A stretch of 64,000 nt of DNA, from contig PKXJ01000031.1 in the NCBI GenBank assembly GCA_003132305.1, positions 145,616 through 209,615 on the forward strand, written 5' to 3'. The notes under the pieces are model-generated. The model ran no database searches. It was not told the origin of the DNA and was given only the letters and a program-made list of their open reading frames with translations. Of this stretch, positions 1 to 64,000 are shown in pieces (the stretch's first letter is position 1; every line of letters starts with the position of its first letter). The DNA comes from Acidimicrobiaceae bacterium. GTDB lineage: Bacteria; Actinomycetota; Acidimicrobiia; Acidimicrobiales; RAAP-2. Made by a program: the position numbers and the translations under genes.

Positions 1-599
1 TTCACGACGTCGCTCGGCGCACGTCGCGAAGGAAGAAGGGGGCCCAAACTCTTCGGGTTCACGTACGACCCGAGAGTGGGCGCCACGACGCTCGCGAACA
101 CACTGGGAAGGTTCACGTCTCGAAAGAGTGACTGCACCTTCGCGTCCAGCGAGGGGACGGGCGGCATGACGTGGTCCATCGCCGACAGAATGCTCGACTG
201 CTGGATGCCACTCGCCACCGATCCCCACGTGGTCGAAGCCAGTAGTCCGGCCACCAGCCAACAACCAACGAGAGCGCCCCCGGCGCCCACCACGACACCC
301 GCGATCCGGTCGACGATACCCAGGCGCAGCGTGCGAACGGCCTTGGCGACGATGGAGCCTACGAAACTGCCCAACTCTGCGCCCAGGATCGAGATCACGA
401 AGATAATGGCCAGCGCCACTACGGCACGGAAGTGCGAATGGGTGATGTGCCTCGAGAGCGACGGGGAGAGAAGCGTGCCCAGAAAGAAACCCACCGCGAA
501 ACCCGTGAACCTCAAGATCTGACGTACGGCGCCTTCCACGAGGCCGAGAAATCCGGCCAAGACGACCACGACCGCGATGATGAGATCAACCCAGCTCAT
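1..599 (-). CDS. CvpA-family membrane protein, 3' part beyond the window (possibly a MarP-like membrane serine protease)
   Basis: The minus strand is open from an ATG at 599 to the window edge (about 199 codons). It is missing from the ORF track because no stop lies inside the window. The translation begins MSWVDLIIAVVVVLAGFLG and shows four hydrophobic segments, at about residues 4-22, 33-48, 59-80 and 100-120. This is the layout of the CvpA (colicin V production) family. After the last helix comes a soluble stretch with a Pro-rich linker. In Actinobacteria a CvpA-type membrane domain is often followed by a trypsin-like periplasmic protease (MarP of mycobacteria). Whether that domain is present cannot be seen because the gene runs off the window. 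The plus-strand ORFs at 76-522 and 432-734 are shadows of this gene. Confidence 0.8.
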   Translation of the reverse strand, partial: MSWVDLIIAVVVVLAGFLGLVEGAVRQILRFTGFAVGFFLGTLLSPSLSRHITHSHFRAVVALAIIFVISILGAELGSFVGSIVAKAVRTLRLGIVDRIAGVVVGAGGALVGCWLVAGLLASTTWGSVASGIQQSSILSAMDHVMPPVPSLDAKVQSLFRDVNLPSVFASVVAPTLGSYVNPKSLGPLLPSRRAPSDVV

Positions 600-759
600 G
601 GCAGTAAGGGTAGGCCTCCGCGTCGCCACCGCCGAAAGGCCGTGCGAGCACTACAGCCAACCTCGAAGCGTCGCTTCGTCGTCGACGATGGACCGGAACG
701 ATCCGCACTCAACGCCTGCCCTCGGCGAGAGTGACCTCACGCGAGAAGCAAGAGATTTC

Positions 760-1536
760 CTATTTAGGCTGCATGCGAATGCCCGCGTCGATGCGCACCG
801 ACTCGGCGTTCATGTAGCTGTTCGACAAAAGTTCGACGGCGAGAGACGCGAACTCGCTGGCGTAGCCGAGTCGCTTCGGAAAGAGCACGCCGGCGCCCAA
901 GCGCGCCTTGAACTCGTCGGAAGCCGGGCCCGTGCCGTAGATCGGGGTGTCGATAAGGCCCGGCAAGATGCAGTTCGCTCTTACGCCGATGGGCGCGATG
1001 TCGCGCGCGAGGGGCAAGGTGAGCCCCACGACGCCGCCCTTGGACGACGAGTAGGCGACCTGGCCGATCTGGCCGTCCTCGGCGGCGACGGACGCGGTGT
1101 TAAGAAGCGCGCCGCGCATGCCGTCGGCGTCGGGCGTGTTGTGGCTCATGGCCGTCGCGGCGAGTCGACAGACGTTGAAGGTGCCGATCAAGTTGATCTC
1201 GATGACCTTGCGATAGACGTCGAGGTCGTGCGCCGAGTCGTACTCGCCGTCCTTGCCAATGGTGCGCGTCGCCCAACCGATGCCGGCGCAGTTGACGGCG
1301 CTCCACAGTGGCGCCATGGCTATTGCGGCTTCGAGAGCGGCGATGACCTCGTTGGTGTTGGTCACGTCACAGTGCACGTACGCGCCGCCGATCTCTTTCG
1401 CGATGGCTGTGCCAGCGATTTCGTTGAGGTCCGCGAGAACGACTTTGACGCCGCGCTCGGCGAGGGCGCGCGCGGTTGCTTCGCCGAGACCCGACGCGCC
1501 ACCCGTGACGACGGCCGAGGTGTTGTGTAGTTCCAT
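760..1536 (-). CDS. Short-chain dehydrogenase/reductase, 3-hydroxyacyl-CoA dehydrogenase type II-like
   Basis: 258 residues, the usual length of a classical SDR. The cofactor motif TGGASGLG is at residues 11-18. Asp36 at the end of beta-2 favours NAD(H). Asn114, Ser149 and Tyr162-x3-Lys166 (YSSSK) complete the catalytic tetrad. The cysteine and glycine placement (VNCAGIG) and the LPGLIDTP segment resemble the HSD10/type II 3-hydroxyacyl-CoA dehydrogenase group, which acts in beta-oxidation and branched-chain acyl-CoA breakdown. The exact substrate is inferred. The ATG at 1536 is preceded by AGGAGCAGC, a good ribosome site. It stands as a single gene, with about 160 nt of non-coding DNA between it and the CvpA gene. 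Confidence 0.9.
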   Translation of the reverse strand: MELHNTSAVVTGGASGLGEATARALAERGVKVVLADLNEIAGTAIAKEIGGAYVHCDVTNTNEVIAALEAAIAMAPLWSAVNCAGIGWATRTIGKDGEYDSAHDLDVYRKVIEINLIGTFNVCRLAATAMSHNTPDADGMRGALLNTASVAAEDGQIGQVAYSSSKGGVVGLTLPLARDIAPIGVRANCILPGLIDTPIYGTGPASDEFKARLGAGVLFPKRLGYASEFASLAVELLSNSYMNAESVRIDAGIRMQPK

Positions 1537-1643
1537 GCTGCTCCTGTCATTCGTTCACCAGTTGGCTGAACCGTAAAAGAGTCAAGCAGACATCGAGAGG
1601 GTCGTGGCGAGACCGGTCGCCCGGTCTCGCCACTGGGGGAGAA

Positions 1644-1868
1644 CTACCGAGACGCCTCGGAGAGCTCGGGGTCGTTCTGCGCGTACAGGCGATACGCGTG
1701 AATCGTCGCTTCGTAGTCAGCGATGACCTCGCGTTGGCGATGAAGTTCCTCCGCGAGAGCTAACTCGCGCCGGTCCTCCATCGCTCGACGGGCTCCGATT
1801 AAGGGGAGGCCGAGACCTACGGAGACGCCGAGATCAACCAGCAGAACGGATAAGCCAACAGTGAGCAT
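1644..1868 (-). CDS. Small membrane-anchored protein of unknown function
   Basis: 74 residues with one N-terminal hydrophobic segment (about residues 2-25, VGLSVLLVDLGVSVGLGLP), followed by a charged, probably helical Arg/Glu-rich tail. I do not recognise a family. The ATG at 1868 is preceded by GAAGGGA at a normal distance, which supports translation. The cytoplasmic tail could form a short coiled coil. It lies between the SDR gene and rlmN, is transcribed away from rlmN, and is probably monocistronic. It could be a non-coding open frame, but the ribosome site and the membrane-segment layout make a real small gene more likely. Confidence 0.55.
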   Translation of the reverse strand: MLTVGLSVLLVDLGVSVGLGLPLIGARRAMEDRRELALAEELHRQREVIADYEATIHAYRLYAQNDPELSEASR

Positions 1869-2023
1869 TGCGGTTGTCCCTTCAACGTGATTCAGTATCT
1901 CCGGGGTTTCGAAGGACTGCGCAAAGCGAATGGAAGAAGTGCTTAAGAAGTCGTGACGAGCCCGTGGCCGATCGAAGCGACCCGTGTGTCGAACGCTTGT
2001 CTGGTGTCCTCTAGCGTTGGAAG

Positions 2024-3064
2024 GTGGCGTCGATCTACGAATACTCCAGGGAGGAACTGGCCTCTCTTCTGGCGGGAGAGCCCCGCTACCGGCTCGACCA
2101 ACTCTGGCAGGGACTTTGGGTGGATGGTGTCGCCCTCGAAGCGATTACCACCATTCCCAAGTCCCTGCGCACACGACTTCGGAATCAGTTTCCGCCCAGT
2201 CTCGAGGTGGCGAACGACGTCGCGAGCGATCACGGATCCACGCGAAAGTGGGTCTTTCGACTCGAGAACGGCTCAACCATTGAAACGGTCTTGATGCACT
2301 ACGACGATCGCGTGACGGTGTGCGTTTCGTCGCAGGCCGGTTGCGCGATGGGGTGCACGTTCTGCGCCACGGGACAGGCTGGCTTCAGTGGCCAGCTCAA
2401 CGTCGGTGAAGTGCTCGAGCAGGTGATGTTCGCGACCCGTGAAGCCGCGCCCGCGCGACTGTCGAACGTCGTTTTCATGGGGATGGGCGAGCCGCTCGCG
2501 AACTACCACGTGACGGTGGGCGCGGTTCGACGACTCCACGAGTACCGAGGACTCTCCGCGCGCCACTTGACGGTATCGACGGTGGGCGTCGCGCCGGCGA
2601 TCGAGCGACTGGCGAAAGAGGGACTGCCCCTCACGCTGGCGGTGTCGCTGCACGCGGCCAACAATGAGACCCGCGACGAACTCGTCCCCCTCAATCGCCG
2701 CTATCCCCTCGAGCGTCTGCACGCGGCCTGCTCGACGTGGCTCGAGACGACCGGGCGGCGACTCAGTTTCGAGTGGGCGCTGATCGACGGGGTCAACGAC
2801 ACCGATCAAGCGATGGACGAGCTCGCGCCGTACGCGAACTCGCTCGACGCGCACGTCAACTTGATTCCCCTCAATCCCACGCCCGGCTACCTCGTTCGAG
2901 GTTCCAGCGCGCGACGAGTGGCGGAGTTTCGAGACGGACTGCAACGTCGAGGCGTGAACGCCACGGTGCGCAACACCCGAGGCCGATCGATCGCGGCGGC
3001 CTGCGGTCAGCTCGCGACGGTCACGAACGCGAAGCGCCGATCGATTCCCGTTCGTAGTTCCTAG
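2024..3064 (+). CDS. rlmN: 23S rRNA (adenine2503-C2)/tRNA (adenine37-C2) methyltransferase RlmN
   Basis: 346 residues, full length for the family. This radical-SAM enzyme methylates C2 of A2503 in 23S rRNA and of A37 in some tRNAs. The iron-sulfur cluster motif CxxxCxxC (CAMGCTFC) is at Cys107, Cys111 and Cys114. GMGEPLANY is the usual SAM-contacting segment. The C-terminal AACGQLA places the conserved second catalytic cysteine near residue 327. The start is GTG at 2024, because upstream in-frame choices lack the family N-terminus. No strong ribosome site is visible. The N-terminal 'RLDQLWQGLW' helix is typical of RlmN. It is followed by the MFS relic on the opposite strand. Confidence 0.95.
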   Translation: MASIYEYSREELASLLAGEPRYRLDQLWQGLWVDGVALEAITTIPKSLRTRLRNQFPPSLEVANDVASDHGSTRKWVFRLENGSTIETVLMHYDDRVTVCVSSQAGCAMGCTFCATGQAGFSGQLNVGEVLEQVMFATREAAPARLSNVVFMGMGEPLANYHVTVGAVRRLHEYRGLSARHLTVSTVGVAPAIERLAKEGLPLTLAVSLHAANNETRDELVPLNRRYPLERLHAACSTWLETTGRRLSFEWALIDGVNDTDQAMDELAPYANSLDAHVNLIPLNPTPGYLVRGSSARRVAEFRDGLQRRGVNATVRNTRGRSIAAACGQLATVTNAKRRSIPVRSS

Positions 3065-3125
3065 AGCGCGCTCGCCAGAACCTCGGCCGCCCTGCGCTCG
3101 GCACCGTAGCGAACTGATGACGAGA

Positions 3126-3305
3126 AAGGGGGAACTGAGTGAAGCTGACGACGCCGACCCGCAGACTTGAGCTGGTTCGTTGGTAGACCCGGTACACCAC
3201 GGAGACGATCGCAAGGTTACCGCCGAGTAGTGAGACGAATTGGCCGATCAAGAGTAAGCGGAAATTTCGACTGGTTCGTAACGGAGTTACGTCGACGAAA
3301 AGGCG
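3126..3305 (-). pseudogene. Relic of an MFS transporter, N-terminal fragment only
   Basis: Inside the minus-strand ORF 3021-3392, residues 31-83 read LFVDVTPLRTSRNFRLLLIG and continue through one clear transmembrane helix to TSSSLRVGVVS. This is the start and first helix of the EntS-like MFS_3 group (family consensus roughly 'LRPLR-S-FR-LW-GQ-VS-LG', then 'YQVY-LTGSSLAVG'). About 50 residues of similarity are followed at once by a non-homologous, out-of-frame tail that runs into the end of rlmN. The other eleven or so helices are absent. I read it as a decayed transporter gene. The upstream 30 codons of the ORF carry no recognisable domain. Confidence 0.65.
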
Positions 3306-3368
3306 TGGCGCCTCTTTCTGGTACGAGAGTAAGGTATTCCGTTGGGGGTTGTGGCCTGAGGAGCGTTC

Positions 3369-4436
3369 ATGATAGGCGAAGAACTTGTCCAATTACTGAC
3401 ACCTGAGGGTGAGCGCGTTGCGCACCCCGAGTACGAGTCGACGCTTAGCGGCGAAGAGATTTTTGGCCTCTATCGCGACATGGTCATCGTTCGACGACTG
3501 TGCACCGAGTCGACCTCGTTGCAACGCCAAGGACAGCTCGCGCTCTGGGCGCCGATCCAGGGCCAGGAGGCCGCGCAGATTGGCGCGGGCCGGGCTCTTA
3601 ACCCAATGGACTTCACGTTCCCGACCTACCGCGAGCACGGTATCGCCTGGTGTCGCGGTGTGCCGCCGGAGAACATGCTTCGACTCTTTCGCGCCGTCAG
3701 CAACGGTGGCTGGGACCCGCAAAAGTACCGCCACTCGGTACCCTCGGTCGTGCTCGGCACTCAGACCTTGCACGCCGTCGGCTACGCCATGGGCATCCAG
3801 CGTGACGGGGCCGAGGAGGCCGCGATGGCCTTCTTCGGCGATGGCGCCTCGAGCCAGGGCGACGTGCTCGAAGCCTTCGTCTGGGCGGCGTCGTTCAACG
3901 CCCCGGTCGTGTTCTTCTGTCAGAACAACCAGTGGGGCATCTCGACGCCGTCCACGGTCCAGTCCAAGATTCCGCTCTATCACCGCGCGCACGGTTTCGG
4001 CTTCCCCGGGGTGCGCGTGGACGGGAACGACGTGCTCGCGGTCTACGAAGTTTCCAAGCGCGCCTTGGAAAGCGCGCGCGTGGGTGGTGGTCCGACGTTG
4101 ATCGAGGCCTACACCTACCGCATGGGTGCGCACACGACGTCGGACGACCCGACGCGCTATCGCATCGACGCCGAGGTCGAGGTCTGGAAGCACCGTGACC
4201 CCATCGAGCGCGTGAAGTCTTTGTTGGTGCGTGAGTATCACGTGAAGACTGCCAAGTTTGACGAAGTGACGGCCGAGGCCGAGTCCATGGCGTTGAAACT
4301 CCGTGAGGACGTCCTCGCGATGGATCGACCCGATCCGATCACGATGTTCGATAACGCCTACGCCGCGCCGCACCCGTTGATTGAAGAGGGTCGCCGCGAG
4401 ATGATCGAACTAGGTGTCAGCGGAGGATCGCACTGA
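3369..4436 (+). CDS. pdhA: Pyruvate/2-oxoacid dehydrogenase E1 component, alpha subunit
   Basis: 355 residues. This is the thiamine-diphosphate-binding half of the E1 heterotetramer, which decarboxylates a 2-oxoacid and passes the acyl group to E2 lipoate. The ThDP/Mg motif is GDG at residues 157-159, with the paired Asn at 186-187 (CQNNQWG). The segment RHSVPSVVLGTQ matches the family region that surrounds the E1 phosphorylation loop in mitochondrial homologues. The ATG at 3369 follows TGAGGAGCG. The stop overlaps the start of the beta subunit as TGATG, indicating coupled translation. Pyruvate and branched-chain 2-oxoacids are both possible substrates, since bacterial BkdA and PdhA of this type are hard to tell apart by eye. 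No E3 gene is nearby. Confidence 0.9.
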   Translation: MIGEELVQLLTPEGERVAHPEYESTLSGEEIFGLYRDMVIVRRLCTESTSLQRQGQLALWAPIQGQEAAQIGAGRALNPMDFTFPTYREHGIAWCRGVPPENMLRLFRAVSNGGWDPQKYRHSVPSVVLGTQTLHAVGYAMGIQRDGAEEAAMAFFGDGASSQGDVLEAFVWAASFNAPVVFFCQNNQWGISTPSTVQSKIPLYHRAHGFGFPGVRVDGNDVLAVYEVSKRALESARVGGGPTLIEAYTYRMGAHTTSDDPTRYRIDAEVEVWKHRDPIERVKSLLVREYHVKTAKFDEVTAEAESMALKLREDVLAMDRPDPITMFDNAYAAPHPLIEEGRREMIELGVSGGSH

Positions 4437-5422
4437 TGGCCACGACCACGATGACCATGGCCAAGGCGCTCAACGAAGGTCTTCGCCGGGCCATGGAGAA
4501 GAACAAGAAGGTCCTCATCATGGGCGAGGACGTCGGCAAGCTCGGCGGCGTCTTTCGCGTCACCGACGGCCTGCAGAAGGACTTTGGCGAGGACCGCGTG
4601 ATCGACGCGCCGCTCGCGGAGTCCGCGATCGTCGGCACGGCGGTGGGCCTCGCGATTCGTGGGTACCGCACGGTCTGCGAGATCCAGTTCGACGGTTTCG
4701 TCTACCCCGCCTTCGACCAGATCGTCTCGCAAGTTGCCAAACTCCACAAGCGCTCCGACGGGGTCTACACGATGGGTCTCGTTATCCGTATTCCCTTCCA
4801 AGGGGGAATCGGTGCCATCGAGCACCACTCGGAGAGCCCCGAGGCGTACTTTGCCGCGACGGCCGGACTTCGCGTCGTGTCGTGTTCGACGCCCAACGAC
4901 GCCTACTGGATGATTCAACAGTCCATCGAACACGACGACCCGATCGTCTTTTGTGAGCCCAAGAGCCGGTACTGGGAGAAGGGTGAGGTCGATCTCGAGA
5001 GTCCGCCCGTCGGTCTCTTTGACGCGGTCGTGCGCCGCGAGGGCACGGACGTGACGGTGATTGGCTACGGCTCTTCAATCAAGACCATCCTTCGCGCGGC
5101 CGACACCGCCGCGGTCGAAGGGACGTCCCTCGAGGTCGTGGACGCGCGTTCGCTCGCGCCGCTCGAATTGGACACCATGGCCACCTCGTTGGAAAAGACG
5201 GGACGACTGGTGGTCGTCCAAGAGGCTCCCCACATGGCGTCGATCGGTTCAGAGATCGTGGCGGAACTTAGCGAACGATGCTTCTACTCGTTGCGCGCCC
5301 CCGGCGTGCGCGTCAGTGGCTACCACGTGCCGTACCCGCCCTCGAGGATCGAAGAAGACTACCGACCGACCGTTGACCGGATTTTGGACGCGGTCGACCG
5401 AGTGATGGGATTCGAGAGTTGA
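4436..5422 (+). CDS. pdhB: Pyruvate/2-oxoacid dehydrogenase E1 component, beta subunit
   Basis: 328 residues, typical for E1 beta. It opens with 'MAKALNEGLRRAMEKNKKV', followed by MGEDVGKLGGVFRVTDGL and APLAESAIVGTAVGLA, the conserved start of the transketolase pyrimidine-binding domain. The C-terminal transketolase-like domain contains VVDARSLAPLELDTM and VVVQEAPH. It forms the ThDP active site with the alpha subunit. The gene overlaps the alpha stop (TGATG) and its own TGA overlaps the TTG start of E2, so the three genes form one coupled operon. The complex would be cytoplasmic. Substrate preference is unresolved, as for the alpha subunit. Confidence 0.92.
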   Translation: MATTTMTMAKALNEGLRRAMEKNKKVLIMGEDVGKLGGVFRVTDGLQKDFGEDRVIDAPLAESAIVGTAVGLAIRGYRTVCEIQFDGFVYPAFDQIVSQVAKLHKRSDGVYTMGLVIRIPFQGGIGAIEHHSESPEAYFAATAGLRVVSCSTPNDAYWMIQQSIEHDDPIVFCEPKSRYWEKGEVDLESPPVGLFDAVVRREGTDVTVIGYGSSIKTILRAADTAAVEGTSLEVVDARSLAPLELDTMATSLEKTGRLVVVQEAPHMASIGSEIVAELSERCFYSLRAPGVRVSGYHVPYPPSRIEEDYRPTVDRILDAVDRVMGFES

Positions 5423-6843
5423 GCGAAGAGATCTTCTTACTACCCGACGTCGGCGAAGGTCTCGTCGAGGCGGAGATCGTCACCTGGAAGGTCAACGTCG
5501 GAGACGTCGTCACGTTGAACCAGCCACTCGTCGATATCGAAACGGCCAAGGCCACGGTGGAGCTGCCGAGTCCGTACGCGGGCACGGTGGTGAAACTGCA
5601 CGGCAACGTGGGCGACGTCATGGAGGTGCACCAGCCGCTCATCACGTTTGAGCTCGGCGGTGGCGCGGCTCCGGCGGCGCCGGAGGCCGCGGTGGCGAAA
5701 GTCGAGCCCGAGGAAGCAGCGAAGCCAGCGTCCATTGGCGAGGGTCGTGAGGCCGTGCTCGTGGGCTACGGTGTCGCGAACGAGGACGGCGTCGCTACGC
5801 GCAAGCACCGTCGCCAAGGTGCCCAACGCCCCGAGACGCCACCAACTACCACGCCCGCACCCGCCCCGCCCGCCGCACCAGAGCCAGCCGTGGCTACGAA
5901 CACGATCGCCGCGCTGGCGCCGCGCTCGACACCGCCGGTTCGTCTCTACGCGAAACAAAACGGCGTTGATCTCGCCGCCTTGGCGGGAACTGGCCGCGAC
6001 GGCCTGATCACCCGTGGCGACGTCGAGCGGGCCCTCAGCGGCGCGCCGGTGGCGGCACCTCCTCGAACGAGCGCCCCCATCACCGGACCGAACACCACGT
6101 CACGCTTCGTGGGCCGAGAGTTGGCGTCGTGGGCGACGGGCCCCAAAGAAGAGCGCATACCCGTGAAGGGTGTTCTGCGCACGATGTCCGAAGCCATGGT
6201 TCAAAGCGCGTTCAGTGCGCCGCGCGCGGCCGTGTGGGTCAGCCTGGACGCGACGAAAACCGTTGAGTTGCTCGCCTCATTAAAGAAACAGGCGAACCTT
6301 CAAGACCTTCGCCTGTCACCGCTCACCATCGCGGCGCTCGCGATCTGTGACGCGGCGCGACACTTTCCGGGCATCAATTCGAGTTTCGACGCGGCCGCGG
6401 GCGAGGTCATCGTTCGTCGCGTCGTAAATCTCGGCATTGCCGCCGACACGCCTCGCGGGCTCATCGTTCCCAACATCAAGGGCGCCGATCAGTTCGACCT
6501 CGTCGCGATGGCTCAAGCGCTCAACGTACTGGTCGAAAAGGCCCGTAATGGCACGACGACCCCGAACGAGATGATTGGCACGACGCTGACCATCACCAAC
6601 GTTGGACCATTTGGCGTTGACGCGGCCGTGGCGATACTTCCACCGGGTACCGGGGTCATTCTCGCCGTCGGTCAAATCGCGAAGGCTCCCTGGGTCGTGA
6701 ACGACGAGGTCGTCGTGCGTCACGTCGCGCAGATCGCGATGACCTTCGATCACCGTCAGGTCGACGGCGCGCTCGCGTCGCGCGCGCTCAGCCACGTCGC
6801 GCACTTTCTCGAGGACCCGGCGCCGGTACTCATCGCCGGCTGA
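5419..6843 (+). CDS. pdhC: Dihydrolipoamide acyltransferase (E2) of the 2-oxoacid dehydrogenase complex
   Basis: 474 residues with the standard E2 order. A single lipoyl domain covers about residues 3-78, with the lipoylated Lys44 in DIETAKATVE. A Pro/Ala-rich linker follows. A peripheral-subunit-binding domain lies at about 172-206 (VRLYAKQNGVDLAALAGTGR). The catalytic acyltransferase domain is at about 235-474, with the active-site motif DHRQVDGA (His445, Asp449). The start is TTG at 5419, overlapping the E1 beta stop as TTGA. This places MSEEIFLLPDVGEGL exactly where lipoyl domains begin. There is one lipoyl domain, compared with up to three in E. coli AceF. The next gene converges on it with only 3 nt between stops. 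Confidence 0.93.
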   Translation: MSEEIFLLPDVGEGLVEAEIVTWKVNVGDVVTLNQPLVDIETAKATVELPSPYAGTVVKLHGNVGDVMEVHQPLITFELGGGAAPAAPEAAVAKVEPEEAAKPASIGEGREAVLVGYGVANEDGVATRKHRRQGAQRPETPPTTTPAPAPPAAPEPAVATNTIAALAPRSTPPVRLYAKQNGVDLAALAGTGRDGLITRGDVERALSGAPVAAPPRTSAPITGPNTTSRFVGRELASWATGPKEERIPVKGVLRTMSEAMVQSAFSAPRAAVWVSLDATKTVELLASLKKQANLQDLRLSPLTIAALAICDAARHFPGINSSFDAAAGEVIVRRVVNLGIAADTPRGLIVPNIKGADQFDLVAMAQALNVLVEKARNGTTTPNEMIGTTLTITNVGPFGVDAAVAILPPGTGVILAVGQIAKAPWVVNDEVVVRHVAQIAMTFDHRQVDGALASRALSHVAHFLEDPAPVLIAG

Positions 6844-6846
6844 GCG

Positions 6847-7293
6847 TTACGCGCGAAGGGCCGCCAGGGCGCGGTCCGCGTGCGCGTTCATGCTGACTTC
6901 ACTCGTGATGATCTCGCGCACTCGACGATCTTGGCCGATCACGAACGAGGCGCGCTTCACCTTCAAGAAGTTCAATGATCGCTTGACGCCGAACTGGCGG
7001 GCGACCTCGCCGTCCACGTCGGCGAGCAGCGGGTAGTCGAGACTGTTCTTCTGGGCGAACTCGGCCTGACGCTCGGCACTGTCCATGGAGATGCCCACGG
7101 GTTGGGCGCCGAGTCGATCGAACTCACTCTTCAGATCGCGAAAGTGGCACGACTCCTTGGTGCACCCGGGACTCAGCGCCGCGGGATAGAAGAACAAGAC
7201 CACCGGTCCGTCCACCAAGAGTGTCGAGAGCGTGCGAGGATTCCCCTCTTGATCGAGGAGCGTGAAGTCAGCGGCCAGGTCGTTTTTCTGCAC
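6847..7293 (-). CDS. bcp: Thioredoxin-dependent peroxiredoxin, PrxQ/Bcp type
   Basis: 148 residues. It reduces hydrogen peroxide and organic peroxides with electrons from thioredoxin. The peroxidatic Cys44 lies in LSPGCTKESC, and the resolving Cys49 is five residues later, the C-x4-C pattern of atypical 2-Cys PrxQ enzymes. The family's usual 'YP-D-TPGCT' is here YPAALSPGCT. The conserved DSAERQAEFAQKNSLDYPLL segment follows. The start is probably GTG at 7293 (MQKNDLAADFTL), with only a weak ribosome site. It is 9 nt downstream of the response-regulator gene on the same strand, so the two may be co-transcribed. That hints at a stress-related role for the regulator. Confidence 0.9.
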   Translation of the reverse strand: MQKNDLAADFTLLDQEGNPRTLSTLLVDGPVVLFFYPAALSPGCTKESCHFRDLKSEFDRLGAQPVGISMDSAERQAEFAQKNSLDYPLLADVDGEVARQFGVKRSLNFLKVKRASFVIGQDRRVREIITSEVSMNAHADRALAALRA

Positions 7294-7302
7294 AAAGTAA
7301 GA

Positions 7303-8004
7303 CTAAGCGTCTAATCGAAACCCGACGCCGCGAATAGTGATGAGGTGACGAGGATTGGCGGGATCGTCTTCGATCTTTTGTCGAAGACGCTTGACGTGCG
7401 TGTCGAGCGTTCGCGTGTCGGAGAGTTCCAGCCCCCACCACAGAGTGTCGAGACAGACCTCGCGCGTGACGACTTGACCGAGGTGCGTCGCGAAGAGCGC
7501 CAGCAGGTCGAACTCCTTGCGGCTGAGCTCGATCTCCTTGTTCTGTCGCGTCACGGTACGTCGCACGAAGTTCATCTTTAACTCACCAAAGTCGACGATT
7601 TCGCCTTCATTCAAAACGAGGGGACGACGCAGCACCGCTCGAATGCGAGCGACCAGCTCGCGTAGTCGGTAGGGCTTCGTGACGTAGTCGGCCGCGCCGA
7701 TTTCGAGACCGAGGACGACGTCGACTTCGCTGGTTCGAGCGGTGACCATGATGACGGGAATGTGGGTAGTGTCGTGCAACTCGCGGCAGTAGTCAATACC
7801 CGATCCGTCGGGCAGCATCACGTCGAGTAACACCAGGTCGGGCTTGGCGGAGACGAGGAGTGCTCGCGCTTCGGCAATATTCGTCGCGCCGACGACGACG
7901 AAGCCCTCGACGCTGAGGCCCACGTTGAGGGCGTCCTGGTAACTCTCTTCGTCTTCCACGATGAGAATGACGTTGCGGCCCTGTTGATCAACCATGGCGC
8001 TCAC
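7303..8004 (-). CDS. OmpR/PhoB-family response regulator (orphan)
   Basis: 233 residues. The receiver domain covers about residues 11-125, with the acidic pocket at VEDEE (17-18), phospho-acceptor Asp61 in LLDVMLPDG, Thr88 and Lys110 (TKPYRLREL). A winged-helix DNA-binding domain covers about 140-230, with LSRKEFDLLALFATHLGQVV, DTHVKRLRQKIEDDP and a C-terminal IRGVGFRLD hairpin. This is the RegX3/PhoB architecture. No histidine kinase gene is adjacent, so it is an orphan in this window. The start is GTG at 8004, and an ATG three codons later is an alternative. The peroxiredoxin gene follows immediately. Confidence 0.92.
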   Translation of the reverse strand: MSAMVDQQGRNVILIVEDEESYQDALNVGLSVEGFVVVGATNIAEARALLVSAKPDLVLLDVMLPDGSGIDYCRELHDTTHIPVIMVTARTSEVDVVLGLEIGAADYVTKPYRLRELVARIRAVLRRPLVLNEGEIVDFGELKMNFVRRTVTRQNKEIELSRKEFDLLALFATHLGQVVTREVCLDTLWWGLELSDTRTLDTHVKRLRQKIEDDPANPRHLITIRGVGFRLDA

Positions 8005-8191
8005 GACGGACCCGGCACACGGTTGTTGCGAAGTGCGGCACGTTCGAAGCCATCAAGGGGACGTTGAGTTCGTTGGCGTGCCACAAAAACAACGTAAAAA
8101 GGCTGGGTTACCGCAGGGTGAAAGTCCGGGTACTTAGAGATGGCCAGTAGATGAAACCTTGAATGAGAGCTCGTCGTCACCGTTTGAGCGC

Positions 8192-8217
8192 CCGGGAACC
8201 CCCCTCGGATTCCCGGT
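8192..8217 (-). terminator. Possible terminator hairpin after the repeat-protein gene
   Basis: CCGGGAA pairs with TTCCCGG, and an inner GG/CC continues the stem after one mismatch, around a C-rich loop. It begins about 10 nt past the stop of the 8228-9673 gene. No U-run follows on either strand, so it may only stabilise the RNA end. Confidence 0.35.
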
Positions 8218-8227
8218 CGGTGCAGCG

Positions 8228-9673
8228 CTAACTGGCCAGGGTGAAGCCCTCGTAGGTCGCCGAACCTCTAAGGAAACTGCCCACTCCCGTACACGAACTC
8301 GTCGTGAGACAGACGAGTGAGTAGAGGCCCCCGTCGACGCCGACGGTGGTGGCGCCACCGGGTAGAACGACCTTGGCCCCGGTCATCCAGGCGCCGTTCA
8401 CTTCGTCGACGACGAGCGCTTGGTAGTTGCCCGCACCGTCGAGGTAGGCGGCGCCCGCGCGACAGCTGTCCGAGCGAGGACACGTGAGCGTGATGACGCC
8501 GCCATTTTTCCCACCGGACGGTGCGCCATTTGGTAGCGAGACTTCGACGGCGCTCTCCCAGGTGCCCGCAACCTCGTTGTCGAGAAAGCCTTGGTAGTTG
8601 CCAGCGCCATCGCGGTACTGACCGCCCGCCGCGCAGTTACCCGTCGCGGCGCACGCAATACCCATGAAGCCGTAGAGAAAGACGTGGGGGTTGACGCCGG
8701 CATTCGCGGGCATCGTGAGTTCATTCGCCCGTGACCATACGCCGTCGAGCTCGCTGGCGCTCAGTCCTTCGACGGCTCCGGTGCTGGTATTGAACGTTCC
8801 CAAGACGGCGCAGCCCGACCTCTTGGCGCAGGCAACCTCGTTCAAGGTCGCTCCGGCGTACGCGCTGGCGTCAAGGGGGAGTGAGAGCGAGACGCCACGC
8901 GACCACGCGCCCCTGATCTCACTCACCAAGAGCCCCTGGGTCACGTTGTTCGCATCGACGAAGGAGCCCACCGCAACGCAGTTGGCGCTCGAGGCGCACG
9001 CAATCTGATTCAAAGTGATGAGGGGATTGAAGTTGGGCGTCGACGTTGTCGATATCTCCGACGCACGCTGCCAGGTGCCGTGTACCTCGCTCGTGACGAA
9101 GCCCACGGCACGTGAAGCGAGCACGTTGTTGGCCTGGTAGTCACCCACGGCGCTACAACTACCGGCCGACGAGCAGCTAACGGAGCGAAGCAAGGCGTTC
9201 TGACCGGTACCGACGGCGTTCGCCGGCAACGTTACCTGCGTGGCGGCCGACCACTTCTTGCCGACTTCGTTGGCAAAGAACGCTTCTACGTTGCCGGCCC
9301 GGTCGTCGTAACTGCCAACGGCCGCGCAGTTACCGAGAGCGCCGCACGAGAGTCCGTAGATCGTCACGCCAGCGATGATCGCGGCGTTCCCCGGCGCCTT
9401 CAAGGTAAGGGGCGCGGTCCAGACGCCGTTCGCCTCGTTGAGAATGAGGCCCTCGACGCCGCTACGGGTGGCGTAGGCGCCACCGGCCTCACAGTTGCCG
9501 GGCGAAACGCACGTCAGTGTCGGTAGATATCCCTGGGGTAGACCTTGCGCACCTCGGGGGAGCGTGACCTGTTTCGCGTTCTTCCACATGGGCGCGGAAC
9601 TCGCGGTCGCGGGCACCCCGGTAGCCAGCGTCACTAGGACGGCGACCAGAGTGGTGCTGCGCAGAAACTTCAT
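8228..9673 (-). CDS. Secreted protein with eight ~55-residue Cys-containing repeats
   Basis: 481 residues. The N-terminus is a signal peptide (MKFLRSTTLVAVLVTLATGV, then an AxA-type site near ATASSA). The rest is about eight tandem units of roughly 50-60 residues, each following the pattern hxCxxxxxCxAxGxY, then 'EGF/QGF', then a 'E-xGxW' strand and a 'LPAxA' turn. Examples are ISCxSAGNC-like motifs such as IACAASGNC variants and SEIRGAWSRG. Each repeat has a Cys pair about six residues apart, likely a disulfide outside the cell. The regular spacing suggests a beta-propeller-like fold, which is an inference. No catalytic motif is visible. Such repeat proteins are common in actinobacterial secretomes but their function is unknown. 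The start is the ATG before the signal peptide. Confidence 0.75.
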   Translation of the reverse strand: MKFLRSTTLVAVLVTLATGVPATASSAPMWKNAKQVTLPRGAQGLPQGYLPTLTCVSPGNCEAGGAYATRSGVEGLILNEANGVWTAPLTLKAPGNAAIIAGVTIYGLSCGALGNCAAVGSYDDRAGNVEAFFANEVGKKWSAATQVTLPANAVGTGQNALLRSVSCSSAGSCSAVGDYQANNVLASRAVGFVTSEVHGTWQRASEISTTSTPNFNPLITLNQIACASSANCVAVGSFVDANNVTQGLLVSEIRGAWSRGVSLSLPLDASAYAGATLNEVACAKRSGCAVLGTFNTSTGAVEGLSASELDGVWSRANELTMPANAGVNPHVFLYGFMGIACAATGNCAAGGQYRDGAGNYQGFLDNEVAGTWESAVEVSLPNGAPSGGKNGGVITLTCPRSDSCRAGAAYLDGAGNYQALVVDEVNGAWMTGAKVVLPGGATTVGVDGGLYSLVCLTTSSCTGVGSFLRGSATYEGFTLAS

Positions 9674-9832
9674 CGGGCGTGCTCCAGTTTCGAGAGTGTC
9701 GAAGCGTCGTCGCCGGACACGTGCACGTTACGAAGAACGTTTGTCGCCGCGGCGTCGATCGCTCTTCAGTATACGAATGCAACGGCGACCAGTTCAGTGC
9801 GCTGAACCGCTGCGCGACGTCCTAAGCGAGTT

Positions 9833-10237
9833 TCAACCGGGATAACTCGACAGTGTGATCGTCGAGAGTAGCTTCGAATCGCTACTCGAAAGGCGCGTGT
9901 ACTGACCGTTCTCGATGCGCCACGCCCAGACCGTCACGGACTGTTGCTTCCACTTTCCGTCGACGCACGTCGGCGTGCAGTCGTTCCACTTGGCCTCACC
10001 CGTCGCGTACGCCGTGGCGTCGCCCCAGTCGGTCCACCGGAGAGAGGTCAGCATCGCGTTGGCGTCGGCGCAGAAGAGCACGTACGACGTTGGCTTCGAT
10101 CCGACGTTCTTCGAGCAGCTAAGAGCCATAGTTACGGGCGTCGCCGACGCACTGGACTGGGCGATTGAAAGTCCGGTGGTCAACCCGGCCAACACGACGA
10201 GGACCGTAACGATGGAGAGTGGAATGAGTCGCCGCAC
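9833..10237 (-). CDS. Small secreted protein of unknown function
   Basis: 134 residues. A signal peptide (about residues 1-32, hydrophobic core IPLSIVTVLVVLAGLTTGL) precedes a mature domain of about 100 residues. The mature part has four cysteines (LSCSKN, LFCAD, and DCTPTC with two), suggesting two disulfides, and a WTDWGDATAYATGEAKW segment that resembles short actinobacterial exported proteins of the 'SWGG-A-GTG-Y--NDC-P-C' type. No enzyme motif is seen. It is divergent from its upstream neighbours and probably monocistronic. Export is inferred from the N-terminus, and no function is proposed. Confidence 0.7.
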   Translation of the reverse strand: MRRLIPLSIVTVLVVLAGLTTGLSIAQSSASATPVTMALSCSKNVGSKPTSYVLFCADANAMLTSLRWTDWGDATAYATGEAKWNDCTPTCVDGKWKQQSVTVWAWRIENGQYTRLSSSDSKLLSTITLSSYPG

Positions 10238-10319
10238 GCGTCCATTGTAAACACGAAAGAACGACGCGGGGGAAACTTTTGGAACCGAGTTGTCGGGATG
10301 CTCGAGGCGACGCAGGTTT

Positions 10320-10700
10320 CTAGTTTGGTGCGTCGACGATGCGACAGGGGATCTGTGCGTTCTCGTCTATCCAGTAGCTCGCGCAGATCCGGTGATAGCC
10401 GTCGACAATCACGAGTGAGCGGTTCTTGACGAACTTTCCGCGAACCAGCAGGACTGGTGAGAGTTTGTCGCCATTTTTCACCTTGTCGAAATCCTTCGCC
10501 ACGTGGGTGTTGTTCTTTTCGAGAACCGCGAGTCCGCTCGCTCGAAGCAGGTCTTTGGCTTCGTAGATGGTCGCGGTCGCTCCCCGGAGTAGTTCGACGA
10601 GTTTTTCCGCCATCACCGTGTCACAGATCAGACTGAGATACGCGTTCGCGGCCGGAAAGTCGTGCTTATCGGGTTCCAACTGCCAGTGTTCGCTTGCCAT
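10320..10700 (-). CDS. ParB/sulfiredoxin-like domain protein, function unknown
   Basis: The ORF opens at 10748, but the ATG at 10700 is preceded by GAGGAGG with a 6-7 nt spacer, so the protein is taken as 126 residues (MASEHWQLEPDKHDFPAA). The centre has LSPVLLVRGK and the end has LVIVDGYHRICASYW, the VDGxHR signature of the ParB N-terminal/sulfiredoxin-like fold. There is no helix-turn-helix or CTPase dimer domain, so it is not a chromosome-partition ParB. In this superfamily the motif can bind nucleotides or phosphate; that role here is an inference. Stand-alone proteins of this size occur widely and are uncharacterised. Confidence 0.65.
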   Translation of the reverse strand: MASEHWQLEPDKHDFPAANAYLSLICDTVMAEKLVELLRGATATIYEAKDLLRASGLAVLEKNNTHVAKDFDKVKNGDKLSPVLLVRGKFVKNRSLVIVDGYHRICASYWIDENAQIPCRIVDAPN

Positions 10701-10810
10701 AGGTCCTCCTCGCTGAGAGCCTACCGAGCGGCGTCGATGAGACCGCAAAGATTGTTTCTTGCCTCCTTGGCGAGTCGATACCCTAGAGCACAGCGAAGGA
10801 GATTCGATCG

Positions 10811-12010
10811 ATGAAGCAGAGCACGTGGCGTCAGGGATTATTCATCGGCGTCGCACTGGTGACGCTCACGCTGGCGGTGGCCGTGCCAGCGAGCGCGGCT
10901 GGCGCGGCGTCGTCGCGACCTACGGCTCCGCGATCAGTGCGCGCGCGCGCGAAGACCGCCTCGGCTTACGTCCGGTGGCTCAGGCCAACGTCCAGCGGTA
11001 CCTCCGCCATCAAGAGCTACGTCGTGACCGCGCACCCTTCGAGTCGAACCTGTAGGACGGCGTCACGGAGTTGTGTCGTCAAGGGTCTAAAGGGCGGCAG
11101 GAGCTACTCCTTCACGGTTGTGGCGAAGAACTCGTCGGGCGCAAGTCCGAAATCTCGATCATCGAACAAGGTGACGATTACCCTCTCGATTGGTTTGGCC
11201 CGTACGGCCTTTCTTACGGCGTACGCGAAGCTACAGAGTTCACTGACGATCGACCTCACGGCGATTGGCGCGTGGACGAGTAGTACCACAGCCGCCCAAC
11301 AGACTGCTGACCTGGCAAACCTGAAAAATACGTTTAAGACTTTCACTGGCACCCTCGGTAAGGACAAGTGGCCCTCGGCCGCAAAAGCGCACATCGTGAC
11401 GTACATCGCTGAGGTGAACGCCTTCGGCACGGACTACGTAGCGCTCTTCGCTGCGACGTCCGCCTCGAACGCGGCACTCTTGCTCGACACGTTTCAAAGT
11501 GATGGCAACAAGGAACTCGTAGGCGAGACTCTCGTGCGAGCAGATCTCCGACTCCCACAGTTAATTTCTGGCCCCGTCGCTTCAACGTCAACGCCAGTAG
11601 CCATTGGGGCTGCGCAGGTGGTCCACGACTTTTACGGCGACACCCTGTCGGCCACGGTCAGTCAGATTGTTGACCCGGCGACGGCGGGAGCGAATTCGGG
11701 ACTTCCCGACGCCGGCTACCGGTTTGTCGCGGTCGAAGTCAATCTTTCGAACACGGATCCCAGCAACGGGGAGGTTGTTAGCAACGCCAACGTGGCCTTG
11801 ACCGTCGTCGGCAGCGACGGCCAGACGTACTCGGCTGATTTTGGCACCGTTTCGCAGTGTACGAACTTCACGTTCGGAGAGTTTCAACTTCCGACGGGCG
11901 ACACCGCGACTGGTTGTGTTGTTTTTCAGCTTCCTACGGCGGTCACCGTCGCGTCCGTGCAGTTTTCCTTGGACGCTGGTTATCTCGACACGGTGGTTTG
12001 GACCGCTTAG
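10811..12010 (+). CDS. Secreted fibronectin type III domain protein with C-terminal Ig-like domain
   Basis: 399 residues. The order is a signal peptide (about 1-33, ending near VPASAAGAASS), an FN3 domain at about 37-125 (APRSVRARAKTASAYVRWLR and GRSYSFTVVAKNSSGASPKS), an alpha-helical middle of about 120 residues, and a C-terminal beta domain from about residue 265 that resembles the DUF4352 Ig-like family (YRFVAVEVNLSNTD, TGCVVFQLP). It has no catalytic motif and is likely an extracellular or cell-wall-associated binding protein. The ATG at 10811 is the natural start for the signal peptide, and GAAGGAGATTCG lies just upstream. A strong hairpin follows the stop. Confidence 0.75.
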   Translation: MKQSTWRQGLFIGVALVTLTLAVAVPASAAGAASSRPTAPRSVRARAKTASAYVRWLRPTSSGTSAIKSYVVTAHPSSRTCRTASRSCVVKGLKGGRSYSFTVVAKNSSGASPKSRSSNKVTITLSIGLARTAFLTAYAKLQSSLTIDLTAIGAWTSSTTAAQQTADLANLKNTFKTFTGTLGKDKWPSAAKAHIVTYIAEVNAFGTDYVALFAATSASNAALLLDTFQSDGNKELVGETLVRADLRLPQLISGPVASTSTPVAIGAAQVVHDFYGDTLSATVSQIVDPATAGANSGLPDAGYRFVAVEVNLSNTDPSNGEVVSNANVALTVVGSDGQTYSADFGTVSQCTNFTFGEFQLPTGDTATGCVVFQLPTAVTVASVQFSLDAGYLDTVVWTA

Positions 12011-12023
12011 CTCCTGGCCACGC

Positions 12024-12062
12024 TCGACGGGAACTAACGACAAGTTCGTCAGTTCCCGTCGA
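12024..12062 (+). terminator. Terminator-like hairpin, 12-bp perfect stem
   Basis: TCGACGGGAACT (12024-12035) pairs perfectly with AGTTCCCGTCGA (12051-12062) around a 15-nt loop, 14 nt past the stop of the FN3 gene. There is no strong U-run after it, as is common in high-GC Actinobacteria, where such stems still end transcription. Confidence 0.6.
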
Positions 12063-12292
12063 TCGCGGCGACGTTGGAGGTTTCAACTTCTCTGGTAATG
12101 GGCTGAGATTCGCTGATGAAAGTCGAAAAGACGCGCATTCTTACGAGCTACCGAGCCGGTCGGACGTCAAATCTGTTTTATAGTTGGGGGTAATCGCCAA
12201 GGCTTGGACGAGTAGTTTGTCGTCCCGGTGAATTTCGGCGAAACTGCGGCGTGTCGGCGCGGCACGAAGAGTAGAGACCCCCGAGGAAGTTC

Positions 12293-13282
12293 ATGCATCG
12301 AAGAGTGAGATACGTAACGTTAGTGGCCGTGGTTATGGTCATCGCGGTCGGGATCTACCTCGGGGGCCGTTCGTACGCTCCCCAACTGGCGAGTGCCGCG
12401 TCGGAAACCACGACGACTACCGCGGCGGGATCGACGACGACCACGACGGCACCGGCAACTACGACCACCACCGCCGCCCCTAAGGGGTTCTCGGCCTTCT
12501 ACGTCGCGGTGGGCGCTTCAGCGTCGCTTGGTTATCAACCGACCGGCATTGTCAATTACAACGGGCGTCGCACCAACACCGGTTACGCCAACGACCTGCT
12601 GGAGCTCGAGAAAATTAAAGGGGTGTCGCTCACGCTTGACCAGATTGGCTGTCCCGGTGAGACGGTTCAGTCTTTTCTCAACACGCGCGTTACTGACCAC
12701 TGTTACAAGCTTCCCAAGACACAGTTGACCCAAGCCGTTAGCTACTTACAAGCCAACAAGGGCGAAGCTGGTCTCGTCACCATCGACCTTGGTTTCAACA
12801 ACCTTCGAGTCTGTATTTCAGGCGCGGCCGTGAATGAAGCGTGCGTGAGCGCCGCGGTCGCTGCCGTTCAGGTCGATATGCCCAAAGTCGTAAAGGTTCT
12901 AAAGGCGGCGGCCGGTCCGCACGTTCGATTCGTCGGTGTCGAGTACAACGACCCCTTCCTCGCCTACTTTCTCGACGGAGCCACGGGTCCAAACATCGCG
13001 ACGGCCACACTCGTGGCGTTTGACCAGATGAACGCGGCGCTCGGTCAGGCTTTCGCCAGCACGGGTATTCCAGCAGCGAACGTACCAGCGATATCCCAGA
13101 CCGACAACAACACACGCGTCACGTTGTCGAACGTGGGAGAAATCCCAGAGAATGTCAATAAGGCCTGCGAGTTGACCTGGATGTGTTACGCGGCACCGTT
13201 TGGACCAGATGACCACCCGAACAACGCGGGTTACGCCCTTATCGCTCAAGCCATCGCTGCGGTGCTACCCAAGTCGTGGTAG
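12293..13282 (+). CDS. Secreted or membrane-anchored SGNH/GDSL-type hydrolase
   Basis: 329 residues. An N-terminal signal/anchor helix (about 7-25) is followed by a low-complexity Thr/Ala linker (residues 38-63, runs of TTTTT). The catalytic domain follows: block I with the nucleophile Ser76 in VAVGASASLG (GDS replaced by GAS), block III with GFNN at 167-170, and block V with Asp306/307 and His308 in PDDHPNNAGY. These are the SGNH hydrolase elements, so an esterase or lipase outside the membrane is likely. Block II glycine (QIGCPGET) is also in place. The substrate is unknown, with acyl groups on surface polysaccharide one option. The ATG at 12293 follows GAGGAAGTTC. Confidence 0.85.
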   Translation: MHRRVRYVTLVAVVMVIAVGIYLGGRSYAPQLASAASETTTTTAAGSTTTTTAPATTTTTAAPKGFSAFYVAVGASASLGYQPTGIVNYNGRRTNTGYANDLLELEKIKGVSLTLDQIGCPGETVQSFLNTRVTDHCYKLPKTQLTQAVSYLQANKGEAGLVTIDLGFNNLRVCISGAAVNEACVSAAVAAVQVDMPKVVKVLKAAAGPHVRFVGVEYNDPFLAYFLDGATGPNIATATLVAFDQMNAALGQAFASTGIPAANVPAISQTDNNTRVTLSNVGEIPENVNKACELTWMCYAAPFGPDDHPNNAGYALIAQAIAAVLPKSW

Positions 13283-13322
13283 TCAGGGTCCTTTTAGCGG
13301 TGCGGGAGCTAGCCGGACGACA

Positions 13323-13595
13323 TTAGGAAGAACTTCGAAGTAGATCGCGACGTTGCGTGAACTCGTCGGCGTCAATCTCTCCTCGCGCGAATCGTTCGTC
13401 CAAAATCTTGAGGGCGTCTGTAGGTTGTGGCGAAGACGCGTCACTCGCGGGGGCGAGACCGTAATGAGTATGACGCGGCTGGCGCAACAGGGTCATCACC
13501 AACCACGCGGCCGCAGCCACGACGATCAGAATGAACAACAGCGTGAGCAGTCCCCGCCCCGACCCCATGCCGGGGTGTTGGTATCTGAATGGCAT
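13323..13595 (-). CDS. Small SHOCT-domain membrane protein
   Basis: 90 residues. A glycine-rich N-terminus is followed by one transmembrane helix (about 15-41, LLTLLFILIVVAAAAWLVMTLL), a flexible linker, and a C-terminal SHOCT motif at about 60-88 (DALKILDERFARGEIDADEF). SHOCT is a short helical oligomerisation motif found at protein ends in many bacteria. The role here is unknown. An upstream GAGAGGT supports the ATG at 13595. It converges on the SGNH hydrolase gene with about 40 nt between stops. Confidence 0.8.
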   Translation of the reverse strand: MPFRYQHPGMGSGRGLLTLLFILIVVAAAAWLVMTLLRQPRHTHYGLAPASDASSPQPTDALKILDERFARGEIDADEFTQRRDLLRSSS

Positions 13596-13743
13596 AAGTG
13601 ACCTCTCGTTTGTTTCCTATCTAGTACTACGCCACCCCACGTCTCATTGCAAGGTCAAGCCGCGCCAAAGGGGCGATTCTTAGTGCATTCTTCGCATTGG
13701 ACTGCGGTGGGACACTTTCGCTCGAGCTTTGCGAAGGCGACGA

Positions 13744-14028
13744 TTAACTTGCTTTGGGTCCGTAACCCGCGCTGGTCAAAATTCTGCGCAGATCGAGGAC
13801 TTCTTGCGCGTTGACGTCCTTGTGCCGGGGTCGTTCGAGTACCTCAGTTTCGTCGCCCAGGGTTATCGTGAATTTGCCGTCGTGCTTCTCTTCGACGGTT
13901 CCCACCGCTCCCATGAGCGAGAGAACTTCTTTCCACTCGAGGTTGTGGCTCACCGGGTGTTGAAAGATCTTGGTCAAAGTCGTGCGGTGGTGATTATTGA
14001 GGTGCACGGGCTCGGAATTCGTCGTCAT
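13744..14028 (-). CDS. Conserved small protein of unknown function
   Basis: The ORF opens at 14046, but the ATG at 14028 has GGGAG six bases before it, so a 94-residue protein (MTTNSEPVHLNNHHRTTL) is preferred. It contains HRTTLTKIFQHPVSHNLEW followed by a short beta hairpin (KHDGKFTITLGDETEVL) and LERPRHKDVNAQEVLDLRRI. Its length and the strand-helix pattern recall small HicA-like double-stranded-RNA-binding folds, but the HicA catalytic histidine context is not clear and no HicB partner is next to it. I do not assign a toxin function. It is likely cytoplasmic. Confidence 0.65.
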   Translation of the reverse strand: MTTNSEPVHLNNHHRTTLTKIFQHPVSHNLEWKEVLSLMGAVGTVEEKHDGKFTITLGDETEVLERPRHKDVNAQEVLDLRRILTSAGYGPKAS

Positions 14029-14272
14029 GGAGACTCCCATCTGCATTCTCAGACTAACGCTGTTGACGAAGTTTGCTCAAGCCCTCACTCGCCGTCGTGC
14101 GCCCGGCCACTTCGTCACGGCGTTCGTCTACGCCTTCAGCGTCGGCGATCAGAAAGACCCTCGATATCGTGATCCCTCGAACGCGCGTTCTCGGTCAAGA
14201 TAGAACGATGGGCGGTTTTGCTGGATCGAGAGTGATGGCCGGTGAAGGTATGAAGAGAGAGCATCGACGCCG

Positions 14273-15541
14273 GTGACCTCACGACTCGTCAGTGACGCCC
14301 AGGCAGTGAGCTCGCAGTGGCTCAATGAACTGGATCTGGTGAGTCTCACCGAGCGACGACTCAACGCGTCGGGACTGCTCGACCCGGGCGTCGGCGTCGA
14401 CGTCGTGGCCCTTGGCAAGGCGTCGCGAGAGATGTCCGCGGCCGCGATCGCCATTCTCGGGACTCGGCTTCGCCGTCGACTCACCGTCTGTGACGAGGCG
14501 AGCGCCTCACTCAACGACCGAACACCCGACCTCGTCGTGGGCGAGCATCCAGTGCCGGGCGAAGGAAGTTTGAACGCGGGCAATGCGCTGGTGACCTTCC
14601 TCGAGGAACCCTCCCCCGCCGACTGCACACTTTTCTTACTGTCGGGTGGCGCGTCGAGCCTCTGTGTCCTACTCGAAACACCAGTAACGCTCCAAGACCT
14701 TCGAGGCATCTGGGACGCGGCAATACTTTCGGGCATTGACATCACGACCCTCAACAAGATTCGCGCGTCGAGCTCGGCGATTGCGGGCGGGGGAGTCCTT
14801 CGCCACGTTCGCACCGCTCGCTCGCAGAGTCTCATTCTGGTGGACAACGCGATCTCGGGTGTCGAGTGGGTGGCGTCGGGTATGACGTACGACTACCTAC
14901 CCACGGCGGAGGAGGTGACGTCACTGATCGACCGGATTGGTCTCAGCAAGACGCCCTTGGGTCATCGACTTCTCGAAGCCTCGGCCAATCGCGCCTCCGC
15001 GCTGGCGACTCCTATCACCAGTCACCACGAAAACGCCGTCCTCGCGGACCCCGCGATGATGCTCGGCTACGCCATCGCGGAGGCGCGGCGCCGTGGTTAC
15101 CGCGTGCTCGACATGGGAAGCCACGTGCACGGTGACGTCGCGGTCGTCAGTGAACGCTGGGCCGACGCGCTTCGACGCGAGGTCGCGTCGAGCGACTCGG
15201 TGGCGGTGCTGGGCGTTGGCGAGGTCACCGTACGGGTGGGTGGCGTGGGGATGGGCGGGCGGTGCCAAGAGTTCGCGTGGTACATGGCGAAAGTGTTGGC
15301 TGAATTTGATCGCGACGCCGCCTTCGTGGCCCGAGCGTCGGACGGTCGCGACTTCATCGAAGGGGTGGGTGGCGCGTGGGTGGAGCGCTCGACCATGGAA
15401 CGCGCGCTGACTTCCGGCCTTGACTGGCTGGCCGTAGCCCAAGCGAACGACACCCACTCGGCGCTGCGCGCTCTGGGACAGTTGCTGGAAGGTGGTCACA
15501 CGGGCTGGAATCTCTGCGACCTCTACGTCGCGCTGATGTAG
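14273..15541 (+). CDS. Glycerate 2-kinase, MOFRL/DUF4147 family
   Basis: 422 residues, full length for class II glycerate kinases (GckA/TtuD type). It phosphorylates D-glycerate, giving 2-phosphoglycerate in most family members. The N-terminal DUF4147 domain has VALGKASREM, VGEHPVPGEGSL and LLSGGASSL (nucleotide-binding SGGAS). The region DITTLNKIRASSSAIAGGG is the family KxR-type substrate loop. The C-terminal MOFRL domain has GVGEVTVRVGG-x-GGRCQEFAW and a FVARASDGRDF segment, where the family usually has 'ALAAGTDGxDG'. The start is GTG at 14273. The next gene encodes a reductase that could supply glycerate, so the two may form a short operon. Confidence 0.88.
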   Translation: MTSRLVSDAQAVSSQWLNELDLVSLTERRLNASGLLDPGVGVDVVALGKASREMSAAAIAILGTRLRRRLTVCDEASASLNDRTPDLVVGEHPVPGEGSLNAGNALVTFLEEPSPADCTLFLLSGGASSLCVLLETPVTLQDLRGIWDAAILSGIDITTLNKIRASSSAIAGGGVLRHVRTARSQSLILVDNAISGVEWVASGMTYDYLPTAEEVTSLIDRIGLSKTPLGHRLLEASANRASALATPITSHHENAVLADPAMMLGYAIAEARRRGYRVLDMGSHVHGDVAVVSERWADALRREVASSDSVAVLGVGEVTVRVGGVGMGGRCQEFAWYMAKVLAEFDRDAAFVARASDGRDFIEGVGGAWVERSTMERALTSGLDWLAVAQANDTHSALRALGQLLEGGHTGWNLCDLYVALM

Positions 15542-15690
15542 CGAGTCGCGTCGGTGCACTTTTGTGGTTTCCCACGAGGTTGAGGGCCCGTCATCGTGGG
15601 GTGTCACAAGAACTAATGGTGAATCACCTAGGTACACTTTGGTGAGCCGTCGACACGAAATCAAAGTGTGTCGCCTTGGGAAGGAATGTC

Positions 15691-16599
15691 GTGAGCGCAA
15701 CCCCCGAGAGCAGTGAGGCTCGACCGGCACGAATTGGCTTTGCCGGGCTCGGGACGATGGGTTCGTTTATGGCGGCGAATCTGGCGCGCGCCGGCTTTCC
15801 CCTGACGGTGTGGAATCGCAGCGCGGGGCGAGACGGCGCCCTCGTAGAGCTCGGAGCGAAGGTGGCCGCCACTCCGGCTGAGTTGGCGCGCTCGAGTGAC
15901 GTTATCGTCGCTTGTTTGACCGACTCGCCCCAGGTCGAGGCCGTCCTCTTTGGTCCGGAGGGGCTCGCTGAAGGCCTGGCTGACGGCGCGCTCTTCATTG
16001 ACTGCTCGACGCTCAGCCCGCTCAAGGCGCGCGAGTTCGCGGAGCGGCTTTCTGAACAGGGTGTCGCGATGCTCGACGCGCCGGTGTCGGGAGGTTCGGA
16101 GGGTGCGAAGAACGCAACGCTCTCGATCATGGTCGGGGGAGAACTCACTGACGTCGCGCGAGCTCGGAGCGTCCTTGACGCGATGGGTCACACGGTAACG
16201 CACTTGGGGCCGGTGGGCTCTGGTCAGTGGGCCAAGGCCATCAATCAGGTGATCTTGTCGGGGGTCTACTTAGGCGTGGCCGAGGGCGTCACGCTCGGCC
16301 TTAAGGCCGGACTTGACGTTGCGCTCGTGTTGTCGGCTCTCAAGGGAGGCGCCGCCGGTTCGTGGATCCTCGAGAATCGCAGCGAGCGAATGATTCGTGA
16401 CGACTATCCCCTGGGCTTCAAGATTTCGCTACACCGAAAGGACTTGGGGATTGGTCTCGAGCTCGCGAAAAGCGTCGGGGCCGTTCTTCCCGTCAGCGCG
16501 TTAGCCGCCACGTTCGAAGACGGGTTGATCGCCCAGGGGTACGGCGACGACGACAACTCGGCCCTCGCTCGGCCAATTCGAAAACTCTCCGGTCTATAA
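15691..16599 (+). CDS. 3-hydroxyisobutyrate/tartronate-semialdehyde reductase family dehydrogenase
   Basis: Taken from the GTG at 15691, preceded by GGGAAGGA, which gives 302 residues; the ORF track start at 15676 is less likely. The Rossmann motif is GFAGLGTMGSFMAANL. The substrate-binding signature APVSGGSEGAKNATL matches the family 'DAPVSGG--GA--GTL'. The catalytic lysine lies in GSGQWAKAINQV. The HIBADH, GarR/GlxR and succinic-semialdehyde-reductase groups share these motifs. Because the glycerate kinase gene is immediately upstream, tartronate semialdehyde reduction to D-glycerate is a reasonable inference, but 3-hydroxyisobutyrate remains possible. The enzyme is cytoplasmic and NAD(P)H-dependent. 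Confidence 0.88.
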   Translation: MSATPESSEARPARIGFAGLGTMGSFMAANLARAGFPLTVWNRSAGRDGALVELGAKVAATPAELARSSDVIVACLTDSPQVEAVLFGPEGLAEGLADGALFIDCSTLSPLKAREFAERLSEQGVAMLDAPVSGGSEGAKNATLSIMVGGELTDVARARSVLDAMGHTVTHLGPVGSGQWAKAINQVILSGVYLGVAEGVTLGLKAGLDVALVLSALKGGAAGSWILENRSERMIRDDYPLGFKISLHRKDLGIGLELAKSVGAVLPVSALAATFEDGLIAQGYGDDDNSALARPIRKLSGL

Positions 16600-16667
16600 C
16601 GCCGTCACGAGACCCTCGCGGTGTCGCGTCGGTACACGCGCGCCGCTACTCTCGCGAGCACTACGCT

Positions 16668-17339
16668 TCACACCGCCAGCACGATCCAGGCCTGGGCTGG
16701 CCAGGTGTTGCCCCCACCGAGGGCCGACCGGCCCGCCTGGACGAGCCAGTACGAGGGGAGGTACTTGACGACGGTGAGGAACACTCCCGACGTCGCCAAC
16801 GGTCCGTAGGCCCCGCCGAGGAGGGCGAGCAGCGACGTCCCACCACCGATGGCGGGACCGAGCGAGTCGACCGAGACGAGGTGGCCGAGGAGAATGCCGA
16901 GTACCGCGAAGGGAATGAGTCCAACCAGCAGCAGCCCCAGCATGGTCAACCACTCCACGGCGCTCAGCCGCACGCCGATGAGGGTCCCGGCGAGCGCGAG
17001 CACGACAATGCTGAACAGCGCCATGAGATAGCCCGAGAGCACTTTCGCGGTGAAGTAGTCGCTCGTCTTCAAGGGAGTAATACGCAACTGACGGGTCCAG
17101 CCAATGGAGCGTTCTTGCGCGACGCGTGCGCCACTCGAAATGACGGCGTTCATCGATCCCCACGCGGCCATACCGCTCAAGTAGTAGAGCGGGAAGCTAA
17201 TGCCCTCGAGGGACAGGTTCTGGTGAGCACCCGCAATGGTCAAGAACAAGACGAGCGGAAACGCGAGCGAAAAGATCAGAAAGCGACGGTTGCGAATAGT
17301 GCGTAGCAGTTCGAAACGGAGATACGTGAAGCGCCTCAT
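16668..17339 (-). CDS. ABC-2 type transporter permease
   Basis: 223 residues with about six hydrophobic segments, including FLIFSLAFPLVLFLTIAG near the N-terminus, IPFAVLGILLGHLV in the middle, and a final helix at the end. The N-terminal RFELLRTIRNRRFLIFSLAF is characteristic of ABC-2 membrane subunits, which export drugs, lipids or polysaccharide. The ATG overlaps the stop of the upstream ATPase gene as ATGA, so the two are translated together. The substrate cannot be told from sequence. The stop (TCA at 16668-16670 read on the plus strand) fits the final SYWLVQAGRSALGGG...IVLAV segment. Confidence 0.85.
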   Translation of the reverse strand: MRRFTYLRFELLRTIRNRRFLIFSLAFPLVLFLTIAGAHQNLSLEGISFPLYYLSGMAAWGSMNAVISSGARVAQERSIGWTRQLRITPLKTSDYFTAKVLSGYLMALFSIVVLALAGTLIGVRLSAVEWLTMLGLLLVGLIPFAVLGILLGHLVSVDSLGPAIGGGTSLLALLGGAYGPLATSGVFLTVVKYLPSYWLVQAGRSALGGGNTWPAQAWIVLAV

Positions 17340-18277
17340 GCGTTGGTTACGTCGTCGTGAACATCACCATCATCGCCGGTGAGATCCAAGAACGCCTCTT
17401 CCAGTCCGGCGCCACGAACTTCAATGTCGCTGGCCTGGGGGTAGAGAGCGAGCAGCGCCCGTAGCGCCGAGTCCGACGAGGGCGAATCGGGACAGGTGAG
17501 CACGAGCGCGTCACCGCGTTGGTCGGCATTGGTGACGCCGGGCAGAGAGACCAGAGCGCTCTGGTCGACACCGGGCAGCGTCGCTCGAATCGTTCGCCCA
17601 CCGACTCGAGCCTTAATTTCGGTCGGGGGACCATCGGCAACGACTCGTCCCCGGGCCATCAAGACAATGCGGTCCGCGTACGCGTCGGCCTCTTCGAGGT
17701 AGTGCGTCGCGAAGACCACGGTCTTACCGCGCGCGGCGACCGCGCGCATTGACGTCCAGAAGTCCCGACGTCCCTCCACGTCGAGGGCGGCCGTAGGTTC
17801 GTCGAGCACGAGCAGGTCGGGGTCAGCGACGAGGGCAATGGCCATTCGTGCCCGTTGGGTCTGACCGCCGGAGAGTTTGGTGGTCGCTCGATCGGCGAAC
17901 TCCGTGGTGCCGGTGAGACGAAGTACCTCGCTCACGTCCAGGGGATGGGGATACAACGACGCGACCATGGCGACGAGCTCTCGCACGCTCAGGTACCCCA
18001 GGAGTGAACCGGTCTGGAGCATGCCGCCCACGACGCCCGCCTGAACGGCGTCCGCCGGTGACGAACCAAAGAGCGTGACCGTTCCCGAGTCGGGACGGAT
18101 CAGCCCGAGCATCATGTCGATGGTTGTTGACTTTCCCGCGCCGTTGGGCCCGAGGAGTGCGAGCGTCTCACCGGGACGAATGGAAATGTTGACGCCGCGA
18201 ACGGCCTTAAAGTCGCCGTACGACTTCGTGAGGTCCGTGAGACGAACTCCGCTGTTGCGCGTTTCGCTCGTTGCCAT
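17336..18277 (-). CDS. ABC transporter ATP-binding protein (drug/lipid exporter type)
   Basis: 313 residues. Walker A is GPNGAGKS at 43-50, the signature LSGGQ at 135-139, and Walker B LLVLDEP ending at Glu160, with a D-loop AALD and a switch histidine in FATHYLEE. This is the DrrA/CcmA-like ABC-2 exporter ATPase. A C-terminal region of about 80 residues after the ATPase core (APRGTGLEEAFLDL-like 'GAGLEEAFLDLTG') is also typical of this group. The partner permease follows with a 4-nt ATGA overlap. The ATG at 18277 begins MATSETRNSG. Confidence 0.92.
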   Translation of the reverse strand: MATSETRNSGVRLTDLTKSYGDFKAVRGVNISIRPGETLALLGPNGAGKSTTIDMMLGLIRPDSGTVTLFGSSPADAVQAGVVGGMLQTGSLLGYLSVRELVAMVASLYPHPLDVSEVLRLTGTTEFADRATTKLSGGQTQRARMAIALVADPDLLVLDEPTAALDVEGRRDFWTSMRAVAARGKTVVFATHYLEEADAYADRIVLMARGRVVADGPPTEIKARVGGRTIRATLPGVDQSALVSLPGVTNADQRGDALVLTCPDSPSSDSALRALLALYPQASDIEVRGAGLEEAFLDLTGDDGDVHDDVTNA

Positions 18278-18338
18278 TTGTCAACTCTAGAGTGCGTCAC
18301 GCGGCGCGGGAATGTTGAACCGAACGATCGATGACGAA

Positions 18339-19277
18339 TTACGCAGTCTTGAAACCTCCGAGAACGCGCAGTGAACCCATGACGGCGGTCGAAATGCCGA
18401 AGAGCATCAGAGCCCCGGCCACCAGAAGTGTCGGTGGTAAGGAGTTCGAGGTCAAGAGCAAACCGCTGCCAATGCTGTTGGAAAGAAACTGAGGAGCGTA
18501 CGTCGCTTCGCTCGCCCACCAGACCGCAGTCCCGCAGGCAGTCACGGTCATTAACAACGTGAGACCGAGGGCCGTTGACGACAGGATGCGAAGTGTCTGT
18601 CGTGAAAAGTTGAGTTGGCGAGTGACGGTGATCACCGTTGAAGTGCCGATTGCAATCGTCGCGACGATCGCGGCGCACGTGAGGAGAAAGACAATCTCGT
18701 ACGGGACCATGCCGCCATTGCGCTGGTGGTAGTTCAAGTGATGCGCCCACACGGCCAGCCCGGCGGTTAACACGGCACTGGCACCAATCGCGAACACGAC
18801 TCTCAGCACCGGGCGTCGGATCGACAACCAACCTTCTGTTCTCACGAGTCGGAGCGCGGCGGGAACAACGAACGCGCCGGCGACCAGCACGGCGAGTGCG
18901 CCTACTCCGCCGGCCCACTGCACGGCGTTGTCACCAATGGTGGGCAGCGTGCGATGCGCCGTGGGCATCGTAACGTTCCAGTGTTCGCTGAACTTGGCGA
19001 ATATCGCTCCGGCCACCAGGAAGAGGGACCATCCACAGAGAACGAGTTGAGATCCAACGCGCAGGCGCTCATTCGAACTTGTTGAACTGCCGACGACCCC
19101 GGCCTCTCGAGCACGTTCTGCGACGCCCGCTCGGGCGAGCGCCGCTCGAATTCGAAGAGGTACCGCCTTCGCGCCGTAGGTATCTTCCAAGAGTGCGGCC
19201 AGACCTTGGCCGTAGCGCGCGCGCCACTTCGCGGGGTACCACCGAACTATCTTTTCGTAGCGGTCGGTCTCACTCAT
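18339..19277 (-). CDS. Membrane protein of unknown function, PadR-linked
   Basis: 312 residues. The cytoplasmic N-terminus MSETDRYEKIVRWYPAKWRA (YP-W-R-RYG motif, then ALLEDTYG) is found in membrane proteins encoded next to PadR regulators in Actinobacteria. About six hydrophobic segments follow: LVLCGWSLFLVAGAIFA, VGALAVLVAGAFVV, VVFAIGASAVLTAGLAV, IVFLLTCAAIVATIAI, ALGLTLLMTVTACG and LLVAGALMLFGISTAV. No transport or enzyme motif is recognised. Its ATG overlaps the padR stop (ATGA), so the two are coupled and the membrane protein is probably the target of PadR control. Confidence 0.75.
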   Translation of the reverse strand: MSETDRYEKIVRWYPAKWRARYGQGLAALLEDTYGAKAVPLRIRAALARAGVAERAREAGVVGSSTSSNERLRVGSQLVLCGWSLFLVAGAIFAKFSEHWNVTMPTAHRTLPTIGDNAVQWAGGVGALAVLVAGAFVVPAALRLVRTEGWLSIRRPVLRVVFAIGASAVLTAGLAVWAHHLNYHQRNGGMVPYEIVFLLTCAAIVATIAIGTSTVITVTRQLNFSRQTLRILSSTALGLTLLMTVTACGTAVWWASEATYAPQFLSNSIGSGLLLTSNSLPPTLLVAGALMLFGISTAVMGSLRVLGGFKTA

Positions 19278-19654
19278 GGTGCGACTCCAGTCACGATCGG
19301 ACGAGATTGAGGTTGCTGATTCAAGGTTCGGAGTCGTAGACGCCGCGTTCCTTCATCGGCCAACGCGCGCATATCGCGAACGGCCGACTCGAGCGCCGCG
19401 CGCCCACTGGGCGTGATGACGTAGGGCTGGCGACGCTCTTCGCTCGGAGTGGGGGCGATGAGTCCGCGTTCCTCGAGTCTCGTAATGGCTCCGTAGAGTG
19501 TGCCCGGACCGAGGTCGACGCCAGCAAACGACTTGATGTCTTTGGCGAGTGCGTATCCGTGCTTTGAACCCGAAGCGAGGCTCGTCAAGATGAGGACCGC
19601 CGGCTCGCTCTGGCGGCCCAGTTCGTCAATAGCTAAAGGTGTTCGTTTGGTCAT
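19274..19654 (-). CDS. PadR-family transcriptional regulator
   Basis: 126 residues. The winged helix covers about residues 14-90: AVLILTSLASGSKHGYALAKDI, then DLGPGTLYGAITRLEERGLI (recognition helix), then the wing PSEERRQPYVITPSGRAAL. This is the classical PadR subfamily-1 pattern, with 'LSPGTLY-L--LE--G-I' and 'R--Y-LT--G'. A short C-terminal helix would mediate dimerisation. The downstream membrane protein gene overlaps by 4 nt. A palindrome lies between the start codon and the upstream region, a likely self-regulation site. The ligand is unknown. Confidence 0.9.
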   Translation of the reverse strand: MTKRTPLAIDELGRQSEPAVLILTSLASGSKHGYALAKDIKSFAGVDLGPGTLYGAITRLEERGLIAPTPSEERRQPYVITPSGRAALESAVRDMRALADEGTRRLRLRTLNQQPQSRPIVTGVAP

Positions 19655-19665
19655 GGCCTCCAGAC

Positions 19666-19684
19666 TACTACGTCTAACGTACTA
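19666..19684 (-). promoter_or_regulatory. Inverted repeat upstream of padR, probable PadR operator
   Basis: On the coding strand TAGTACGT-TAG-ACGTAGTA has two 8-nt arms matching at 7 of 8 positions around a 3-nt spacer. It lies 11 nt before the padR ATG, overlapping where the -10 region and transcription start would be. PadR proteins usually bind such short palindromes and repress their own operon. The assignment is inferred from position and symmetry. Confidence 0.55.
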
Positions 19685-20372
19685 TGCAAGATTGCTTGAA
19701 TCATGCTGCGCTTCGACGGACATTGGTCAGAACGGGGTGTAACTCGTGATCCCTTGATGGCGGAGCAGTGGCGAGCTCATGATGAAATCCGCTGATTTCG
19801 AAGTTGTTCCCTCGGGACTCGTAGCCAGAGTTGAGTGATCGCGCTGTTGATCGGCTGAGGGAGCAGAACGCGCCCAGGGAGTCAAAGATTCTCTGCGCGA
19901 AAGCGACGCGTACGTCACGGTCTGTAGTAAACAAGCACTTGGAAGTGCACGGACGTGGCCCGCCCCCGCAAGGGCATGTTGGGGAAGACCACCTCAGCTG
20001 AGCACTGAGAAACGCCCCCGATAAATCGGAGGGTGCAGACATCATTGACGAAGAATTTCGAAAAATGGCCGAGTTGTCATTGATATGTTCACCATTTGTG
20101 GCTTTCGTGTGAGTTCGTTTGCGCGGAACCAGATCTCCAGATTTTGTGTTGACACCCAGGCGCAACGACTGATGAAACCCCTAAAAACGCAGAGGGTACG
20201 CGAATGAAAATCGTGATAAGCGACGTTGATTTAGATGTGCATTTGCGTCACAACTTCATTATTGAAGTCAACGCCTTGTGTAAGAGCGATCAGTCGGCAG
20301 TCTCGACGCGCCCTTTATGGGTATCGCAATGGCAGTACTCAAGGTTGTAATCGATTATGTGCGGAGCCTGAT
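19685..20372. other. Gene-poor stretch between padR and the adhesin gene
   Basis: About 690 nt. The ORF-track entry at 19701-20165 (minus) has unusual composition and no recognisable domain. The DNA is richer in A/T than its neighbours. The only coding candidate I support weakly is the short ORF at 20204-20350. Some pieces on the minus strand read as short protein-like segments in shifting frames, which may be debris of an old gene, but nothing is recognisable. Confidence 0.4.
20204..20350 (+). CDS. Possible small protein, 48 residues
   Basis: A short ORF below the track's length limit: MKIVISDVDLDVHLRHNFII and onwards to TAA at 20348-20350. AGAGGG lies about 7-8 nt before the ATG, a reasonable ribosome site. 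The product is acidic at its start (SDVDLDV) and resembles no family I know. It is convergent with the adhesin gene. It may be a chance frame in A/T-rich DNA. Confidence 0.3.
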   Translation: MKIVISDVDLDVHLRHNFIIEVNALCKSDQSAVSTRPLWVSQWQYSRL

Positions 20373-20403
20373 GGGTGACGGTGGAACTGCTCAGCAGTCA
20401 CCC
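20373..20403 (-). terminator. Hairpin at the end of the adhesin gene
   Basis: GGGTGAC (20373-20379) pairs with GTCACCC (20397-20403). The loop holds a nested CTGCT/AGCAG palindrome. On the minus strand it follows the TAG stop directly. No U-run follows. It is a likely terminator or RNA-end stabiliser for the 670-codon gene. Confidence 0.5.
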
Positions 20404-22415
20404 TACGTGAGGGTCGCGATCACGAGGTCGCTCTTGGTTTGCTTGGTCGCCGCTCCACCCGAGGTTGGGGCAACCGCTCCATTTCCTTTTGCCGTAATGG
20501 AGTACCTCTTTACGCCGACGGCCGCGAGACGCTGCTTCAGATAGGTCTCCACCGCACTGGCTCGATGCGCGCTCAACGTAAAGTTCGCCGCCCATAGCGA
20601 CTCATTAAGTTCATCGGCCGACGTTAGTTTGTCGCCGTAGCCCACCAGCGCAATGTTCGTGTCTCGCTTTGCTTTGATCTCACTCGCCAGACTACCGATC
20701 TGTGCCTCTAAGGAGGCTGAAAGTGACGATGATTTGGATGCGAAGGGGCCCAAGGTAAACGTGAAGTCTGTCGCCGGCGGCACGACCCTCTTGTGGCGCC
20801 ACTGGGCGTAGAGAGTGGTGGACGTTTTGAATGGATAGGTGGCACCGTTCGCGAAACTCACGCCTGATCCGTTGGCGGCGGTGTTCCAGTGGGTGAAGGT
20901 GTATCGCGCACGCGTGAATCGATTGATCGTCAACACCTTTGGCGTGGCGTGACGTTCCGCTGGCATAGAGCCTTTGCCGCCGTGGGCGTTGAACGTCACG
21001 GTACTTTCTACTGGCTTGGCAACTACCCACTGGGCGTAGAGAGTGGTGGACGTTTTGAATGGATAGGTGGCACCGTTCGCGAAACTCACGCCTGATCCGT
21101 TGGCGGCGGTGTTCCAGTGGGCGAAGGTGTATCGCGCACGCGTGAATCGATTGTTCGTTAACGCCGTTGGCGTGTTGTCAAGCTCCGCGGACATGGTGCC
21201 GGTACCGCCGTTGGCGTTAAAGATGACAGTGATCAAGCGGTTGCCGACCGTGAGCGTGTAGGTCCACGTGCCAACATCGCCGTTAGCGTCGCGGTCGGTA
21301 CCCGAGACCGTGTACGACCCTACGGCCAACGCGCCCGTCGTGGTGATGACACCGGCACTGCTGACGGCGAGACCAGTGCTGGACACGGTCGTGACGAAGG
21401 TGACCGCGCCGGTGTTGTTGACAACGGTGATGAGACCGGGCGCGAACGCGCTTGAGGCCTTCGGCGTGGTGGAACCCGTGGTCGGAGACGTTTGGGTGAT
21501 GGCGTTCGAAACCGTGAGCGTATACGTCCAGGTGCCGGTGTCACCGTTCGTGTCGCGGTCGGTGCCCGAGATCTTGTACACGCCTAAGGCGAGGCTGCCG
21601 GTCGTGGAAATATGGTTGCCACTGAGCGTGAGTCCGACCGGGCTGCTCGTCACGGTGAAGGTCACCGGGCCCGTGTTGTTGACAACGGTGATGGGTACCG
21701 GCGGGAGAGCGGCCGACGACGCTGGCGTCGTAGCGCCCGAAGTTGGCGACGTCTGGGTGATGGTAGTGCCGCCGCCCGGGCCGCCGCCGCCCGAAGCGCC
21801 CGCGACGGTGTAGGTAATGCTCGCCGTGCCGGTCTGGCCGTCACTACTCGCGGCGGTGACGGTGTAGGTGAAGTTGCCCGGCGTCGCGGTGTTGAGTACG
21901 CCGCTGGGGCTTGAGCCAGCGTTGTTATCGGTGCAGGTGGCGATGCCCGGCCCGAAGGCGCTATCGGTGCAGGAGAAGCTCGTGTCGACGACTTGGCCCA
22001 CGGCGTAGGTATGGCCCGAGGCGGTGGGCGAGGTGATCGCGGCGGCGGGCGCGGCCGCGACGGTGTAGGTAATCTGCGCCGTGCCGGTCTGGCTCGGGGT
22101 GTCAGTACTCGTGGCAGTGACGGTGTAGGTGAAGTTGCCCGGCGTCGCGGTGTTGAGAACGCCGTTGGGGCTTGAGCCAGCGTTGTTGTCGGTGCAGGTG
22201 GCGATGCCCGGACCCGTGGGGTCGGAGCAGGAGAAGCTCGTGTCTACGACTTGGCCCACGGCGTAGGTGTTGCCCGAGTTGGGCGAGGTGATCGCGGCGG
22301 TCGGAGGGGCCGGGACCGCCGACGCTCGGGGCGGCGCAACCGTAATGGCCGCGAATAGAAGGAGCACGACGCAAAGCAGCGCCGCGACCCTCATCGAAAG
22401 CGCCCCCATCGTCAT
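20403..22415 (-). CDS. Large modular surface protein: Ig-like repeats, InlB-type repeats and OmpA-like domain
   Basis: 670 residues. A signal peptide (about 1-34, [19 protein letters not shown]) is followed by two ~75-residue units ([20 protein letters not shown], each with a Cys pair and ending 'TGTA-ITYTVA'). Next come two ~85-residue Ig/cadherin-like units ([31 protein letters not shown]), then two Listeria-Bacteroides (InlB B/Flg_new) repeats of about 67 residues ([34 protein letters not shown]). The end, about 545-670, is an OmpA-like domain with [18 protein letters not shown] and [17 protein letters not shown]. Such a domain would bind peptidoglycan, displaying the repeats outward. The start is ATG at 22415, with a second ATG two codons later. 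Confidence 0.85.
20801..21153. repeat. Pair of near-identical 125-nt direct repeats inside the adhesin gene
   Basis: Copies 20801-20925 and 21029-21153 both read from ACTGGGCGTAGAGAGTGG to CGCGTGAATCGATTG. By eye they differ at one base (GGGTGAAG versus GGGCGAAG), so 124 of 125 match. They encode the core of the two InlB-type repeats. The intervening sequence has diverged, which suggests recent gene conversion or duplication. Confidence 0.85.
21801..22270. repeat. Tandem ~200-nt repeats encoding the first Ig-like pair
   Basis: Two adjacent units share long stretches such as GTGACGGTGTAGGTGAAGTT and GCCCGGCGTCGCGGTGTTGA, and GACTTGGCCCACGGCGTAGG-like ends. They differ by small insertions, one being the extra codons for FG in the first-read copy. 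This is internal duplication of the N-terminal modules. Confidence 0.7.
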
Positions 22416-22726
22416 GTGCGCAACCTAGTACGAAGTAAGCGAAAGAGTAAAGGCGGCAAACTGAGAACGAGAGCCACAATTTACTGTCTTTGAATCGATG
22501 TTGACAGGATTGAGGGCTTTATTGTGTACCGGGAAGTTCGAATTCTCTATCGAATACTGAACGAGCCACTATGCATCGGAACTCAGTATCTATCGACCCG
22601 TTCACTGGAGTTCGTGTCCGAATACCACTACGGCAATATTTCCATTATCAAATCGCCCACATTCGAGGTCTCTCAATTCACGACGTAAATCGGCAGCGTC
22701 TCGGTGCTCTGTGAACACGACATCTT
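22416..22726. other. Intergenic region upstream of the adhesin gene
   Basis: About 310 nt, richer in A/T than the rest, lying between the adhesin start and the stop of the XRE gene (both minus strand). It presumably holds the adhesin promoter. I see no gene, and no box clear enough to name. Confidence 0.4.
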
Positions 22727-23374
22727 TCAATTCTTCTTCTTCTTCTTCTTCCCTTTCTTCTCCTTCTTCTTCTTCGGTTTTAGTTCATTCTCAAGCCCTT
22801 CACCGCTCTTAAAGTGGGGAACCTCCGATGCCTCGGGTACCTCCGGCACCTCTGGTACCTCTAGAACATCGCGTTCGTCTGGCAGGTCCGGCACGTCAGG
22901 AATCATCGGGACTTCGGGAACATCCGGAACCTCCGGCACTTCTGGAACTTCTAGCGAATCCGTTGTGTCTAGTACGTCGTGTGCCTCTGCAACATCGGGC
23001 ACCTCTTGAATCGCTCTAGGGTCCGGAATGGCTGCCGCGGGTCCCAGCCAATATGTCTCGTCTACAACCACTTGCTCTTCACTCATTTCATCTAAGTGAT
23101 TTGACGAGTCGTCCGGCTTGAAGAGAATTTTCTCCAACGAAGGTCGCAGTGCGGCAATTGCCGTCGCACCGTAAAGAGTTAGGAACTCCTCAATGGTCAC
23201 GTTTAAAAATGCTGCGAGAGCGGGGAATACGTCGATCGACGGACGCTGCGTGTCGCGTTCGTACGAACTGTAGGTCGTGCGGCTCATACCAACTTTGTCG
23301 GCCGCCTGCACTCTCGTGATACCGAGCTCTTGACGCTTTTCTGTGAGAGCGCTTCCAATGGTCGCTTCGTTCAT
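22727..23374 (-). CDS. XRE-type DNA-binding protein with Glu-Val-Pro repeat and polylysine tail
   Basis: 215 residues. Residues 5-60 form a Cro/C1-type helix-turn-helix (ALTEKRQELGITRVQAADKV and MSRTTYSSYERDTQRPSI, then FPALAAFLNVTIEEFL). The middle is acidic, and from about 138 to 193 it is a low-complexity run of EVPEVPDVPEVP triplets. The last 20 residues are almost all Lys (KPKKKKEKKGKKKKKKN), encoded by a CTT/CTC tract on the plus strand. An N-terminal DNA-binding head with an acidic extended spacer and a strongly basic tail is odd, and the tail could bind nucleic acid or polyanions. The ATG at 23374 follows a GGGGGGA site. Confidence 0.75.
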   Translation of the reverse strand: MNEATIGSALTEKRQELGITRVQAADKVGMSRTTYSSYERDTQRPSIDVFPALAAFLNVTIEEFLTLYGATAIAALRPSLEKILFKPDDSSNHLDEMSEEQVVVDETYWLGPAAAIPDPRAIQEVPDVAEAHDVLDTTDSLEVPEVPEVPDVPEVPMIPDVPDLPDERDVLEVPEVPEVPEASEVPHFKSGEGLENELKPKKKKEKKGKKKKKKN

Positions 23375-23654
23375 GCTCGTCCCCCCTCAGCCCCAGACGC
23401 GCCCTCGGATCGATCTCGTTCACGGGCCACAGGAAAGATTACCTAATGTCTAGCGTCGTAAGACGGTGAGCTCTCGACCAATGAGATGTTCTCGCCTCGT
23501 GGCATGTCTCCATCGGCGGCGCGCCGTAGAAGCGGGAGGTTTTCGGGTTCCTCGCACCTCGAGAGCGATAGTTGTTGTCTGTCGTTGTTTTGACTGAAGT
23601 CGATGCCGCGCGATCGCCTGACCTAGGCGATGGTCTCCTCGGCGAGCTTGACCT

Positions 23655-24539
23655 TCATCGTCGTCGCTGCACCATCATCCGAACGTAGGGTAAGAGCGCG
23701 TTAGCGGGCCAGAGCGGGCCAGCGTAGCGACGGCACAGTGTCGCCCATTGGGCGGGCGGAAGACCCTTCGGCGAGAAAGCGAGGCGAATCCGTTCGCGAC
23801 GACTCAGTTGCGTGTCGAAAAATGAACCAACGGCCAGATTCAGACGGCACGTGCCCAAGTGACCTGGAGCAATGAACACGTGACATCCCGCGACGCCAGC
23901 TCGAAGTCCGTAGTCGTAGTCACCCATGGCGTGGGTGAATCTTCGATCGATGTTGCCCAAGATTTGATACACGGAGCGGGGGACAAGAACGATGTTCCCG
24001 TTCATGGTTTCACATGGTTGAACAGTGTCTTTTGGTTCGATGAGAGAGAAGGCCATCCGACGCAGTCGGTCGGTCCTTTCGACTCCTCCATATGTCGTTT
24101 CACCCGTTATTGGATCGCGAGAAGAGCCAACAACTATTGAGCGTTCTCGCTGTTCAGCGGGTATCGCGTTGGAGGCGATGAGCAATCGCGCAAGCGCGTC
24201 TGGGTAGAGCGTGACGTCGTCGTTGATCCATAGCAAGAAGTCGGGGCTCGCGGGAACCGCTCGATTGAAGGCGAGACGCATTCCTCCGCCCCAGAACAGG
24301 TCGCCCGAGCTCACGCTGACGTGGACGTCGGGATACGCAACCGCGACGGCTTCTGCCGTACCATCAGTACTCGCGTCATCGACGAGGTAGACGTTGACCG
24401 AGACTCCAGCAACTGCGTTGGCATGAATACTGTCCAAGCACGCCAGGGTATGTTCTCGGCGGTTGTAACAGGTGAGCAAGACTGCAATCGTCACGGGTTC
24501 AGTTGGTGCGATTGAAGCGACACCGGATTCATCTGGCAA
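23655..24539 (-). CDS. Glycosyltransferase family 2 (rhamnosyltransferase-like)
   Basis: 294 residues. The GT-A fold starts IAVLLTCYNRREHTLACLDS, with VYLVDDASTDGT supplying the nucleotide-sugar Asp pair and INDDVTLYPDAL the metal-binding DxD-type motif. GGGMRLAFNRA and the NGNIVLVPR/GDYDYGLRAG segments are common in WbbL/rhamnosyltransferase-like GT2 proteins. The TTG at 24539 lies 6 nt after GTGGAG and gives a natural N-terminus (MPDESGVAS). It is cytoplasmic, at the membrane face. The GDP-L-fucose-synthase-like gene lies just upstream on the same strand, so it may transfer a deoxyhexose to a surface glycan. Confidence 0.85.
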   Translation of the reverse strand: MPDESGVASIAPTEPVTIAVLLTCYNRREHTLACLDSIHANAVAGVSVNVYLVDDASTDGTAEAVAVAYPDVHVSVSSGDLFWGGGMRLAFNRAVPASPDFLLWINDDVTLYPDALARLLIASNAIPAEQRERSIVVGSSRDPITGETTYGGVERTDRLRRMAFSLIEPKDTVQPCETMNGNIVLVPRSVYQILGNIDRRFTHAMGDYDYGLRAGVAGCHVFIAPGHLGTCRLNLAVGSFFDTQLSRRERIRLAFSPKGLPPAQWATLCRRYAGPLWPANALLPYVRMMVQRRR

Positions 24540-24647
24540 GGTTCTCCACTCTAATTATTCGAACTTTCGAAATTACGAAATTCTGCGAACCTCGGATGTA
24601 ACGGGCCGATGAGACCGAGTGAGTCGGGTCGATTAGCCGCGCCGCAC

Positions 24648-25628
24648 TCAGCTCGGAGCAAGCACTATCTCTGCTCCACGCACAGCACCGGTTTTTTGTG
24701 CTTGAAGGAACCACTGATACGTGGAGCGGATGCCGTCTTCCAGGTCGATCGTGGGCGACCAACCTAGTGAGCGGAGCTTGGAGACGTCGAGCACCTTGCG
24801 CGGCGTGCCGTCGGGCTTGGTCGTGTCGAACACGAGCTCGGCTTGCGGATAGACAATGTCGCGAACGAGTTCGGCCAACTCTCGGATGCTGCGGTCTTCA
24901 CCCGTGCCGACGTTTATGTGGCCCTCCTCGTCGTAATGCTCCATGAGGAAGAGGCAGGCTGTGGCGAGGTCGTCGACGTGCAAAAACTCTCGCTTGGCAC
25001 TGCCCGTCCCCCAGATCTCCACCGCAGTCGCCGAACTGGCCTTCGCGTCATCAAACTTGCGAATGAGTGCGGGCAGGACGTGACTGCTGTTGAGGTCGAA
25101 GTTGTCGTTCGGCCCGTACAGGTTGGTCGGCATCGCCGAGATGAAGTTGCTGCCGTACTGCGCGCGATAAGACGAACACAACTTGATGCCAGTGATCTTC
25201 GCCAGGGCGTAGGACTCGTTGGTGGGTTCCAGCGGACCGGTGAGCAACTGGTCCTCAGTGATCGGCTGGGTGGCGTCGCGGGGATAGATGCACGAGCTGC
25301 CGAGGTATAGCAACTTCGTTACGCCATATAAATACGACGCGTGGACGACGGTGCCGTGAATCATCATGTTGTCGTAAAGGAACTCTGCCGGGCGGGTGGA
25401 GTTAGCCATGATGCCACCGACCGTGCCGGCTACGAGGTATACGTACTCGGGCCGGTTGGCCCGGAACCAGTAGTTGACCGCCGCTTGATCGCGCAGGTCG
25501 AGTTGATCGCGTCGAGCTACGAGGAGATTTGTGAAGCCCGCGACGCCTAGTTTACGGATGACCGCCGATCCAACAAGACCGGCATGACCCGCTACGAAAA
25601 TGCGCGCGTCCTTCGCCACTGAAATCAA
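24648..25628 (-). CDS. fcl: GDP-L-fucose synthase-like NAD-dependent epimerase/reductase
   Basis: Taken from TTG 25628, which lies 6 nt after AAAGGAGG; the ORF-track start at 25694 adds an unlikely leader. The length is 326 residues. Motifs are the Rossmann glycine loop VAGHAGLVGSAV, LAGTVGGIMANSTRPAEF, LGSSCIYP and the catalytic YALAK. These match GMER/FX/Fcl (3,5-epimerase-4-reductase of GDP-4-keto-6-deoxymannose). NLYGPNDNFD and GTGSAKREFLHVDDLA are family hallmarks. A GDP-mannose 4,6-dehydratase (Gmd), its usual partner, is not in the window, so the substrate must come from elsewhere. The product would feed a fucose-containing glycan. Confidence 0.88.
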   Translation of the reverse strand: MISVAKDARIFVAGHAGLVGSAVIRKLGVAGFTNLLVARRDQLDLRDQAAVNYWFRANRPEYVYLVAGTVGGIMANSTRPAEFLYDNMMIHGTVVHASYLYGVTKLLYLGSSCIYPRDATQPITEDQLLTGPLEPTNESYALAKITGIKLCSSYRAQYGSNFISAMPTNLYGPNDNFDLNSSHVLPALIRKFDDAKASSATAVEIWGTGSAKREFLHVDDLATACLFLMEHYDEEGHINVGTGEDRSIRELAELVRDIVYPQAELVFDTTKPDGTPRKVLDVSKLRSLGWSPTIDLEDGIRSTYQWFLQAQKTGAVRGAEIVLAPS

Positions 25629-25759
25629 CGTCACCCTCCTTTGATTCCCAGGGTTTTCAGAGTACACCCGCCGCTCATTAAACTGGGCTGGCATCTGGAG
25701 ATGTTGGTAACGGCGCTAGTCTCTAGATTCATTTCAATTTTCCCTAGCCCCGGGTGGTT

Positions 25760-26659
25760 ATGAACTCTTTCAGGAAACGTTCTCGTCGAGGGTTCGTGTT
25801 TGGTCTCGCGCATGCCACGTGGCGTCCGACCGTCGTCATCACGTTTGCCGTCGCGACCATCGCCTCATTGGTAGTGCAGTGGCCAACAATGGCGAATGCT
25901 CAAAGCGGTCCGAACCGGGTGATACTCGCTGATTTTAATGGCTCATTTCCGGTCGGTACACTCGACAGCGCGGAGCCTTCGGGATACAGCCCTCCCAGTA
26001 CGACCGCCCTAGCTGGTTACAAGTTGAACTACGTCGGCGACTTCACGGGGTCAGCCATTCCTCGGGGGTGGGACGTATTCAATGGAGTCCCAGGCGGCGA
26101 TCCGGGAGGTTTCTTTGGTGCTTCTCACGTGGTAGTCGCTAACGGTCTCTTGCAGCTCAATACCTTTCGGAATCCGGCGGCGGGGAATCGCTGGGTCACG
26201 GGCGGCTTGTGCCAATGCGGAGTTTCTCGTAAGTACGGCGCGTACTTCGTGCGCTCTCGACTGACCAGCGCCGGACCCAATGAAGTGGAGTTGCTCTGGC
26301 CCGCCACGAATAAGTGGCCACCCGAAATTGACTTCAACGAGACCGGCGGGTCGGCCACGTCGACGTCCACGTCAGTTCACTACGGAGTTACCAATCACAT
26401 CGTTAAAAGCCTGTTGAGGATCAACATGACCCTGTGGCATACCTGGGGAGTTATCTGGACACCCAAGTTCATTGTCTACACCGTTGACGGAAGGATCTGG
26501 GGGTCATTGAACGTCGCTTCAGAGATTCCCCGGGTGCGAATGACGCTCGACTTGGAGCAGATTCAACAGTGTCAAGAGGTACGTCAATGTCCCACTGCCC
26601 CAACCTCGATGCAGGTTAACTGGGTGGCTGAGTACGTGACGTCATCGACCCCTGGGTGA
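25760..26659 (+). CDS. Secreted GH16-family glycoside hydrolase-like protein (copy 1)
   Basis: 299 residues from ATG 25760 (the track start is a GTG two codons earlier). A twin-Arg-like basic N-terminus (SFRKRSRRGF) precedes a hydrophobic export segment. The GH16 beta-jelly-roll covers about residues 60-297. The catalytic ExDxxE box is WPPEIDFNE, with both acidic residues in place. Conserved family text includes GWDVFNGVPGGDP, WVTGGLCQCGVSRKYGAYFV and WHTWGVIWTP. Four copies of this domain occur in the window. Known GH16 enzymes cut beta-1,3/1,4-glucans or galactans; the substrate here is probably the cell's own or a neighbour's polysaccharide (inference). This copy is a bare catalytic domain. 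Confidence 0.85.
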   Translation: MNSFRKRSRRGFVFGLAHATWRPTVVITFAVATIASLVVQWPTMANAQSGPNRVILADFNGSFPVGTLDSAEPSGYSPPSTTALAGYKLNYVGDFTGSAIPRGWDVFNGVPGGDPGGFFGASHVVVANGLLQLNTFRNPAAGNRWVTGGLCQCGVSRKYGAYFVRSRLTSAGPNEVELLWPATNKWPPEIDFNETGGSATSTSTSVHYGVTNHIVKSLLRINMTLWHTWGVIWTPKFIVYTVDGRIWGSLNVASEIPRVRMTLDLEQIQQCQEVRQCPTAPTSMQVNWVAEYVTSSTPG

Positions 26660-26943
26660 GGAGATCGCTCTCTGCGTTTGCGATTCATTGGACCTCAAGA
26701 ACGCGAGTTCCTCCCCGTTGATCAAGCAGCGACTCGAAAGCACCTCATCGGCTCGATCGACGCCGCCGTGCGTTACACCCGCGGTCTTGAGGCTTTAGGG
26801 CGTTGACAACTAACATGTTGCTAGTTTCACTTTGCAGATGGGAGACCCTGTGTCGACGACCAAACCGCGACCGAGTCGGCACTTTTGTGAGGTGGCCCTT
26901 AGTGAAGAGACTGATGAATGCCTAGCTAACCCGGGGGCTGTTG

Positions 26944-27348
26944 ATGCAGATACTCGTGGGGACTGACGTCCAGCCCATTGAAGAGGTCGAGACGTCAATG
27001 CGACGGTTCGGGGTTCGCTATACGCGCCGACTCTTTACTGATATCGAACTTGAGAGTTGTGGCGAAAATCCTCTGACCGCAGCCAGCGGACTGGCTGGGC
27101 GATTTGCCGCGAAAGAAGCAGTACTGAAGATTCTTGACTCCCAAGATACCGTTCCGTCTTGGAGGTCGATTGAAGTCCAGCGCGCTAAGGGGGGGCGCCC
27201 GGAGATCGTGCTGCGTGGGGAGGCGGCCGAACTCGCTCGTCGCCAAGGTATTAGAGAGATGTCCTTGAGCCTCAGCCACGGTGGAGGCGTCGCCTTCGCG
27301 ACGGTGGTGGCGAGAGTGGCGCGGCGTCCGTCTAGGACGGACAGATGA
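26944..27348 (+). CDS. acpS: Holo-ACP synthase (4'-phosphopantetheinyl transferase, AcpS type)
   Basis: 134 residues from ATG 26944. The CoA/Mg-binding Asp8 is in VGTDVQPI, and Glu58 lies in GRFAAKEAVLK, the two metal ligands of AcpS. It transfers phosphopantetheine from CoA to a carrier protein serine. Its stop overlaps the start of an acyl carrier protein gene by 4 nt (ATGA), so the neighbouring ACP is its obvious target. It could instead be the only AcpS in the genome, but the coupling and the odd ACP make a dedicated enzyme likely. It heads a cassette with a double hydrolase and an ATP-grasp gene. Confidence 0.88.
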   Translation: MQILVGTDVQPIEEVETSMRRFGVRYTRRLFTDIELESCGENPLTAASGLAGRFAAKEAVLKILDSQDTVPSWRSIEVQRAKGGRPEIVLRGEAAELARRQGIREMSLSLSHGGGVAFATVVARVARRPSRTDR

Positions 27349-27605
27349 GCGACGCCGACGAAAAGATACGAAACGTGCTCGAAGAGCATGGACGCCTACC
27401 GGTGCCGGTGTCGACGTTAAACAATGGCGACGACCTGTATCAGAACGGGCTGTCGTCACACGCCAGCGTGAACGTCATGCTGGCCCTGGAAGACGAGTTC
27501 GACGTCGAGTTTCCGGATTCGCTCTTGAGAAAGGGTACGTTCCAGTCGGTGGCGGCGATTCGAGAGGCGCTGACGTCGTTAGGTGTCGTCATCGCTCCGG
27601 GCTAG
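27345..27605 (+). CDS. Acyl carrier protein, non-canonical
   Basis: 86 residues. The helical ACP fold is clear: DDLYQNGLSSHASVNVMLAL aligns with the canonical 'D-L-ADSLDTVELVMAL'. Ser38 is therefore the phosphopantetheine site, in SHA rather than the usual DSL. EDEFDVEFPDSLLRKGTF is the conserved helix II-III region. The start overlaps the acpS stop as ATGA. Such acyl/aminoacyl carriers next to ATP-grasp and hydrolase genes often belong to specialised assembly rather than fatty-acid synthesis (inference). Confidence 0.88.
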   Translation: MSDADEKIRNVLEEHGRLPVPVSTLNNGDDLYQNGLSSHASVNVMLALEDEFDVEFPDSLLRKGTFQSVAAIREALTSLGVVIAPG

Positions 27606-27729
27606 GCATCCCGCGCAAGAATGTTCTATCAAAACGTCGAACAGGAAACTTCGTAATGCTTGCTGACAACGCCAAAGAGAGCCGGAGACGACGGTCCCTC
27701 GAGCACAGGTTCCGTTCGGTGGGACCAAA

Positions 27730-29445
27730 GTGACAACGTCGGAGCACGCGGGCCCGCGGCTCGAACAGACGCTGTGGTTCGGGGCCGAGGAGCAGCCGCT
27801 CTTTGGCTGGCTGACCAGTCCTTCGAACGCACTGGCGCGAGGCGGGGTGCTCTTGGCGCCACCGATCGGACGCGAAGCATTCCCCGCGAGGCGCGTTCTG
27901 AAAAGCCTCGCGACATCCCTGGCCGCCCGGGGCTTCGTTACGCTCCGCTTCGACTATCACGGAACCGGTGACTCGAGTGGACACTTCGATGATCCGGATC
28001 GAGATCGGGCATGGGTCGACAGCGTGGCTGACGCGGCGGCGTTTCTGCGATCGCTCGGACTTTCGTCAATCTCTGCTGTCGGCATGAGATTCGGAGCCAC
28101 GCTCGTGGGTGCAGCGGCCGCTACACATGACCTGCGGTTCAAGTCGATGGTGTTGTGGGACCCCTGTGAATCGGGACGAAGTTATCTGCGCGAACTCACT
28201 GCACTCGAGGGTCTTCGTCGAGACGACTACGAGATTGACCCCGACGGATCAGTCGAAACCTCGGAGTTCGTTTTTACTCAACGAGCCGCGGTAGCGCTGC
28301 GCGCTCTGAGCTTGACCGACGTGAGTCCAAGACCACTCGCCGAGCGGGTCATGGTCGTCGAGCGGGGCGACCGCGTGATGTCCAAGAAACTGCGCCTTCG
28401 CCTCGATCGAGAGAAGGTTGATTGGGAGAGCACCTTCGAACAGGGCCCAATGATCGACGTCGAAGCGTTCTTCGCCGTTATGCCTGATCTAACCCTAAAT
28501 CGAATCGTCAACTGGTTAGGCGAGCCCTCCGACACGGTCGAACCGTTCGACGCCAGTGGCACGATGACGACCGCGGTGGTGTCGCGCGACTCTGGTGAGT
28601 ACACGGTGGAAGAGAGGAGCCTCGAACTCGGTCCGAGCGAGCTCTTCGGGGTGCTGAGCGAGCCGGTGGGTGACGCGCGTGGTCCCTGGATCGTGCTTTT
28701 GAACTCGGTGAACGACGACCACGTTGGGAGGGCGCGACTGTGGGTCGAACTTTCGCGACGGTGGGCTAGTTACGGTCTGCGCTGCGTGCGAGTCGACTTG
28801 AGCGGGTACGGGGACAGTCCTTCGCGGCTCGACGAACTCGCTCGCGTCGCGTACGACTCAAGATGGACGGGAGAGATGGTCGAAGTCGCACGGACCCTGA
28901 GTCCTGAGGACCCGTCGAACGTGGTCTTCATCGGCCTGTGCTCGGGTGCGTACGTCGCCATTGAGGGAGCGCTGGCGGTGCACGCGCGCGGGGTCTGCGC
29001 CATCAATCCTCCCGTATTCATCGACTATCTCCACGGCGTCGCTCGCCTGGAGGCGTCACGGCGAACGTCGGTGCGAGCATTGGGCCTTCACCTGAAGCGA
29101 TTGGCGCTGTCGCACCAGTGGGTTGCCGCTACGTTGGCCCGGTTCTCTCAGATGATGCTTCGTTCCGCTTACCCGACCGATGTGCTGAGCAAACTCGTCG
29201 ACGACGGGACCGACGTGCTCGTGCTTGCCAGCTTCGATGATTTGTCTCCTTGTCCCCGCACACCCTTCTTGCGCTCGATTGACTTGTGGCGAATGGGCAA
29301 GACGAAGAACTATCAGATTGAGTTCGTCCCCGGACTCGACCACGGGCTACACGGGGCGAAAGGCCGAGCTCGAGCCGTGTCCCTGCTCGACGGCAACGTT
29401 CTCGAGCGTTTTGCGCGCGCAGTATCCGGCACGGATCCGAAATGA
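27730..29445 (+). CDS. Fused double alpha/beta hydrolase (exosortase-associated hydrolase-like halves)
   Basis: 571 residues in two alpha/beta-hydrolase halves. Half 1 (about 20-260) has LAPPIGREAFP and RFDYHGTGDSSG, and its nucleophile elbow reads VGMRFGATL, with Arg where Ser would be expected. Half 2 (about 300-560) has RVDLSGYGDSPSR and the elbow IGLCSGAYVA with a Cys, and a C-terminal GLDHGLHG histidine. From memory the two elbows resemble the two hydrolases encoded in exosortase-A loci (GLRLGA and GLCDGA types), here joined in one chain. Half 2 could act through Cys/Ser, while half 1 may be structural. The start is GTG at 27730. No exosortase is in the window. Confidence 0.75.
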   Translation: MTTSEHAGPRLEQTLWFGAEEQPLFGWLTSPSNALARGGVLLAPPIGREAFPARRVLKSLATSLAARGFVTLRFDYHGTGDSSGHFDDPDRDRAWVDSVADAAAFLRSLGLSSISAVGMRFGATLVGAAAATHDLRFKSMVLWDPCESGRSYLRELTALEGLRRDDYEIDPDGSVETSEFVFTQRAAVALRALSLTDVSPRPLAERVMVVERGDRVMSKKLRLRLDREKVDWESTFEQGPMIDVEAFFAVMPDLTLNRIVNWLGEPSDTVEPFDASGTMTTAVVSRDSGEYTVEERSLELGPSELFGVLSEPVGDARGPWIVLLNSVNDDHVGRARLWVELSRRWASYGLRCVRVDLSGYGDSPSRLDELARVAYDSRWTGEMVEVARTLSPEDPSNVVFIGLCSGAYVAIEGALAVHARGVCAINPPVFIDYLHGVARLEASRRTSVRALGLHLKRLALSHQWVAATLARFSQMMLRSAYPTDVLSKLVDDGTDVLVLASFDDLSPCPRTPFLRSIDLWRMGKTKNYQIEFVPGLDHGLHGAKGRARAVSLLDGNVLERFARAVSGTDPK

Positions 29446-29518
29446 ATGTGCACGGACGATTAGTGGCTGGGAGTTCGCTCGAGCAAATGTTGCGGTCAGC
29501 GATGATTCGAACACGAGC

Positions 29519-30847
29519 ATGGACGCGGGGTCGACTTTGACGAACGAACGGACCCGAGGCGCGGCGACGGACACGGATAGTTTCACTTCTTCGAGTCCGA
29601 GGCCAAAGTTGGCGTTCGTGTATAACCCTCGCTCTTTTGGAGCGATGGCGCTCGCCGACGCGGCGAATGGGCTGTGTGACCTGGTCTGGGTCGTCGACAC
29701 TTCCCACCCCGAAGTGGAATCGATGACGAGGCTGTTGCGAAGATTCGGTCCTTGCGTCGACGTGGCGGGACTCTCGATCGACGAAGCAGCGTCGAAGATT
29801 GCGGAACACGCTCCCCAGGGAATACTCTCGTTGGCCGATGATTCACTTCTCTGGACGGCGGAGGTCGCGATACGTCTGGGACTGACCTTCCTCTCACCAG
29901 CGACCGCGGCGCGACTGACTGACAAACACGTCCAACGTCAAGCCTTGCGTGAAGGCGGACTCAGCGTGCCAAGGAGTTGGCTGGTTCGACACGGTGAGGA
30001 AGAAACGGCGTGGTCAACCATCGCGAGCGAGGCCTCATTCCCCGCAGTACTCAAGCCGCGCCTGGGCGCCGGAAGCCGTGACACCATCCCCATAACGACG
30101 CCCGACGAACTTCGCGCGCTCGGAGCGTTGCCCCGGTCTTTCGATGACCATCCCCGCGACTTTGTCCTCGAAGAGTTCATCCCGGATGCGACCTACCCAG
30201 CTGGAGGAGAGGGTTTTGCTGGCTACGTGTCGGTTGAGAGTTTCGTGAGCGACGGCCACGTAACCCACCTCGCGATTAACGGTCGAATGCCGCCGGCCCC
30301 ACCGTTTCGAGAGACTGGATTCTTCATCCCGAGCGCGCTCGACAACGAGCAGGAACGGGCCGTTCTCGAAGTGGCGAGTCGGGCACTCACGGCGATGGGC
30401 GTCGTCGTTGGCTGTCTGCATACCGAGATCAAGCTCACGCCCACGGGTCCGATCGTCATCGAGGTCAACGGTCGCATTGGCGGCGGAGTGCCGCAACTGC
30501 TCGCTTCGGCCAATGGTGTGCGGATGCTATCTCTCGCCATGCGCCTGGCGTTGGGCGAGGAGGTCGTTTGCGACGAGATGCCACCCTGCAATCGTCTGGC
30601 GTACTTGTTCTACGTTCAAGCCCCGGAGGAGCTTCGAACGATCACTGCAGTGGAGGGATTGAACGAGCTTCAAAAAGTTGCCGGAGTCGACGAGATCATT
30701 CTCAATCGTGGCCCGGGCCAGAACGTTGACTGGCGAGAGGGGAATCTCGGCTACGTGTTTTCGGTCGCGGGCACGGTCGCCGATCACGTCGAGTTGCGTC
30801 ACGTCTACGGCCTCGTCGCGTCGCTCGTACGCATCAGTGGTGATTAA
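29519..30847 (+). CDS. ATP-grasp ligase (copy A)
   Basis: 442 residues from ATG 29519; the track's start at 29225 overlaps the hydrolase gene and adds a non-homologous leader. An N-terminal pre-ATP-grasp domain (PKLAFVYNPRSFGAMALADA) precedes the ATP-grasp core: LTDKHVQRQALREGGL, FPAVLKPRLGAGSRDT (Lys), FVLEEFIPD and the metal-ligand box TEIKLTPTGPIVIEVNGRIG (Glu, Asn). It would ligate a carboxylate to an amine or thiol through an acyl-phosphate. It resembles the second ATP-grasp at 37926-39221 along its whole length. Its position after ACP and hydrolase genes suggests that it makes or uses an amino-acid conjugate, which is not proven. Confidence 0.85.
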   Translation: MDAGSTLTNERTRGAATDTDSFTSSSPRPKLAFVYNPRSFGAMALADAANGLCDLVWVVDTSHPEVESMTRLLRRFGPCVDVAGLSIDEAASKIAEHAPQGILSLADDSLLWTAEVAIRLGLTFLSPATAARLTDKHVQRQALREGGLSVPRSWLVRHGEEETAWSTIASEASFPAVLKPRLGAGSRDTIPITTPDELRALGALPRSFDDHPRDFVLEEFIPDATYPAGGEGFAGYVSVESFVSDGHVTHLAINGRMPPAPPFRETGFFIPSALDNEQERAVLEVASRALTAMGVVVGCLHTEIKLTPTGPIVIEVNGRIGGGVPQLLASANGVRMLSLAMRLALGEEVVCDEMPPCNRLAYLFYVQAPEELRTITAVEGLNELQKVAGVDEIILNRGPGQNVDWREGNLGYVFSVAGTVADHVELRHVYGLVASLVRISGD

Positions 30848-30945
30848 GGCTGGCCGAGTGGGGGCGACTGGCCGTCACGCGTCGTCGAGCAGGTCCGGTC
30901 CGCGACGAGCATGATCGATGATCTCTTCGAGTACGTCGGGCATCG

Positions 30946-32712
30946 TCAACTTCCCCTTCGCCGAGGATCAGGTTGCGCGCCGCGGACCAGCGTCCCGGGA
31001 AGTTGACCCGTAGCGAGGCCGTCTTCGAAGGTCACCGACCCACGTTTAATGGTCCAGCGGTACCCCGACGCCGCCTGCAAGAGACGACGCCCACCCGCAG
31101 GGAGATCCGTGACGATCCTTGGCGACGCGCACGCCAATCCCTCGAAGTCGACGACGTTGAGATCGGCGAGTAGGCCCGGCGCGACGAGGCCCCGGTCGAA
31201 CCAACCGAAGTGTGACGCCGGGCGACGAGTCAGCTGGTGAATAACCGATTCAATCGGAATCCTCTCCTCGCTGTTTCGATCACGAGCCCATAGCGTCATG
31301 TAGCTCGTCGTCATGCTCGCGTCACAGATCGCGCCACAGTGCGCGCCGCCGTCCGAGAGTCCGAACATCGCCACGGGAGACGTGATCATCTCGCGGACCG
31401 CGTCGAGGTTACCGTCGACGAAGTTGAAGAGGGGCGTGTAGATAAGTTGACGCCCGTCAAGCTGCAGTTGCACGTCGTAGGCGTACTCGCGCGGATTGAG
31501 TCCCCTACGTCGCGCCGTGGCCCCGAGCGACTGGCCTCGGTCCAGGTCGTAGTTGACCGGATCGTCGAGGACGTACATGTCATCGAATCGACCGAAGAAA
31601 GCGTGCCCCGCGAAGGCGTCGTCCCCGGAGGTGAGCGTGGCGTGACCGTCGAGGATTCGTTGGCGAAGGGCGGGGTCTTGGAGCGCAGTGACCCGCTCCG
31701 CGAGTGGCAGATCGGCGACCAGACCGTAGGCCCGCGTCGGGGTGAACACGTTGGCTGACGCTTGGAGACCGAGGAGTACGCCGATCGGACGCGGGGCGAC
31801 TTGAGCCTTGACGTCCAGTCCCTCGGCCCCGAGCGACTCGGCGAGGGCGACGAGATCGCGCCATCGCTCGGGGGCTTCAAGGTCTTGTTGTACCGAGTAA
31901 CTCACCGGACGCTGGCTCGTGCGAGCGAATTCGGCGATAAGTGTGAACTCCTCGGCGGCGAAGTCGTCGTTAGTGGTGCGATAACTATCCGAGACGAGCT
32001 GGAAGACGCCCTTGCCGGTCGCTCGCATTACCGACGCCAGGGCTTGAAGTTCCGGCTCACGGGCTCGGAGCGTCCCGAGGTTCTCACCCCTAACGGTGCG
32101 GTGGCGCTCGGTACGCGACGTTGAGATTCCGAGCGCTCCCGCGTCGAGTCCCTGTTCGAGCAAGTGGGCCATCGTGGTCAGCTCACCCTCGTTGGGCTGT
32201 TCGCCGGGATCCGCTCCGCGCTCGCCCATAACGAAAGCGCGCAACGCGGCGTGCGGAAGGTGAGCGCCCACGTCGATCGTGCGCGCTTGGCGCTCGAGCG
32301 CGTCGAAATACTCGGTGAACGACTCCCAGTCCCAGCGCAGTCCTTCGTGCAGAGCGGTCCCGGGGATATCTTCAACCCCCTCCATCATCTCGATTAACTC
32401 GTCGTGGCGATCGGGGACGACGGGGGCGAACCCCACGCCGCAGTTACCCATTGCGACGCTCGTCACGCCGTGGTGCGAGGAGGGCGCGAGCCACGGATCC
32501 CACGTCGCTTGCCCGTCATAGTGGGTGTGGGGGTCCACGAACCCCGGGGTCACGAGCAGGCCCTCCGCGTCAATCTCGCGACGGCCCTGGAGAATATCGC
32601 CGCCAACCGCGACGATCCGATCGCCTTCGATGGCGACGTCGGCCCGGCGCGAAGGACCACCAGTGCCGTCGACCACGACGCCGTTTCGAATCACCAGATC
32701 TGCACTCACCAC
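30946..32712 (-). CDS. N-acyl-D-amino-acid deacylase/D-aminoacylase-like amidohydrolase
   Basis: 588 residues, full length for the family. Strand DLVIRNGVVVDGTGGPSRRA and GLLVTPGFVDPHTHYDGQAT open the amidohydrolase barrel, with His62 and His64 as metal ligands. The family-typical LGISTSRTERHR and SDGGAHCGAICDASM segments follow. This is the D-aminoacylase (N-acyl-D-amino acid hydrolase) group, in which a zinc site cleaves the acyl group from D-amino acids. Related members hydrolyse other N-acyl compounds, so the substrate is tentative. The start is GTG at 32712. It is 14 nt downstream of the aldo/keto reductase stop on the same strand. Both may serve degradation or tailoring of modified amino acids. 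Confidence 0.85.
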   Translation of the reverse strand: MVSADLVIRNGVVVDGTGGPSRRADVAIEGDRIVAVGGDILQGRREIDAEGLLVTPGFVDPHTHYDGQATWDPWLAPSSHHGVTSVAMGNCGVGFAPVVPDRHDELIEMMEGVEDIPGTALHEGLRWDWESFTEYFDALERQARTIDVGAHLPHAALRAFVMGERGADPGEQPNEGELTTMAHLLEQGLDAGALGISTSRTERHRTVRGENLGTLRAREPELQALASVMRATGKGVFQLVSDSYRTTNDDFAAEEFTLIAEFARTSQRPVSYSVQQDLEAPERWRDLVALAESLGAEGLDVKAQVAPRPIGVLLGLQASANVFTPTRAYGLVADLPLAERVTALQDPALRQRILDGHATLTSGDDAFAGHAFFGRFDDMYVLDDPVNYDLDRGQSLGATARRRGLNPREYAYDVQLQLDGRQLIYTPLFNFVDGNLDAVREMITSPVAMFGLSDGGAHCGAICDASMTTSYMTLWARDRNSEERIPIESVIHQLTRRPASHFGWFDRGLVAPGLLADLNVVDFEGLACASPRIVTDLPAGGRRLLQAASGYRWTIKRGSVTFEDGLATGQLPGTLVRGAQPDPRRRGS

Positions 32713-32726
32713 TGTTCCAACTTCGT

Positions 32727-33602
32727 TCAGCCGCCCATCGCCCAGCGGCGCAAGGGTTTACGCGCGTTGGTCAACTCTTGATACTGGACGTCGCTTAGCT
32801 CGATCTTCGCTGCGGCGCAGTTCTCTTCTAGGTGCTCGAGCGATTTGGTGCCGGGAATGGGCACCATCACCGAAGAGCGGCGAAGGATCCAAGCCAAGCA
32901 GACTTGCGAAACGGTGGCACCGAGTACGTGAGCGACCTCATCGAGGGGACCACCGGGCGCGGACAGTTTGCCACTGCCCAGTGGGAACCACGGTATGAAG
33001 CCGATTCCGTGCTGCTCGCAGTAGTCAACAACATCGTCCGCACTCCTTTGAGCGATGTTGTACTGATTCTGCACGCTGACGACAGGGACGATACGTTGGG
33101 CCGCTTCAATCTGCGCGACACTCACTTCGGAGAGTCCGACTTCGCGCACCTTGCCCTCGTCACGTAACGCCTTTAGTAGTTCGAACTGCTCGTCGGCTGG
33201 AACCTTGGCGTCGACTCGGTGAAGTTGAAAGAGGTCGATCCGTTCGACGCCGAGGCGACGAAGGCTGCCCTCACACTGTTGACGCAGGTAGTCCGGCCGT
33301 CCGCACTCTTCCCATTGGTCTGGCCCGGAACGGGTAAATCCCGCCTTGGTGGCGATTTTGAGCGTCTCGGGATACGGGTGGAGCGCCTCGTGGATGAGCT
33401 CTTCGGCCACGTTGGGTCCGTAGGAGTCCGCGGTGTCGAGGAAGTCGACGCCGAGCTCCACGGCGCGACGTAGGACCTGGAGGGAACCGGCGTGGTCACG
33501 TGGCGGGCCCCAGACGCCGCGGCCGGTGAGTTGCATCGTCCCGAATCCGAGCCGGTGCACGTTCAACGTGCCAATTTGTAGCGTGCCAGCGTCACCCGCC
33601 AT
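32727..33602 (-). CDS. Aldo/keto reductase
   Basis: 291 residues from ATG 33602, which follows GAGGAGG at 6 nt; the track start six codons earlier is less likely. A TIM-barrel AKR with the catalytic Asp/Tyr in DFLDTADSYGPNVAEE and Lys in ATKAGFTRSG. HRVD replaces the usual catalytic His segment (LHR). NADPH binding is via the C-terminal IPGTKSLEHLEEN. It reduces aldehydes or ketones in the cytoplasm; the substrate is unknown. The N-terminal 'RLGFGTMQLTGRGVW' is family-standard. The amidohydrolase follows on the same strand. Confidence 0.9.
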   Translation of the reverse strand: MAGDAGTLQIGTLNVHRLGFGTMQLTGRGVWGPPRDHAGSLQVLRRAVELGVDFLDTADSYGPNVAEELIHEALHPYPETLKIATKAGFTRSGPDQWEECGRPDYLRQQCEGSLRRLGVERIDLFQLHRVDAKVPADEQFELLKALRDEGKVREVGLSEVSVAQIEAAQRIVPVVSVQNQYNIAQRSADDVVDYCEQHGIGFIPWFPLGSGKLSAPGGPLDEVAHVLGATVSQVCLAWILRRSSVMVPIPGTKSLEHLEENCAAAKIELSDVQYQELTNARKPLRRWAMGG

Positions 33603-33830
33603 TACCCGCCTCCTCGTCAACGTTGTCCCTAGAGGCCCGCAAAGGTACGAAGCCTATATGGAGCGTCGGGCAATCTTATCTACACGCTGCGCGTAAATCG
33701 ACGGCCTAACCTGGTTTAACTGCGTGAGAGAAGGGACCGCCCCAAGCATGAAGTTGTGGTGTCATAGGGGTGCGGCGCGCTCGGCGAACGCGGGCGCGGG
33801 ACCCGTTCGGTGCCCTACTCGCGCCGTACG

Positions 33831-35645
33831 ATGATCGAATTTGCCATCGTCGGGCTCGGTTCTTGGGGCCTCTGCGTACTGGAGAGAGCGGTGAGCCGAG
33901 CCCGCACGACGACGACCTCCATCCGCCTTCATCTAGTAGAGCCGGGTCAACTGGGCGGCGGGGTCTACACCACAGAACAGCCCGACTACCTCGTGCTCAA
34001 TAACCCCTGCGGGCAGCTCTCGCTGTACGCGTCGCCCGACAGTGGCGAAGAACCGCCCTACGCCATGGGTCTCTACGAGTGGGCCGTCGAAAAGGGTTAT
34101 CGCTGGGTGGGATACGAATGCCGGATTGGACCTGACGGTGTATCGATTCTTCCGACCGACTACCTACCTCGACGGGTCCTCGGCGAATACCTGGCCTGGT
34201 TCTACGACACGCTCATCGACGACGCCCCGGCGAATCTGGAGATCGTTCGTCACTACGCCGCCGCCACCGACATTTCGCCAGAGATCGGAAGCCGAGAGAC
34301 GGTGTCGCTCGACAACGGGACGTCGATCAGCGTTGACCACGTGGTGCTCACGTCGGGACATACCTATAACGACGAACCCCTGAACAACGCGACCGACGTC
34401 CGCTATCGGCGACCGTATCCCGTTGAGTATTTCGACACGTCGGTGGCGCCCGGCGCCTCCATCGCCATCGCCGGAATGGGACTGGTGGGCTTCGATCTGC
34501 TCACGGCGCTCACCATCGGTCGTGGGGGCACCTACGAGGACGTCGGTGACCGCAAACACTACGTGCCAAGTGGCCTAGAGCCGGACATCTATCTCTACTC
34601 CAGATCTGGAGTTCCCTACTGCGCGAAGTCGGCTCATGGGGTGGATCCCACTGGTGACTATGAGCCCATCGTGTGCACGCCAGCCGCGTTCAAGGAACTG
34701 ACCAATCCGGTGGGCTCACCGCTTCGCCGGCGCGTGGATTTTCGTAACGATCTCCTCCCACTCCTCTACGCCGAGATGCAGGGGCGCTACTACACGCACG
34801 CCGCTTTCTTGAAGGGGAGCGCTTCGGCCGCTGCGTTGGTCCGAGAGCAACTGCGCGCTGGTTGGGCCGATGGTAACTTCAATCGGGTCGTCGAAGGGCT
34901 CGAGCCGATCTACGGCAGCTTCCATCCCGCCGACTACGTGTTCGCCGATGCGGGAGCGAGTTTTCAGTCCAGTCGTGACTACCAGTCCCACGTCCATGAG
35001 ATGATCGAAACCGACCTCGACGAGGCGCTCGCGGTCGGGGGCAGTCCGGTCAAGGCGGCCCTCGAGGTGACGCGCATCCTGCGGGACCAACTTCGCGAGA
35101 TCATAGAGTTCGGCGGGCTCTCTCTCGAGTCGTACATCGACTTCCAGTCCAACGTGCGCGGTCGAATCAATCGCCTCGAGGCTGGTCCGCCGCCGCTGCG
35201 CTCGCAACAACTCCTCGGTCTGCTCGACGCCGGTGTGGTCCGCGTCCCGTTTGGACCCCACCCCGACGTCACCGCGACCGCCCAAGGTACCGTCCTCATA
35301 AGATCCACGAGACTGGCGCACGCGACCGAGGCCACCGTCGACGTAGTGGTGCGCGGTCACCTGGATTTGCCGTCCCTGGCCCGATCGAGCTCGGCCCTGC
35401 TCAGTCGTATGTACGCCAAGGGACGTCTGACCCAGTTCAGTTACGGGGACACGACGGTGGGGAGCGTCGCGATCAGCGAAGACTTCCATCCCTACGACGC
35501 CGAGGGTCGACTTCAGTCGAACCTTTCGCTGCTCGGTGTCCTCACTGAAGGAGTGCGCTACTTCACGCACTATCTGCCCTCACCGCGCAGTCGATTGCGA
35601 GCCGTTTACGATGCGCAGCAGTGTGTGAAATCGATCATCGGATGA
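33831..35645 (+). CDS. FAD/NAD(P)-binding protein, large flavoenzyme of unknown reaction
   Basis: 604 residues from ATG 33831; a GTG seven codons upstream (33810) is possible. The N-terminal nucleotide-binding loop is FAIVGLGSWGLCVLE, followed by LHLVEPGQLGGGVYTTEQPD and LNNPCGQLSLY. VVLTSGHTYND and a second glycine-rich region SIAIAGMGLVGFDLL place it in the NAD_binding_9/FAD-NAD(P)-binding group. These are found as stand-alone proteins near amino-acid-tailoring genes, some acting as N- or C-hydroxylases. The reaction is unknown. It converges on the MetY-like gene 27 nt away. No ribosome site is obvious. Confidence 0.8.
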   Translation: MIEFAIVGLGSWGLCVLERAVSRARTTTTSIRLHLVEPGQLGGGVYTTEQPDYLVLNNPCGQLSLYASPDSGEEPPYAMGLYEWAVEKGYRWVGYECRIGPDGVSILPTDYLPRRVLGEYLAWFYDTLIDDAPANLEIVRHYAAATDISPEIGSRETVSLDNGTSISVDHVVLTSGHTYNDEPLNNATDVRYRRPYPVEYFDTSVAPGASIAIAGMGLVGFDLLTALTIGRGGTYEDVGDRKHYVPSGLEPDIYLYSRSGVPYCAKSAHGVDPTGDYEPIVCTPAAFKELTNPVGSPLRRRVDFRNDLLPLLYAEMQGRYYTHAAFLKGSASAAALVREQLRAGWADGNFNRVVEGLEPIYGSFHPADYVFADAGASFQSSRDYQSHVHEMIETDLDEALAVGGSPVKAALEVTRILRDQLREIIEFGGLSLESYIDFQSNVRGRINRLEAGPPPLRSQQLLGLLDAGVVRVPFGPHPDVTATAQGTVLIRSTRLAHATEATVDVVVRGHLDLPSLARSSSALLSRMYAKGRLTQFSYGDTTVGSVAISEDFHPYDAEGRLQSNLSLLGVLTEGVRYFTHYLPSPRSRLRAVYDAQQCVKSIIG

Positions 35646-35672
35646 CCTCGCGGCCTCGCAAGGGGCTGGCCC

Positions 35673-36947
35673 TCATCCCGTCGCCCGAGCCAGTGCCTGA
35701 TCGATGTCCTCAATGAGATCGTCCACGTGCTCAAGCCCGATGGAGAGCCGAATGGCCTCGGGGCGCGTTCCGGTCGCCAGCAACTCTGACGCACTGAGTT
35801 GGCGATGCGTGGTCGAGGCCGGGTGGATTGCGAGCGACTTCGCGTCACCCAGATTGAGGAGTCGTTTGAAGAGTTGCAAGGAGTCAAAGAACGCCAGACC
35901 GGCGTCGTAGCCGCCGACGGCGCCGAAGGTGATGATCGAGGGCACGCGACCGTTCAGATAGCGCTGTACCAGGTGGTGGTAAGGATGATCAGCGAAACCG
36001 GCGAAACTTACCCACTCAACGCGCGCGTCGTCCCGGAGGTAGTCGGCGACGGCACGCGCGTTGGCTTCGTGACGCTCGAGGCGAACGGCCAACGTCTCTA
36101 GCCCCTGGAGAAATTGAAACGAGCTGAAGGGAGAAAGGGTGGCGCCGGTGTTGCGCAGTTGGATCGAACGAGCGCGCACCACGAACGCTCGCTCCGGGAA
36201 GTCGCGGGCGAAGACTACGTTGTGAAACGCTGGCTCGGGTTGATTGAAGGTAGGGAAACGCTCGGCGTGCTCGGTCCAAGGGAACGAGCCGCCGTCGATG
36301 ATCACGCCACCGAGCGTCGTGCCGTGTCCGCCAATGAATTTCGTCAGCGAGTGGATGACCACGTCGGCGCCATGGTGAATCGGCTTCAGCATCAATGGAG
36401 TGGCGACCGTGTTGTCGACGATGAGTGGCACCCCGGCGCGATGCGCGACGTCGGCGACCGCTTCTAAGTCCACCACGTTGCCCGCAGGATTACCGATGGA
36501 CTCTAAGAAGACGCACGCGGTGCGCTCGTCGATCAAGGCCGCGATGGAGTCGGCTCGGTCGTCGACGGCGAAGCGCGCGTCGATACCGAGGGTGGATAAC
36601 ACGTGGGCGAAGTACGTGTACGTGGCGCCGTAGAGCTGGGGCGCCACCACGATGTTCGAACCGGCGAGGGCGACGGTCAAGATCGAGTAACTCACGGCCG
36701 CCATGCCCGACGCCACGACCAGAGCGGCCGTGCCACCCTCCAAGGCCGCCATGCGTTTTTCGAGGACGTCGTTCGTGGGATTATTGATTCGGTTGTAGTG
36801 GAATCCGGGTATCGCGAGGTCCATGATCGCGTTGGCGTGTTCGGCGTCGATGAAGTCGTGGGCGACCGTCTGATAGATGGGCACCGCTACCGCCCGCGTG
36901 CTGTCGCCTTGGTAACCACCATGGATGGCGATGGTCTCGTCATGCAT
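35673..36947 (-). CDS. MetY-like PLP enzyme (O-acylhomoserine sulfhydrylase family)
   Basis: 424 residues, full length for O-acetylhomoserine aminocarboxypropyltransferase. The PLP Lys203 is in IHSLTKFIGGHGTTLGG, and Asp178 (VDNT) binds the pyridine nitrogen. YNRINNPTNDVLEKRMAALE and ASGMAA are family text. Family members replace the acyl group of O-acylhomoserine with sulfide or other nucleophiles, or make vinylglycine-type intermediates. As it follows a MetA-like gene by only 4 nt and an ATP-grasp gene before that, it may serve a special amino acid rather than methionine (inference). It is last in a three-gene operon. Confidence 0.88.
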   Translation of the reverse strand: MHDETIAIHGGYQGDSTRAVAVPIYQTVAHDFIDAEHANAIMDLAIPGFHYNRINNPTNDVLEKRMAALEGGTAALVVASGMAAVSYSILTVALAGSNIVVAPQLYGATYTYFAHVLSTLGIDARFAVDDRADSIAALIDERTACVFLESIGNPAGNVVDLEAVADVAHRAGVPLIVDNTVATPLMLKPIHHGADVVIHSLTKFIGGHGTTLGGVIIDGGSFPWTEHAERFPTFNQPEPAFHNVVFARDFPERAFVVRARSIQLRNTGATLSPFSSFQFLQGLETLAVRLERHEANARAVADYLRDDARVEWVSFAGFADHPYHHLVQRYLNGRVPSIITFGAVGGYDAGLAFFDSLQLFKRLLNLGDAKSLAIHPASTTHRQLSASELLATGTRPEAIRLSIGLEHVDDLIEDIDQALARATG

Positions 36948-36951
36948 TGAC

Positions 36952-37926
36952 TCAGTCCTTCCTCTTCGTCTCGCCAGCCAACCAGTTGGCGTAAAAACGT
37001 TGGGCCATCGAACGCCAGGGCCAGTTAGCCCGCGCGCTGACTTCTTCGAAGGGGTACGACGCTAGGGGTTCTAGTTCACGTCGGCCCCCGACAATCGTAC
37101 GGTGCAGCTGTTTGAGTTGCTCCCAGTCTTCGGGGGCCACGCAGTGATACGGCAGGGGAGGCAGGTCGTCGCGCTCGTGGCGCACGTAGCGCTCAGCGTC
37201 GCGCCTGTATTCGCGCAGCAGGCTGGCGGGCTCGTACTCGGGATGTCCCTGGACGATCACCAGATTGGACCCGTCAAACGCTCGGGTGGCCACGCTCCAT
37301 CCGACGGCGTCCGAACGTATCACGATCCGATAGCCGGCGTCGCGCAGAGCCTCTTCCGGAACGGTGTTGGTGCGCGAATGGGGTAGGAAAACCTCGGGCT
37401 CCAGCCCGGAACAAAGCGCGTTGGCAACGTCGACTTCCTGAAGAAAGAGGCCGGTACATTTTGCCGTCAGACGTTGTCGCTCCACGCCGTCGAAGACGGC
37501 GAGGGCCGCGTGAGCCGAGAGGCACGACAGAAGAATGGACGGAACACGCTCACGGGCCCACGAGAGGAGTTCGACGAGATCCTCCCAGTAGGGCACGTCG
37601 CGAATCTCGGGCTCTATCGGGTTCGATCCGGTCACGATCAAAAGGTCGGGCGGGTCGACGTAGGCGGCCGCGACGGGAGCGTACTGCTCGGTGATCCTCG
37701 TTGCGGTTCGCGCGCCCCTCGGCACGCCGAGCATCACGTAACGACGAACCTCGATGATGTCGGACCCCGAACCGGCTTCGAGCAGACCTAGGAACTGTCG
37801 CTCCGTCGCGTCGAAGGCGCCGTCGGGCATATTGTTCACGAACGCACAGGTCCAACGCGTAGCTCGGTCACTCGTCTCGGGCGGGTCGTGACGCGAGGAC
37901 GCGGCTGGGACGAGCCGCACGGTCAC
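36952..37926 (-). CDS. MetA-like homoserine O-acyltransferase
   Basis: 324 residues. The glutamine-amidotransferase-like fold of MetA/HTS is present. Nucleophile Cys135 (LLSCLSAHAAL), His228 and Glu230 (VQGHPEYEP) form the Cys-His-Glu triad, with spacing (93 and 2 residues) like that recalled for Bacillus MetA. The segment NNMPDGAFDATERQF matches 'NLMP-K--TE-Q'. It would activate homoserine, or a related hydroxy amino acid, as its O-acyl ester. The start is GTG at 37926, overlapping the ATP-grasp stop by one base; the MetY-like gene follows after 4 nt. The odd N-terminus and gene company make a non-methionine role plausible. Confidence 0.85.
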   Translation of the reverse strand: MTVRLVPAASSRHDPPETSDRATRWTCAFVNNMPDGAFDATERQFLGLLEAGSGSDIIEVRRYVMLGVPRGARTATRITEQYAPVAAAYVDPPDLLIVTGSNPIEPEIRDVPYWEDLVELLSWARERVPSILLSCLSAHAALAVFDGVERQRLTAKCTGLFLQEVDVANALCSGLEPEVFLPHSRTNTVPEEALRDAGYRIVIRSDAVGWSVATRAFDGSNLVIVQGHPEYEPASLLREYRRDAERYVRHERDDLPPLPYHCVAPEDWEQLKQLHRTIVGGRRELEPLASYPFEEVSARANWPWRSMAQRFYANWLAGETKRKD

Positions 37927-39221
37927 TAGTAGTGGCTCACGTTGGCGTAGGTGACCGTTACCTCTTGGTTGAGCAGTCGATTCACCGCTTGCAACTCGGT
38001 GTAGTCCCCGGCTGCACCGACCACCGCCATTATGTGGTTCCGTGACCCGTCCCTCCAGTCCAGGTCGGCCCCGGGTCCTTGGTGCACGGTGATCGTGTCG
38101 ACGCCGGGGTGGTCACTCACCGCGTCGAGGCCAGTGATCGCTGCCACCGTGGCCGAAACGGCCGGGGGTTGCAAGAAGAACCGGTAACCAATGCAATGGG
38201 TAGCGACGGGCGCGTCGAAGTGCATCGCTTCACCGAGGGCCACGCGCAAGGTCATCGCCACGAGCGGTACTCCCGCGGCCCGATCGAGCATCTCGGGCAC
38301 GCCGCCGCCGACGCGTCCGTTGACCTCGATTATTCGCGGACCGTCGGGCGTGAACTTGATCTCGGTGTGCAGACAGCCGGTGTGCACGCCGAGGGCTTCA
38401 ATCGCCGACGTGGCGAGTTCCAGTGCGGCCGATTGGTCGACGTCATCGAGATCGGCCGGAATAAAGAATCCGGTCTCACGAAAGTTCTCGGCCAGGGGGA
38501 AACGGCCGGTCAGGGCTAAGTGGCTGATGACGTTTTTCGAAACGACGCTCTCGACCGAGACGTAGGCGGCGTAGGGGTCGTTGGCTCGTGCCGGATCGTC
38601 CGCGAGGTATCCCTCGAGGACCATGTCCGGTCGATCGGGACCGATCGCTGTGAGGTACCGCGCCAAGTGTTCTCGGTCATTGACGAGAAAGGTGTAGCGA
38701 CTGCCCTGAGCCGAACGTGGTTTAAGGACCGCGGGCCAGCCCACGTCTAATTCGATGGAAGCGAGATCCTTCTCGGATTGGTCGGGCCCGATAACGTGAC
38801 ACGCGGGCGTGGCGAGACCGGCGTCGCTCAACACGCGACGCTGTTCGAACTTGTCGGTGAGCGCGACGGCCGTCTCGAAGGAGTGAAACGGCACCTGTAA
38901 AGCTTCGGCGACCCGCGCGTACGTCGACATGTTCGCGTCGAGGTACGTGACCAGCCCATCTGGTTCATAGGGCGAGGCGAGTTCCTTCAGGATTTGGTCG
39001 ACCCCGAGCCCGCTGACGTTCACGACTGGACCGAAGCGGTTGAGTAGTTCGGTGATCTGAAGCATCTCCGGCAGGGAACCGTCGATCAACCAGAGCAAGT
39101 CGCAGATGTTTGCGGCAGCTTCAGTCAACTGCATCACCGGTACGCAGCGCGGCCCGTAACCTACGGCGACAAGTGGCCGCTTCTCGCTGGACTTCGAATC
39201 GATCGTGCCCGTAGCCACCAA
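37926..39221 (-). CDS. ATP-grasp ligase (copy B)
   Basis: 431 residues. It is paralogous to copy A over its whole length. Shared text includes YVSVES, RETGFFIP, GCLHTEIK and IEVNGR(I/V)GGGVP. The ATP-grasp core has LTDKFEQRRVLSDAGL, WPAVLKPRSAQGSRYT and the metal ligands in TEIKFTPDGPRIIEVNGRVG. It probably joins two amino acids, or an amino acid and another acid, with ATP. It is first in an operon with the MetA-like and MetY-like genes, overlapping the former by one base. The upstream gap to the divergent LLM gene is about 100 nt and would hold both promoters. Confidence 0.87.
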   Translation of the reverse strand: MVATGTIDSKSSEKRPLVAVGYGPRCVPVMQLTEAAANICDLLWLIDGSLPEMLQITELLNRFGPVVNVSGLGVDQILKELASPYEPDGLVTYLDANMSTYARVAEALQVPFHSFETAVALTDKFEQRRVLSDAGLATPACHVIGPDQSEKDLASIELDVGWPAVLKPRSAQGSRYTFLVNDREHLARYLTAIGPDRPDMVLEGYLADDPARANDPYAAYVSVESVVSKNVISHLALTGRFPLAENFRETGFFIPADLDDVDQSAALELATSAIEALGVHTGCLHTEIKFTPDGPRIIEVNGRVGGGVPEMLDRAAGVPLVAMTLRVALGEAMHFDAPVATHCIGYRFFLQPPAVSATVAAITGLDAVSDHPGVDTITVHQGPGADLDWRDGSRNHIMAVVGAAGDYTELQAVNRLLNQEVTVTYANVSHY

Positions 39222-39327
39222 GCGAATGTTAGCGTTGAACCGGATGATTGCCTGATTGACAACTCAGCGCTTGGCGAGGTTGCACGGGACTACTTTGTTG
39301 ACCACGGGAACGGAGGACGTGAAGGCA

Positions 39328-40506
39328 ATGCCAGTCGAAATAATCGGAATGGTGGGCACGAGAGACGCCTCTGAAATTAAGGGGCCTCTCGTCGACGGTC
39401 CAGTCGTCGACTGGATGGACGGCCCGGTGATCGACCCCGATTATCTGGTGGATATATCACGGGCCCACGACGACGGGGGCTTCGATCGCGTCCTCGTGGG
39501 CTACGGGGCGGTGGCCCCCGAAGGCTGGGCGGTGGCCGCGACGGTGTTGCACTGCACCAATCATCTAAAGGTAATGGTCGCGCACCGGCCCGGCTTCGTC
39601 CAGCCGGTGCTGCTCGCGCGCATGGCGGCCACCCTTGACCACCTCACGGGGGGCGGGCGGATCGGCATCCACTTCATCACCGGTGGCGACGAGGCTGATC
39701 AGCGTCGAGAGGGCGACTTCGTGCCCCACGACGCGCGCTACCGGCGCACCGGCGAGGTGATGGCGATCGCGCGGCGCCTCTGGAGCGAGGATGCCCCGTT
39801 TGATTTTGAAGGGGAGTTCTTTCGCTACGAAGGCGCCTTCAGTTCAGTGAAGCCGCTCACCCCGGGGGGCATCCCTCTCTACTTCGCGGGCGCTTCCGCG
39901 CCGGCCATTGAAGTCGGCGCCGCGCAAGCCGACATCTACGCCTTTTGGGGGGAGCCACGAGCGGCGGTGAAAGCTCGGAAGGATGCCATCGATCAAGTCG
40001 CCGCGAAGTACGGGCGCACTCTTCGCTACAGCATCTCGCTACGGCCGATCATCGCTGACACCGAAGCTGAGGCGTGGGAGAAGGCGGAGTGGATTGCCGA
40101 AAAGACGGAAGAGCGGATCGAACTGGCCAAGGAGAGAATGGCCGGTCATAAAGCTACCTACCAAGGTCTCGGCGGGGAACGAAACGCCACCTACGCGGTC
40201 AACCGCGACACGAGCGGTACCACGTCGGTCGGTCGCAAGCGATTGATCGAAATGTCTGCCGACCAAGACGTTTACGATGAGCGCCTCTGGATGAAGGTAG
40301 CGAAGCTGACGGGCGCGGCGGGCAACTCAACGGCGCTCGTTGGCACGTGCGAGCAAGTTGCCGAAGCGATGCTCCGCTACTACGACCTCGGCATCACCAC
40401 ACTGCTGCTCAAGGGATTCGACCCGCTGGTAGACGCGATCGACTTCGGCGAGCGTCTACTTCCCCTTGTTCGCGAGGGCGCGGCGCGACGTGACGCCAGT
40501 GCCTGA
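39328..40506 (+). CDS. LLM-class flavin-dependent monooxygenase, alkanesulfonate-type (SsuD-like)
   Basis: 392 residues from ATG 39328, preceded by GGAGGACGTGAAGGCA; the track start 24 codons earlier gives an unlikely leader. It is a TIM-barrel luciferase-like monooxygenase. VAHRPGFVQPVLLARMAATL, GGRIGIHFITGGDEADQRREG and PLYFAGASAPAIEVGA match SsuD, the FMNH2-dependent alkanesulfonate monooxygenase that releases sulfite. Some relatives act on other sulfur compounds. It could supply sulfite or sulfide sulfur for the MetY-like enzyme (inference). An FMN reductase partner is not in the window. The GT2 gene begins 15 nt after its stop. Confidence 0.87.
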   Translation: MPVEIIGMVGTRDASEIKGPLVDGPVVDWMDGPVIDPDYLVDISRAHDDGGFDRVLVGYGAVAPEGWAVAATVLHCTNHLKVMVAHRPGFVQPVLLARMAATLDHLTGGGRIGIHFITGGDEADQRREGDFVPHDARYRRTGEVMAIARRLWSEDAPFDFEGEFFRYEGAFSSVKPLTPGGIPLYFAGASAPAIEVGAAQADIYAFWGEPRAAVKARKDAIDQVAAKYGRTLRYSISLRPIIADTEAEAWEKAEWIAEKTEERIELAKERMAGHKATYQGLGGERNATYAVNRDTSGTTSVGRKRLIEMSADQDVYDERLWMKVAKLTGAAGNSTALVGTCEQVAEAMLRYYDLGITTLLLKGFDPLVDAIDFGERLLPLVREGAARRDASA

Positions 40507-40521
40507 AGCGGGTCCCGTTGG

Positions 40522-41910
40522 GTGTCAATGTCGATGAAGAGGAGAACGGCAAAGAGTGGCGCGAGCGCGGCGTTCGCGCACTCAGCCGATCTCCCTGATT
40601 CACTGACCAGCTTGGTCAAGGGGGCGAGTCCCCTCAGAATCTTGACCGTGGACATTGATCAGCCACTCCCGGATCTTCGAGCCAACGACCACTACAGCGC
40701 CGCCTACGTTTTGCTGAGTCGAAAGGGGGTCTACCGAGGCGAAGTCGTCATCGACCTCTTGACCGACGCGGCGTCCATTCAAGATCATCTGCGAGAGGCG
40801 GTGACGCAACTCAAAGGAACGTTGACGGACGATTCCGTTCTGCTCGCGTTGTCCGACCGTGAACTCCCCCGTATTTCCATCGTCGTGCCAACCATTGTTG
40901 AAAGGATCGAGGAACTTAGGCGCTGCATCGCCAGCATCGAACAACTCGACTATCCGAACTTCGAGCTTCTACTGGTCGACAACCGCCGGGTTGTCCCGGG
41001 GCAAGATCCACTACCCGCTTTAGTGCACGGTCGAACGTGGTTACGCGTGATTCGTGAATCCAGATCCGGAATCTCTGCGGCTCGCAACGAAGGAGTAGCG
41101 AATGCCGACGGCGACGTGGTCGCCTTCACCGACGATGACGTTCGTGTCGACCCTCAATGGTTGCGCGCCCTGGGAACACGCCTAGCACTGAACCCAGATT
41201 TGGACGCGGTAACCGGTCTAATTCTTCCCGCTGAATTGGAGAGCCCCGCGCAGATCTGGTTCGAACGGTACTACAACGGATTCAACGGTCAGCGAACCTT
41301 TCTTCCTCTAATCCTGAAGGCCGATGGTCGAAGTAGTCGGATGTTGAGAGGTAGTCGAATCCTGGCACGTGATTTGACGGGCGCCGTGCGTGACAGTTTT
41401 CCGGTTTACGGTGCGGGCGCGTACGCGGCGGGTGCCAACATGGCATTTCGAACGTCGACACTCCGACGGATCGGTGGTTTCGACGTCGCACTCGGCACGG
41501 GCACGCCGGCGCGCGGGGGTGAGGATCTCGCCGCGATTATCACGGTCCTATGGACGCGTGGTTCGGTGGGTTACGAACCGACCGCGGTTGTTCACCACCG
41601 ACATCGAAGCGAGTACGTAGAGCTGTTGACTCTTATGGACGGTGAGGGTACGGGCTTTACTGCGATGCTCACGTCCCTCGTTCGCGATGATCCGCGCCAC
41701 GTGTTTGGCCTTAGCGTTCAGTTCCTGTTGTCGCTGAGGAAGTTAGTTTTTGAGCGGGCGCGAAGGCTCCGAGGACTGTCGACGGTGGGCCCGAAGGTTC
41801 GAGCACGAGACCCCCTCTTCCCTCCGGAGCTATCCAAGCGAGAGTTTCGCGCCTGCTTGCGGGGCCCCCGAGCGTACCTTCGGAGTCGTTCGGAGTGGAA
41901 TAGTTCCTAG
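40522..41910 (+). CDS. Glycosyltransferase family 2 with N-terminal beta-rich module
   Basis: 462 residues. Residues 38-110 form a module (LRILTVDIDQPLPDLRANDH; GEVVIDLLTD) also present in the second half of the 54319-56595 protein. The GT2 core starts at about 115: ISIVVPTIVERIEELRRCIA, LLLVDNRRVVPG, SGISAARNEGVA, AFTDDDVRVDPQWL (DxD) and TGTPARGGEDLA. The C-terminal 60 residues are basic. It is likely a membrane-associated transferase in surface-polysaccharide synthesis. GTG is at 40522 with ATG codons two and four codons later as alternatives. It starts the exopolysaccharide region and is 15 nt from the LLM gene. Confidence 0.85.
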   Translation: MSMSMKRRTAKSGASAAFAHSADLPDSLTSLVKGASPLRILTVDIDQPLPDLRANDHYSAAYVLLSRKGVYRGEVVIDLLTDAASIQDHLREAVTQLKGTLTDDSVLLALSDRELPRISIVVPTIVERIEELRRCIASIEQLDYPNFELLLVDNRRVVPGQDPLPALVHGRTWLRVIRESRSGISAARNEGVANADGDVVAFTDDDVRVDPQWLRALGTRLALNPDLDAVTGLILPAELESPAQIWFERYYNGFNGQRTFLPLILKADGRSSRMLRGSRILARDLTGAVRDSFPVYGAGAYAAGANMAFRTSTLRRIGGFDVALGTGTPARGGEDLAAIITVLWTRGSVGYEPTAVVHHRHRSEYVELLTLMDGEGTGFTAMLTSLVRDDPRHVFGLSVQFLLSLRKLVFERARRLRGLSTVGPKVRARDPLFPPELSKREFRACLRGPRAYLRSRSEWNSS

Positions 41911-41935
41911 TGCGTCCGAATGCTCTGCGACCCCA

Positions 41936-43237
41936 CTAGGGCTCAATCGTCGGCAGATCGTTCGGAGTACGCCCACGCGCCGGGACCCCTCCGCTCACGG
42001 CCAATCGGTAGCGTTTGATCAATATTGGCAGAAAGAAGAACCCCTGAACTCCCGACTCAATCAGAGAAGCAATGCCGATCGCGAGAATTCCGAAGTGGCC
42101 GAGCAGAGCCAGTAAGACGCCAAAGAAAATTATCGCGCTCGCCACTTCGCGAATCGCGAACCACCAGACGCGCTTGTCCAGCCAAGCGAACATGGCGTAG
42201 AACGAAGTGACGGCGACGGCCGGCAAGGACAAAAGCATCATGCGCATAAGTGTCGCGCCCTGGTCGGCGTAGCTTCGGCCAAAGATGTCCAGGATCTGCG
42301 GGGCAAAGATGAGCCCAATGATCAACGCTGGAAGAAGTAGCGCGACCGTCGCTCGCAGCGTGACGCGAGCGAAGTGTCGCAAGGCGTCCGGCTCGGTTGA
42401 AGCTTCAACAAGGAACGACCTCATAATGCTGTTGAGTGCGAGCGCGGCGCCTCCCGCGATCTGCGCTGGTATGAAGTAGTGCGCGTTCGCGACGGCACCC
42501 AGTCGATCTATGACGATCAGCGTCGTGATGGACGAGGTGATGACGCTGACGAGCAGACTTGCGTAGCGCGCTCCCGAGAGAACAATCAACTGACGAGTCG
42601 AGGGCAGTTTCTCGCTCGACAAAGTTTTTGCCTGGTGGATCGGTATTCGGTGTTTGAATAAGTACCAATTGACCGCAACTATCAAGAACACAACCGGGAA
42701 CATCCAGGCAACGAAGATTCCTTGGCTCGCCGAAATCATGATGAACAATGGCAGCAACGCCAATTTCGCCAGGGAGTAGAAGATGTTTTCTACTGGCACC
42801 CATCGAGCGGAGCGTAACCCGACGAGCACAGAATCCTGCAACGAAAATATTGTCCACAAGATGACCGCGACCACGAAAAAGCCGCGCCAAAACAACGTCG
42901 GAGCCAAGAAACGGTGGCCGAGTCCTAAAAACACGTACGCCAGCGAAATGACGAGAGCGACCACCACGCACATGGCGTAGGCGCGCGCCACGAAGTTCCT
43001 CGTCTGGACGCCCGCAACAGGTATGAAACGCTCGAAGGTCGCACCAAAACTCAACTGCGCAAGCTGACCGAGAAGTGTCATCGCGGCAATTTCCGCGGCG
43101 ATACGGCCAACCGTGGTTTGGGTCGATACGTGCGCGGCCGTCCCCCAAAACACCAGGCCGATGACGGCCGAGACCGCGCTGGAGATGATGAGGGCGGCGG
43201 CGTTTTGGAGGAGACCCCCGACGCGAGGGCGCCTCAT
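41936..43237 (-). CDS. Polysaccharide biosynthesis flippase, Wzx/MOP superfamily
   Basis: 433 residues, with about 12-13 hydrophobic helices (AALIISSAVSAVIGLVFWGT, VVVALVISLAYVFLGLG, GFFVVAVILWTIFSLQD, VFLIVAVNWYLF, ALLLPALIIGLIFAPQILDI, VASAIIFFGVLLALLGHFG and others). Layout and length match the oligosaccharide-flippase family of the MOP superfamily. It would move lipid-linked repeat units across the membrane. LNSIMRSFLVEAS and IFGRSYADQGATLMRMM are helix-loop sections common in Wzx. It is in an exopolysaccharide neighbourhood. It converges on the 40522-41910 gene. Confidence 0.85.
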   Translation of the reverse strand: MRRPRVGGLLQNAAALIISSAVSAVIGLVFWGTAAHVSTQTTVGRIAAEIAAMTLLGQLAQLSFGATFERFIPVAGVQTRNFVARAYAMCVVVALVISLAYVFLGLGHRFLAPTLFWRGFFVVAVILWTIFSLQDSVLVGLRSARWVPVENIFYSLAKLALLPLFIMISASQGIFVAWMFPVVFLIVAVNWYLFKHRIPIHQAKTLSSEKLPSTRQLIVLSGARYASLLVSVITSSITTLIVIDRLGAVANAHYFIPAQIAGGAALALNSIMRSFLVEASTEPDALRHFARVTLRATVALLLPALIIGLIFAPQILDIFGRSYADQGATLMRMMLLSLPAVAVTSFYAMFAWLDKRVWWFAIREVASAIIFFGVLLALLGHFGILAIGIASLIESGVQGFFFLPILIKRYRLAVSGGVPARGRTPNDLPTIEP

Positions 43238-43744
43238 TCGCGACCTTCGCGCTCTCTACTTCTCACCTTCGGATTAACCGTTCAGAAAGGGCGACCGCGG
43301 GGACTTGATGCGTGGGTGCTCCGCGGCCCGGCGGTGAAGGGAGTTCGCTGGGTTCGGCGAGGACCTCGGAGCGTTCCCCGGACCGAATCGTATCAATTCG
43401 AGTTCGTGTGCCCAAGTTAACGAGGGGACGTCTTGCAATCATACGGTCGAGGCTACAACTCGGAAAATACGACGCCGGTAAACAGAGCGCTTCGGTCCCT
43501 TGGCGAACATCCAAGCGGAGCGCGTGGAAATGACATTACGAAGTTGCAATCAATGAACGCTAACTCTCTCCCATCGAATCCGGAACGCTCGGTGATTGGT
43601 TGCGGGGGCCATCGTGCAACACCGACAGGCCGACGCGATGTTCAGCGCCGGTCTTCCCAGCCTATAGATCTTGTAGAGCGTCTCATTAGACCAGCCCACT
43701 TCAATCCGGCGTCAGCACTCTTCGCGTAGATTTTAATTTAGGTA
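43238..43744. other. Gene-poor gap upstream of the flippase gene
   Basis: About 500 nt, between the flippase start and a plus-strand gene. Track ORFs 43433-43729 (+) and 43263-43514 (-) have no recognisable domain and a composition unlike the neighbours. It should hold divergent promoters. No clear box is named. Confidence 0.4.
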
Positions 43745-44524
43745 ATGGTCAATCGGCGGTCGACGGAAGGAGGAAAGTATGATACTTTCGCTCCACGAAT
43801 GCGAAGCGAACGAAAGTGGCCATTTGCGGAGCGCTTTTGGAGTGCCGTGGTGAACGAAACGTTGAGGAGTCGCGTTCGCGCCCTACGGCGCACCGTGTTT
43901 TGCCGCTCGCTCGGGCTCAAGGAGTCCGCCAGCGCGCTACACCAGAACACTGCACCCCGTCGTCACGTGTATTGGAATCCGAGAGTGCCTACGTGGCTTA
44001 CTTCTCTACTGCTTCACCGCCCCGGGTTCGTCGCGCTAGCTCCTGAATCGCTCCTCATGGGATGCCAGATCGGACTCGACCCTGTCGCGTTCGCCAAGGT
44101 GACGCGCGATCCCTGGTATGGGTCAACGCCGATGTTAAAGAGTCCACACGTTGAACTATTGGAGTCAGCGATGAACGCCGATCGAGCGCTCACCGACGCC
44201 GAAATTATGAGCTCGAACTACTGGAGCTTTGCCCAAGTAAATGTCAAGATATCGGGCGAGTTTTTCGGAATGCGAAGCGAGCAAGAGCTGCTTCAGGTGG
44301 TAAGGAATTTCTTGGATTGGGTGCTGGGAGACACCGCAAGAGTCACCATCCTAGGGGGATCAGGCGTCGAAGACGCTATTCTCGTGGCACGCGTTCCGAG
44401 CAGTTCCTTATTCCAAATTGTCGACGGACACCATCGGGTTGCTGCGGCCATTACTCATGGGCAAACGCTAATTCGAGTTCGTCGGACTTGGCTGAGCACG
44501 GGCGTGCCCCTTCACGAAGAATGA
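43745..44524 (+). CDS. ParB/sulfiredoxin-like domain protein in the polysaccharide region
   Basis: 259 residues from the track start. A GTG at 43850 would give 224 residues and overlaps the stop of a short upstream ORF (GTGA); the true start is unclear. The C-terminal part carries DSIVDG-type text: SLFQIVDGHHRVAAAITHGQ, the VDGxHR signature of the ParB-N/sulfiredoxin fold, followed by a short basic strand (LIRVRRTW). The N-terminal 160 residues have no recognised domain. No helix-turn-helix follows the motif, so it is not a partition protein. In its glycan context, a role in phosphate or nucleotide-sugar handling is a guess only. Confidence 0.6.
   Translation: MVNRRSTEGGKYDTFAPRMRSERKWPFAERFWSAVVNETLRSRVRALRRTVFCRSLGLKESASALHQNTAPRRHVYWNPRVPTWLTSLLLHRPGFVALAPESLLMGCQIGLDPVAFAKVTRDPWYGSTPMLKSPHVELLESAMNADRALTDAEIMSSNYWSFAQVNVKISGEFFGMRSEQELLQVVRNFLDWVLGDTARVTILGGSGVEDAILVARVPSSSLFQIVDGHHRVAAAITHGQTLIRVRRTWLSTGVPLHEE
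43779..43853 (+). CDS. Possible 24-codon leader ORF coupled to the ParB-like gene
   Basis: ATG 43779 follows GGAAGGAGGAAAGT, the strongest ribosome site in this stretch. The ORF (MILSLHECEANESGHLRSAF and four more residues) ends in TGA that overlaps a GTG in the ParB-like frame (GTGA at 43850). This either couples translation or marks a frameshift. Nothing in the peptide is recognisable. Confidence 0.35.
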   Translation: MILSLHECEANESGHLRSAFGVPW

Positions 44525-44537
44525 GCCGTTGGCTCAT
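44521..44537 (+). terminator. Small hairpin at the end of the ParB-like gene
   Basis: ATGAGCC-GTT-GGCTCAT is a 7-bp perfect stem with a 3-nt loop overlapping the stop codon. No U-run follows. It may be a weak terminator. Confidence 0.35.
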
Positions 44538-44611
44538 GGCAACTAGCTTCTGCGGGTGGTCATCAAAATCGTGGTAAACCTGCTGCTATTAGTTTTCACC
44601 GACCGGCCCCT

Positions 44612-45490
44612 GTGACTCTTCCGAAACGTTCTAAGTTTGGTAACTTTCTTCGACAGATTCTGCGGAAGTTCTTCATTACGCTGTCAGTGATCGTCGAACC
44701 ACTTCGAGCACTGCTTCGACGAAACGCACTTCGCCACGCCTCTTTCGCGTCGCCGGCCGATGACCCGTTCTTGAGCCAACTTCCAGCGACGCTCTTGCTT
44801 ATGGTTTACCGAGCGAAAAACGTGGAACTCGTACAACTTCTCGTTCGCCAAGTTGGAGCGGACGCCGACGTTCGATTGTGGGCGCTCGATGAGATTGCCC
44901 CCGAGCTAGCTGACAAGACCATTGGGAGCGGACCGGGTACTCGTTTCGCCAATATCAACCGGTTGTACCACGCGAAACCCATCAAGGAGGGGTCGTGGGT
45001 TGTCTTGGCGGATGACGACACGTTCTTCATAAAGGGCAGTCTCGCCGAGACCATCGATATCATGAAACGCGCTGCGTTCTCTCTCGCTCAACCGAGCCAC
45101 AGTGTTTTTGGTTGGTGGACCAGTATCTTCAATGTTTCCAGACCCCTGTTGATTGCCCGCGACACGAACTACGTCGAGCAGGGTCCGCTCCTAATCGCCG
45201 ACTGGATGTTTTCTAAGGAGATTCTGCCTTTTCCTGATGACAATGACATGGGCTGGGGCATCGAAGCGGAGTGGTACCAAGCCAAAGTTGGACGCTTTCG
45301 AAGCGGCGTAATTGACGCATGTCGTGTGGTTCACTGCAGTAGAAACGCGAGAACGTACTTGGCCGCACCGGAAATGCAACGCATGGAAGAGCGTCTATCT
45401 AAATTAGGCATTGCCAACTTTTGGCAATTGCAGACCGTCAATGGCTACTGGTGGAAGTGGCAGCGATCGCCCTCGTGGCGCGAGTTGTGA
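44612..45490 (+). CDS. Glycosyltransferase-like protein with GT-A type DxD motif
   Basis: 292 residues. A basic N-terminal region with a hydrophobic patch (KFFITLSVIVEPLRALL) suggests membrane association. The core has ATLLLMVYRAKNVELVQLLV, VVLADDDTFFIKG (ADDD, likely metal-binding), GIEAEWYQAKVG and VVHCSRNART. The pattern resembles uncharacterised GT-A fold transferases of exopolysaccharide loci. The acceptor and sugar are unknown. The start is GTG at 44612. A hairpin follows about 40 nt after the stop. Confidence 0.7.
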   Translation: MTLPKRSKFGNFLRQILRKFFITLSVIVEPLRALLRRNALRHASFASPADDPFLSQLPATLLLMVYRAKNVELVQLLVRQVGADADVRLWALDEIAPELADKTIGSGPGTRFANINRLYHAKPIKEGSWVVLADDDTFFIKGSLAETIDIMKRAAFSLAQPSHSVFGWWTSIFNVSRPLLIARDTNYVEQGPLLIADWMFSKEILPFPDDNDMGWGIEAEWYQAKVGRFRSGVIDACRVVHCSRNARTYLAAPEMQRMEERLSKLGIANFWQLQTVNGYWWKWQRSPSWREL

Positions 45491-45531
45491 CCAGACTCGG
45501 CCGTGAGAGTCCTTGGATGTTGTGAGGTACC

Positions 45532-45548
45532 TCGAGCGCGACGCTCGA
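45532..45548 (+). terminator. Possible terminator hairpin after the glycosyltransferase-like gene
   Basis: TCGAGCG pairs with CGCTCGA around a CGA loop, 42 nt past the stop. It is G/C-rich with no U-run, so it is only suggestive. Confidence 0.35.
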
Positions 45549-45823
45549 TCAGAGGACTCTTCGCATCACTTGACGGGGGCTAGAAGACACGATCTCACCA
45601 CGCTTGATTGTTGCAGCAACGTTCTTCTCACCGTGTGGCGACCGCCCAGGGATGAGTGAAGTGATGGAGTGTTGTGGCTGAGTTGCGACCGTACTCATGT
45701 TGGCGAGCTCGACCGATTGAAAACAAGACAATCAGTCGCGCGGCTGGTGCGTCAAGCTATTGGATATCGCAGGACCAAGTGTCGAGATCACTCGAATTAT
45801 GTTCGCTTCGGTATGCTCAAAGG

Positions 45824-45883
45824 ATGACTTTCACCATGACGCCAATCGGCGAAGCACTGGTCCTTCGATACCAGCCCTCGTGA
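45824..45883 (+). CDS. Short ORF overlapping the methyltransferase start; leader or frameshifted N-terminus
   Basis: MTFTMTPIGEALVLRYQPS, preceded by AAAGG, ends at TGA 45881-45883 inside the GTG of the methyltransferase. The stretch reads naturally as the beginning of the methyltransferase (RYQ followed by LVKIEPGSS) with one missing base. Reading it as a leader peptide is equally possible. Confidence 0.35.
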   Translation: MTFTMTPIGEALVLRYQPS

Positions 45884-46593
45884 AGATCGAACCCGGAAGT
45901 TCCACGGCGTTTCCGTTCAATCTTCAGTATCGTCTCGCGCGAATCGCGAAATACGTAAATGGTGGCGACTGGTTAGATCTCGGTTGCGCCGACGGTGGCT
46001 ACAGCGCTGGACTGCTCGACGTCGGCGCCAAGAGTGTGACGGGAGTGGAGGTTGAAGAGGATCGAGTGCAGGCGGCTCGTGAGCGACATCCCGATATCCC
46101 TTTTCACGTGAGCGACGGGGCTTCTATTCCCTTCACCGAAGGCTCGTTTGATGGAGTATTCATGAACGAGGTATTAGAACACGTCGACAATGAAGACGAA
46201 ACGCTTGATGACGTATATCGAGTACTTAGACCAGGTGGCCTAATCATTGTCATTTCCCCTAATAGGTGGTTTCCTTTCGAAGGGCATCGAGTGCAGATAG
46301 GTCGATGGTCATCGAACAAACCAACGCTGATCATCCCGTGGCTGCCTCGCTCGATCACGAATGATTGGGTGACCGCTAGAAACTACTGGCCACACGAGAT
46401 GAGAAATAAGATCGAATCGCGAGGTTTCACAATTCTCGAGACCGGCTTTATTATGCCGGTGCTCGAGGCTTACCCGTGGATGCCAGAAGCATTCACTAAG
46501 CGATTTCGACGTCATATCACTGCGATAGATCATTGGCCCGTTTTTCGCAGATTCGGGGTGTCCAATCTCGTGATAGGACGGCGGCAAGATTGA
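45880..46593 (+). CDS. Class I SAM-dependent methyltransferase
   Basis: 237 residues if the start is GTG 45880; the track frame opens at 45760 with non-homologous leader text. The SAM motif I is WLDLGCADGGYSAGLL, the acidic ribose ligand is GVEVEEDRV, and motif IV is FDGVFMNEVLEHVDNEDETL, with VLRPGGLIIVISP as post-motif. This is the Methyltransf_11 type seen in glycan and lipid tailoring. The GTG overlaps the stop of a 19-codon ORF (ATG 45824, GTGA overlap at 45880). That ORF reads MTPIGEALVLRYQ-like text that could be the true N-terminus if one base were missing. It is probably cytoplasmic. Confidence 0.75.
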   Translation: MKIEPGSSTAFPFNLQYRLARIAKYVNGGDWLDLGCADGGYSAGLLDVGAKSVTGVEVEEDRVQAARERHPDIPFHVSDGASIPFTEGSFDGVFMNEVLEHVDNEDETLDDVYRVLRPGGLIIVISPNRWFPFEGHRVQIGRWSSNKPTLIIPWLPRSITNDWVTARNYWPHEMRNKIESRGFTILETGFIMPVLEAYPWMPEAFTKRFRRHITAIDHWPVFRRFGVSNLVIGRRQD

Positions 46594-46853
46594 GCCACTT
46601 TAGAAGAGTTTCGCCGGACTCAAGGAGTAGGACGTTCGGTTCGAGAGAGTTCGAAAACGCGACAGTGACGCGGGTCCATCAGAGAAGATGACCCCAACGC
46701 GGCCGATTGGAAGCATTTAAGGCAACCGGCCGACGGGTCGCTTGATCGAGGTAATGGCGGGCGGTGGAGTTGAGCCCAGGATTGCCCTGGGGAAGTCGTC
46801 TGGTCTGTCTTCGACCTCATCGCACTATGACAACTTGCGATTCAAGTGGACCG

Positions 46854-47726
46854 TTACTTCGACACGTACTCGGCCACCCAATCGATTTGCATGGAGACCG
46901 GTTGACTAGGGCATTGTCGGCCCAGGTTGCACAAAGTGCGCTGCTCAAGGTCGAGGGTAAGTGTCTTGTTGGGAATTTCGCCCAGGGAGGATATCTTTCC
47001 CCAAACCCTTCCGTCGACTACGTAAGAAATCGAGGTCGGTGTCCATACAACGCCCCAGGTGTGCCACTGATTCATTTCTGCCGCCACTGTTCGTTGATCA
47101 ATGTAGTTGAAGGAACTGTAGTGAACCGTCGACGATGTTGAATTCATCGAGCCGCCGCTCTCGTTAAAGTCAATCTCCGGCGGCCACACATTGTTGGCGG
47201 GCCAGAGCAGCTCGACCTCATTGGGCCCCGTTCCGGTCACTCGAGAACGCACGAAGTACGCACCGTACGTTCTGGCGAGTCCGCACTGGCATAGACCGCC
47301 CGTCACCCAAATGTTTTTAAAAAGTGGGTCCTTGAACGTGTTGAGGCTCAGTACGCCATTACTCACCACTACATGACTCAGCGCGAACATTCCGGTAGGG
47401 TCGCCTCCGGGTACTCCGTTAAATACGTACCATCCCGTTGGCAGTGAGTTGCCCGTAAAATCGTTCGCGTAGCTAAGTCTGTAGCCCGTGAGCGAGTTCG
47501 CTCCCGGTGGTCCTTCACCGGAGGGCTCGGCGCTGTTGACAACACCCACCGGGTACGGCGTGACGGAAGAAGGTCGAGCTAGGTTCGCAGATCGCAGTCC
47601 GAACCAAAGGGACCCTCCGAGGAGAACACCAACGACTAAGGCGATAAGAACTCTGAAACCCTTTCTCCTCGGAGTAGCTTTCCGGGACGACGACCGAGTG
47701 AGATCAGCGTCTGGGCGGGCGTTCAT
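46854..47726 (-). CDS. Secreted GH16-family glycoside hydrolase-like protein (copy 2)
   Basis: 290 residues. A basic N-terminus (RSSSRKATPRRKGF) and one hydrophobic segment (VLIALVVGVLLGGSLWFGL) give a signal or anchor. The GH16 jelly roll covers about residues 55-288: AEPSGEGPPGANSLTGY, GWYVFNGVPGGDP, VTGGLCQCGLARTYGAYFV and WPPEIDFNE, with both catalytic Glu of the ExDxxE box. WHTWGVVWTP is family text. It is otherwise a bare catalytic domain, like copy 1. The gene lies between a methyltransferase and a GT-B glycosyltransferase, which supports a role in trimming or remodelling the local glycan (inference). Confidence 0.85.
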   Translation of the reverse strand: MNARPDADLTRSSSRKATPRRKGFRVLIALVVGVLLGGSLWFGLRSANLARPSSVTPYPVGVVNSAEPSGEGPPGANSLTGYRLSYANDFTGNSLPTGWYVFNGVPGGDPTGMFALSHVVVSNGVLSLNTFKDPLFKNIWVTGGLCQCGLARTYGAYFVRSRVTGTGPNEVELLWPANNVWPPEIDFNESGGSMNSTSSTVHYSSFNYIDQRTVAAEMNQWHTWGVVWTPTSISYVVDGRVWGKISSLGEIPNKTLTLDLEQRTLCNLGRQCPSQPVSMQIDWVAEYVSK

Positions 47727-48010
47727 GATAGTTAAGAGAATAGTGAATGAGTGGGAACATTCATAGGACGCTCGTTTCGATGCCTGCTTCGACCAGCCGA
47801 ACGCTAAGGATCTCGCTTCCTCGTTGGCTGATCTTGTCGACGTGGGCTACGCGACTTTCGCACGGATGTTTGCGCATCGTCAATCTGCGCGGAACAGTTC
47901 TCGAATGAAGGTTCGGCCCGTCTCCCTAGGGAAGGAGTCGGGGGAGCATTCGCTTCGAGAGAATGAGCGCGAAATGTACGCATCATGAATACTCTTGTGG
48001 CTACTGAGCA

Positions 48011-49072
48011 TTAGATCTGGTTCCTGGTCATCCTCGCGTAAGCCAACATCTCCTTCAGCGGAGGGAACCTCGACCGCTTGAGGAGACTTGAATTTAGCAC
48101 GCGGGTCTTCGGCTCGATCAAAGCGACACGCTCGAGAACTCCGCCAAAAACCGAAACTACGTCAGCCGCTTCACTCTCAATCGAGAACTCACTACGCACT
48201 AATTCAACGGCGTTTTGACTCATCCGGTCGAGCCCGTCATCGCTGCCGAAGCGTTCGAGGACCGACTCTACTTCACGCGCGAAGAGGATTATCTCTCCGT
48301 CGTCTATCGGTAGGGACGTACCCGGCCTCATATACAAACGACCGCATCCCCCATGAAATCCCACCACGATGCAACCCGACGCCATGGCTTCTAACGGCGG
48401 TAGCCCAAAACCCTCACGATCATTCAGTGAAAGAAACACGGCCGAATCTCGAAGAATTCGGGCGGTCTCTGCTTCGGTCATGCCGTCGATGGCTCGTAAC
48501 GTCCAGCCGCCCAGGGCACCTCTCAAGTCTAAAACCCTAAGGAGTTGTACCAATTCCCGACGCCGCTTCCGGGGCATGAACGCAATACTCTTTTCCTTCT
48601 CTCCCTCCGGCGGAAAGAAGATTCCGGGGTCTATTCCGAGCGTTATTCGGTAGATGGGAATATGGGGAAAGCTGTAACTTAAGTATTCAAATGTGTAGGG
48701 CGAGTTCGCGACGATGCCGACGGTGTCCGCGCTCACCACGGGTTTCCACGACCCTTTGGTGATCTCTGATCCCGTAAATGTCTCGTGAGGGTTTTGATTA
48801 AAGACCAGGTGAGGAACTCCCGGAGCGATTTCTGGGATTGATTCGCGGTACCACTCGGGTAGGACGAGCAGGTCACCGGTAGTGAAGCGAACCTCGCTCG
48901 CGGGCGTTACCGAGGTCTTGTTTTCGAACCACGTGCAGCGAAAATCGACCTTCCGGTGGACCACAGTGGCCGAGATACCCGCGACGTTCAACGTGTCAAC
49001 ACAACGGTACAAAACGCGCACACCGCCGTAGGGCCTATTGTCGTCGGGGCAAAGAAAGAAGACTTTCGACAT
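48011..49072 (-). CDS. GT-B type glycosyltransferase (GT4-like)
   Basis: 353 residues. Two Rossmann-like halves are seen. The first starts SKVFFLCPDDNRPYGGVRVL with the acceptor-side glycine segment. The second has the donor-binding pattern SIAFMPRKRRRELVQLL and SLNDREGFGLPPLEAMASG, the E-x7-E motif of retaining GT4 enzymes. It likely adds a sugar to a lipid-linked or polysaccharide acceptor in the cytoplasm. The exact sugar is unknown. It is monocistronic on the minus strand between two GH16-like genes. The start is ATG at 49072 (MSKVFFLCPDDNRPYGG). The C-terminal tail of about 25 residues is basic. Confidence 0.85.
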   Translation of the reverse strand: MSKVFFLCPDDNRPYGGVRVLYRCVDTLNVAGISATVVHRKVDFRCTWFENKTSVTPASEVRFTTGDLLVLPEWYRESIPEIAPGVPHLVFNQNPHETFTGSEITKGSWKPVVSADTVGIVANSPYTFEYLSYSFPHIPIYRITLGIDPGIFFPPEGEKEKSIAFMPRKRRRELVQLLRVLDLRGALGGWTLRAIDGMTEAETARILRDSAVFLSLNDREGFGLPPLEAMASGCIVVGFHGGCGRLYMRPGTSLPIDDGEIILFAREVESVLERFGSDDGLDRMSQNAVELVRSEFSIESEAADVVSVFGGVLERVALIEPKTRVLNSSLLKRSRFPPLKEMLAYARMTRNQI

Positions 49073-49539
49073 GTCGTTGAAAGTGTACCTAAAGCGAAAG
49101 TCTGTAGTAAGTACTCACCTCTCGCATTGAAATCCTCTCATCACTTCGTTTCTGAACTCATCGTGCGCTCGCCATTGAGCGAAAGGACGAACCTTCACGG
49201 ACTGCGGTCGCGGCAAGGTCACGGTGTGAAAGAGTCCTTGCTCGACGAAGGTGACGACAGTTTCGAGTAGAACTCGCCGATCGCGACGCCCATGGTGGTT
49301 AAGTCGAGTGCGTGGCGCCGCTTGACTACGGTTCGATGACGTCGCTCAACCTCCGATGACCGAGTTAGTCGATGCACCTCAAGTCAGACAACGGCGTCGG
49401 ACCACGCTCGTGGTGTTGAAGTCGCGAATGAGGTTTCAGAATCCTCGTGGTTCGTTAGACCCAGCCCCGGTCTGCTCTTTGAGCTCGGACCTGCGCATGA
49501 GAAGTGCGGACATCCAATTGAAACTATGTCTTCACGACT
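49073..49539. other. Gene-poor gap, possible decayed coding stretch
   Basis: About 470 nt between a GT gene and a GH16-like gene. On the minus strand a stop-free frame without a good start reads ETVVTFVEQGLFHTVTLPRP and then SVKVRPFAQWRAHDEFR, which looks protein-like. No family was recognised. It may be debris of a lost gene. Confidence 0.35.
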
Positions 49540-50835
49540 CTAGGAGACTTGAGCGACAACCTTGCCGCGCTCCGTGGTATCTGCAGTCATCGTGTTCGAC
49601 GCAGTGGCGCGGGTACTCGGGTCGCCGGCCGTCACGATTATCACTCCCTTGACGTCGAGAGCTGCGAGCTGTTCGCGTAAGTACTGGCGCACGTGGGCGG
49701 CTCGAGCTCTGCTCGTGCCGAATCTTCGTACAGAAGTTCCCGAGGCGTCGCTGTAGCCAACTAGCGTTACCAGATTGTAATTCTTGGACTTGATCGTCTG
49801 GGCGAGATTTGAGATCTGTAATTTGAGACGAGTCGACAGTGACGAAGAGTTTGTGGCGAATGAGCCGACGGTTACCGTATCCTGACGCACGGAACTGTAC
49901 TCCGCCACCCAGTTGACCTGCATGGATTCAGGAGTCACCGGGCACGCCCAACCGAATGAGCAGAACGTCTGCTGTTGGAGGCCGAGTCTCATCGGCTGAT
50001 TTGGGATCTTTGAAGCGTCGGTAACCTCTCCCCAGGCTTGCCCGTCGACGGTGTACGTGATTGAGGTCGGCGTCCAAATGACGCCCCACGTGTGCCAATC
50101 GGTCATGTTGATATTGAGCGTGCTGTGGACCTGGAGATTCGCTGAGGTGTAGTGGATGGTTGCCGTGGTGGTGGTGGCGCTCCCGAACGTTTCGTTGAAG
50201 TCAATCTCCGGCGGCCAAGTGGATCCTGTAGGCCACAACAACTCAACTTGGGTCGGCCCGGGGCCCGTCAGGCGAGAACGCACGAAGTATGCTCCGTACG
50301 TTTTTGCTACGCCACATTGACAAAGGCCTCCGGTAACCCACTCATTATTGAAAGCGGGATCTTGATACGCGTTCAGTTGGAGGAGACCGCCTTGCACCTG
50401 CACGTGCGAGTCTGCCCACACGGTGTTGGAAGCCCCGCCGGGGGTTCCCGAGTAGACGTTCCAGCCCGCGAGGGGCGACGAGCCGGTGAAGTTGCTGACG
50501 TACGTACGGGAGTATCCCGGTAACGCGCTGACACCGGGGGGAGACATGCCCGAGGGCTCTGCACCGCTAGGGGTGCCAACCGGGTAGACATTCAGCGACG
50601 TCGTCTTTGGCTCGGAACGCGACAACGTGCGCTTCGTATTCTTTACTTGACTTCGTGATGACGTGTCGCCACTTCGCTGCGTGGCCGACGCCGGCGATAC
50701 GCCAAGAAGAAGAGCAAGGAGGAGTGCGGCGACGAGTGATCTCAGTAGAGGAGAATCCTTACTCCACGCTCGACGCCCCGTGACCAACGGAGTACGAGCC
50801 GGACCGGCATTCCGACTCACGAACGAACTGTCCAC
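49540..50835 (-). CDS. Secreted GH16-family protein fused to an OmpA-like domain (copy 3)
   Basis: 431 residues. A long basic signal region (to about residue 60, core LLRSLVAALLLALLLGVSPA) precedes a GH16 domain (about 80-320) with GWNVYSGTPGG, WVTGGLCQCGVAKTYGAYFV, the catalytic WPPEIDFNE and WHTWGVIWTP. After VNWVAEYSSV comes an OmpA-like domain, about 325-431: VTVGSFATNSSSLSTRLKLQ, LVGYSDASGT and FGTSRARAAHVRQYL. This is the same kind of domain as at the end of the 670-residue adhesin. OmpA-like domains bind peptidoglycan, so the enzyme could be held on the wall. The stop is close to unexplained DNA. Confidence 0.85.
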   Translation of the reverse strand: MDSSFVSRNAGPARTPLVTGRRAWSKDSPLLRSLVAALLLALLLGVSPASATQRSGDTSSRSQVKNTKRTLSRSEPKTTSLNVYPVGTPSGAEPSGMSPPGVSALPGYSRTYVSNFTGSSPLAGWNVYSGTPGGASNTVWADSHVQVQGGLLQLNAYQDPAFNNEWVTGGLCQCGVAKTYGAYFVRSRLTGPGPTQVELLWPTGSTWPPEIDFNETFGSATTTTATIHYTSANLQVHSTLNINMTDWHTWGVIWTPTSITYTVDGQAWGEVTDASKIPNQPMRLGLQQQTFCSFGWACPVTPESMQVNWVAEYSSVRQDTVTVGSFATNSSSLSTRLKLQISNLAQTIKSKNYNLVTLVGYSDASGTSVRRFGTSRARAAHVRQYLREQLAALDVKGVIIVTAGDPSTRATASNTMTADTTERGKVVAQVS

Positions 50836-51221
50836 TTCAACGTCAATACCCCTCTTGGCCGACTATTGATCAAACTCACTTCGCGCACTCCCCACTCTTC
50901 GACATGGTTCGTCGTTTGCGGAATGACTCGAGAGGCCCGGCTTTGAAGAATCGTCGTGGCTCCGCAGCACTAGGTAAGCTTCTGTCACACAAAACCTAAC
51001 AAACTGACGGTCGGCGCACGTCGTTCACCCCCTCGCTTGAGGAGAATCGGCTCAGAACTTCGTCGGATTTGCGCAGAACGGCCATCGTGCCCACGATCGA
51101 CAGACGCGTCCTTCCGCCGGGTCCTTTCGCTTCGGCGCCGAATCGCGCCACAATAGGAGCCTCCTTCGGGAAATCACAATTTCACAACCTTGGTCTTCGA
51201 CGTTCATCGTCCTCGCGAGAC
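50836..51221. other. Gap upstream of GH16 copy 3
   Basis: About 385 nt. No convincing gene is seen; the track ORF at 51069-51431 (+) overlaps the next gene and is a shadow. A promoter for the GH16-OmpA gene presumably lies here. Confidence 0.4.
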
Positions 51222-53090
51222 TCAAGTGACGCTCGACGTTTTCCGAACTTTCGCCGGAAGGGCACTTCGTGTAAGCACCGTGGCCGTCGTCCAGTACGCC
51301 GTAATGTTGTAGCCGTGCGTGACGAGTACCTGCTCGACCGCGGCCTCCCAACCTCGTGGATAACCCGCCACGAGTTCACCCCACGCCTCCTGGGAGGTGC
51401 TGAGAATGATGAACGACGGCCGAGCCTTTAGTAGGAGGGACTCGTCGTGGTGCACGGTACTTCCTCCGTCGTCGACGGAGAGGATACCTACGGTGTTGAT
51501 ACGTTGATACTCGATGGGCAAGAAATAGTCGACCGATCCAATCGTTTCGCCCCGATGAGCGTGAGCGTACGCGTAAGTTACCGCCGCCAGCTCGCCGCGT
51601 GAAAATGAGTCGTACGCGTCATTGCCACCTCGCGCCACCGTCGTTGCGATCGAGAATCCGAGCACGACGATGACGACGGCGACGCGCAGTGCCGTTCGGC
51701 CGAACCGGCCTATTCGACGTCGTGGAACCAAGCCACGAATCGAGCCGTGGTGACTTGGCAGGATGGCCGACGCGGCCAACAAAGCTATGAAGGGGAGGGC
51801 GTAAAAGACAACTCGCAGGAATGCTTCGCCACCGTACGTCTGGGCGAGGACGAGAAGGAATGGCGCCGCCGCAAGAACTTCGAGCAAGCGCGAGTCGGTG
51901 AATCGCCGGAGAAAACCGACTCCACCGAGAAATAGGAGGGCGGCCGTGACGAGGATGCGGAGTTCCACGATGATCAAGTGGCTAGAACTCCCCGTGACGC
52001 GACTGGTCACGTTGGATGCGACGGTACTGCCCAACTGTCCCGCCGACCCGAAGATGAGATTGAGGTGGCCGGCCCAGAAATTACTGGCGCCTAAGCTGAG
52101 CCATCCAGTGGAGAGAAGTACCACGGCGACGACGAGCTCTGGTCGGCCAAGGCGTCTCGTGATGAGACAGGCTCCGAGCGCCAACAATATGGCGAAGGGC
52201 GTCAGTTGATGACTCATCGATGACGCGAGACAGATCAGCACCACGAGGGCGAGGACGCTCAAAATGGCCCCACTGCTCCACTCACTAGTGGCGTCGTGTC
52301 CTTCAAAGCGCGAGAGTGTGGCGATGGACCGTATCTGAGCTATTCGCTCTCGCCAGACGTGTCGGAGCGGAGGCTGAATGTTTGCCCGGATTGGCTGCCA
52401 ACAAGCCAGCACCGCGGCGATGACGACGAGGAAGAATAGAAAATTCAGCGCTTGTGGCGAAAAGTAGTCCTGGAAGATCCAATTTGTCGCGTAGTAAAGG
52501 GCGACCCCGAGCCAACCCGCTCTCTTACTTACGCCCGAAACACGCGCAATGACGAGCAACGGTGCCAGGTAGGCCAACTCGATCACCAGCGGGAACCACC
52601 GCAAGAATCCGTAGGCGTTCGCCTGTCCCGCGAACGCGACCAGAACGGCGCTGAGGGTCAGTCCCCCCGGCCAGGAGAATCGGGCGTCGAAGCTGTTGAG
52701 CAGGTGTCCGTGCTGGACTACGTACTGAACGAATCCGGCAATAAGCCAGGAATCCGAGAGGGTCGCTACGGGCTCGATCGCCGGTCCCGTGCCGTAGAGA
52801 AAGACGACGAGGACGATAATAAGAAAGATCAGGCGATTCGATTTCAAGGGTGTTCGAAGCAGTTCTGCGGCGAAACCCACGACGACCAGAAAGAGTCCGA
52901 CGAAGTACGTCCATCCGAGCACGGAGACCAGTCCGTAGGGACCCATTCGAAGGAAGTTTGCCTGAAGGACGGTGACCATCCAGAGAACCAGGCCAGCAAG
53001 TCCGAGAGAAGTGCCGAGGCCGACGCCAGAGCGCTGACGAGATGACGGGAACGTCTTTGGCTGTGCCGTCAGTGGGCTGAGTTCAAGCAA
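51222..53090 (-). CDS. Large multi-pass membrane protein (polymerase or glycosyltransferase-like), exopolysaccharide region
   Basis: 622 residues from TTG 53090; the track start at 53162 lies inside the upstream gene, whose stop overlaps this TTG. There are about 12-14 hydrophobic helices (VVVGFAAELL, FLIIVLVVFLYGTGP, AYLAPLLVIARVSG, FLFFLVVIAAVLACW, ILSVLALVVLICLASSM). Hydrophilic loops include one large extracellular loop, and the C-terminal ~120 residues are soluble. Such proteins (Wzy-like or GT-C-like) occur in exopolysaccharide loci, and no decisive motif is visible. It is last in a coupled three-gene operon with a 73-residue and a 291-residue membrane protein. Confidence 0.7.
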   Translation of the reverse strand: MLELSPLTAQPKTFPSSRQRSGVGLGTSLGLAGLVLWMVTVLQANFLRMGPYGLVSVLGWTYFVGLFLVVVGFAAELLRTPLKSNRLIFLIIVLVVFLYGTGPAIEPVATLSDSWLIAGFVQYVVQHGHLLNSFDARFSWPGGLTLSAVLVAFAGQANAYGFLRWFPLVIELAYLAPLLVIARVSGVSKRAGWLGVALYYATNWIFQDYFSPQALNFLFFLVVIAAVLACWQPIRANIQPPLRHVWRERIAQIRSIATLSRFEGHDATSEWSSGAILSVLALVVLICLASSMSHQLTPFAILLALGACLITRRLGRPELVVAVVLLSTGWLSLGASNFWAGHLNLIFGSAGQLGSTVASNVTSRVTGSSSHLIIVELRILVTAALLFLGGVGFLRRFTDSRLLEVLAAAPFLLVLAQTYGGEAFLRVVFYALPFIALLAASAILPSHHGSIRGLVPRRRIGRFGRTALRVAVVIVVLGFSIATTVARGGNDAYDSFSRGELAAVTYAYAHAHRGETIGSVDYFLPIEYQRINTVGILSVDDGGSTVHHDESLLLKARPSFIILSTSQEAWGELVAGYPRGWEAAVEQVLVTHGYNITAYWTTATVLTRSALPAKVRKTSSVT

Positions 53091-53304
53091 GAGTCTTGAA
53101 CCTGAGAATGACGAGGACGATGTAAAGCACGAGCAGACCGACGAGCGACGAATTGAGCACAATTGTCATCCATCGTGAGTGCGCCGCGCCAGAGACCGCG
53201 CGCCAAGCTCGCACGCTCGCGAGAACAAGGCACACGAGCATGACAGTGAAGACAACTGGTGCGTCAACCCAGCCGCTAGAACTAGCGAGCAAGACGTAGG
53301 TCAT
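53083..53304 (-). CDS. Small membrane protein, 73 residues
   Basis: From ATG 53304, whose stop-start overlap (ATGA) with the upstream gene at 53301-53304 fixes the start. It begins MTYVLLASSSGWVDAPVVFT, with two hydrophobic segments (VVFTVMLVCLVLASVRAW and SLVGLLVLYIVLVILRF). It overlaps the next gene's TTG start. It has the size of a helper subunit for the large membrane protein. No family is recognised. The track ORF starting at 53403 adds 33 non-homologous codons. Confidence 0.7.
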   Translation of the reverse strand: MTYVLLASSSGWVDAPVVFTVMLVCLVLASVRAWRAVSGAAHSRWMTIVLNSSLVGLLVLYIVLVILRFKTLA

Positions 53305-54176
53305 CTCAATGGTCGCTGAACTCGATGGGCGTCTCGAGCATGCCAGACCAAGAATGGTGCACAGATCACGCAGGTCAACTCTTCGAAGGCAACTGGATGC
53401 CACAGATTGAGCGTCAACATCATCTGACCCGCGACCATGATGATTGCCAGACTCCCGGCAATGGACAGTCCCACTTCCAACGCGGCGTTACGAAGTTTCA
53501 GCAGTCCGACCACCGACCAACCAGGCGTAACGACCCCCAAGAGAAGGCCGAGTACGAAGCGAGAGGGACCGTGAATGTTCCCCATCGTCATGGCGAGTGT
53601 CACTAAGTCCAGTAGCAACAACGACATCGAGATGATGGTTCGTGCGTTCCACGTCGCGATGAGCTCAACGATCTGACGGTGGTCGCGGACCCTCGAGGTA
53701 TTGGTCACGTTCGAATCAGAGTCTAGAGACGCGTGGGAATCGCTGATGGTCTTACGCCCAGCGCTAGGCGCGTAGCGATGAAGTGGGGCCGGAGCCTCGT
53801 CCTTCAAGTTGTGTCGAACGAGGCGTTGAGAGAGTGTACGTTGGCACGCCTCGTACAGGGCTTCGCGCGCGACGTCGGGAACCGAATTGGGCACACAGAA
53901 GAGACCCGGCACGCCTCCGCGCTGCGCCGCCTCGTCGGCGCTAACGGCGTTGCCACGAAGTCGAAAGATCTGTGAGCCAATGGAGTCGCCCTCCACGGTC
54001 AGTATTGCGTCACTCAGTTGGTAGTGGGTCGACAACAGATCGAGGGCCGCGTAGACAAAACCGATACCAGATTCGTGTAGAGACAACTCCGCGAGCTCCG
54101 CGCCGAAGTCCGTTGGCTCGGAAGTCTGCGGCGAATGGTCGTCCTCTTGCGGGGTTGAACTCTCTCCTGATTTCAT
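53301..54176 (-). CDS. Membrane protein with large N-terminal cytoplasmic region
   Basis: 291 residues. The N-terminal ~175 residues are soluble and acidic (SLHESGIGFVYAALDLLSTH; DVAREALYEACQRTLSQRLV). The C-terminal part has about four transmembrane helices (TIISMSLLLLDLVTLAM, FVLGLLLGVVTPGWSVVGL, VGLSIAGSLAIIMVAGQMML, LTCVICAPFLVWHARD). I recognise no family. Its stop overlaps the start of the 73-residue protein (ATGA). It may regulate or scaffold the polymer-export protein downstream. The ATG at 54176 begins MKSGESSTPQEDDH. Confidence 0.65.
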   Translation of the reverse strand: MKSGESSTPQEDDHSPQTSEPTDFGAELAELSLHESGIGFVYAALDLLSTHYQLSDAILTVEGDSIGSQIFRLRGNAVSADEAAQRGGVPGLFCVPNSVPDVAREALYEACQRTLSQRLVRHNLKDEAPAPLHRYAPSAGRKTISDSHASLDSDSNVTNTSRVRDHRQIVELIATWNARTIISMSLLLLDLVTLAMTMGNIHGPSRFVLGLLLGVVTPGWSVVGLLKLRNAALEVGLSIAGSLAIIMVAGQMMLTLNLWHPVAFEELTCVICAPFLVWHARDAHRVQRPLR

Positions 54177-54318
54177 TGAAACATCCGTTTACCGCTCACG
54201 CTTCGTCAATTAGAATATGCGGGGTCCACCAGCAATGCGGGTTAATGAAGTCTGACACATCAGGACGTTGGTGCGACCGGCATGAAGAAAAAACAACCAA
54301 AGGGCGCGGGTGAACACG

Positions 54319-56595
54319 TCAAGCTGACCTTCGAGATCTCACCGAACTTAGAAAATAGGCCAACGGACCGTAGAGCATTCCCAACAATTGATTGAAGTTT
54401 GTACGCAATGGGTAGCTCGGGTCAGAGCTGGGCGAGCGAAGCCCACGTCGCTTCGTTATGAGCCTGAAAGCTTCCGGCATGCGACGGACGATCTCAACGA
54501 TGCGCCGAGGATCTCTGACTATTAGCTCCGTAAACATGGCGCTGAGACCTACGCCGTAGCCGAAAACCTGGTCCATGAATTCGTCCTCGGACGCTCGGTG
54601 CGTGTGGCGTACCAGCGCGGCCGGCTCGAAGGCGACCGCACCACCCGCGAGGACGATATCCATGAAGAGTTTCAAGTCCTCGCCGCCTCTCGCTGGCGTC
54701 CCCACGCCCAACAAAACATCGAACCCCCCCCTTTGTTCGAGCGTTGATCGACGGATCGCCATATTGCAGCCGGCGCCAAATTTGCCGGGTGCGTAGGGGA
54801 ACATGTGGTCGACCCCCGCCAGGAGTTCGACACTCATAATCTCTAAGTGAAAGGAGCGCGTGAATCCGCCGTAGAACTCCTCAAACCACAACTGCGGCTG
54901 CGTCGCCAGTTCTCCTGGAAGCACCAGACCGCCAATGGCGTCGACCTCGGGGCTGAGGACGAATCTAGTGCCCAAGGCCCTGAGCCAGTTCGGGTCGACG
55001 AAAGCGTCATCGTCGGTGAACGCGACGAACTCTCCCGTCGCCAACGCCATCCCTCGGTTTCGTGCGGCCGATGCTCCTGGTCTCGACTCTTTGATGGTAC
55101 GAACACGTTCGCCTCCGGGAAACGCTGGCAGCGGTTCGACAGGATCTCCGACTCGGTTGTCGACGATGATGACTTCAAACTCCGGATAGTTCAAGGCGAG
55201 CAATGATTCCACCGTTCGAGACAGAAGCGCAGGGTGACGATAGATGGTGGGCACCACCACCGAAGCGGGCGGAAGCTGTTTGTCGGGAAGGAATTGAGGA
55301 AGTGACGAAGTGGACTTCGAAAAGGTTCTCTTCAACTCGTTCACGAACTGCTCCGACAAACCTTCTTCGACCGCGCGCGTTTCGAATACGCCAACGACCT
55401 GGCCCTGCTTCACCACCTCAACCCAGACTCGCTGGCCCGGTGTCGAATTGATCGCCACGACCGGCGTCTTCGCGTCAACGTCAACTTGGACTTGGACGAG
55501 TGGACGCCATTGACGTGGATAGATAGGCGATTCATCCCTCGCGTGTTCGGGCTCGCGAAATGTCGTGAGATTATTCTTCGAACGACGTTTGGGCGGTCGC
55601 TCGAGCGAGCGAGAACCAGCGCCGTCTTTTAACGTCCCTAGTAAGAGATCGTTCTCACCGTCGACTGCCTTCAGGGGAGATCGTCGCAGGGCTACTCGTC
55701 CTCGAAATAGTCCCGCCGCCGCGATGAAAGTTCCGGCAATCACCAGTGCCGTTCGCGTCAAGGCGGTGCGGGGCTGACGAGTGAACATTCGTGCGTTCCC
55801 CCAGATCTCTCGAGGCAGCGACTTCGTGACGTGTTTGCGCTCGGCTGACAGACCCGAGCCCGTGCCCACCAGGGACGATACCGCGGCCTTAGAGAGACCC
55901 TCGGCCCAGCAGCGCGACCAGAAGTAGTGCCAAGTGAGTCGGGACGCTGGCACCCGATGGTGAACCACCGCCCTGCGCGCCAGTTGGAAGCGCTCGTCTG
56001 GAAAGCTCGAAGTGTAACGAATGCAGAGCTCCGTCTCTTCGCAGCCGAGGGGCGTCAAGCCAACTCGGCCGATTCCCGAGGTGAATCCGCCCACAGCGGT
56101 GAAGACGCTTCGTCGAATGGCCATGTTCGCGCCGATTGGATTTCGTATCGGCGCACCTTCAGGCGGCAGGCCTGCGTAGCTGCAACCAAGGATCCAATAA
56201 AACGTCTCGGGAAACCAAGGCGCGTACTTGATCTCCCAGTAGGGAAGTATCCACCCGCCGCAACCCGCGACGGTGGGGTCACTCATTGGAGCAATTAACT
56301 CTTGGAGCCACCTTGGCTCGGCGAAGGCATCATCATCGAGAAACGCAATGATCTCGCCAGAGGACTTGGCCACGCCCGTGTTGCGCGCGCCCGAGAGGCC
56401 CTTGGTCATCTGATTAGATACCACTTCAGCGCCGTTCAGCTCGAGTGACGCTCGATCATAAAGTTCTTCGTTGTAGTCAATGACGACGATGACTTCTGAA
56501 GGCGTGACCGACTGCTCCGTGCACGATCGTACGGCAGCCTCGAGGGCATCCCACCGGTCCAGGGTGTAGGCACAAATGACTACTGAGACGTTCAT
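54319..56595 (-). CDS. Two-domain glycosyltransferase with two GT2 catalytic cores
   Basis: 758 residues. GT2 core 1 covers about 1-290 (VSVVICAYTLDRWDALEAAV; SGARNTGVAKSSG; AFLDDDAFAEPRWLQEL), with a hydrophobic stretch at about 285-300 (VIAGTFIAAAGLFRG). A linker and beta module (QVQVDVDAKTPVVAINSTPG) follow, then GT2 core 2 at about 450-690 (SVVVPTIYRHPALLSRTVES; SAARNRGMALATGEFVAFTD; DDAFVDPNWLRALGTRF; VGTPARGGEDLK). Both DxD motifs look intact. Core 2 with the module resembles the 40522-41910 protein. Such double transferases can add two sugars in turn. It is 5 nt downstream of the 404-residue protein and belongs to an operon. Confidence 0.88.
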   Translation of the reverse strand: MNVSVVICAYTLDRWDALEAAVRSCTEQSVTPSEVIVVIDYNEELYDRASLELNGAEVVSNQMTKGLSGARNTGVAKSSGEIIAFLDDDAFAEPRWLQELIAPMSDPTVAGCGGWILPYWEIKYAPWFPETFYWILGCSYAGLPPEGAPIRNPIGANMAIRRSVFTAVGGFTSGIGRVGLTPLGCEETELCIRYTSSFPDERFQLARRAVVHHRVPASRLTWHYFWSRCWAEGLSKAAVSSLVGTGSGLSAERKHVTKSLPREIWGNARMFTRQPRTALTRTALVIAGTFIAAAGLFRGRVALRRSPLKAVDGENDLLLGTLKDGAGSRSLERPPKRRSKNNLTTFREPEHARDESPIYPRQWRPLVQVQVDVDAKTPVVAINSTPGQRVWVEVVKQGQVVGVFETRAVEEGLSEQFVNELKRTFSKSTSSLPQFLPDKQLPPASVVVPTIYRHPALLSRTVESLLALNYPEFEVIIVDNRVGDPVEPLPAFPGGERVRTIKESRPGASAARNRGMALATGEFVAFTDDDAFVDPNWLRALGTRFVLSPEVDAIGGLVLPGELATQPQLWFEEFYGGFTRSFHLEIMSVELLAGVDHMFPYAPGKFGAGCNMAIRRSTLEQRGGFDVLLGVGTPARGGEDLKLFMDIVLAGGAVAFEPAALVRHTHRASEDEFMDQVFGYGVGLSAMFTELIVRDPRRIVEIVRRMPEAFRLITKRRGLRSPSSDPSYPLRTNFNQLLGMLYGPLAYFLSSVRSRRSA

Positions 56596-56600
56596 GCGAA

Positions 56601-57791
56601 CTATGTAGTGGACTCAAGGAATCGGACTGCTTCGAGAGATCTCTTCAGATTTACGTTGTCTCGGCTTCGTGGTGAAACAACCGCGTCGGCGCGATTCGTG
56701 TCATTCTGCGTCGCCCCTAACCGATCAGCAAGTTCGCACCACGCCGTAGGACTTGGGAATCCCAAGTCACTAAGTCGAAGTGCGTGCGAGAGGGCAACGT
56801 GTACCGATGCTGGTTGGCTATGGTTCGCCAGGAGCCCTCCTACATAGCCGCGGCCCACGGGAGGCCGTTTAGAGTTGGCGAGCACGACCGTCGCGATTCC
56901 GCAGTCCATCGCGGTGGAGAATGCCCGTGAGTCATGGACCGGGTCCGCCATACTGAGGGCCGATGAAAGGTCACAGAGCTCTTGAAGATCCGAGGACGAA
57001 ATATCATCACCAATGAGCTCCACGTGACTGGCGTGGTAGCTATTTGCAACAATGCTCAGGACCTCCCGGCTGGCGAATCGCATCACTACTTGAAGTTTGT
57101 GACCACTGATCCGCGCGTCGGGGATGGCGTCAAAAGCCGCCAGTAGGACCGCCAAGGAGTTAATATCTTCCTTCTGCAGAAATGCCGTTATGACGCCTCT
57201 TGGGGCGCGACCACTTCGGCCCCCCAGTGACAGGGCCCGCAGCGATTCGACGCTCGGACCCGAAGAGCCGAACATCGACGCCAGCTCTTTGGCCTCTGAC
57301 GCGTCCCCCACGATGACTAAATCTGCCTTATAAATAGTGTCAACGAGCGTGACAGCCCTCGCTTGGTTCGACTCGGGAAGACTCGCGCAGATGACCGTCG
57401 TCGACGCGCCGGCGGCCTTCGCGACGTCGACGAACTGGCGAATCCAGCTGTTGTCGATTCCGGGCCACGCGTAAGCAATGGCGGTATGAACTTCCGGACC
57501 GATCCAGAACCGAAACGCACTTTTGCGCGTCCGAGCACCCATCGGGGCCTTGTGTCGGACGACGTTGGCGTTACTGTGCGCCACGTGGGCCGCCGCCAAC
57601 GAGGGCGCTCTATCGAGTCGTACGGTCGGATGAGCTCCGAGGTCCGCCTCAATGCGCAGGACCGGCGTGGTCATCGCGATCGCCGACACGATTTCGGAGA
57701 CGATGATCCCCGGTATGGTCAGCGTCGAACTGGGCCCGGCGACGACAACGCCGTGTTGAACATCACGATCATCGATCGCGGTCGTCGTCAT
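56601..57791 (-). CDS. Unknown protein in the glycosyltransferase operon
   Basis: 396 residues from ATG 57791; an ATG at 57815 is the alternative start but lies inside the upstream GT2 gene. No domain is recognised. The central part alternates strands and helices (FWIGPEVHTAIAYAWPGIDN, SLPESNQARAVTLVDTIYKA, DLVIVGDASEAKELASMFGS), hinting at a Rossmann-like or GT-B-like fold. There is no signal peptide, so it is probably cytoplasmic. It is sandwiched between two GT2 genes with a 7-nt gap upstream and a 5-nt gap downstream, so a role in the same glycan is likely, but its reaction is unknown. Confidence 0.7.
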   Translation of the reverse strand: MTTTAIDDRDVQHGVVVAGPSSTLTIPGIIVSEIVSAIAMTTPVLRIEADLGAHPTVRLDRAPSLAAAHVAHSNANVVRHKAPMGARTRKSAFRFWIGPEVHTAIAYAWPGIDNSWIRQFVDVAKAAGASTTVICASLPESNQARAVTLVDTIYKADLVIVGDASEAKELASMFGSSGPSVESLRALSLGGRSGRAPRGVITAFLQKEDINSLAVLLAAFDAIPDARISGHKLQVVMRFASREVLSIVANSYHASHVELIGDDISSSDLQELCDLSSALSMADPVHDSRAFSTAMDCGIATVVLANSKRPPVGRGYVGGLLANHSQPASVHVALSHALRLSDLGFPSPTAWCELADRLGATQNDTNRADAVVSPRSRDNVNLKRSLEAVRFLESTT

Positions 57792-57798
57792 TTCGTTC

Positions 57799-58557
57799 TC
57801 AGTCTGGTAGAGCATGATACTTTCGAAGTCTCTCTCGCAAAATTACGCGAAGGCACAGTAAGCCGTCACGAAAGGCGTTCAGATTACTGTTGCCATGAAT
57901 ACGGTGAGTTTCAAAACACGCGACCTCGACGGTTCGAAGACCCGCGCGGTGAGCACGGATGTCGATAAGTAGTTCAACTTCGAAGCCGTCCGTGTCGATC
58001 CGAATGGTGTCTAGACAGTCTGCCCACATTCCCTTGAAGCCGTACGTTCCGTCGGTGTAGCGCGCGCCAAAGAGCGTTCGTATCAGTAGACAGATACCCC
58101 AGTCGCCAAATCGACGTAGAGGGGTTATGTCGGCCGAGCCCCCTTCAGCGCAAAAACGGCTCCCTTTCGCGTAGTCCGCGCCAGCCAAGAGTGCGTCGCG
58201 GAAGGCTTCGATGTCCGCGCCGTCCATGGACCCGTCGGCATCCATGATGATGAGGAGGTCACCTTTCGCGACGCTGAGACCGGATCGCAGGGCGGCCCCT
58301 TTTCCACGCCGAAACTCCTCGACAATACGAACGTCGGGTCGCAACACTTTCGCGACACGTACCGTGTCGTCTTCGGAGCGACCATCAACCACAATTATCT
58401 CGTCAACCCACAGCGGGATTGTATTTATAACAAAGGCGAGGTTGTCGGCTTCGTTTAAGGTGGGGATGATGACCGAAACGGTCGCTAATTCCGGCGACGA
58501 ATATCGTTTTGGACCGGGGTCAACGGTCCTGGGCGTCCCAGGGTTGAGCGGGTGCAA
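57799..58557 (-). CDS. Glycosyltransferase family 2, dolichol-phosphate-mannose-synthase-like
   Basis: 252 residues from TTG 58557, 6 nt after AAGGAGGAAAGG. The GT2 core starts at about residue 25 (VSVIIPTLNEADNLAFVINT), with VVDGRSEDDTV and LIIMDADGSMDGADIEAF supplying the metal-binding acidic motif, and KGAALRSGL and GTYGFKGMW segments typical of polyprenyl-phosphate sugar transferases. The C-terminus lacks the large membrane domain of some relatives. It probably makes a polyprenyl-phosphate sugar or transfers a sugar to a lipid carrier. It is first in the operon with the 404-codon and the double-GT2 genes. Confidence 0.88.
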   Translation of the reverse strand: MHPLNPGTPRTVDPGPKRYSSPELATVSVIIPTLNEADNLAFVINTIPLWVDEIIVVDGRSEDDTVRVAKVLRPDVRIVEEFRRGKGAALRSGLSVAKGDLLIIMDADGSMDGADIEAFRDALLAGADYAKGSRFCAEGGSADITPLRRFGDWGICLLIRTLFGARYTDGTYGFKGMWADCLDTIRIDTDGFEVELLIDIRAHRAGLRTVEVACFETHRIHGNSNLNAFRDGLLCLRVILRERLRKYHALPD

Positions 58558-59622
58558 ACCTTTCCTCCTTATCAGCCCCTGCCTCGTAAATGGTGGCAGA
58601 GTTCTGCTCCATTGTCAATTTCGATGAAAGGACAATAGTTTTGGATTAAAATCCGTCAATCGGTCACGCCATTTTGGGGCCCCGCCACTTCAGGTGACGG
58701 GTTGGGCCCCTAGTTATAGGCGGCTTTCGTCGTTGCGTCAAGAGCGCCAAATTCGTCGCTCGTTGACGTGGCAAGTCCTCGTTCCTGACGTCGGCAATGA
58801 TTGGCCCACCCGACCCACGTGAACATCGTGAGGCAGGGTACTTCTCGTGTTTCAACGTTGTAGTTCGAGCGACTCGTTAGGGAAAAGTGAGAAGAACGAC
58901 TACCAGGCGGTGTGACCGGAAGAGGCGGCGAGACCCATCCGGACCGGGGTTCCGCTGCCCTTGAGCGGACGGGAAAGCTGTGAAGCGAAACGTCGAAACG
59001 CGTGTTGCACCATGGTGCGCGGAGGCGATCGGAGGAACATGGCGTTGCACCGCGCACCAATCGTGATCGGCGCTTTCATCACTTCATCGAGCGCAACTCC
59101 CGGAGTTTTTCGAGTCAACGTCTCTGACGACGCAGCAGTTGCGCTAGCCCCGGCACGCTTGGTGTTCGCTGATGTTGGTCAGTCACCACGTAAGAAGACT
59201 TGCGCCACTGATATCACGACGCTGGACCTCGTGCGCGGAGGTACCGGCTCCCGTGGAGAGTTTGGACTTGTGCGTGAACGAACTCGAGAACTACTGTTCC
59301 GAGCGGAATCACTACGCGCCGCACCTCGTTCAAGCGTGCGTCGTTGTTTCAGCGTTACAAAAGACGATGACTCACGTCGACCTCAGGGGTCTCGGTTCTT
59401 CGAGTCACCTCCACTAAGTCGTCTCGAAGGTCCGCTCCAACTGCCGACATGGCAGAAATTCCTTCATAGGGCTTATCCTCACGAGTGTGGTGAGACCTCT
59501 TTCGATGATGGCCCCTGTTTAGGACTGCTCGCCACTCAACGCCATCGTGACCGAGGCGAATCGCCCACCACAACCAGTGGGCAAGTTCCTTAAGACTGCT
59601 GCGTAGCCATCACGATCATTAA
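58558..59622. other. Long gene-poor stretch; possible decayed gene on the minus strand
   Basis: About 1.07 kb without a convincing gene. The minus-strand frame ending near 58900 (track ORF 58900-59118, open further upstream to about 59200) reads like a protein C-terminus (KAPITIGARCNAMFLRSPPR, then VRMGLAASSGHTAW) but has no recognised family. Plus-strand ORF 58961-59593 covers the same DNA with unusual composition. I treat both as unproven and suspect a decayed gene. Confidence 0.4.
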
Positions 59623-60780
59623 TTAACTAGTGGCGTACTGCGCGACCCAGTCAACTTGTAGCGACGATGGTGCGGTGGGGCATGCCCAACCGGATGCGCA
59701 AAACGTCTGCGACTGGAGACTTATGTGCATTGGAATATTTGGAATGGCGCTCGCTGTCGACACCTTTCCCCATACGTTTCCATCAACGGTGTAAGTAATC
59801 GAGTTAGGCGTCCAAATTACGCCCCAAGTATGCCATTGCGTCAAGTTGACGTTCACCGATCGCCCAATGGTGCTATTCGAAGAATTGAAGTGAACCGTTG
59901 CCGAGGTGCCCGACGTACTGCCGTACGACTCGTTGAAGTCGATTTCGGGAGGCCAAACGTTGCCGTTGGGCCAGAGCAACTCAACCGCCGTCGCACCACC
60001 ACCGGTCACGCGAGAACGCACGAAATAGGCACCATAAGTCTGACTGGCGAGGCCGCAGAGACACAGTCCGCCGGTAACCCAATCGTTATTGAACGCGGGG
60101 TCTTGGTAGGTGTTGATCTGAAGCATCCCTCCACCCACCACGACGTGACCGGTGTCGAACTGACCACCCGGGTCGCCGCCTGGTTGTCCCTGGTAGGCAT
60201 CCCATTCCGACGGCAGCGTCGAACCATTGAAGTCAGTCACGTATTTTTGCGTGAAGCCAGTGAGTGCCGAGGCGCCCGGGGGAGCGTAGCCCGACGCCTC
60301 AGAACTATCCGCCGTACCTATTGGGTAGTTCAGGCTGGGCGTCGGAGCGGGCGCCGGATCGGTAGTGGTCGTCGTGGGCGAATCGGTCGTAGTCGTCGTG
60401 GGCGAATCGGTCGTAGTCGTCGTGGGCGGATCGGTCGTAGTCGTTTGAGGAGAGGCGGAGGTTGTCGTGGCCCCAGAGGACGTCGTCGACGACGCGCCAC
60501 TCGACGTCGCCGTCGGGTCCGTTGTGGGAGACCAGGGATGCCAACGGCCCGCGGACCCCGTCAATTGGCTAAAGCTCAACGTCGACGTCAGCGTCGATTC
60601 GAGGTTCGTCCGATTAGAGGGATCGCCTTGCGCGAAGCTCGACGCTGACGCGTCAATAGTGATCATCGTCACGAGAACACAAGACGTGACGGCGAGCGTC
60701 ATGATCTTGGGAAAGCGGTGCGTAGTGTTGCCCTTGAAGAATTGACTGAGTGTGCCCTTGTTCATGTTGAACAAATTCAC
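59623..60780 (-). CDS. Secreted GH16-family protein with Thr-rich linker (copy 4)
   Basis: 385 residues. A signal or anchor segment (LAVTSCVLVTMITIDASASS, about 28-47) is followed by a region to about 110, then a low-complexity Thr/Pro linker of DPPTTTTTDSPTTTTTDSPT type (about 110-150) encoded by exact 24-nt DNA repeats. The GH16 domain follows (about 155-385) with GDPGGQFDTG, WVTGGLCLCG, the catalytic WPPEIDFNE and WHTWGVIWTP. The linker should push the enzyme away from the cell. An ATG six codons in is an alternative start. It sits beside the long gene-poor gap and the galE region. Confidence 0.85.
   Translation of the reverse strand: MNLFNMNKGTLSQFFKGNTTHRFPKIMTLAVTSCVLVTMITIDASASSFAQGDPSNRTNLESTLTSTLSFSQLTGSAGRWHPWSPTTDPTATSSGASSTTSSGATTTSASPQTTTTDPPTTTTTDSPTTTTTDSPTTTTTDPAPAPTPSLNYPIGTADSSEASGYAPPGASALTGFTQKYVTDFNGSTLPSEWDAYQGQPGGDPGGQFDTGHVVVGGGMLQINTYQDPAFNNDWVTGGLCLCGLASQTYGAYFVRSRVTGGGATAVELLWPNGNVWPPEIDFNESYGSTSGTSATVHFNSSNSTIGRSVNVNLTQWHTWGVIWTPNSITYTVDGNVWGKVSTASAIPNIPMHISLQSQTFCASGWACPTAPSSLQVDWVAQYATS
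60371..60442. repeat. Three tandem 24-nt repeats in the GH16 copy 4 linker
   Basis: Unit GTCGTGGGCGAATCGGTCGT plus AGTC, present at 60371-60394, 60395-60418 and 60419-60442. The third differs by one base (GGATC for GAATC). It codes for the Thr-rich linker and can expand or contract by slippage. The regular spacing without unique spacers rules out a CRISPR array. Confidence 0.8.
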
Positions 60781-61179
60781 AGACCAAAATCACGACGCAA
60801 CCTACGCAGTCCCAACTAACGCTCAACTTCGTTTACTAACCCAGATGATCAGGGAATATGCGGGTACAATTGCGTTGGAAAAGAGACGATTGTGCCCCGT
60901 TTTCGACGGCCAAATTGACGATTAGATGAGACTGTGCACACCCGGAGAGGGGCTGTACCAGTGGCTCATTAACAATCAACGTGCCGCCAAAAGGAACCAC
61001 GTAACGGCTGTTCGAGACGAAACAACTGAACTTGGAATCTTCAAGTTCTCGGGACGATGGACCTCCTCGGGCCGAAGACAAAGATGCGCCCAACCTGGTG
61101 ACAACAATGGAGAAAATTCAAAGCGTTCAGATTTTGGGACGTTAGCGAGGTGAAGTGGCTGTGCGATCAGTTGGCTCCG
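60781..61179. other. Gap between GH16 copy 4 and galE
   Basis: About 400 nt. The track ORFs at 60836-61093 (-) and 60926-61153 (+) have no recognisable domain. It likely contains the promoter of GH16 copy 4 and the 3' end region of galE. I see nothing else. Confidence 0.4.
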
Positions 61180-62133
61180 CTAAAGCGACTGGTGGGCCGC
61201 CCAAGCGTCGCTCACGATGACTTCAAGGTCCGAGCGCTGAAGTTGCCAACCCAGGAGTTCGCGAGCGCGCTCGTTGCTCGCGATTGCCGCCGCTGGATCC
61301 CCGGGTCGGCGCTCGGTGTAGCGAACTTCGAAGTCGACCCCGGTAACTCGTTGCACGGTCTCGGCGATCTGTCGATTGGAGTAGCCAACGCCCGAACCGA
61401 GATTGAGGATCAGCTCGGGATGAACATCAAGGGCCGAGATTGCCAGCACGTGGGCGGCGGCAAGGTCGCTCACGTGGATGTAGTCACGAATACACGTTCC
61501 GTCGGGTGTCGGATAGTCGTCGCCGTAGATGTCGAGGTGGCTTCGACGACCAGCGGCAACGTCCAACGCTATAGGAATAAGGTGAATCTCTGGCCGATGA
61601 CGTTCGGGATGCGCTAACGTCCCACCCGCAGCATTGAAGTAACGCAACACCGCGGCCCGCAGGCGTCCGCACGCCACGAGCCAGTGGAGCCCTTCCTCCA
61701 CCATTCTTTTGGACTGTCCGTAGGGACTATGGGGCTGAATCGATCGACTTTCATCGATGGGCATCTCGACCTGATCGCCGTACACCGCGCAGGACGACGA
61801 AAAGACGAATCGCTCGACTCCGGACTCCACCAACGCGTCGAGCAGGCGAAAAGTGGAGGCCACGTTGTTGGCGAAGAACACCTCCGGGTACTTCATCGAC
61901 TCACCGGGTTCGATCCGGGCGGCAAAGTGAACGCAGGCGTCAAACGATCCCAGCGAGCGAACGAGTTCTCCGTCGCCGCAGTCGCCCTCGACGAACGTGG
62001 CTTTGACGGGCACGTTCTCCACTCGGCCCGAGATGAGACTATCGAGCGCCACGACTTCGTGACCCTCCGCCAACAAGAGTTCGGCGGTCGTTGAGCCAAT
62101 GAAGCCGGCGGCCCCGGTGACGAGAACCCTCAC
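61180..62133 (-). CDS. galE: UDP-glucose 4-epimerase-like NAD-dependent epimerase
   Basis: 317 residues. The Rossmann loop is VTGAAGFIGSTTAELL, the catalytic SSSCAVYG precedes YGQSKRMVEE (Tyr-x3-Lys), and the typical LRYFNAAGG and GDDYPTPDGTCIRDYIHVSD segments of GalE are intact. It interconverts UDP-glucose and UDP-galactose to feed the exopolysaccharide transferases. The length is a little shorter than E. coli GalE (338). The start is GTG at 62133, overlapping the stop of a 115-codon ORF (GTGA). It closes the exopolysaccharide region. Confidence 0.92.
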   Translation of the reverse strand: MRVLVTGAAGFIGSTTAELLLAEGHEVVALDSLISGRVENVPVKATFVEGDCGDGELVRSLGSFDACVHFAARIEPGESMKYPEVFFANNVASTFRLLDALVESGVERFVFSSSCAVYGDQVEMPIDESRSIQPHSPYGQSKRMVEEGLHWLVACGRLRAAVLRYFNAAGGTLAHPERHRPEIHLIPIALDVAAGRRSHLDIYGDDYPTPDGTCIRDYIHVSDLAAAHVLAISALDVHPELILNLGSGVGYSNRQIAETVQRVTGVDFEVRYTERRPGDPAAAIASNERARELLGWQLQRSDLEVIVSDAWAAHQSL

Positions 62134-62477
62134 GAGAAGTGGCTCTCGTTGCCCGTGGAGTTGCCCTCACGGGGGGTCTCGTTCTCAATGACCACCGTCA
62201 GTTTCATCACCGGAGGAATGTAACACGGGTTTGGTTGAGGGAGAAACTGCCAACGTGCGGGTCGACCGATCCTCGTGGTGGGCGTGAAAGCGGCCACTAA
62301 TGAATAGGTACGCCAGGCCGCGTGGGGCGATAACGCGAGCACGTGGCCGGTGAAGTGTTCTGGGTCTCGATTTACGCACTTTTCTCGAAGTTCGTGGGCG
62401 ACGTTGGCGCTACGCCGTCGCTTTGCAGAGAACTCTTCACGGCCGCGTCCGTTGAGCCTGAACGGGGAACGCGGCAC
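62130..62477 (-). CDS. Hypothetical protein translationally coupled to galE
   Basis: 115 residues from GTG 62477. The C-terminal half reads PNPCYIPPVMKLTVVIENET and looks like a coherent domain, while the N-terminal half is basic and of odd composition. Its TGA overlaps the galE GTG (GTGA), which favours it being a real gene or the remnant of one. No family is recognised. It may be the C-terminal part of a longer, decayed protein, since no good ribosome site is visible. Confidence 0.4.
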   Translation of the reverse strand: MPRSPFRLNGRGREEFSAKRRRSANVAHELREKCVNRDPEHFTGHVLALSPHAAWRTYSLVAAFTPTTRIGRPARWQFLPQPNPCYIPPVMKLTVVIENETPREGNSTGNESHFS

Positions 62478-62575
62478 TCTAGAATTGTCATCGAACTGGT
62501 AGCGTCACCTCCGAGGTGTGTGATACGGATGCGGTTCTCGCTTAACTGTTGAGGACTCCAAGGAAGCGGTACGTC

Positions 62576-63400
62576 ATGGAAAGAGAACCGGCTGATGCGG
62601 ACGCCGAGAAGGCTTCCCGCGACCTGGCGCTCGAACTGGCGGAGGCGATTGAGCACGAACAGTTTTTCTTGGTGTACCAACCGACCATCGATTTACAGAC
62701 CAACGCTTTCGCGGGTGTCGAAGCCCTCATTCGCTGGCGACACCCAGTTCTCGGCGACCTTAGTCCCGACAGCTTCATTGACGAGCTCGAGGCGAGTGGT
62801 CAGATTGTGCCCGTGGGACGCTGGGCTCTCAACACCGCCTGCGCCCAAGGTGCGGCTTGGCACGACCGGGGTTACCGGTTCAACGTCTCGGTGAACGTGT
62901 CGAAGAGGCAGTTCGACTTAACGCAGTTCTTTCAAGACGTGGCGGACGCGCTCTCGTCCAGCCGGTTTGATCCCTCGCTCTTGGTCTTGGAGTTTGCCCA
63001 GAAAACGCTCTTGGGCGACCGGGACGTGGCCGCGGTTCGCCTCGAACAACTAAAGACCCTCGGCGTACGATTCGCGGTCGACGACTTCGAGCCGGGAACC
63101 TCGGCCATGGACGAGCTCGAGCAGTTTCCTATCGATATCGTCAAGCTCGACCGGGAGTTCATCGCGGGGCTGTCGACCTCTTCCGAGGCGGCGTCGCTCG
63201 TTCACGGACTGGTGAAGCGCAGCGAAAAACGCCATCTGCAAGTCATCGCGTCGGGGATTGAGGACTCCGAGCAACGTCAGCGCCTACAACACGAGAACGT
63301 CCACGTCGGACAGGGATTCCTCTTCTCGAAGCCCCACGAGGCCGAAGAGATCGACCGTTACCTCGAAGATTTCGCAATTTTCTCTGGAAAGCCTCTCTAA
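62576..63400 (+). CDS. EAL-domain protein with altered catalytic motif
   Basis: 274 residues from ATG 62576; AAGGAAG lies about 11 nt upstream, and the track start nine codons earlier is possible. The EAL domain covers about residues 25-265: VEALIRWRHP, the Asn motif NVSVNVSKRQF, the Glu-containing LLVLEFAQKT, VDDFEPGTSAM, IVKLDREFI, ASGIEDSEQRQ and GQGFLFSKP. The Glu of the usual AEGVE is replaced by Ser (ASGIED), and the normal E-x-T-E is E-F-A-Q. The protein therefore probably binds rather than hydrolyses c-di-GMP (inference). It is cytoplasmic. The next gene encodes a GAF-domain protein. Confidence 0.85.
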   Translation: MEREPADADAEKASRDLALELAEAIEHEQFFLVYQPTIDLQTNAFAGVEALIRWRHPVLGDLSPDSFIDELEASGQIVPVGRWALNTACAQGAAWHDRGYRFNVSVNVSKRQFDLTQFFQDVADALSSSRFDPSLLVLEFAQKTLLGDRDVAAVRLEQLKTLGVRFAVDDFEPGTSAMDELEQFPIDIVKLDREFIAGLSTSSEAASLVHGLVKRSEKRHLQVIASGIEDSEQRQRLQHENVHVGQGFLFSKPHEAEEIDRYLEDFAIFSGKPL

Positions 63401-63426
63401 GCCCGCGTGACGCGCCGTCCAGGAAA

Positions 63427-64000
63427 GTGACCGACGTGGCCGGAGAACGTGACAAGGTCAAGAGTCGAAAGAAAAGCAGCGCCAAAAGGGGCGACGCTTC
63501 TTTCGTCGATCAAGACACCCGGGACTCCGTTCGCAGTACCCAGCGGATCGCGAGCCAGCTCCACCAGCTCATCGCGACGTCGATCACCGTGGCGAGCATG
63601 CGCGACGAGCACGACATCTTGAAGAACTTGGCGGGTAGCACGCGGCGAGTCTTCGACGCCGACTTGGCCGTACTTTCACTCGAGTCTGGGTCGATGGCTC
63701 CGCTTCGAGGAGTGGCCCAACGTGGCCGGCTAGCGATCTGCGTCGGCCCGGACGAGTTCGCGGCCGTGGGCGACGTGCCGGGTTCGCGTGGCACCTTCGT
63801 GCCGTGGATCGAAGGTGATTGGCTCGTCGCCCCCGTGCTCGAGCGACGAGACCAGGCCCTCGGTGTTTTGGCTGTTCGAAGAGACGGCGGCGAGTTCCTC
63901 GATGAAGATAGGGAAGTCCTGACGTTGATCGCCCAAATGGCCGCCACGGCCCTCGGCGCCACGGAACTCAGTCGAGAGATTCAAAGCAGTGAAACTCGAC
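63427..64000 (+). CDS. GAF-domain sensor protein, C-terminal part beyond the window
   Basis: The plus frame is open from GTG 63427 to the window end (about 191 codons), and is missing from the track because no stop is in the window. A second GTG at 63436 may be the real start. The basic N-terminus (KVKSRKKSSAKRGD) leads into a GAF domain at about residues 55-185 (HDILKNLAGSTRRVFDADLA, WLVAPVLERRDQALGVLAVR, EVLTLIAQMAATALGA). The ending ATELSREIQSSETR resembles a linker to a PAS, GGDEF or kinase domain. It follows the EAL gene, so a c-di-GMP or two-component role is plausible but not shown. Confidence 0.75.
   Translation, partial: MTDVAGERDKVKSRKKSSAKRGDASFVDQDTRDSVRSTQRIASQLHQLIATSITVASMRDEHDILKNLAGSTRRVFDADLAVLSLESGSMAPLRGVAQRGRLAICVGPDEFAAVGDVPGSRGTFVPWIEGDWLVAPVLERRDQALGVLAVRRDGGEFLDEDREVLTLIAQMAATALGATELSREIQSSETR

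Follow-up and report, generated by a model that had tools for sequence, protein, structure and literature searches.

The aminoacyl carrier protein and its partner, the amino acid:[carrier protein] ligase, were reportedly described by Mocibob and colleagues in 2010; to our knowledge, aminoacyl carrier proteins have had known enzymes since that year and their purpose is not known. In the butirosin pathway, the side chain is assembled with the carrier BtrI, the ATP-grasp enzyme BtrJ and the flavin monooxygenase BtrO, and the amino acid is later given to a sugar. The D-cycloserine pathway (DcsE/DcsD/DcsG) proceeds through an O-acylated hydroxy amino acid, a PLP-dependent replacement with an N-O nucleophile and an ATP-grasp enzyme. 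In exosortase loci, the true hydrolase pair has an Arg in the nucleophile box of one half and a Cys in that of the other. The L-aspartate N-hydroxylase of structure 8cp2 has a substrate site lined by Arg266, Arg409, Arg412, Asn413 and Arg416, and the N413E exchange disables it on aspartate (PMC10404684). For SerRS-like loci, Iyer et al. predicted the coupling of an amino acid to a surface sugar through the amino group of that sugar (PMC2922099).

The DNA analysed here, called the window, is a stretch of 64,000 nucleotides that forms part of contig C18 of an actinobacterial genome (G000; 2.9 Mb, 60% GC), whose nearest named relatives are soil Acidimicrobiaceae genomes. The original prediction described a plus-strand run of four genes, the first two overlapping by 4 nt, as a cassette of a holo-ACP synthase (AcpS), a carrier protein (ACP), a fused double hydrolase (HYD) and an ATP-grasp ligase (GRASP1). 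Its coordinates and families are right: HMM searches confirm the identity of all four genes, the AcpS/ACP overlap of 4 nt reads ATGA, and ACP and HYD are separated by 124 nt. The in-frame ATG at 29519 is the most likely start of GRASP1, since the longer ORF from 29225 partly overlaps HYD. The four genes do not, however, form a unit of their own. The stable set in relatives is AcpS-ACP-HYD with an adenylation enzyme, a CreE-like N-hydroxylase (FADNAD), MetA, MetY and another ATP-grasp enzyme, and by comparison of loci the cassette appears as one arm of a larger conserved cluster spanning about 26.9-40.5 kb (Table 1). This larger cluster and its signature enzymes are what is new. In the open literature searched, we found no direct description of the cluster, of exosortase hydrolases with an ACP, or of a cycloserine analogy.

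Table 1. Features of the cluster and its conserved neighbours in the window.
Feature	Position	Strand	Evidence
Secreted GH16-type glycosidase, conserved neighbour	25754..26659	+	PF00722; adjoins cluster also in L071, L074
AcpS, dedicated holo-ACP synthase	26944..27348	+	Start ATG; PF01648 46 bits; TIGR00556 above cut-off
ACP, aminoacyl-carrier-protein family	27345..27605	+	NF005480/PRK07081 102 bits, cut-off 72
Predicted phosphopantetheine serine of ACP, Ser38 in GLSS*HAS	27456..27458	+	Alignment with DSL motif
HYD, fused hydr2-like + hydr1-like alpha/beta-hydrolase	27730..29445	+	TIGR03101, TIGR03100 matches
HYD key residues	Arg120 28087-28089; Cys404 28939-28941; His538 29341-29343	+	Motifs over 21 fused proteins
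GRASP1, ATP-grasp amino-acid ligase	29519..30847	+	PF13535 38 bits; PDB 3vot 2e-16
Amidohydrolase (Amidohydro_3), Acidimicrobiaceae cluster member	30946..32712	-	62-80% identity in most Acidimicrobiaceae cluster loci
Aldo-keto reductase (AKR), cluster member in several Acidimicrobiaceae	32727..33620	-	Profile match, loci comparison
FADNAD, N-hydroxylating monooxygenase related to L-aspartate N-hydroxylase (CreE/FzmM family)	33831..35645	+	PDB 8cp2 1.7e-54
MetY-like PLP enzyme (O-acylhomoserine gamma-replacement)	35673..36947	-	TIGR01326 559 bits, cut-off 495
MetA-like homoserine O-acyltransferase	36952..37926	-	PF04204 167 bits; Cys, His-x-Glu motifs kept
GRASP2, ATP-grasp ligase, orthologue stable across cluster	37926..39221	-	Profile match, tree, loci comparison
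LLM flavin monooxygenase, alkanesulfonate-monooxygenase-like, Acidimicrobiaceae cluster member	39328..40506	+	PF00296 209 bits; PDB 7jv3 5e-54; 75-88% in relatives
Glycosyltransferase (GT2, MftF-like), probable acceptor pathway	40522..41910	+	61% identity in L073

HMM searches place the ACP far above the fatty-acid ACP models (NF005480/PRK07081, 102.2 bits, curated cut-off 72), and among PDB sequences it best matches 4h2w_C, an aminoacyl carrier protein, and Agrobacterium Atu2571 2jq4 (2e-17, compared with 4e-4 for the E. coli ACP). It is thus, by family, an aminoacyl carrier protein and a predicted amino-acid carrier, of the same family as the ACP in the loci for the aminoacyl carrier protein and its ligase in Bradyrhizobium and Agrobacterium (Atu2571-2574). 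At the phosphopantetheine serine it reads S-S38-H-A where ordinary ACPs have D-S-L. The presence of this motif agrees with the original prediction; its supposed oddity is not borne out, as relatives carry (S/T)SHAS, or SHSS/SHGS. GLSSHAS is common to relatives in Priestia, in Mycobacterium and in other Actinobacteria, which marks it as a family trait, and it is the rule in the PRK07081 family. The window genome encodes two other ACP-like proteins and one other AcpS, so that the cassette AcpS/ACP is not the general fatty-acid pair; on these extra copies and the family match, a general fatty-acid ACP was rejected.

The neighbours of the ACP in relatives are amino-acid enzymes, either an amino acid--[carrier protein] ligase (NF005479, above cut-off) or an amino-acid adenylation enzyme. 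On Azospirillum and Priestia plasmids, the same ACP type lies beside an acyl-CoA-dehydrogenase-like protein and an amino acid--[acyl-carrier-protein] ligase, and in Priestia the locus further includes AcpS, an ATP-grasp protein and an alpha/beta-hydrolase. The Priestia megaterium plasmid row (L068:8613-17160) reads AcpS, ACP, acyl-CoA-dehydrogenase-like gene, carrier ligase, transporter, ATP-grasp, alpha/beta-hydrolase, alanine permease and alanine racemase. Like the aminoacyl-carrier loci, relatives in the order have the same ACP, acyl-CoA-dehydrogenase-like enzyme and NF005479 ligase, here together with HYD, whereas in the window genome the ligases are of the ATP-grasp type, accompanied by a distant adenylation enzyme and by MetA, MetY and FADNAD. 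A search of this genome, which is 95% complete, for a SerRS-like carrier ligase gave no match, in a search without a positive control. The ACP is found in 7 of 7 genomes with HYD and in 1 of 9 without it (Fisher P = 0.001, a guide only, because the 16 checked genomes of the order are mutually related). This association is not due to chance, and the varied gene orders, fusions and independent lineages weigh more than the P value.

The original prediction likened the HYD halves to the hydrolase pair of exosortase-A loci, fused here and lacking an exosortase, and both points are confirmed. HYD matches TIGR03101 (4.5e-27, 95.2 bits) and TIGR03100 (4e-18, 65.7 bits) below the curated cut-offs of 202.75 and 168.45, and PF09721 has no match in the window genome, even beyond the window, or in four other genomes with HYD (G173, G172, G188 and G290). 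The adenylation enzyme and both halves of HYD match the exosortase-A set of ligase, hydrolase 1 and hydrolase 2 (TIGR03098, TIGR03100 and TIGR03101), but all three scores are below the curated cut-offs, the halves are fused, and the five genomes tested show no exosortase. In the C-half box G-x-C-x-G, Cys404 is kept in 21 of 21 fused proteins, and His538 in all 20 that reach that far; at the serine-nucleophile position of the N-half box, 19 of the 21 have an Arg. Judged by these motifs, HYD most simply looks like a Cys-dependent acyltransferase or thioesterase joined to a non-catalytic (pseudo-hydrolase) partner. Catalysis is deduced from the motifs, as the AlphaFold model (pTM 0.79, pLDDT 73, input of only six sequences) cannot prove a triad. 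Foldseek searches with the model return alpha/beta-hydrolases throughout the best matches, all generic esterases, and give no closer functional hint.

Of 198 genomes of the order, 11 encode relatives of HYD, which are also found scattered through genomes of the phylum, and AcpS and ACP adjoin HYD repeatedly in their neighbourhoods. In G173, HYD and AcpS are separated by a sulfotransferase-family gene (L063:1838-2689). A split hydrolase pair in locus L056 carries the same two motifs, one in an Arg half and one in a Cys half, and the hydr2-type half follows an NRPS A-T unit, where a thioesterase would usually be found. The ORF concerned (L056:5226-6581) runs from the end of an NRPS adenylation domain through a carrier domain into the hydr2-type hydrolase; the hydr1-type half is a gene of its own beside it, along with an ACP and genes for an acyl-CoA-dehydrogenase-like protein and a further adenylation enzyme.

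The HYD neighbourhood of G173 contains close homologues (63-78%) of the window genes downstream of the cassette. To find further loci, FADNAD was used as query instead of HYD, since an HYD-only contig scan gave no match and the HYD alignment is too diverse for patterns. In the named genomes, this search found 20 loci from Acidimicrobiaceae and Mycobacterium, including M. paraense, Candidatus M. methanotrophicum and strains E787, E796 and UM_CSW. Sixteen loci span at least 10 kb; all of them have MetY, 14 have MetA and 14 the adenylation enzyme, 13 have the ACP (counting L078, whose ACP sits in the overlapping L051) and 12 have GRASP2; L088, L079 and L078, which are the same contigs as G173, G290 and G553, were each counted once. 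Three sizeable loci (L075, L082 and L085) gave no ACP, and only 7 of the 16 show HYD, in part because contigs end. The gene orders of the Acidimicrobiaceae and Mycobacterium clusters differ, which points to functional linkage rather than a block of shared ancestry. The closest relative (L073) reads AcpS-ACP-HYD-formyltransferase-adenylation enzyme-amidohydrolase-AKR-FADNAD-MetY, and a deeper relative (G015) has a minimal set of AcpS, ACP, adenylation enzyme, FADNAD-MetA and MetY within 6.5 kb. Homologues of the cassette genes do occur together in other genomes, with GRASP1 as the least stable member. In the Mycobacterium versions (L076:8838-10001, L079:6709-8097), FADNAD has an added GntG-like PLP enzyme upstream, and MetY is joined by an F390-synthetase-like adenylating enzyme.

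FADNAD is homologous to the aspartate N-hydroxylase CreE/FzmM (8cp2) over its full length (1.7e-54, positions 3-587 of 604) and shares most anion-binding residues, keeping Arg409/412/416 and Asn62. It differs in having Asp in place of Asn413 and Lys in place of Arg266 in 19 of 19 proteins, and in being fused to MetA in two genomes. Given the effect of N413E, the residues at 413 and 266 make a substrate other than aspartate likely; FADNAD is thus a relative of the aspartate N-hydroxylase and likely performs amino-acid N-oxygenation on another substrate. The FADNAD-MetA single polypeptides, found in G105 and G015, suggest that N-oxygenation and homoserine acylation very probably share one pathway. 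Fusions of about 1000 aa are followed by MetY and glycosyltransferase genes (L098:228-3386, L099:4343-7267). An assignment of the acyl donor of MetA from its Glu/Gly111 residue was dropped, as the site varies.

GRASP1 is, as predicted, an amino-acid-type ATP-grasp enzyme: its match to PF13535 (ATP-grasp_4, 38 bits) exceeds the Pfam cut-off of 27, and the nearest PDB sequence is the L-amino acid ligase 3vot. The LAL_C2 C-terminal domain scores 20.6 bits in GRASP1, under the cut-off of 29.4. GRASP1 was rejected as a fixed cassette member, because it forms no supported clade with other GRASP1-like proteins and because in L073 the stretch from HYD to the amidohydrolase is filled by other genes, a formyltransferase and the adenylation enzyme. 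In the window genome, the adenylation enzyme is found intact at 19601-21133 of contig C21 (72% identical), in a region that is a partly decayed second copy of the cluster. This region (G000:C21 about 19.2-22.5 kb; L097:9249-12480) holds a second MetA (65%), the intact adenylation enzyme and fragments of GRASP1 (74%) and GRASP2 (68%).

The adenylation enzyme scores 306 bits against TIGR01733, a model of amino-acid adenylation domains, just under the cut-off of 317, and also matches TIGR03098 below cut-off. Its pocket, read by alignment as D-G-A/S/G-S-A-G-R-I-A/V, hardly varies over 15 genomes. Within this predicted pocket, Asp235 indicates an alpha-amino acid substrate and Arg322 suggests an anionic side chain. 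The view that Arg322 is always present was dropped, since G015 has Leu at position 322. In G173, a close adenylation enzyme was not found. The ACP of the window may be loaded in trans by the C21 adenylation enzyme, or by GRASP1.

Glycosyltransferase, Wzz-type, flippase-type, sugar-nucleotide and undecaprenyl-sugar-transferase genes lie beside HYD or FADNAD in several families, and the sugar-related genes of the window comprise the GH16-type gene, a GDP-fucose synthase and glycosyltransferases. Such neighbours do not prove a glycan acceptor. By analogy with the proposal of Iyer et al., the acceptor would most likely be a surface-polysaccharide sugar. The original prediction had envisaged an acyl or aminoacyl intermediate tethered to a carrier and then ligated, which might decorate the neighbouring polysaccharide or build a small molecule. 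The dedicated carrier, its aminoacyl family and the frequency of polysaccharide genes beside the carrier/hydrolase module agree with this, while the cassette alone is not the whole unit.

We favor, as a reading whose chances are evenly balanced, that the cassette serves a larger cluster as its carrier and transfer arm. The cluster would make an unusual, homoserine-derived and probably N-oxygenated amino acid and attach it, most likely to a surface-polysaccharide sugar. The carrier and transfer roles are well supported. Family membership, gene linkage, motif conservation and gene fusions are established by comparison; we infer the product and the acceptor, as well as every substrate and the ACP-loading enzyme in the window genome. 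AcpS would turn the ACP into its holo form. Homoserine would be O-acylated by MetA and the acyl group at the gamma carbon then replaced by MetY, with FADNAD N-oxygenating either the amino acid or the incoming nucleophile. The amino acid would be activated and placed on the ACP thiol, in the majority of genomes by the stand-alone adenylation enzyme (here on contig C21), or possibly by GRASP1 where that enzyme is not local. GRASP2 would form an amide bond, and HYD would pass the aminoacyl group from the carrier to Cys404 and on to the acceptor, its N-half, lacking a nucleophile, serving as a docking or structural partner. A narrower version, in which a new N-oxygenated homoserine-derived amino acid (aminooxy/N-hydroxy type, with cycloserine-like logic) is put on exopolysaccharide via the aminoacyl carrier and the Cys-dependent HYD in Acidimicrobiaceae and environmental mycobacteria, is speculative and unlikely to hold in every part.

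In its working logic (ATP-grasp ligase, carrier, LLM-type monooxygenase), the cluster would resemble butirosin side-chain assembly; no BtrK-type decarboxylase and no BtrG/BtrH were identified in the cluster. It may likewise follow the logic of the D-cycloserine pathway, likened by the described chemistry. That pathway uses serine and beta-replacement, whereas the cluster would use homoserine, gamma-replacement, an FAD enzyme as presumed N-O source and a carrier protein. These loci tie an aminoacyl carrier to defined partner enzymes, among them a likely conserved-Cys transfer enzyme and a MetA-fused N-oxygenase, and the purpose of aminoacyl carriers thereby becomes directly testable. The cluster is also present in Mycobacterium species, for which the open literature searched yielded no description of it.

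With the same carrier and chemistry, the product could instead be released as a small molecule (a hydroxylamine/hydroxamate-type metabolite or chelator), with HYD acting as a thioesterase. A stand-alone adenylation enzyme, an N-hydroxylase and two ATP-grasp ligases are typical of such clusters, and the TE-like position of the hydr2 half in L056 fits as well. However, unrelated families repeatedly have glycosyltransferase, chain-length and flippase genes next to the carrier/hydrolase module, and a dedicated exporter was not identified, which leaves release as a possible but somewhat unlikely outcome.

We consider it quite improbable that two independent modules merely adjoin, one of aminoacyl carrier and hydrolase serving the polysaccharide, the other of MetA, MetY, FADNAD and LLM serving sulfur or methionine metabolism. 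HYD and ACP do occur without FADNAD in G172, G188, G004, G567, G473 and others, and MetA, MetY and the alkanesulfonate-type monooxygenase could serve sulfur assimilation. Yet the ACP accompanies FADNAD in 13 of the 16 loci, across Acidimicrobiaceae and Mycobacterium and in differing gene orders, and G015 packs AcpS-ACP-adenylation enzyme-FADNAD/MetA-MetY into 6.5 kb. An N-hydroxylase fused to MetA also has no role in methionine synthesis. Moreover, G000, G290 and G553 encode other full-length MetY-family enzymes besides that of the cluster, so that the cluster MetY is not simply the methionine enzyme there and methionine synthesis is disfavoured as the role of the cluster; G173, where the cluster MetY is the only full-length match, is the exception. 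Finally, a fatty-acyl or lipid-modifying cassette of an ordinary ACP and esterases, to which the generic similarity of the ACP and the alpha/beta-hydrolases might point, is disfavoured as highly improbable by the ACP family, the other ACPs in the genome, the amino-acid enzymes among the partners and the Cys that replaces the Ser nucleophile.

Elsewhere in the window, positions 20403-22415 encode a secreted protein with List_Bact repeats and an OmpA domain, and positions 22727-23374 an RstR/Xre-type HTH protein that carries a long VPEVPDVPE-type repeat and ends in a lysine-rich tail.

What the first reader, a model, noticed from the sequence alone, without database searches (positions are those of the whole stretch)
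33831..39221. Operon of ATP-grasp, MetA-like and MetY-like enzymes converging on a large FAD protein: candidate pathway for an unusual amino acid
MetA and MetY homologues normally make methionine, but here they are coupled to an ATP-grasp ligase (1-nt overlap, then a 4-nt gap) and sit next to a 604-residue FAD/NAD(P)-binding protein and an SsuD-like sulfur monooxygenase. O-acylhomoserine followed by gamma-replacement or elimination, then oxidation and ATP-dependent ligation, would yield a modified, possibly sulfur-containing amino-acid conjugate. The MetA triad Cys135-His228-Glu230 is intact. The product is unknown.
Basis: partly seen in the sequence, partly recalled or inferred. Interest (0 to 1): 0.8.

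Follow-up and report, generated by a model that had tools for sequence, protein, structure and literature searches.

The report
N-hydroxylase–homoserine operon, product unknown
A conserved set of four bacterial genes (an enzyme that puts oxygen on nitrogen, two enzymes borrowed from methionine synthesis, and an amino-acid-joining enzyme) probably makes an unusual nitrogen–oxygen amino acid from homoserine; no description of it was found in the open-access papers searched.

Summary
In detail: coordinates, 1-nt overlap, 4-nt gap, convergent FAD gene and intact MetA triad are all as described. The set is a real, selected unit. It recurs in Acidimicrobiia MAGs, Mycobacterium (including isolate E787), Dormibacterota and Solirubrobacterales. 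Elsewhere it is often a co-directional FAD>ATP-grasp>MetA>MetY operon, and the FAD and MetA proteins are naturally fused in three loci. In 172 genomes of the family, MetA and the FAD gene occur together (18 of 19 each; p=3e-22). The "large FAD protein" is not generic: sequence and model match L-aspartate N-hydroxylase (8cp2, Z=34), but substrate-site residues differ across the family (R13→W, N413→D), and no CreD-like lyase is nearby. Best reading: MetA/MetY build a gamma-substituted aminobutyrate from homoserine, the flavoenzyme supplies its N–O group, and the ATP-grasp ligates it. The substrates and order of steps are inferred. The sulfur idea and the SsuD-like gene are weakly supported; that gene is accessory and confined to Acidimicrobiaceae loci. 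Known enzyme families in an apparently undescribed combination: a new variant of a known kind.

The parts
33831..35645 (+). FAD/NADPH N-hydroxylating monooxygenase of the L-aspartate N-hydroxylase (FzmM/CreE) fold family; core gene
   Evidence: PF13454; phmmer 8cp2 E 1.5e-48; AF2 model pLDDT 87, VIA Z 34 to 8cp2/8cp5, next 17; catalytic Asn kept, substrate residues changed
35673..36947 (-). MetY-like PLP gamma-replacement enzyme, specialised clade; core gene
   Evidence: PF01053 397 bits, TIGR01326 559 bits over cut-off 495; about 60 positions separate 35 cluster from 11 housekeeping copies
36952..37926 (-). MetA/HTS-like homoserine O-acyltransferase; core gene
   Evidence: PF04204 167 bits; AF2 model pLDDT 90, nearest HTS/HTA structures TM 0.7-0.8; triad C135-H228-E230 and R185, R242 invariant
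37926..39221 (-). ATP-grasp L-amino-acid-ligase-like enzyme; usual fourth gene
   Evidence: nearest structures 3vot (BL00235) E 7.7e-38 and BacD with profile A7; HTE and EVNGR motifs invariant
39256..40506 (+). SsuD-like LLM flavin monooxygenase; accessory, Acidimicrobiaceae loci only
   Evidence: PF00296, TIGR03565 217 bits below cut-off 518; 12 of 42 loci
32727..33620 (-). aldo/keto reductase; accessory, conserved in the genus
   Evidence: PF00248; 10 of 42 loci
30946..32712 (-). amidohydrolase; accessory, conserved in the genus
   Evidence: PF07969; 12 of 42 loci
29645..30847 (+). second ATP-grasp ligase, 42% identical to the first
   Evidence: the ORF starts further upstream at 29225
27730..29445 (+). 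two-domain alpha/beta hydrolase; accessory
   Evidence: PF12697; 14 of 42 loci
27345..27605 (+). stand-alone carrier protein of the NF005480 type
   Evidence: PP-binding; NF005480 102 bits over cut-off 72
26944..27348 (+). holo-ACP synthase for the carrier protein
   Evidence: PF01648 46 bits

Best explanation
A small specialised-metabolite pathway built on homoserine. MetA O-acylates homoserine; the MetY-like PLP enzyme replaces the acyl group at the gamma carbon; the FAD/NADPH flavoenzyme hydroxylates an amine so that the final side chain (or its nucleophile) carries an N-O function; the ATP-grasp ligase couples the resulting non-protein amino acid to a second amino acid (in other loci an A-domain with a carrier protein takes or shares this role). 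Shown computationally: the enzyme families and folds, catalytic residues, operon coupling, FAD-MetA fusion, co-occurrence, separate housekeeping metXY. Inferred: that the flavoenzyme acts on nitrogen of an amino acid other than aspartate, that MetY uses an N or O nucleophile, the order of steps, and that the product is a canaline-, N-hydroxydiaminobutyrate- or homoalanosine-like amino acid in a dipeptide.
For: Fold and sequence of the flavoenzyme match aspartate N-hydroxylase far above any other structure. Its substrate-site signature is conserved and differs from aspartate N-hydroxylase (R13 to W19, R266 to K273, N413 to D426; R409, R412, R416, R577 kept; the N413E mutant of the known enzyme loses aspartate hydroxylation, PMC10404684). 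Homologues of the flavoenzyme with the same D sit beside genes for the PLP and ornithine-cyclodeaminase-like enzymes that make 2,3-diaminopropionate in Deefgea and Streptomyces nigrescens, and an ATP-grasp relative sits with such genes in S. clavuligerus, so MetA/MetY could play the homologous role for a C4 side chain. FAD-MetA single-ORF fusions in L077, L087 and L082. MetA only where FAD is: 18 of 19, p 3e-22. Separate metY-metX in the own genome and metX in two Mycobacterium genomes. Evolution in step: distance correlations 0.86-0.95. MetY cluster-specific residues in the PLP loop (GFHYNRINNPT against GNIYTRIMNPT).
Against: No substrate or product is known and no activity was tested. The ATP-grasp is missing in 9 of 24 full-flank loci, though some of these have an A-domain instead. 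Methylomagnum has a flavoenzyme with the same W and D and no MetA/MetY, so the site does not by itself point to a homoserine-derived substrate. The diaminopropionate link rests on homologues only 31-36% identical, which lack the W.
Confidence: 0.45

Rival explanations
1. Sulfur route: MetY uses sulfide or a thiol to make homocysteine or another thioether amino acid, which is then N- or S-oxidised and ligated.
For: MetY scores over the TIGR01326 sulfhydrylase cut-off; an SsuD-like gene is next door in the window.
Against: SsuD-like gene is not part of the core and is absent from Mycobacterium and stand-alone operons; MetY has many cluster-specific changes around the PLP loop; no sulfur-supply gene was identified among the core neighbours.
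Confidence: 0.2
2. Nitrite supply: the flavoenzyme makes nitrosuccinate from aspartate as in the CreD/CreE pathway, and nitrite or 3-nitropropionate feeds the pathway.
For: Same fold family as FzmM/CreE; Arg409/412/416/577 and Asn62 kept.
Against: R13, R266, R276 and N413 changed across the family; no CreD-like lyase: the four PF00206 genes of the genome all lie on other contigs.
Confidence: 0.07
3. Methionine backup: the MetA/MetY pair is simply a second methionine route and the neighbours are incidental.
For: In seven family genomes with the operon no metX is found, and in several the operon MetY is the only one.
Against: metX is present in 12 of 19 operon genomes against 60 of 153 others, so no replacement pattern; FAD-MetA fusions; strict FAD-MetA co-occurrence; diverged MetA substrate loop.
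Confidence: 0.08
4. Gamma-elimination: MetY acts as a lyase on O-acylhomoserine (vinylglycine or 2-oxobutyrate), and the flavoenzyme and ligase act on a different amino acid; the link is supply of a C4 unit.
For: The family includes gamma-lyases; the nearest structures include a MetY-type methionine gamma-lyase (8wko).
Against: Nothing specific; closest characterised relatives mostly catalyse replacement.
Confidence: 0.1

Closest known systems
L-aspartate N-hydroxylases (FzmM, CreE, AlnM, Tri21; structure 8cp2)
   Same: Whole-length fold (VIA Z 34), FAD and NADPH motifs, catalytic Asn62, Arg409/412/416/577
   Different: Substrate residues R13, R266, R276, N413 replaced, with W and D in their place across the family; no CreD-like lyase partner
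D-cycloserine pathway (DcsE acyltransferase, DcsD PLP replacement, DcsG ATP-grasp; from own knowledge)
   Same: Logic of O-acylating a hydroxy amino acid, PLP replacement by an N-O nucleophile, ATP-grasp closure
   Different: Homoserine instead of serine, unrelated acyltransferase (HTS) and flavin instead of haem N-oxygenation; analogy only, no homology tested
L-alanosine pathway (diaminopropionate, A-domain, carrier protein, AlnG)
   Same: A-domain and stand-alone carrier protein partners; N-hydroxylated diamino acid; homologues of the ATP-grasp and the flavoenzyme occur with diaminopropionate genes
   Different: Here MetA/MetY take the place of SbnA/SbnB; no AlnG-like dehydrogenase among the window genes scanned
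Housekeeping MetX/MetY methionine synthesis
   Same: MetY homology (49% identity to the own metY)
   Different: MetA instead of MetX, specialised MetY clade, coupled to N-hydroxylase and ligase
ATP-grasp L-amino acid ligases (BL00235, BacD)
   Same: Fold family, HTE and EVNGR motifs
   Different: Distant in sequence; substrates unknown; scores below all NCBIfam equivalog cut-offs

Membership tests
L-aspartate N-hydroxylase (FzmM/CreE) | Three-domain fold with helical substrate domain between FAD and NADPH domains | tested here: met
   VIA Z 34.0 over 560 residues, next entries 17
L-aspartate N-hydroxylase (FzmM/CreE) | Catalytic Asn62 above flavin C4a | tested here: met
   Asn in all sequences aligned
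L-aspartate N-hydroxylase (FzmM/CreE) | Aspartate entry chamber R13, R276, R416, R577, N413 | tested here: not met
   R13 is W in every sequence covering it, N413 is D in all but two (one N, one E), R276 not kept; R416 and R577 kept
L-aspartate N-hydroxylase (FzmM/CreE) | Partner nitrosuccinate lyase (CreD type) | tested here: not met
   All four PF00206 genes on other contigs
Homoserine O-acyltransferase MetA (HTS) | Cys-His-Glu triad and substrate arginines (E. coli R193, R249) | tested here: met
   C135, H228, E230, R185, R242 invariant
Homoserine O-acyltransferase MetA (HTS) | Lys46/47 and Gly/Glu111 acyl-donor switch (roles from own knowledge) | tested here: not met
   MPKK replaced by MPDGAF; position 111 is Ile104 here, Arg in several relatives
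Homoserine O-acyltransferase MetA (HTS) | Acyl transfer from succinyl- or acetyl-CoA to homoserine | not testable with these tools
   needs enzyme assay
O-acetylhomoserine sulfhydrylase MetY | Family score and PLP lysine | tested here: met
   TIGR01326 559 over 495 bits; K203 in TKFIGGHG
O-acetylhomoserine sulfhydrylase MetY | Housekeeping active-site loop | tested here: not met
   GFHYNRINNPT against GNIYTRIMNPT and dozens of other near-fixed differences
L-amino acid ligase (ATP-grasp) | ATP-grasp fold with LAL-type motifs | tested here: met
   Profile to 3vot E 7.7e-38, BacD 1.4e-25; by sequence, no model was folded
L-amino acid ligase (ATP-grasp) | Dipeptide formation | not testable with these tools
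   needs enzyme assay
Alanosine-type pathway | Diaminopropionate genes and AlnG-like dehydrogenase | tested here: not met
   none of the window genes scanned between 20.4 and 60.8 kb matches these families; the window was not scanned in full

The most novel reading that the evidence does not exclude
A new biosynthetic logic in which an aspartate-N-hydroxylase-type flavoenzyme makes an N-O nucleophile that a MetY-type enzyme attaches to O-acylhomoserine, giving a canaline- or homoalanosine-like amino acid that an ATP-grasp ligase cyclises or joins to another amino acid: a homoserine counterpart of the cycloserine route.
Probability: 0.25. Interest if true: 0.75.

Novelty: new variant of a known kind. 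Interest (0 to 1): 0.6.

Why it matters
It would define a compact, transferable three- to four-gene pathway for an N–O amino acid in uncultured soil and peat Actinobacteria and in Mycobacterium, where an isolate (E787) makes it testable. It adds a new branch, with a changed substrate site, to a flavoenzyme family whose characterised members (as far as read here) act on aspartate, and shows methionine enzymes recruited for specialised metabolism. Ten library searches found no description of this combination; the library holds open-licence papers only.

Tried and rejected
Housekeeping methionine route: rejected on separate metY-metX and no replacement pattern. Nitrosuccinate/nitrite route: disfavoured. 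Plasmid searches for MetA relatives gave only distant housekeeping copies under 35%. Literature searches for homoalanosine, canaline/cyclocanaline, O-ureidoserine, nitrosuccinate plus homoserine, and Acidimicrobiia clusters found nothing describing this set. The aaRS-like amino acid:[carrier protein] ligase was considered as a core partner; it is absent from the own genome and only loosely associated (8 of 19 operon genomes). Reading the A-domain specificity code by eye gave no recognisable substrate and is not used.

Full report
Observation. Families: FAD-NAD(P)-binding PF13454, Cys/Met PLP PF01053, HTS PF04204, ATP-grasp. The MetA triad C135-H228-E230 is intact and invariant among 20-23 homologues.

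What the FAD protein is. The only strong structural relative by sequence is 8cp2, Streptomyces sp. V2 L-aspartate N-hydroxylase (E 1.5e-48; PMC10404684). An AlphaFold2 model made only from the window protein and fetched loci (pLDDT 87) aligns to 8cp2 and 8cp5 with VIA Z 34 over 560 residues; the next entries score 17. The catalytic Asn62 is kept. Of the residues that bind aspartate or sulfate in 8cp2, R409, R412, R416 and R577 are kept, while R13 is Trp and R266 is Lys in every sequence of the core loci that covers them, N413 is Asp in all but two, and R276 is not kept. It is therefore very likely an N-hydroxylating monooxygenase for another substrate. Two distant homologues with the same Asp lie beside diaminopropionate-type genes (Deefgea, S. 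nigrescens); these lack the Trp. Methylomagnum has Trp and Asp but no MetA/MetY neighbour. Residue numbers of the window protein such as W19 and D426 count from the GTG at 33810; subtract 7 for the ATG at 33831.

Not housekeeping. The own genome (2.9 Mb, 95% complete) has a metY-metX pair on contig C11 and a cystathionine-type enzyme beside a cysteine/cystathionine synthase-like protein on C16. In 172 genomes of the family the flavoenzyme (strong match) is in 19 and HTS in 19, shared by 18 (Fisher p 3e-22; genomes are related, so the p value overstates independence). metX is in 72 of 172; in 12 of 19 operon genomes and 60 of 153 others, so the operon does not stand in for metXY. In seven operon genomes no metX is found, and in those the operon copies may be the only ones. 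Two Mycobacterium genomes carry full metX.

Conservation of the unit. A scan of 84,980 species genomes with the flavoenzyme profile gave 43 loci: Acidimicrobiaceae and other Actinomycetota MAGs, Mycobacterium (isolate E787 and MAGs), Dormibacterota, Solirubrobacterales. Of 24 loci with at least 6 kb on both sides, MetY is near in 22, MetA in 22, ATP-grasp in 15, A-domain in 13, LLM in 9. In Mycobacterium and several Acidimicrobiia the order is FAD>ATP-grasp>MetA>MetY on one strand, sometimes with overlapping ORFs (L074), and in L074, L075 and L079 the operon lies among genes that look unrelated (to judge by their sequences, his and trp genes in L074). In L077 and L087 the flavoenzyme and MetA form a single ORF of 924 and 945 aa; L082 shows the same fusion with the flavoenzyme N-terminus in a separate ORF. 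Pairwise distances of FAD, MetA and MetY correlate at 0.86-0.95 over 27 loci (this partly reflects shared ancestry). dN/dS between the window and L050 is 0.07-0.25.

Specialisation. Cluster MetY (35 sequences) and housekeeping MetY (11) separate in the tree (the node support of the cluster side is not informative because of the rooting) and differ at about 60 near-fixed positions, including the PLP-contacting loop. MetA keeps the triad and both substrate arginines but lacks the E. coli lysines after Met-Pro and has neither Gly nor Glu at the acyl-donor switch (residue roles from own knowledge). The ATP-grasp is nearest to dipeptide-forming L-amino acid ligases.

Mechanism. Best reading: homoserine is acylated (MetA), substituted at the gamma carbon (MetY), given an N–O group by the flavoenzyme directly or through its nucleophile, and ligated (ATP-grasp, or A-domain with the NF005480 carrier protein in other loci). 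Families and coupling are shown; substrates, order and product are inferred. The sulfur variant, the nitrite variant, a methionine backup and a gamma-elimination variant are the rivals, weighed in the fields above.

Accessory genes. In the window a carrier protein, its holo-synthase, a second ATP-grasp, an alpha/beta hydrolase, an amidohydrolase and an aldo/keto reductase flank the core. The amidohydrolase, aldo/keto reductase and SsuD-like genes were found only in Acidimicrobiaceae loci. In the own genome the A-domain lies on contig C21 with a second MetA.

Novelty. Ten paper searches in an open-licence library found no description of this combination. The enzymes are of known families; the combination and the altered flavoenzyme site are what is new.

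Noticed in passing
L030:7581-10375 (G000:C21), L099:6084-9267, L100:8465-11128: Remnant of a second copy of the cluster in three species: MetA and a stand-alone A-domain intact (90-94% identical between species, dN/dS about 0.3, low dS 0.10-0.19), flanked by truncated ATP-grasp and MetY pieces; the low dS suggests recent transfer.
   Followed up: partly
L091:8023-9426, L089:5512-6697, L072:20291-21521: aaRS-like amino acid:[carrier protein] ligase (NF005479; 429 bits over cut-off in L091) next to its carrier protein close to the flavoenzyme; the window has the carrier protein but its genome lacks the ligase.
   Followed up: partly
L114:12019-21404: S. clavuligerus pSCL4 locus with an ATP-grasp 36% identical to the window's, two diaminopropionate-type genes, an acyl-CoA-dehydrogenase-like gene, carrier protein and A-domain: an alanosine-like cluster, judged from sequence by eye apart from the ATP-grasp and A-domain.
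   Followed up: partly
L096:9909-16411: S. nigrescens plasmid SNP1: PALP and ornithine-cyclodeaminase-like genes, flavoenzyme homologue, cystathionine-gamma-synthase-like enzyme and, to judge by its N-terminus, a membrane protein in a row.
   Followed up: no
window 46854-60780 and 20403-26659: Several GH16-like proteins (two 62% identical, two 60% identical), one with an OmpA domain, plus glycosyltransferases: the cluster sits in a polysaccharide region, and glycosyltransferase-like genes also neighbour it in L066, L067, L071, L077 and L087.
   Followed up: no
L062:8853-10019: PLP aldolase (threonine aldolase/GntG-like, 64 bits, below cut-off 230) directly upstream of and overlapping the flavoenzyme in Mycobacterium sp. 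E787; could supply glycine or a beta-hydroxy amino acid.
   Followed up: no
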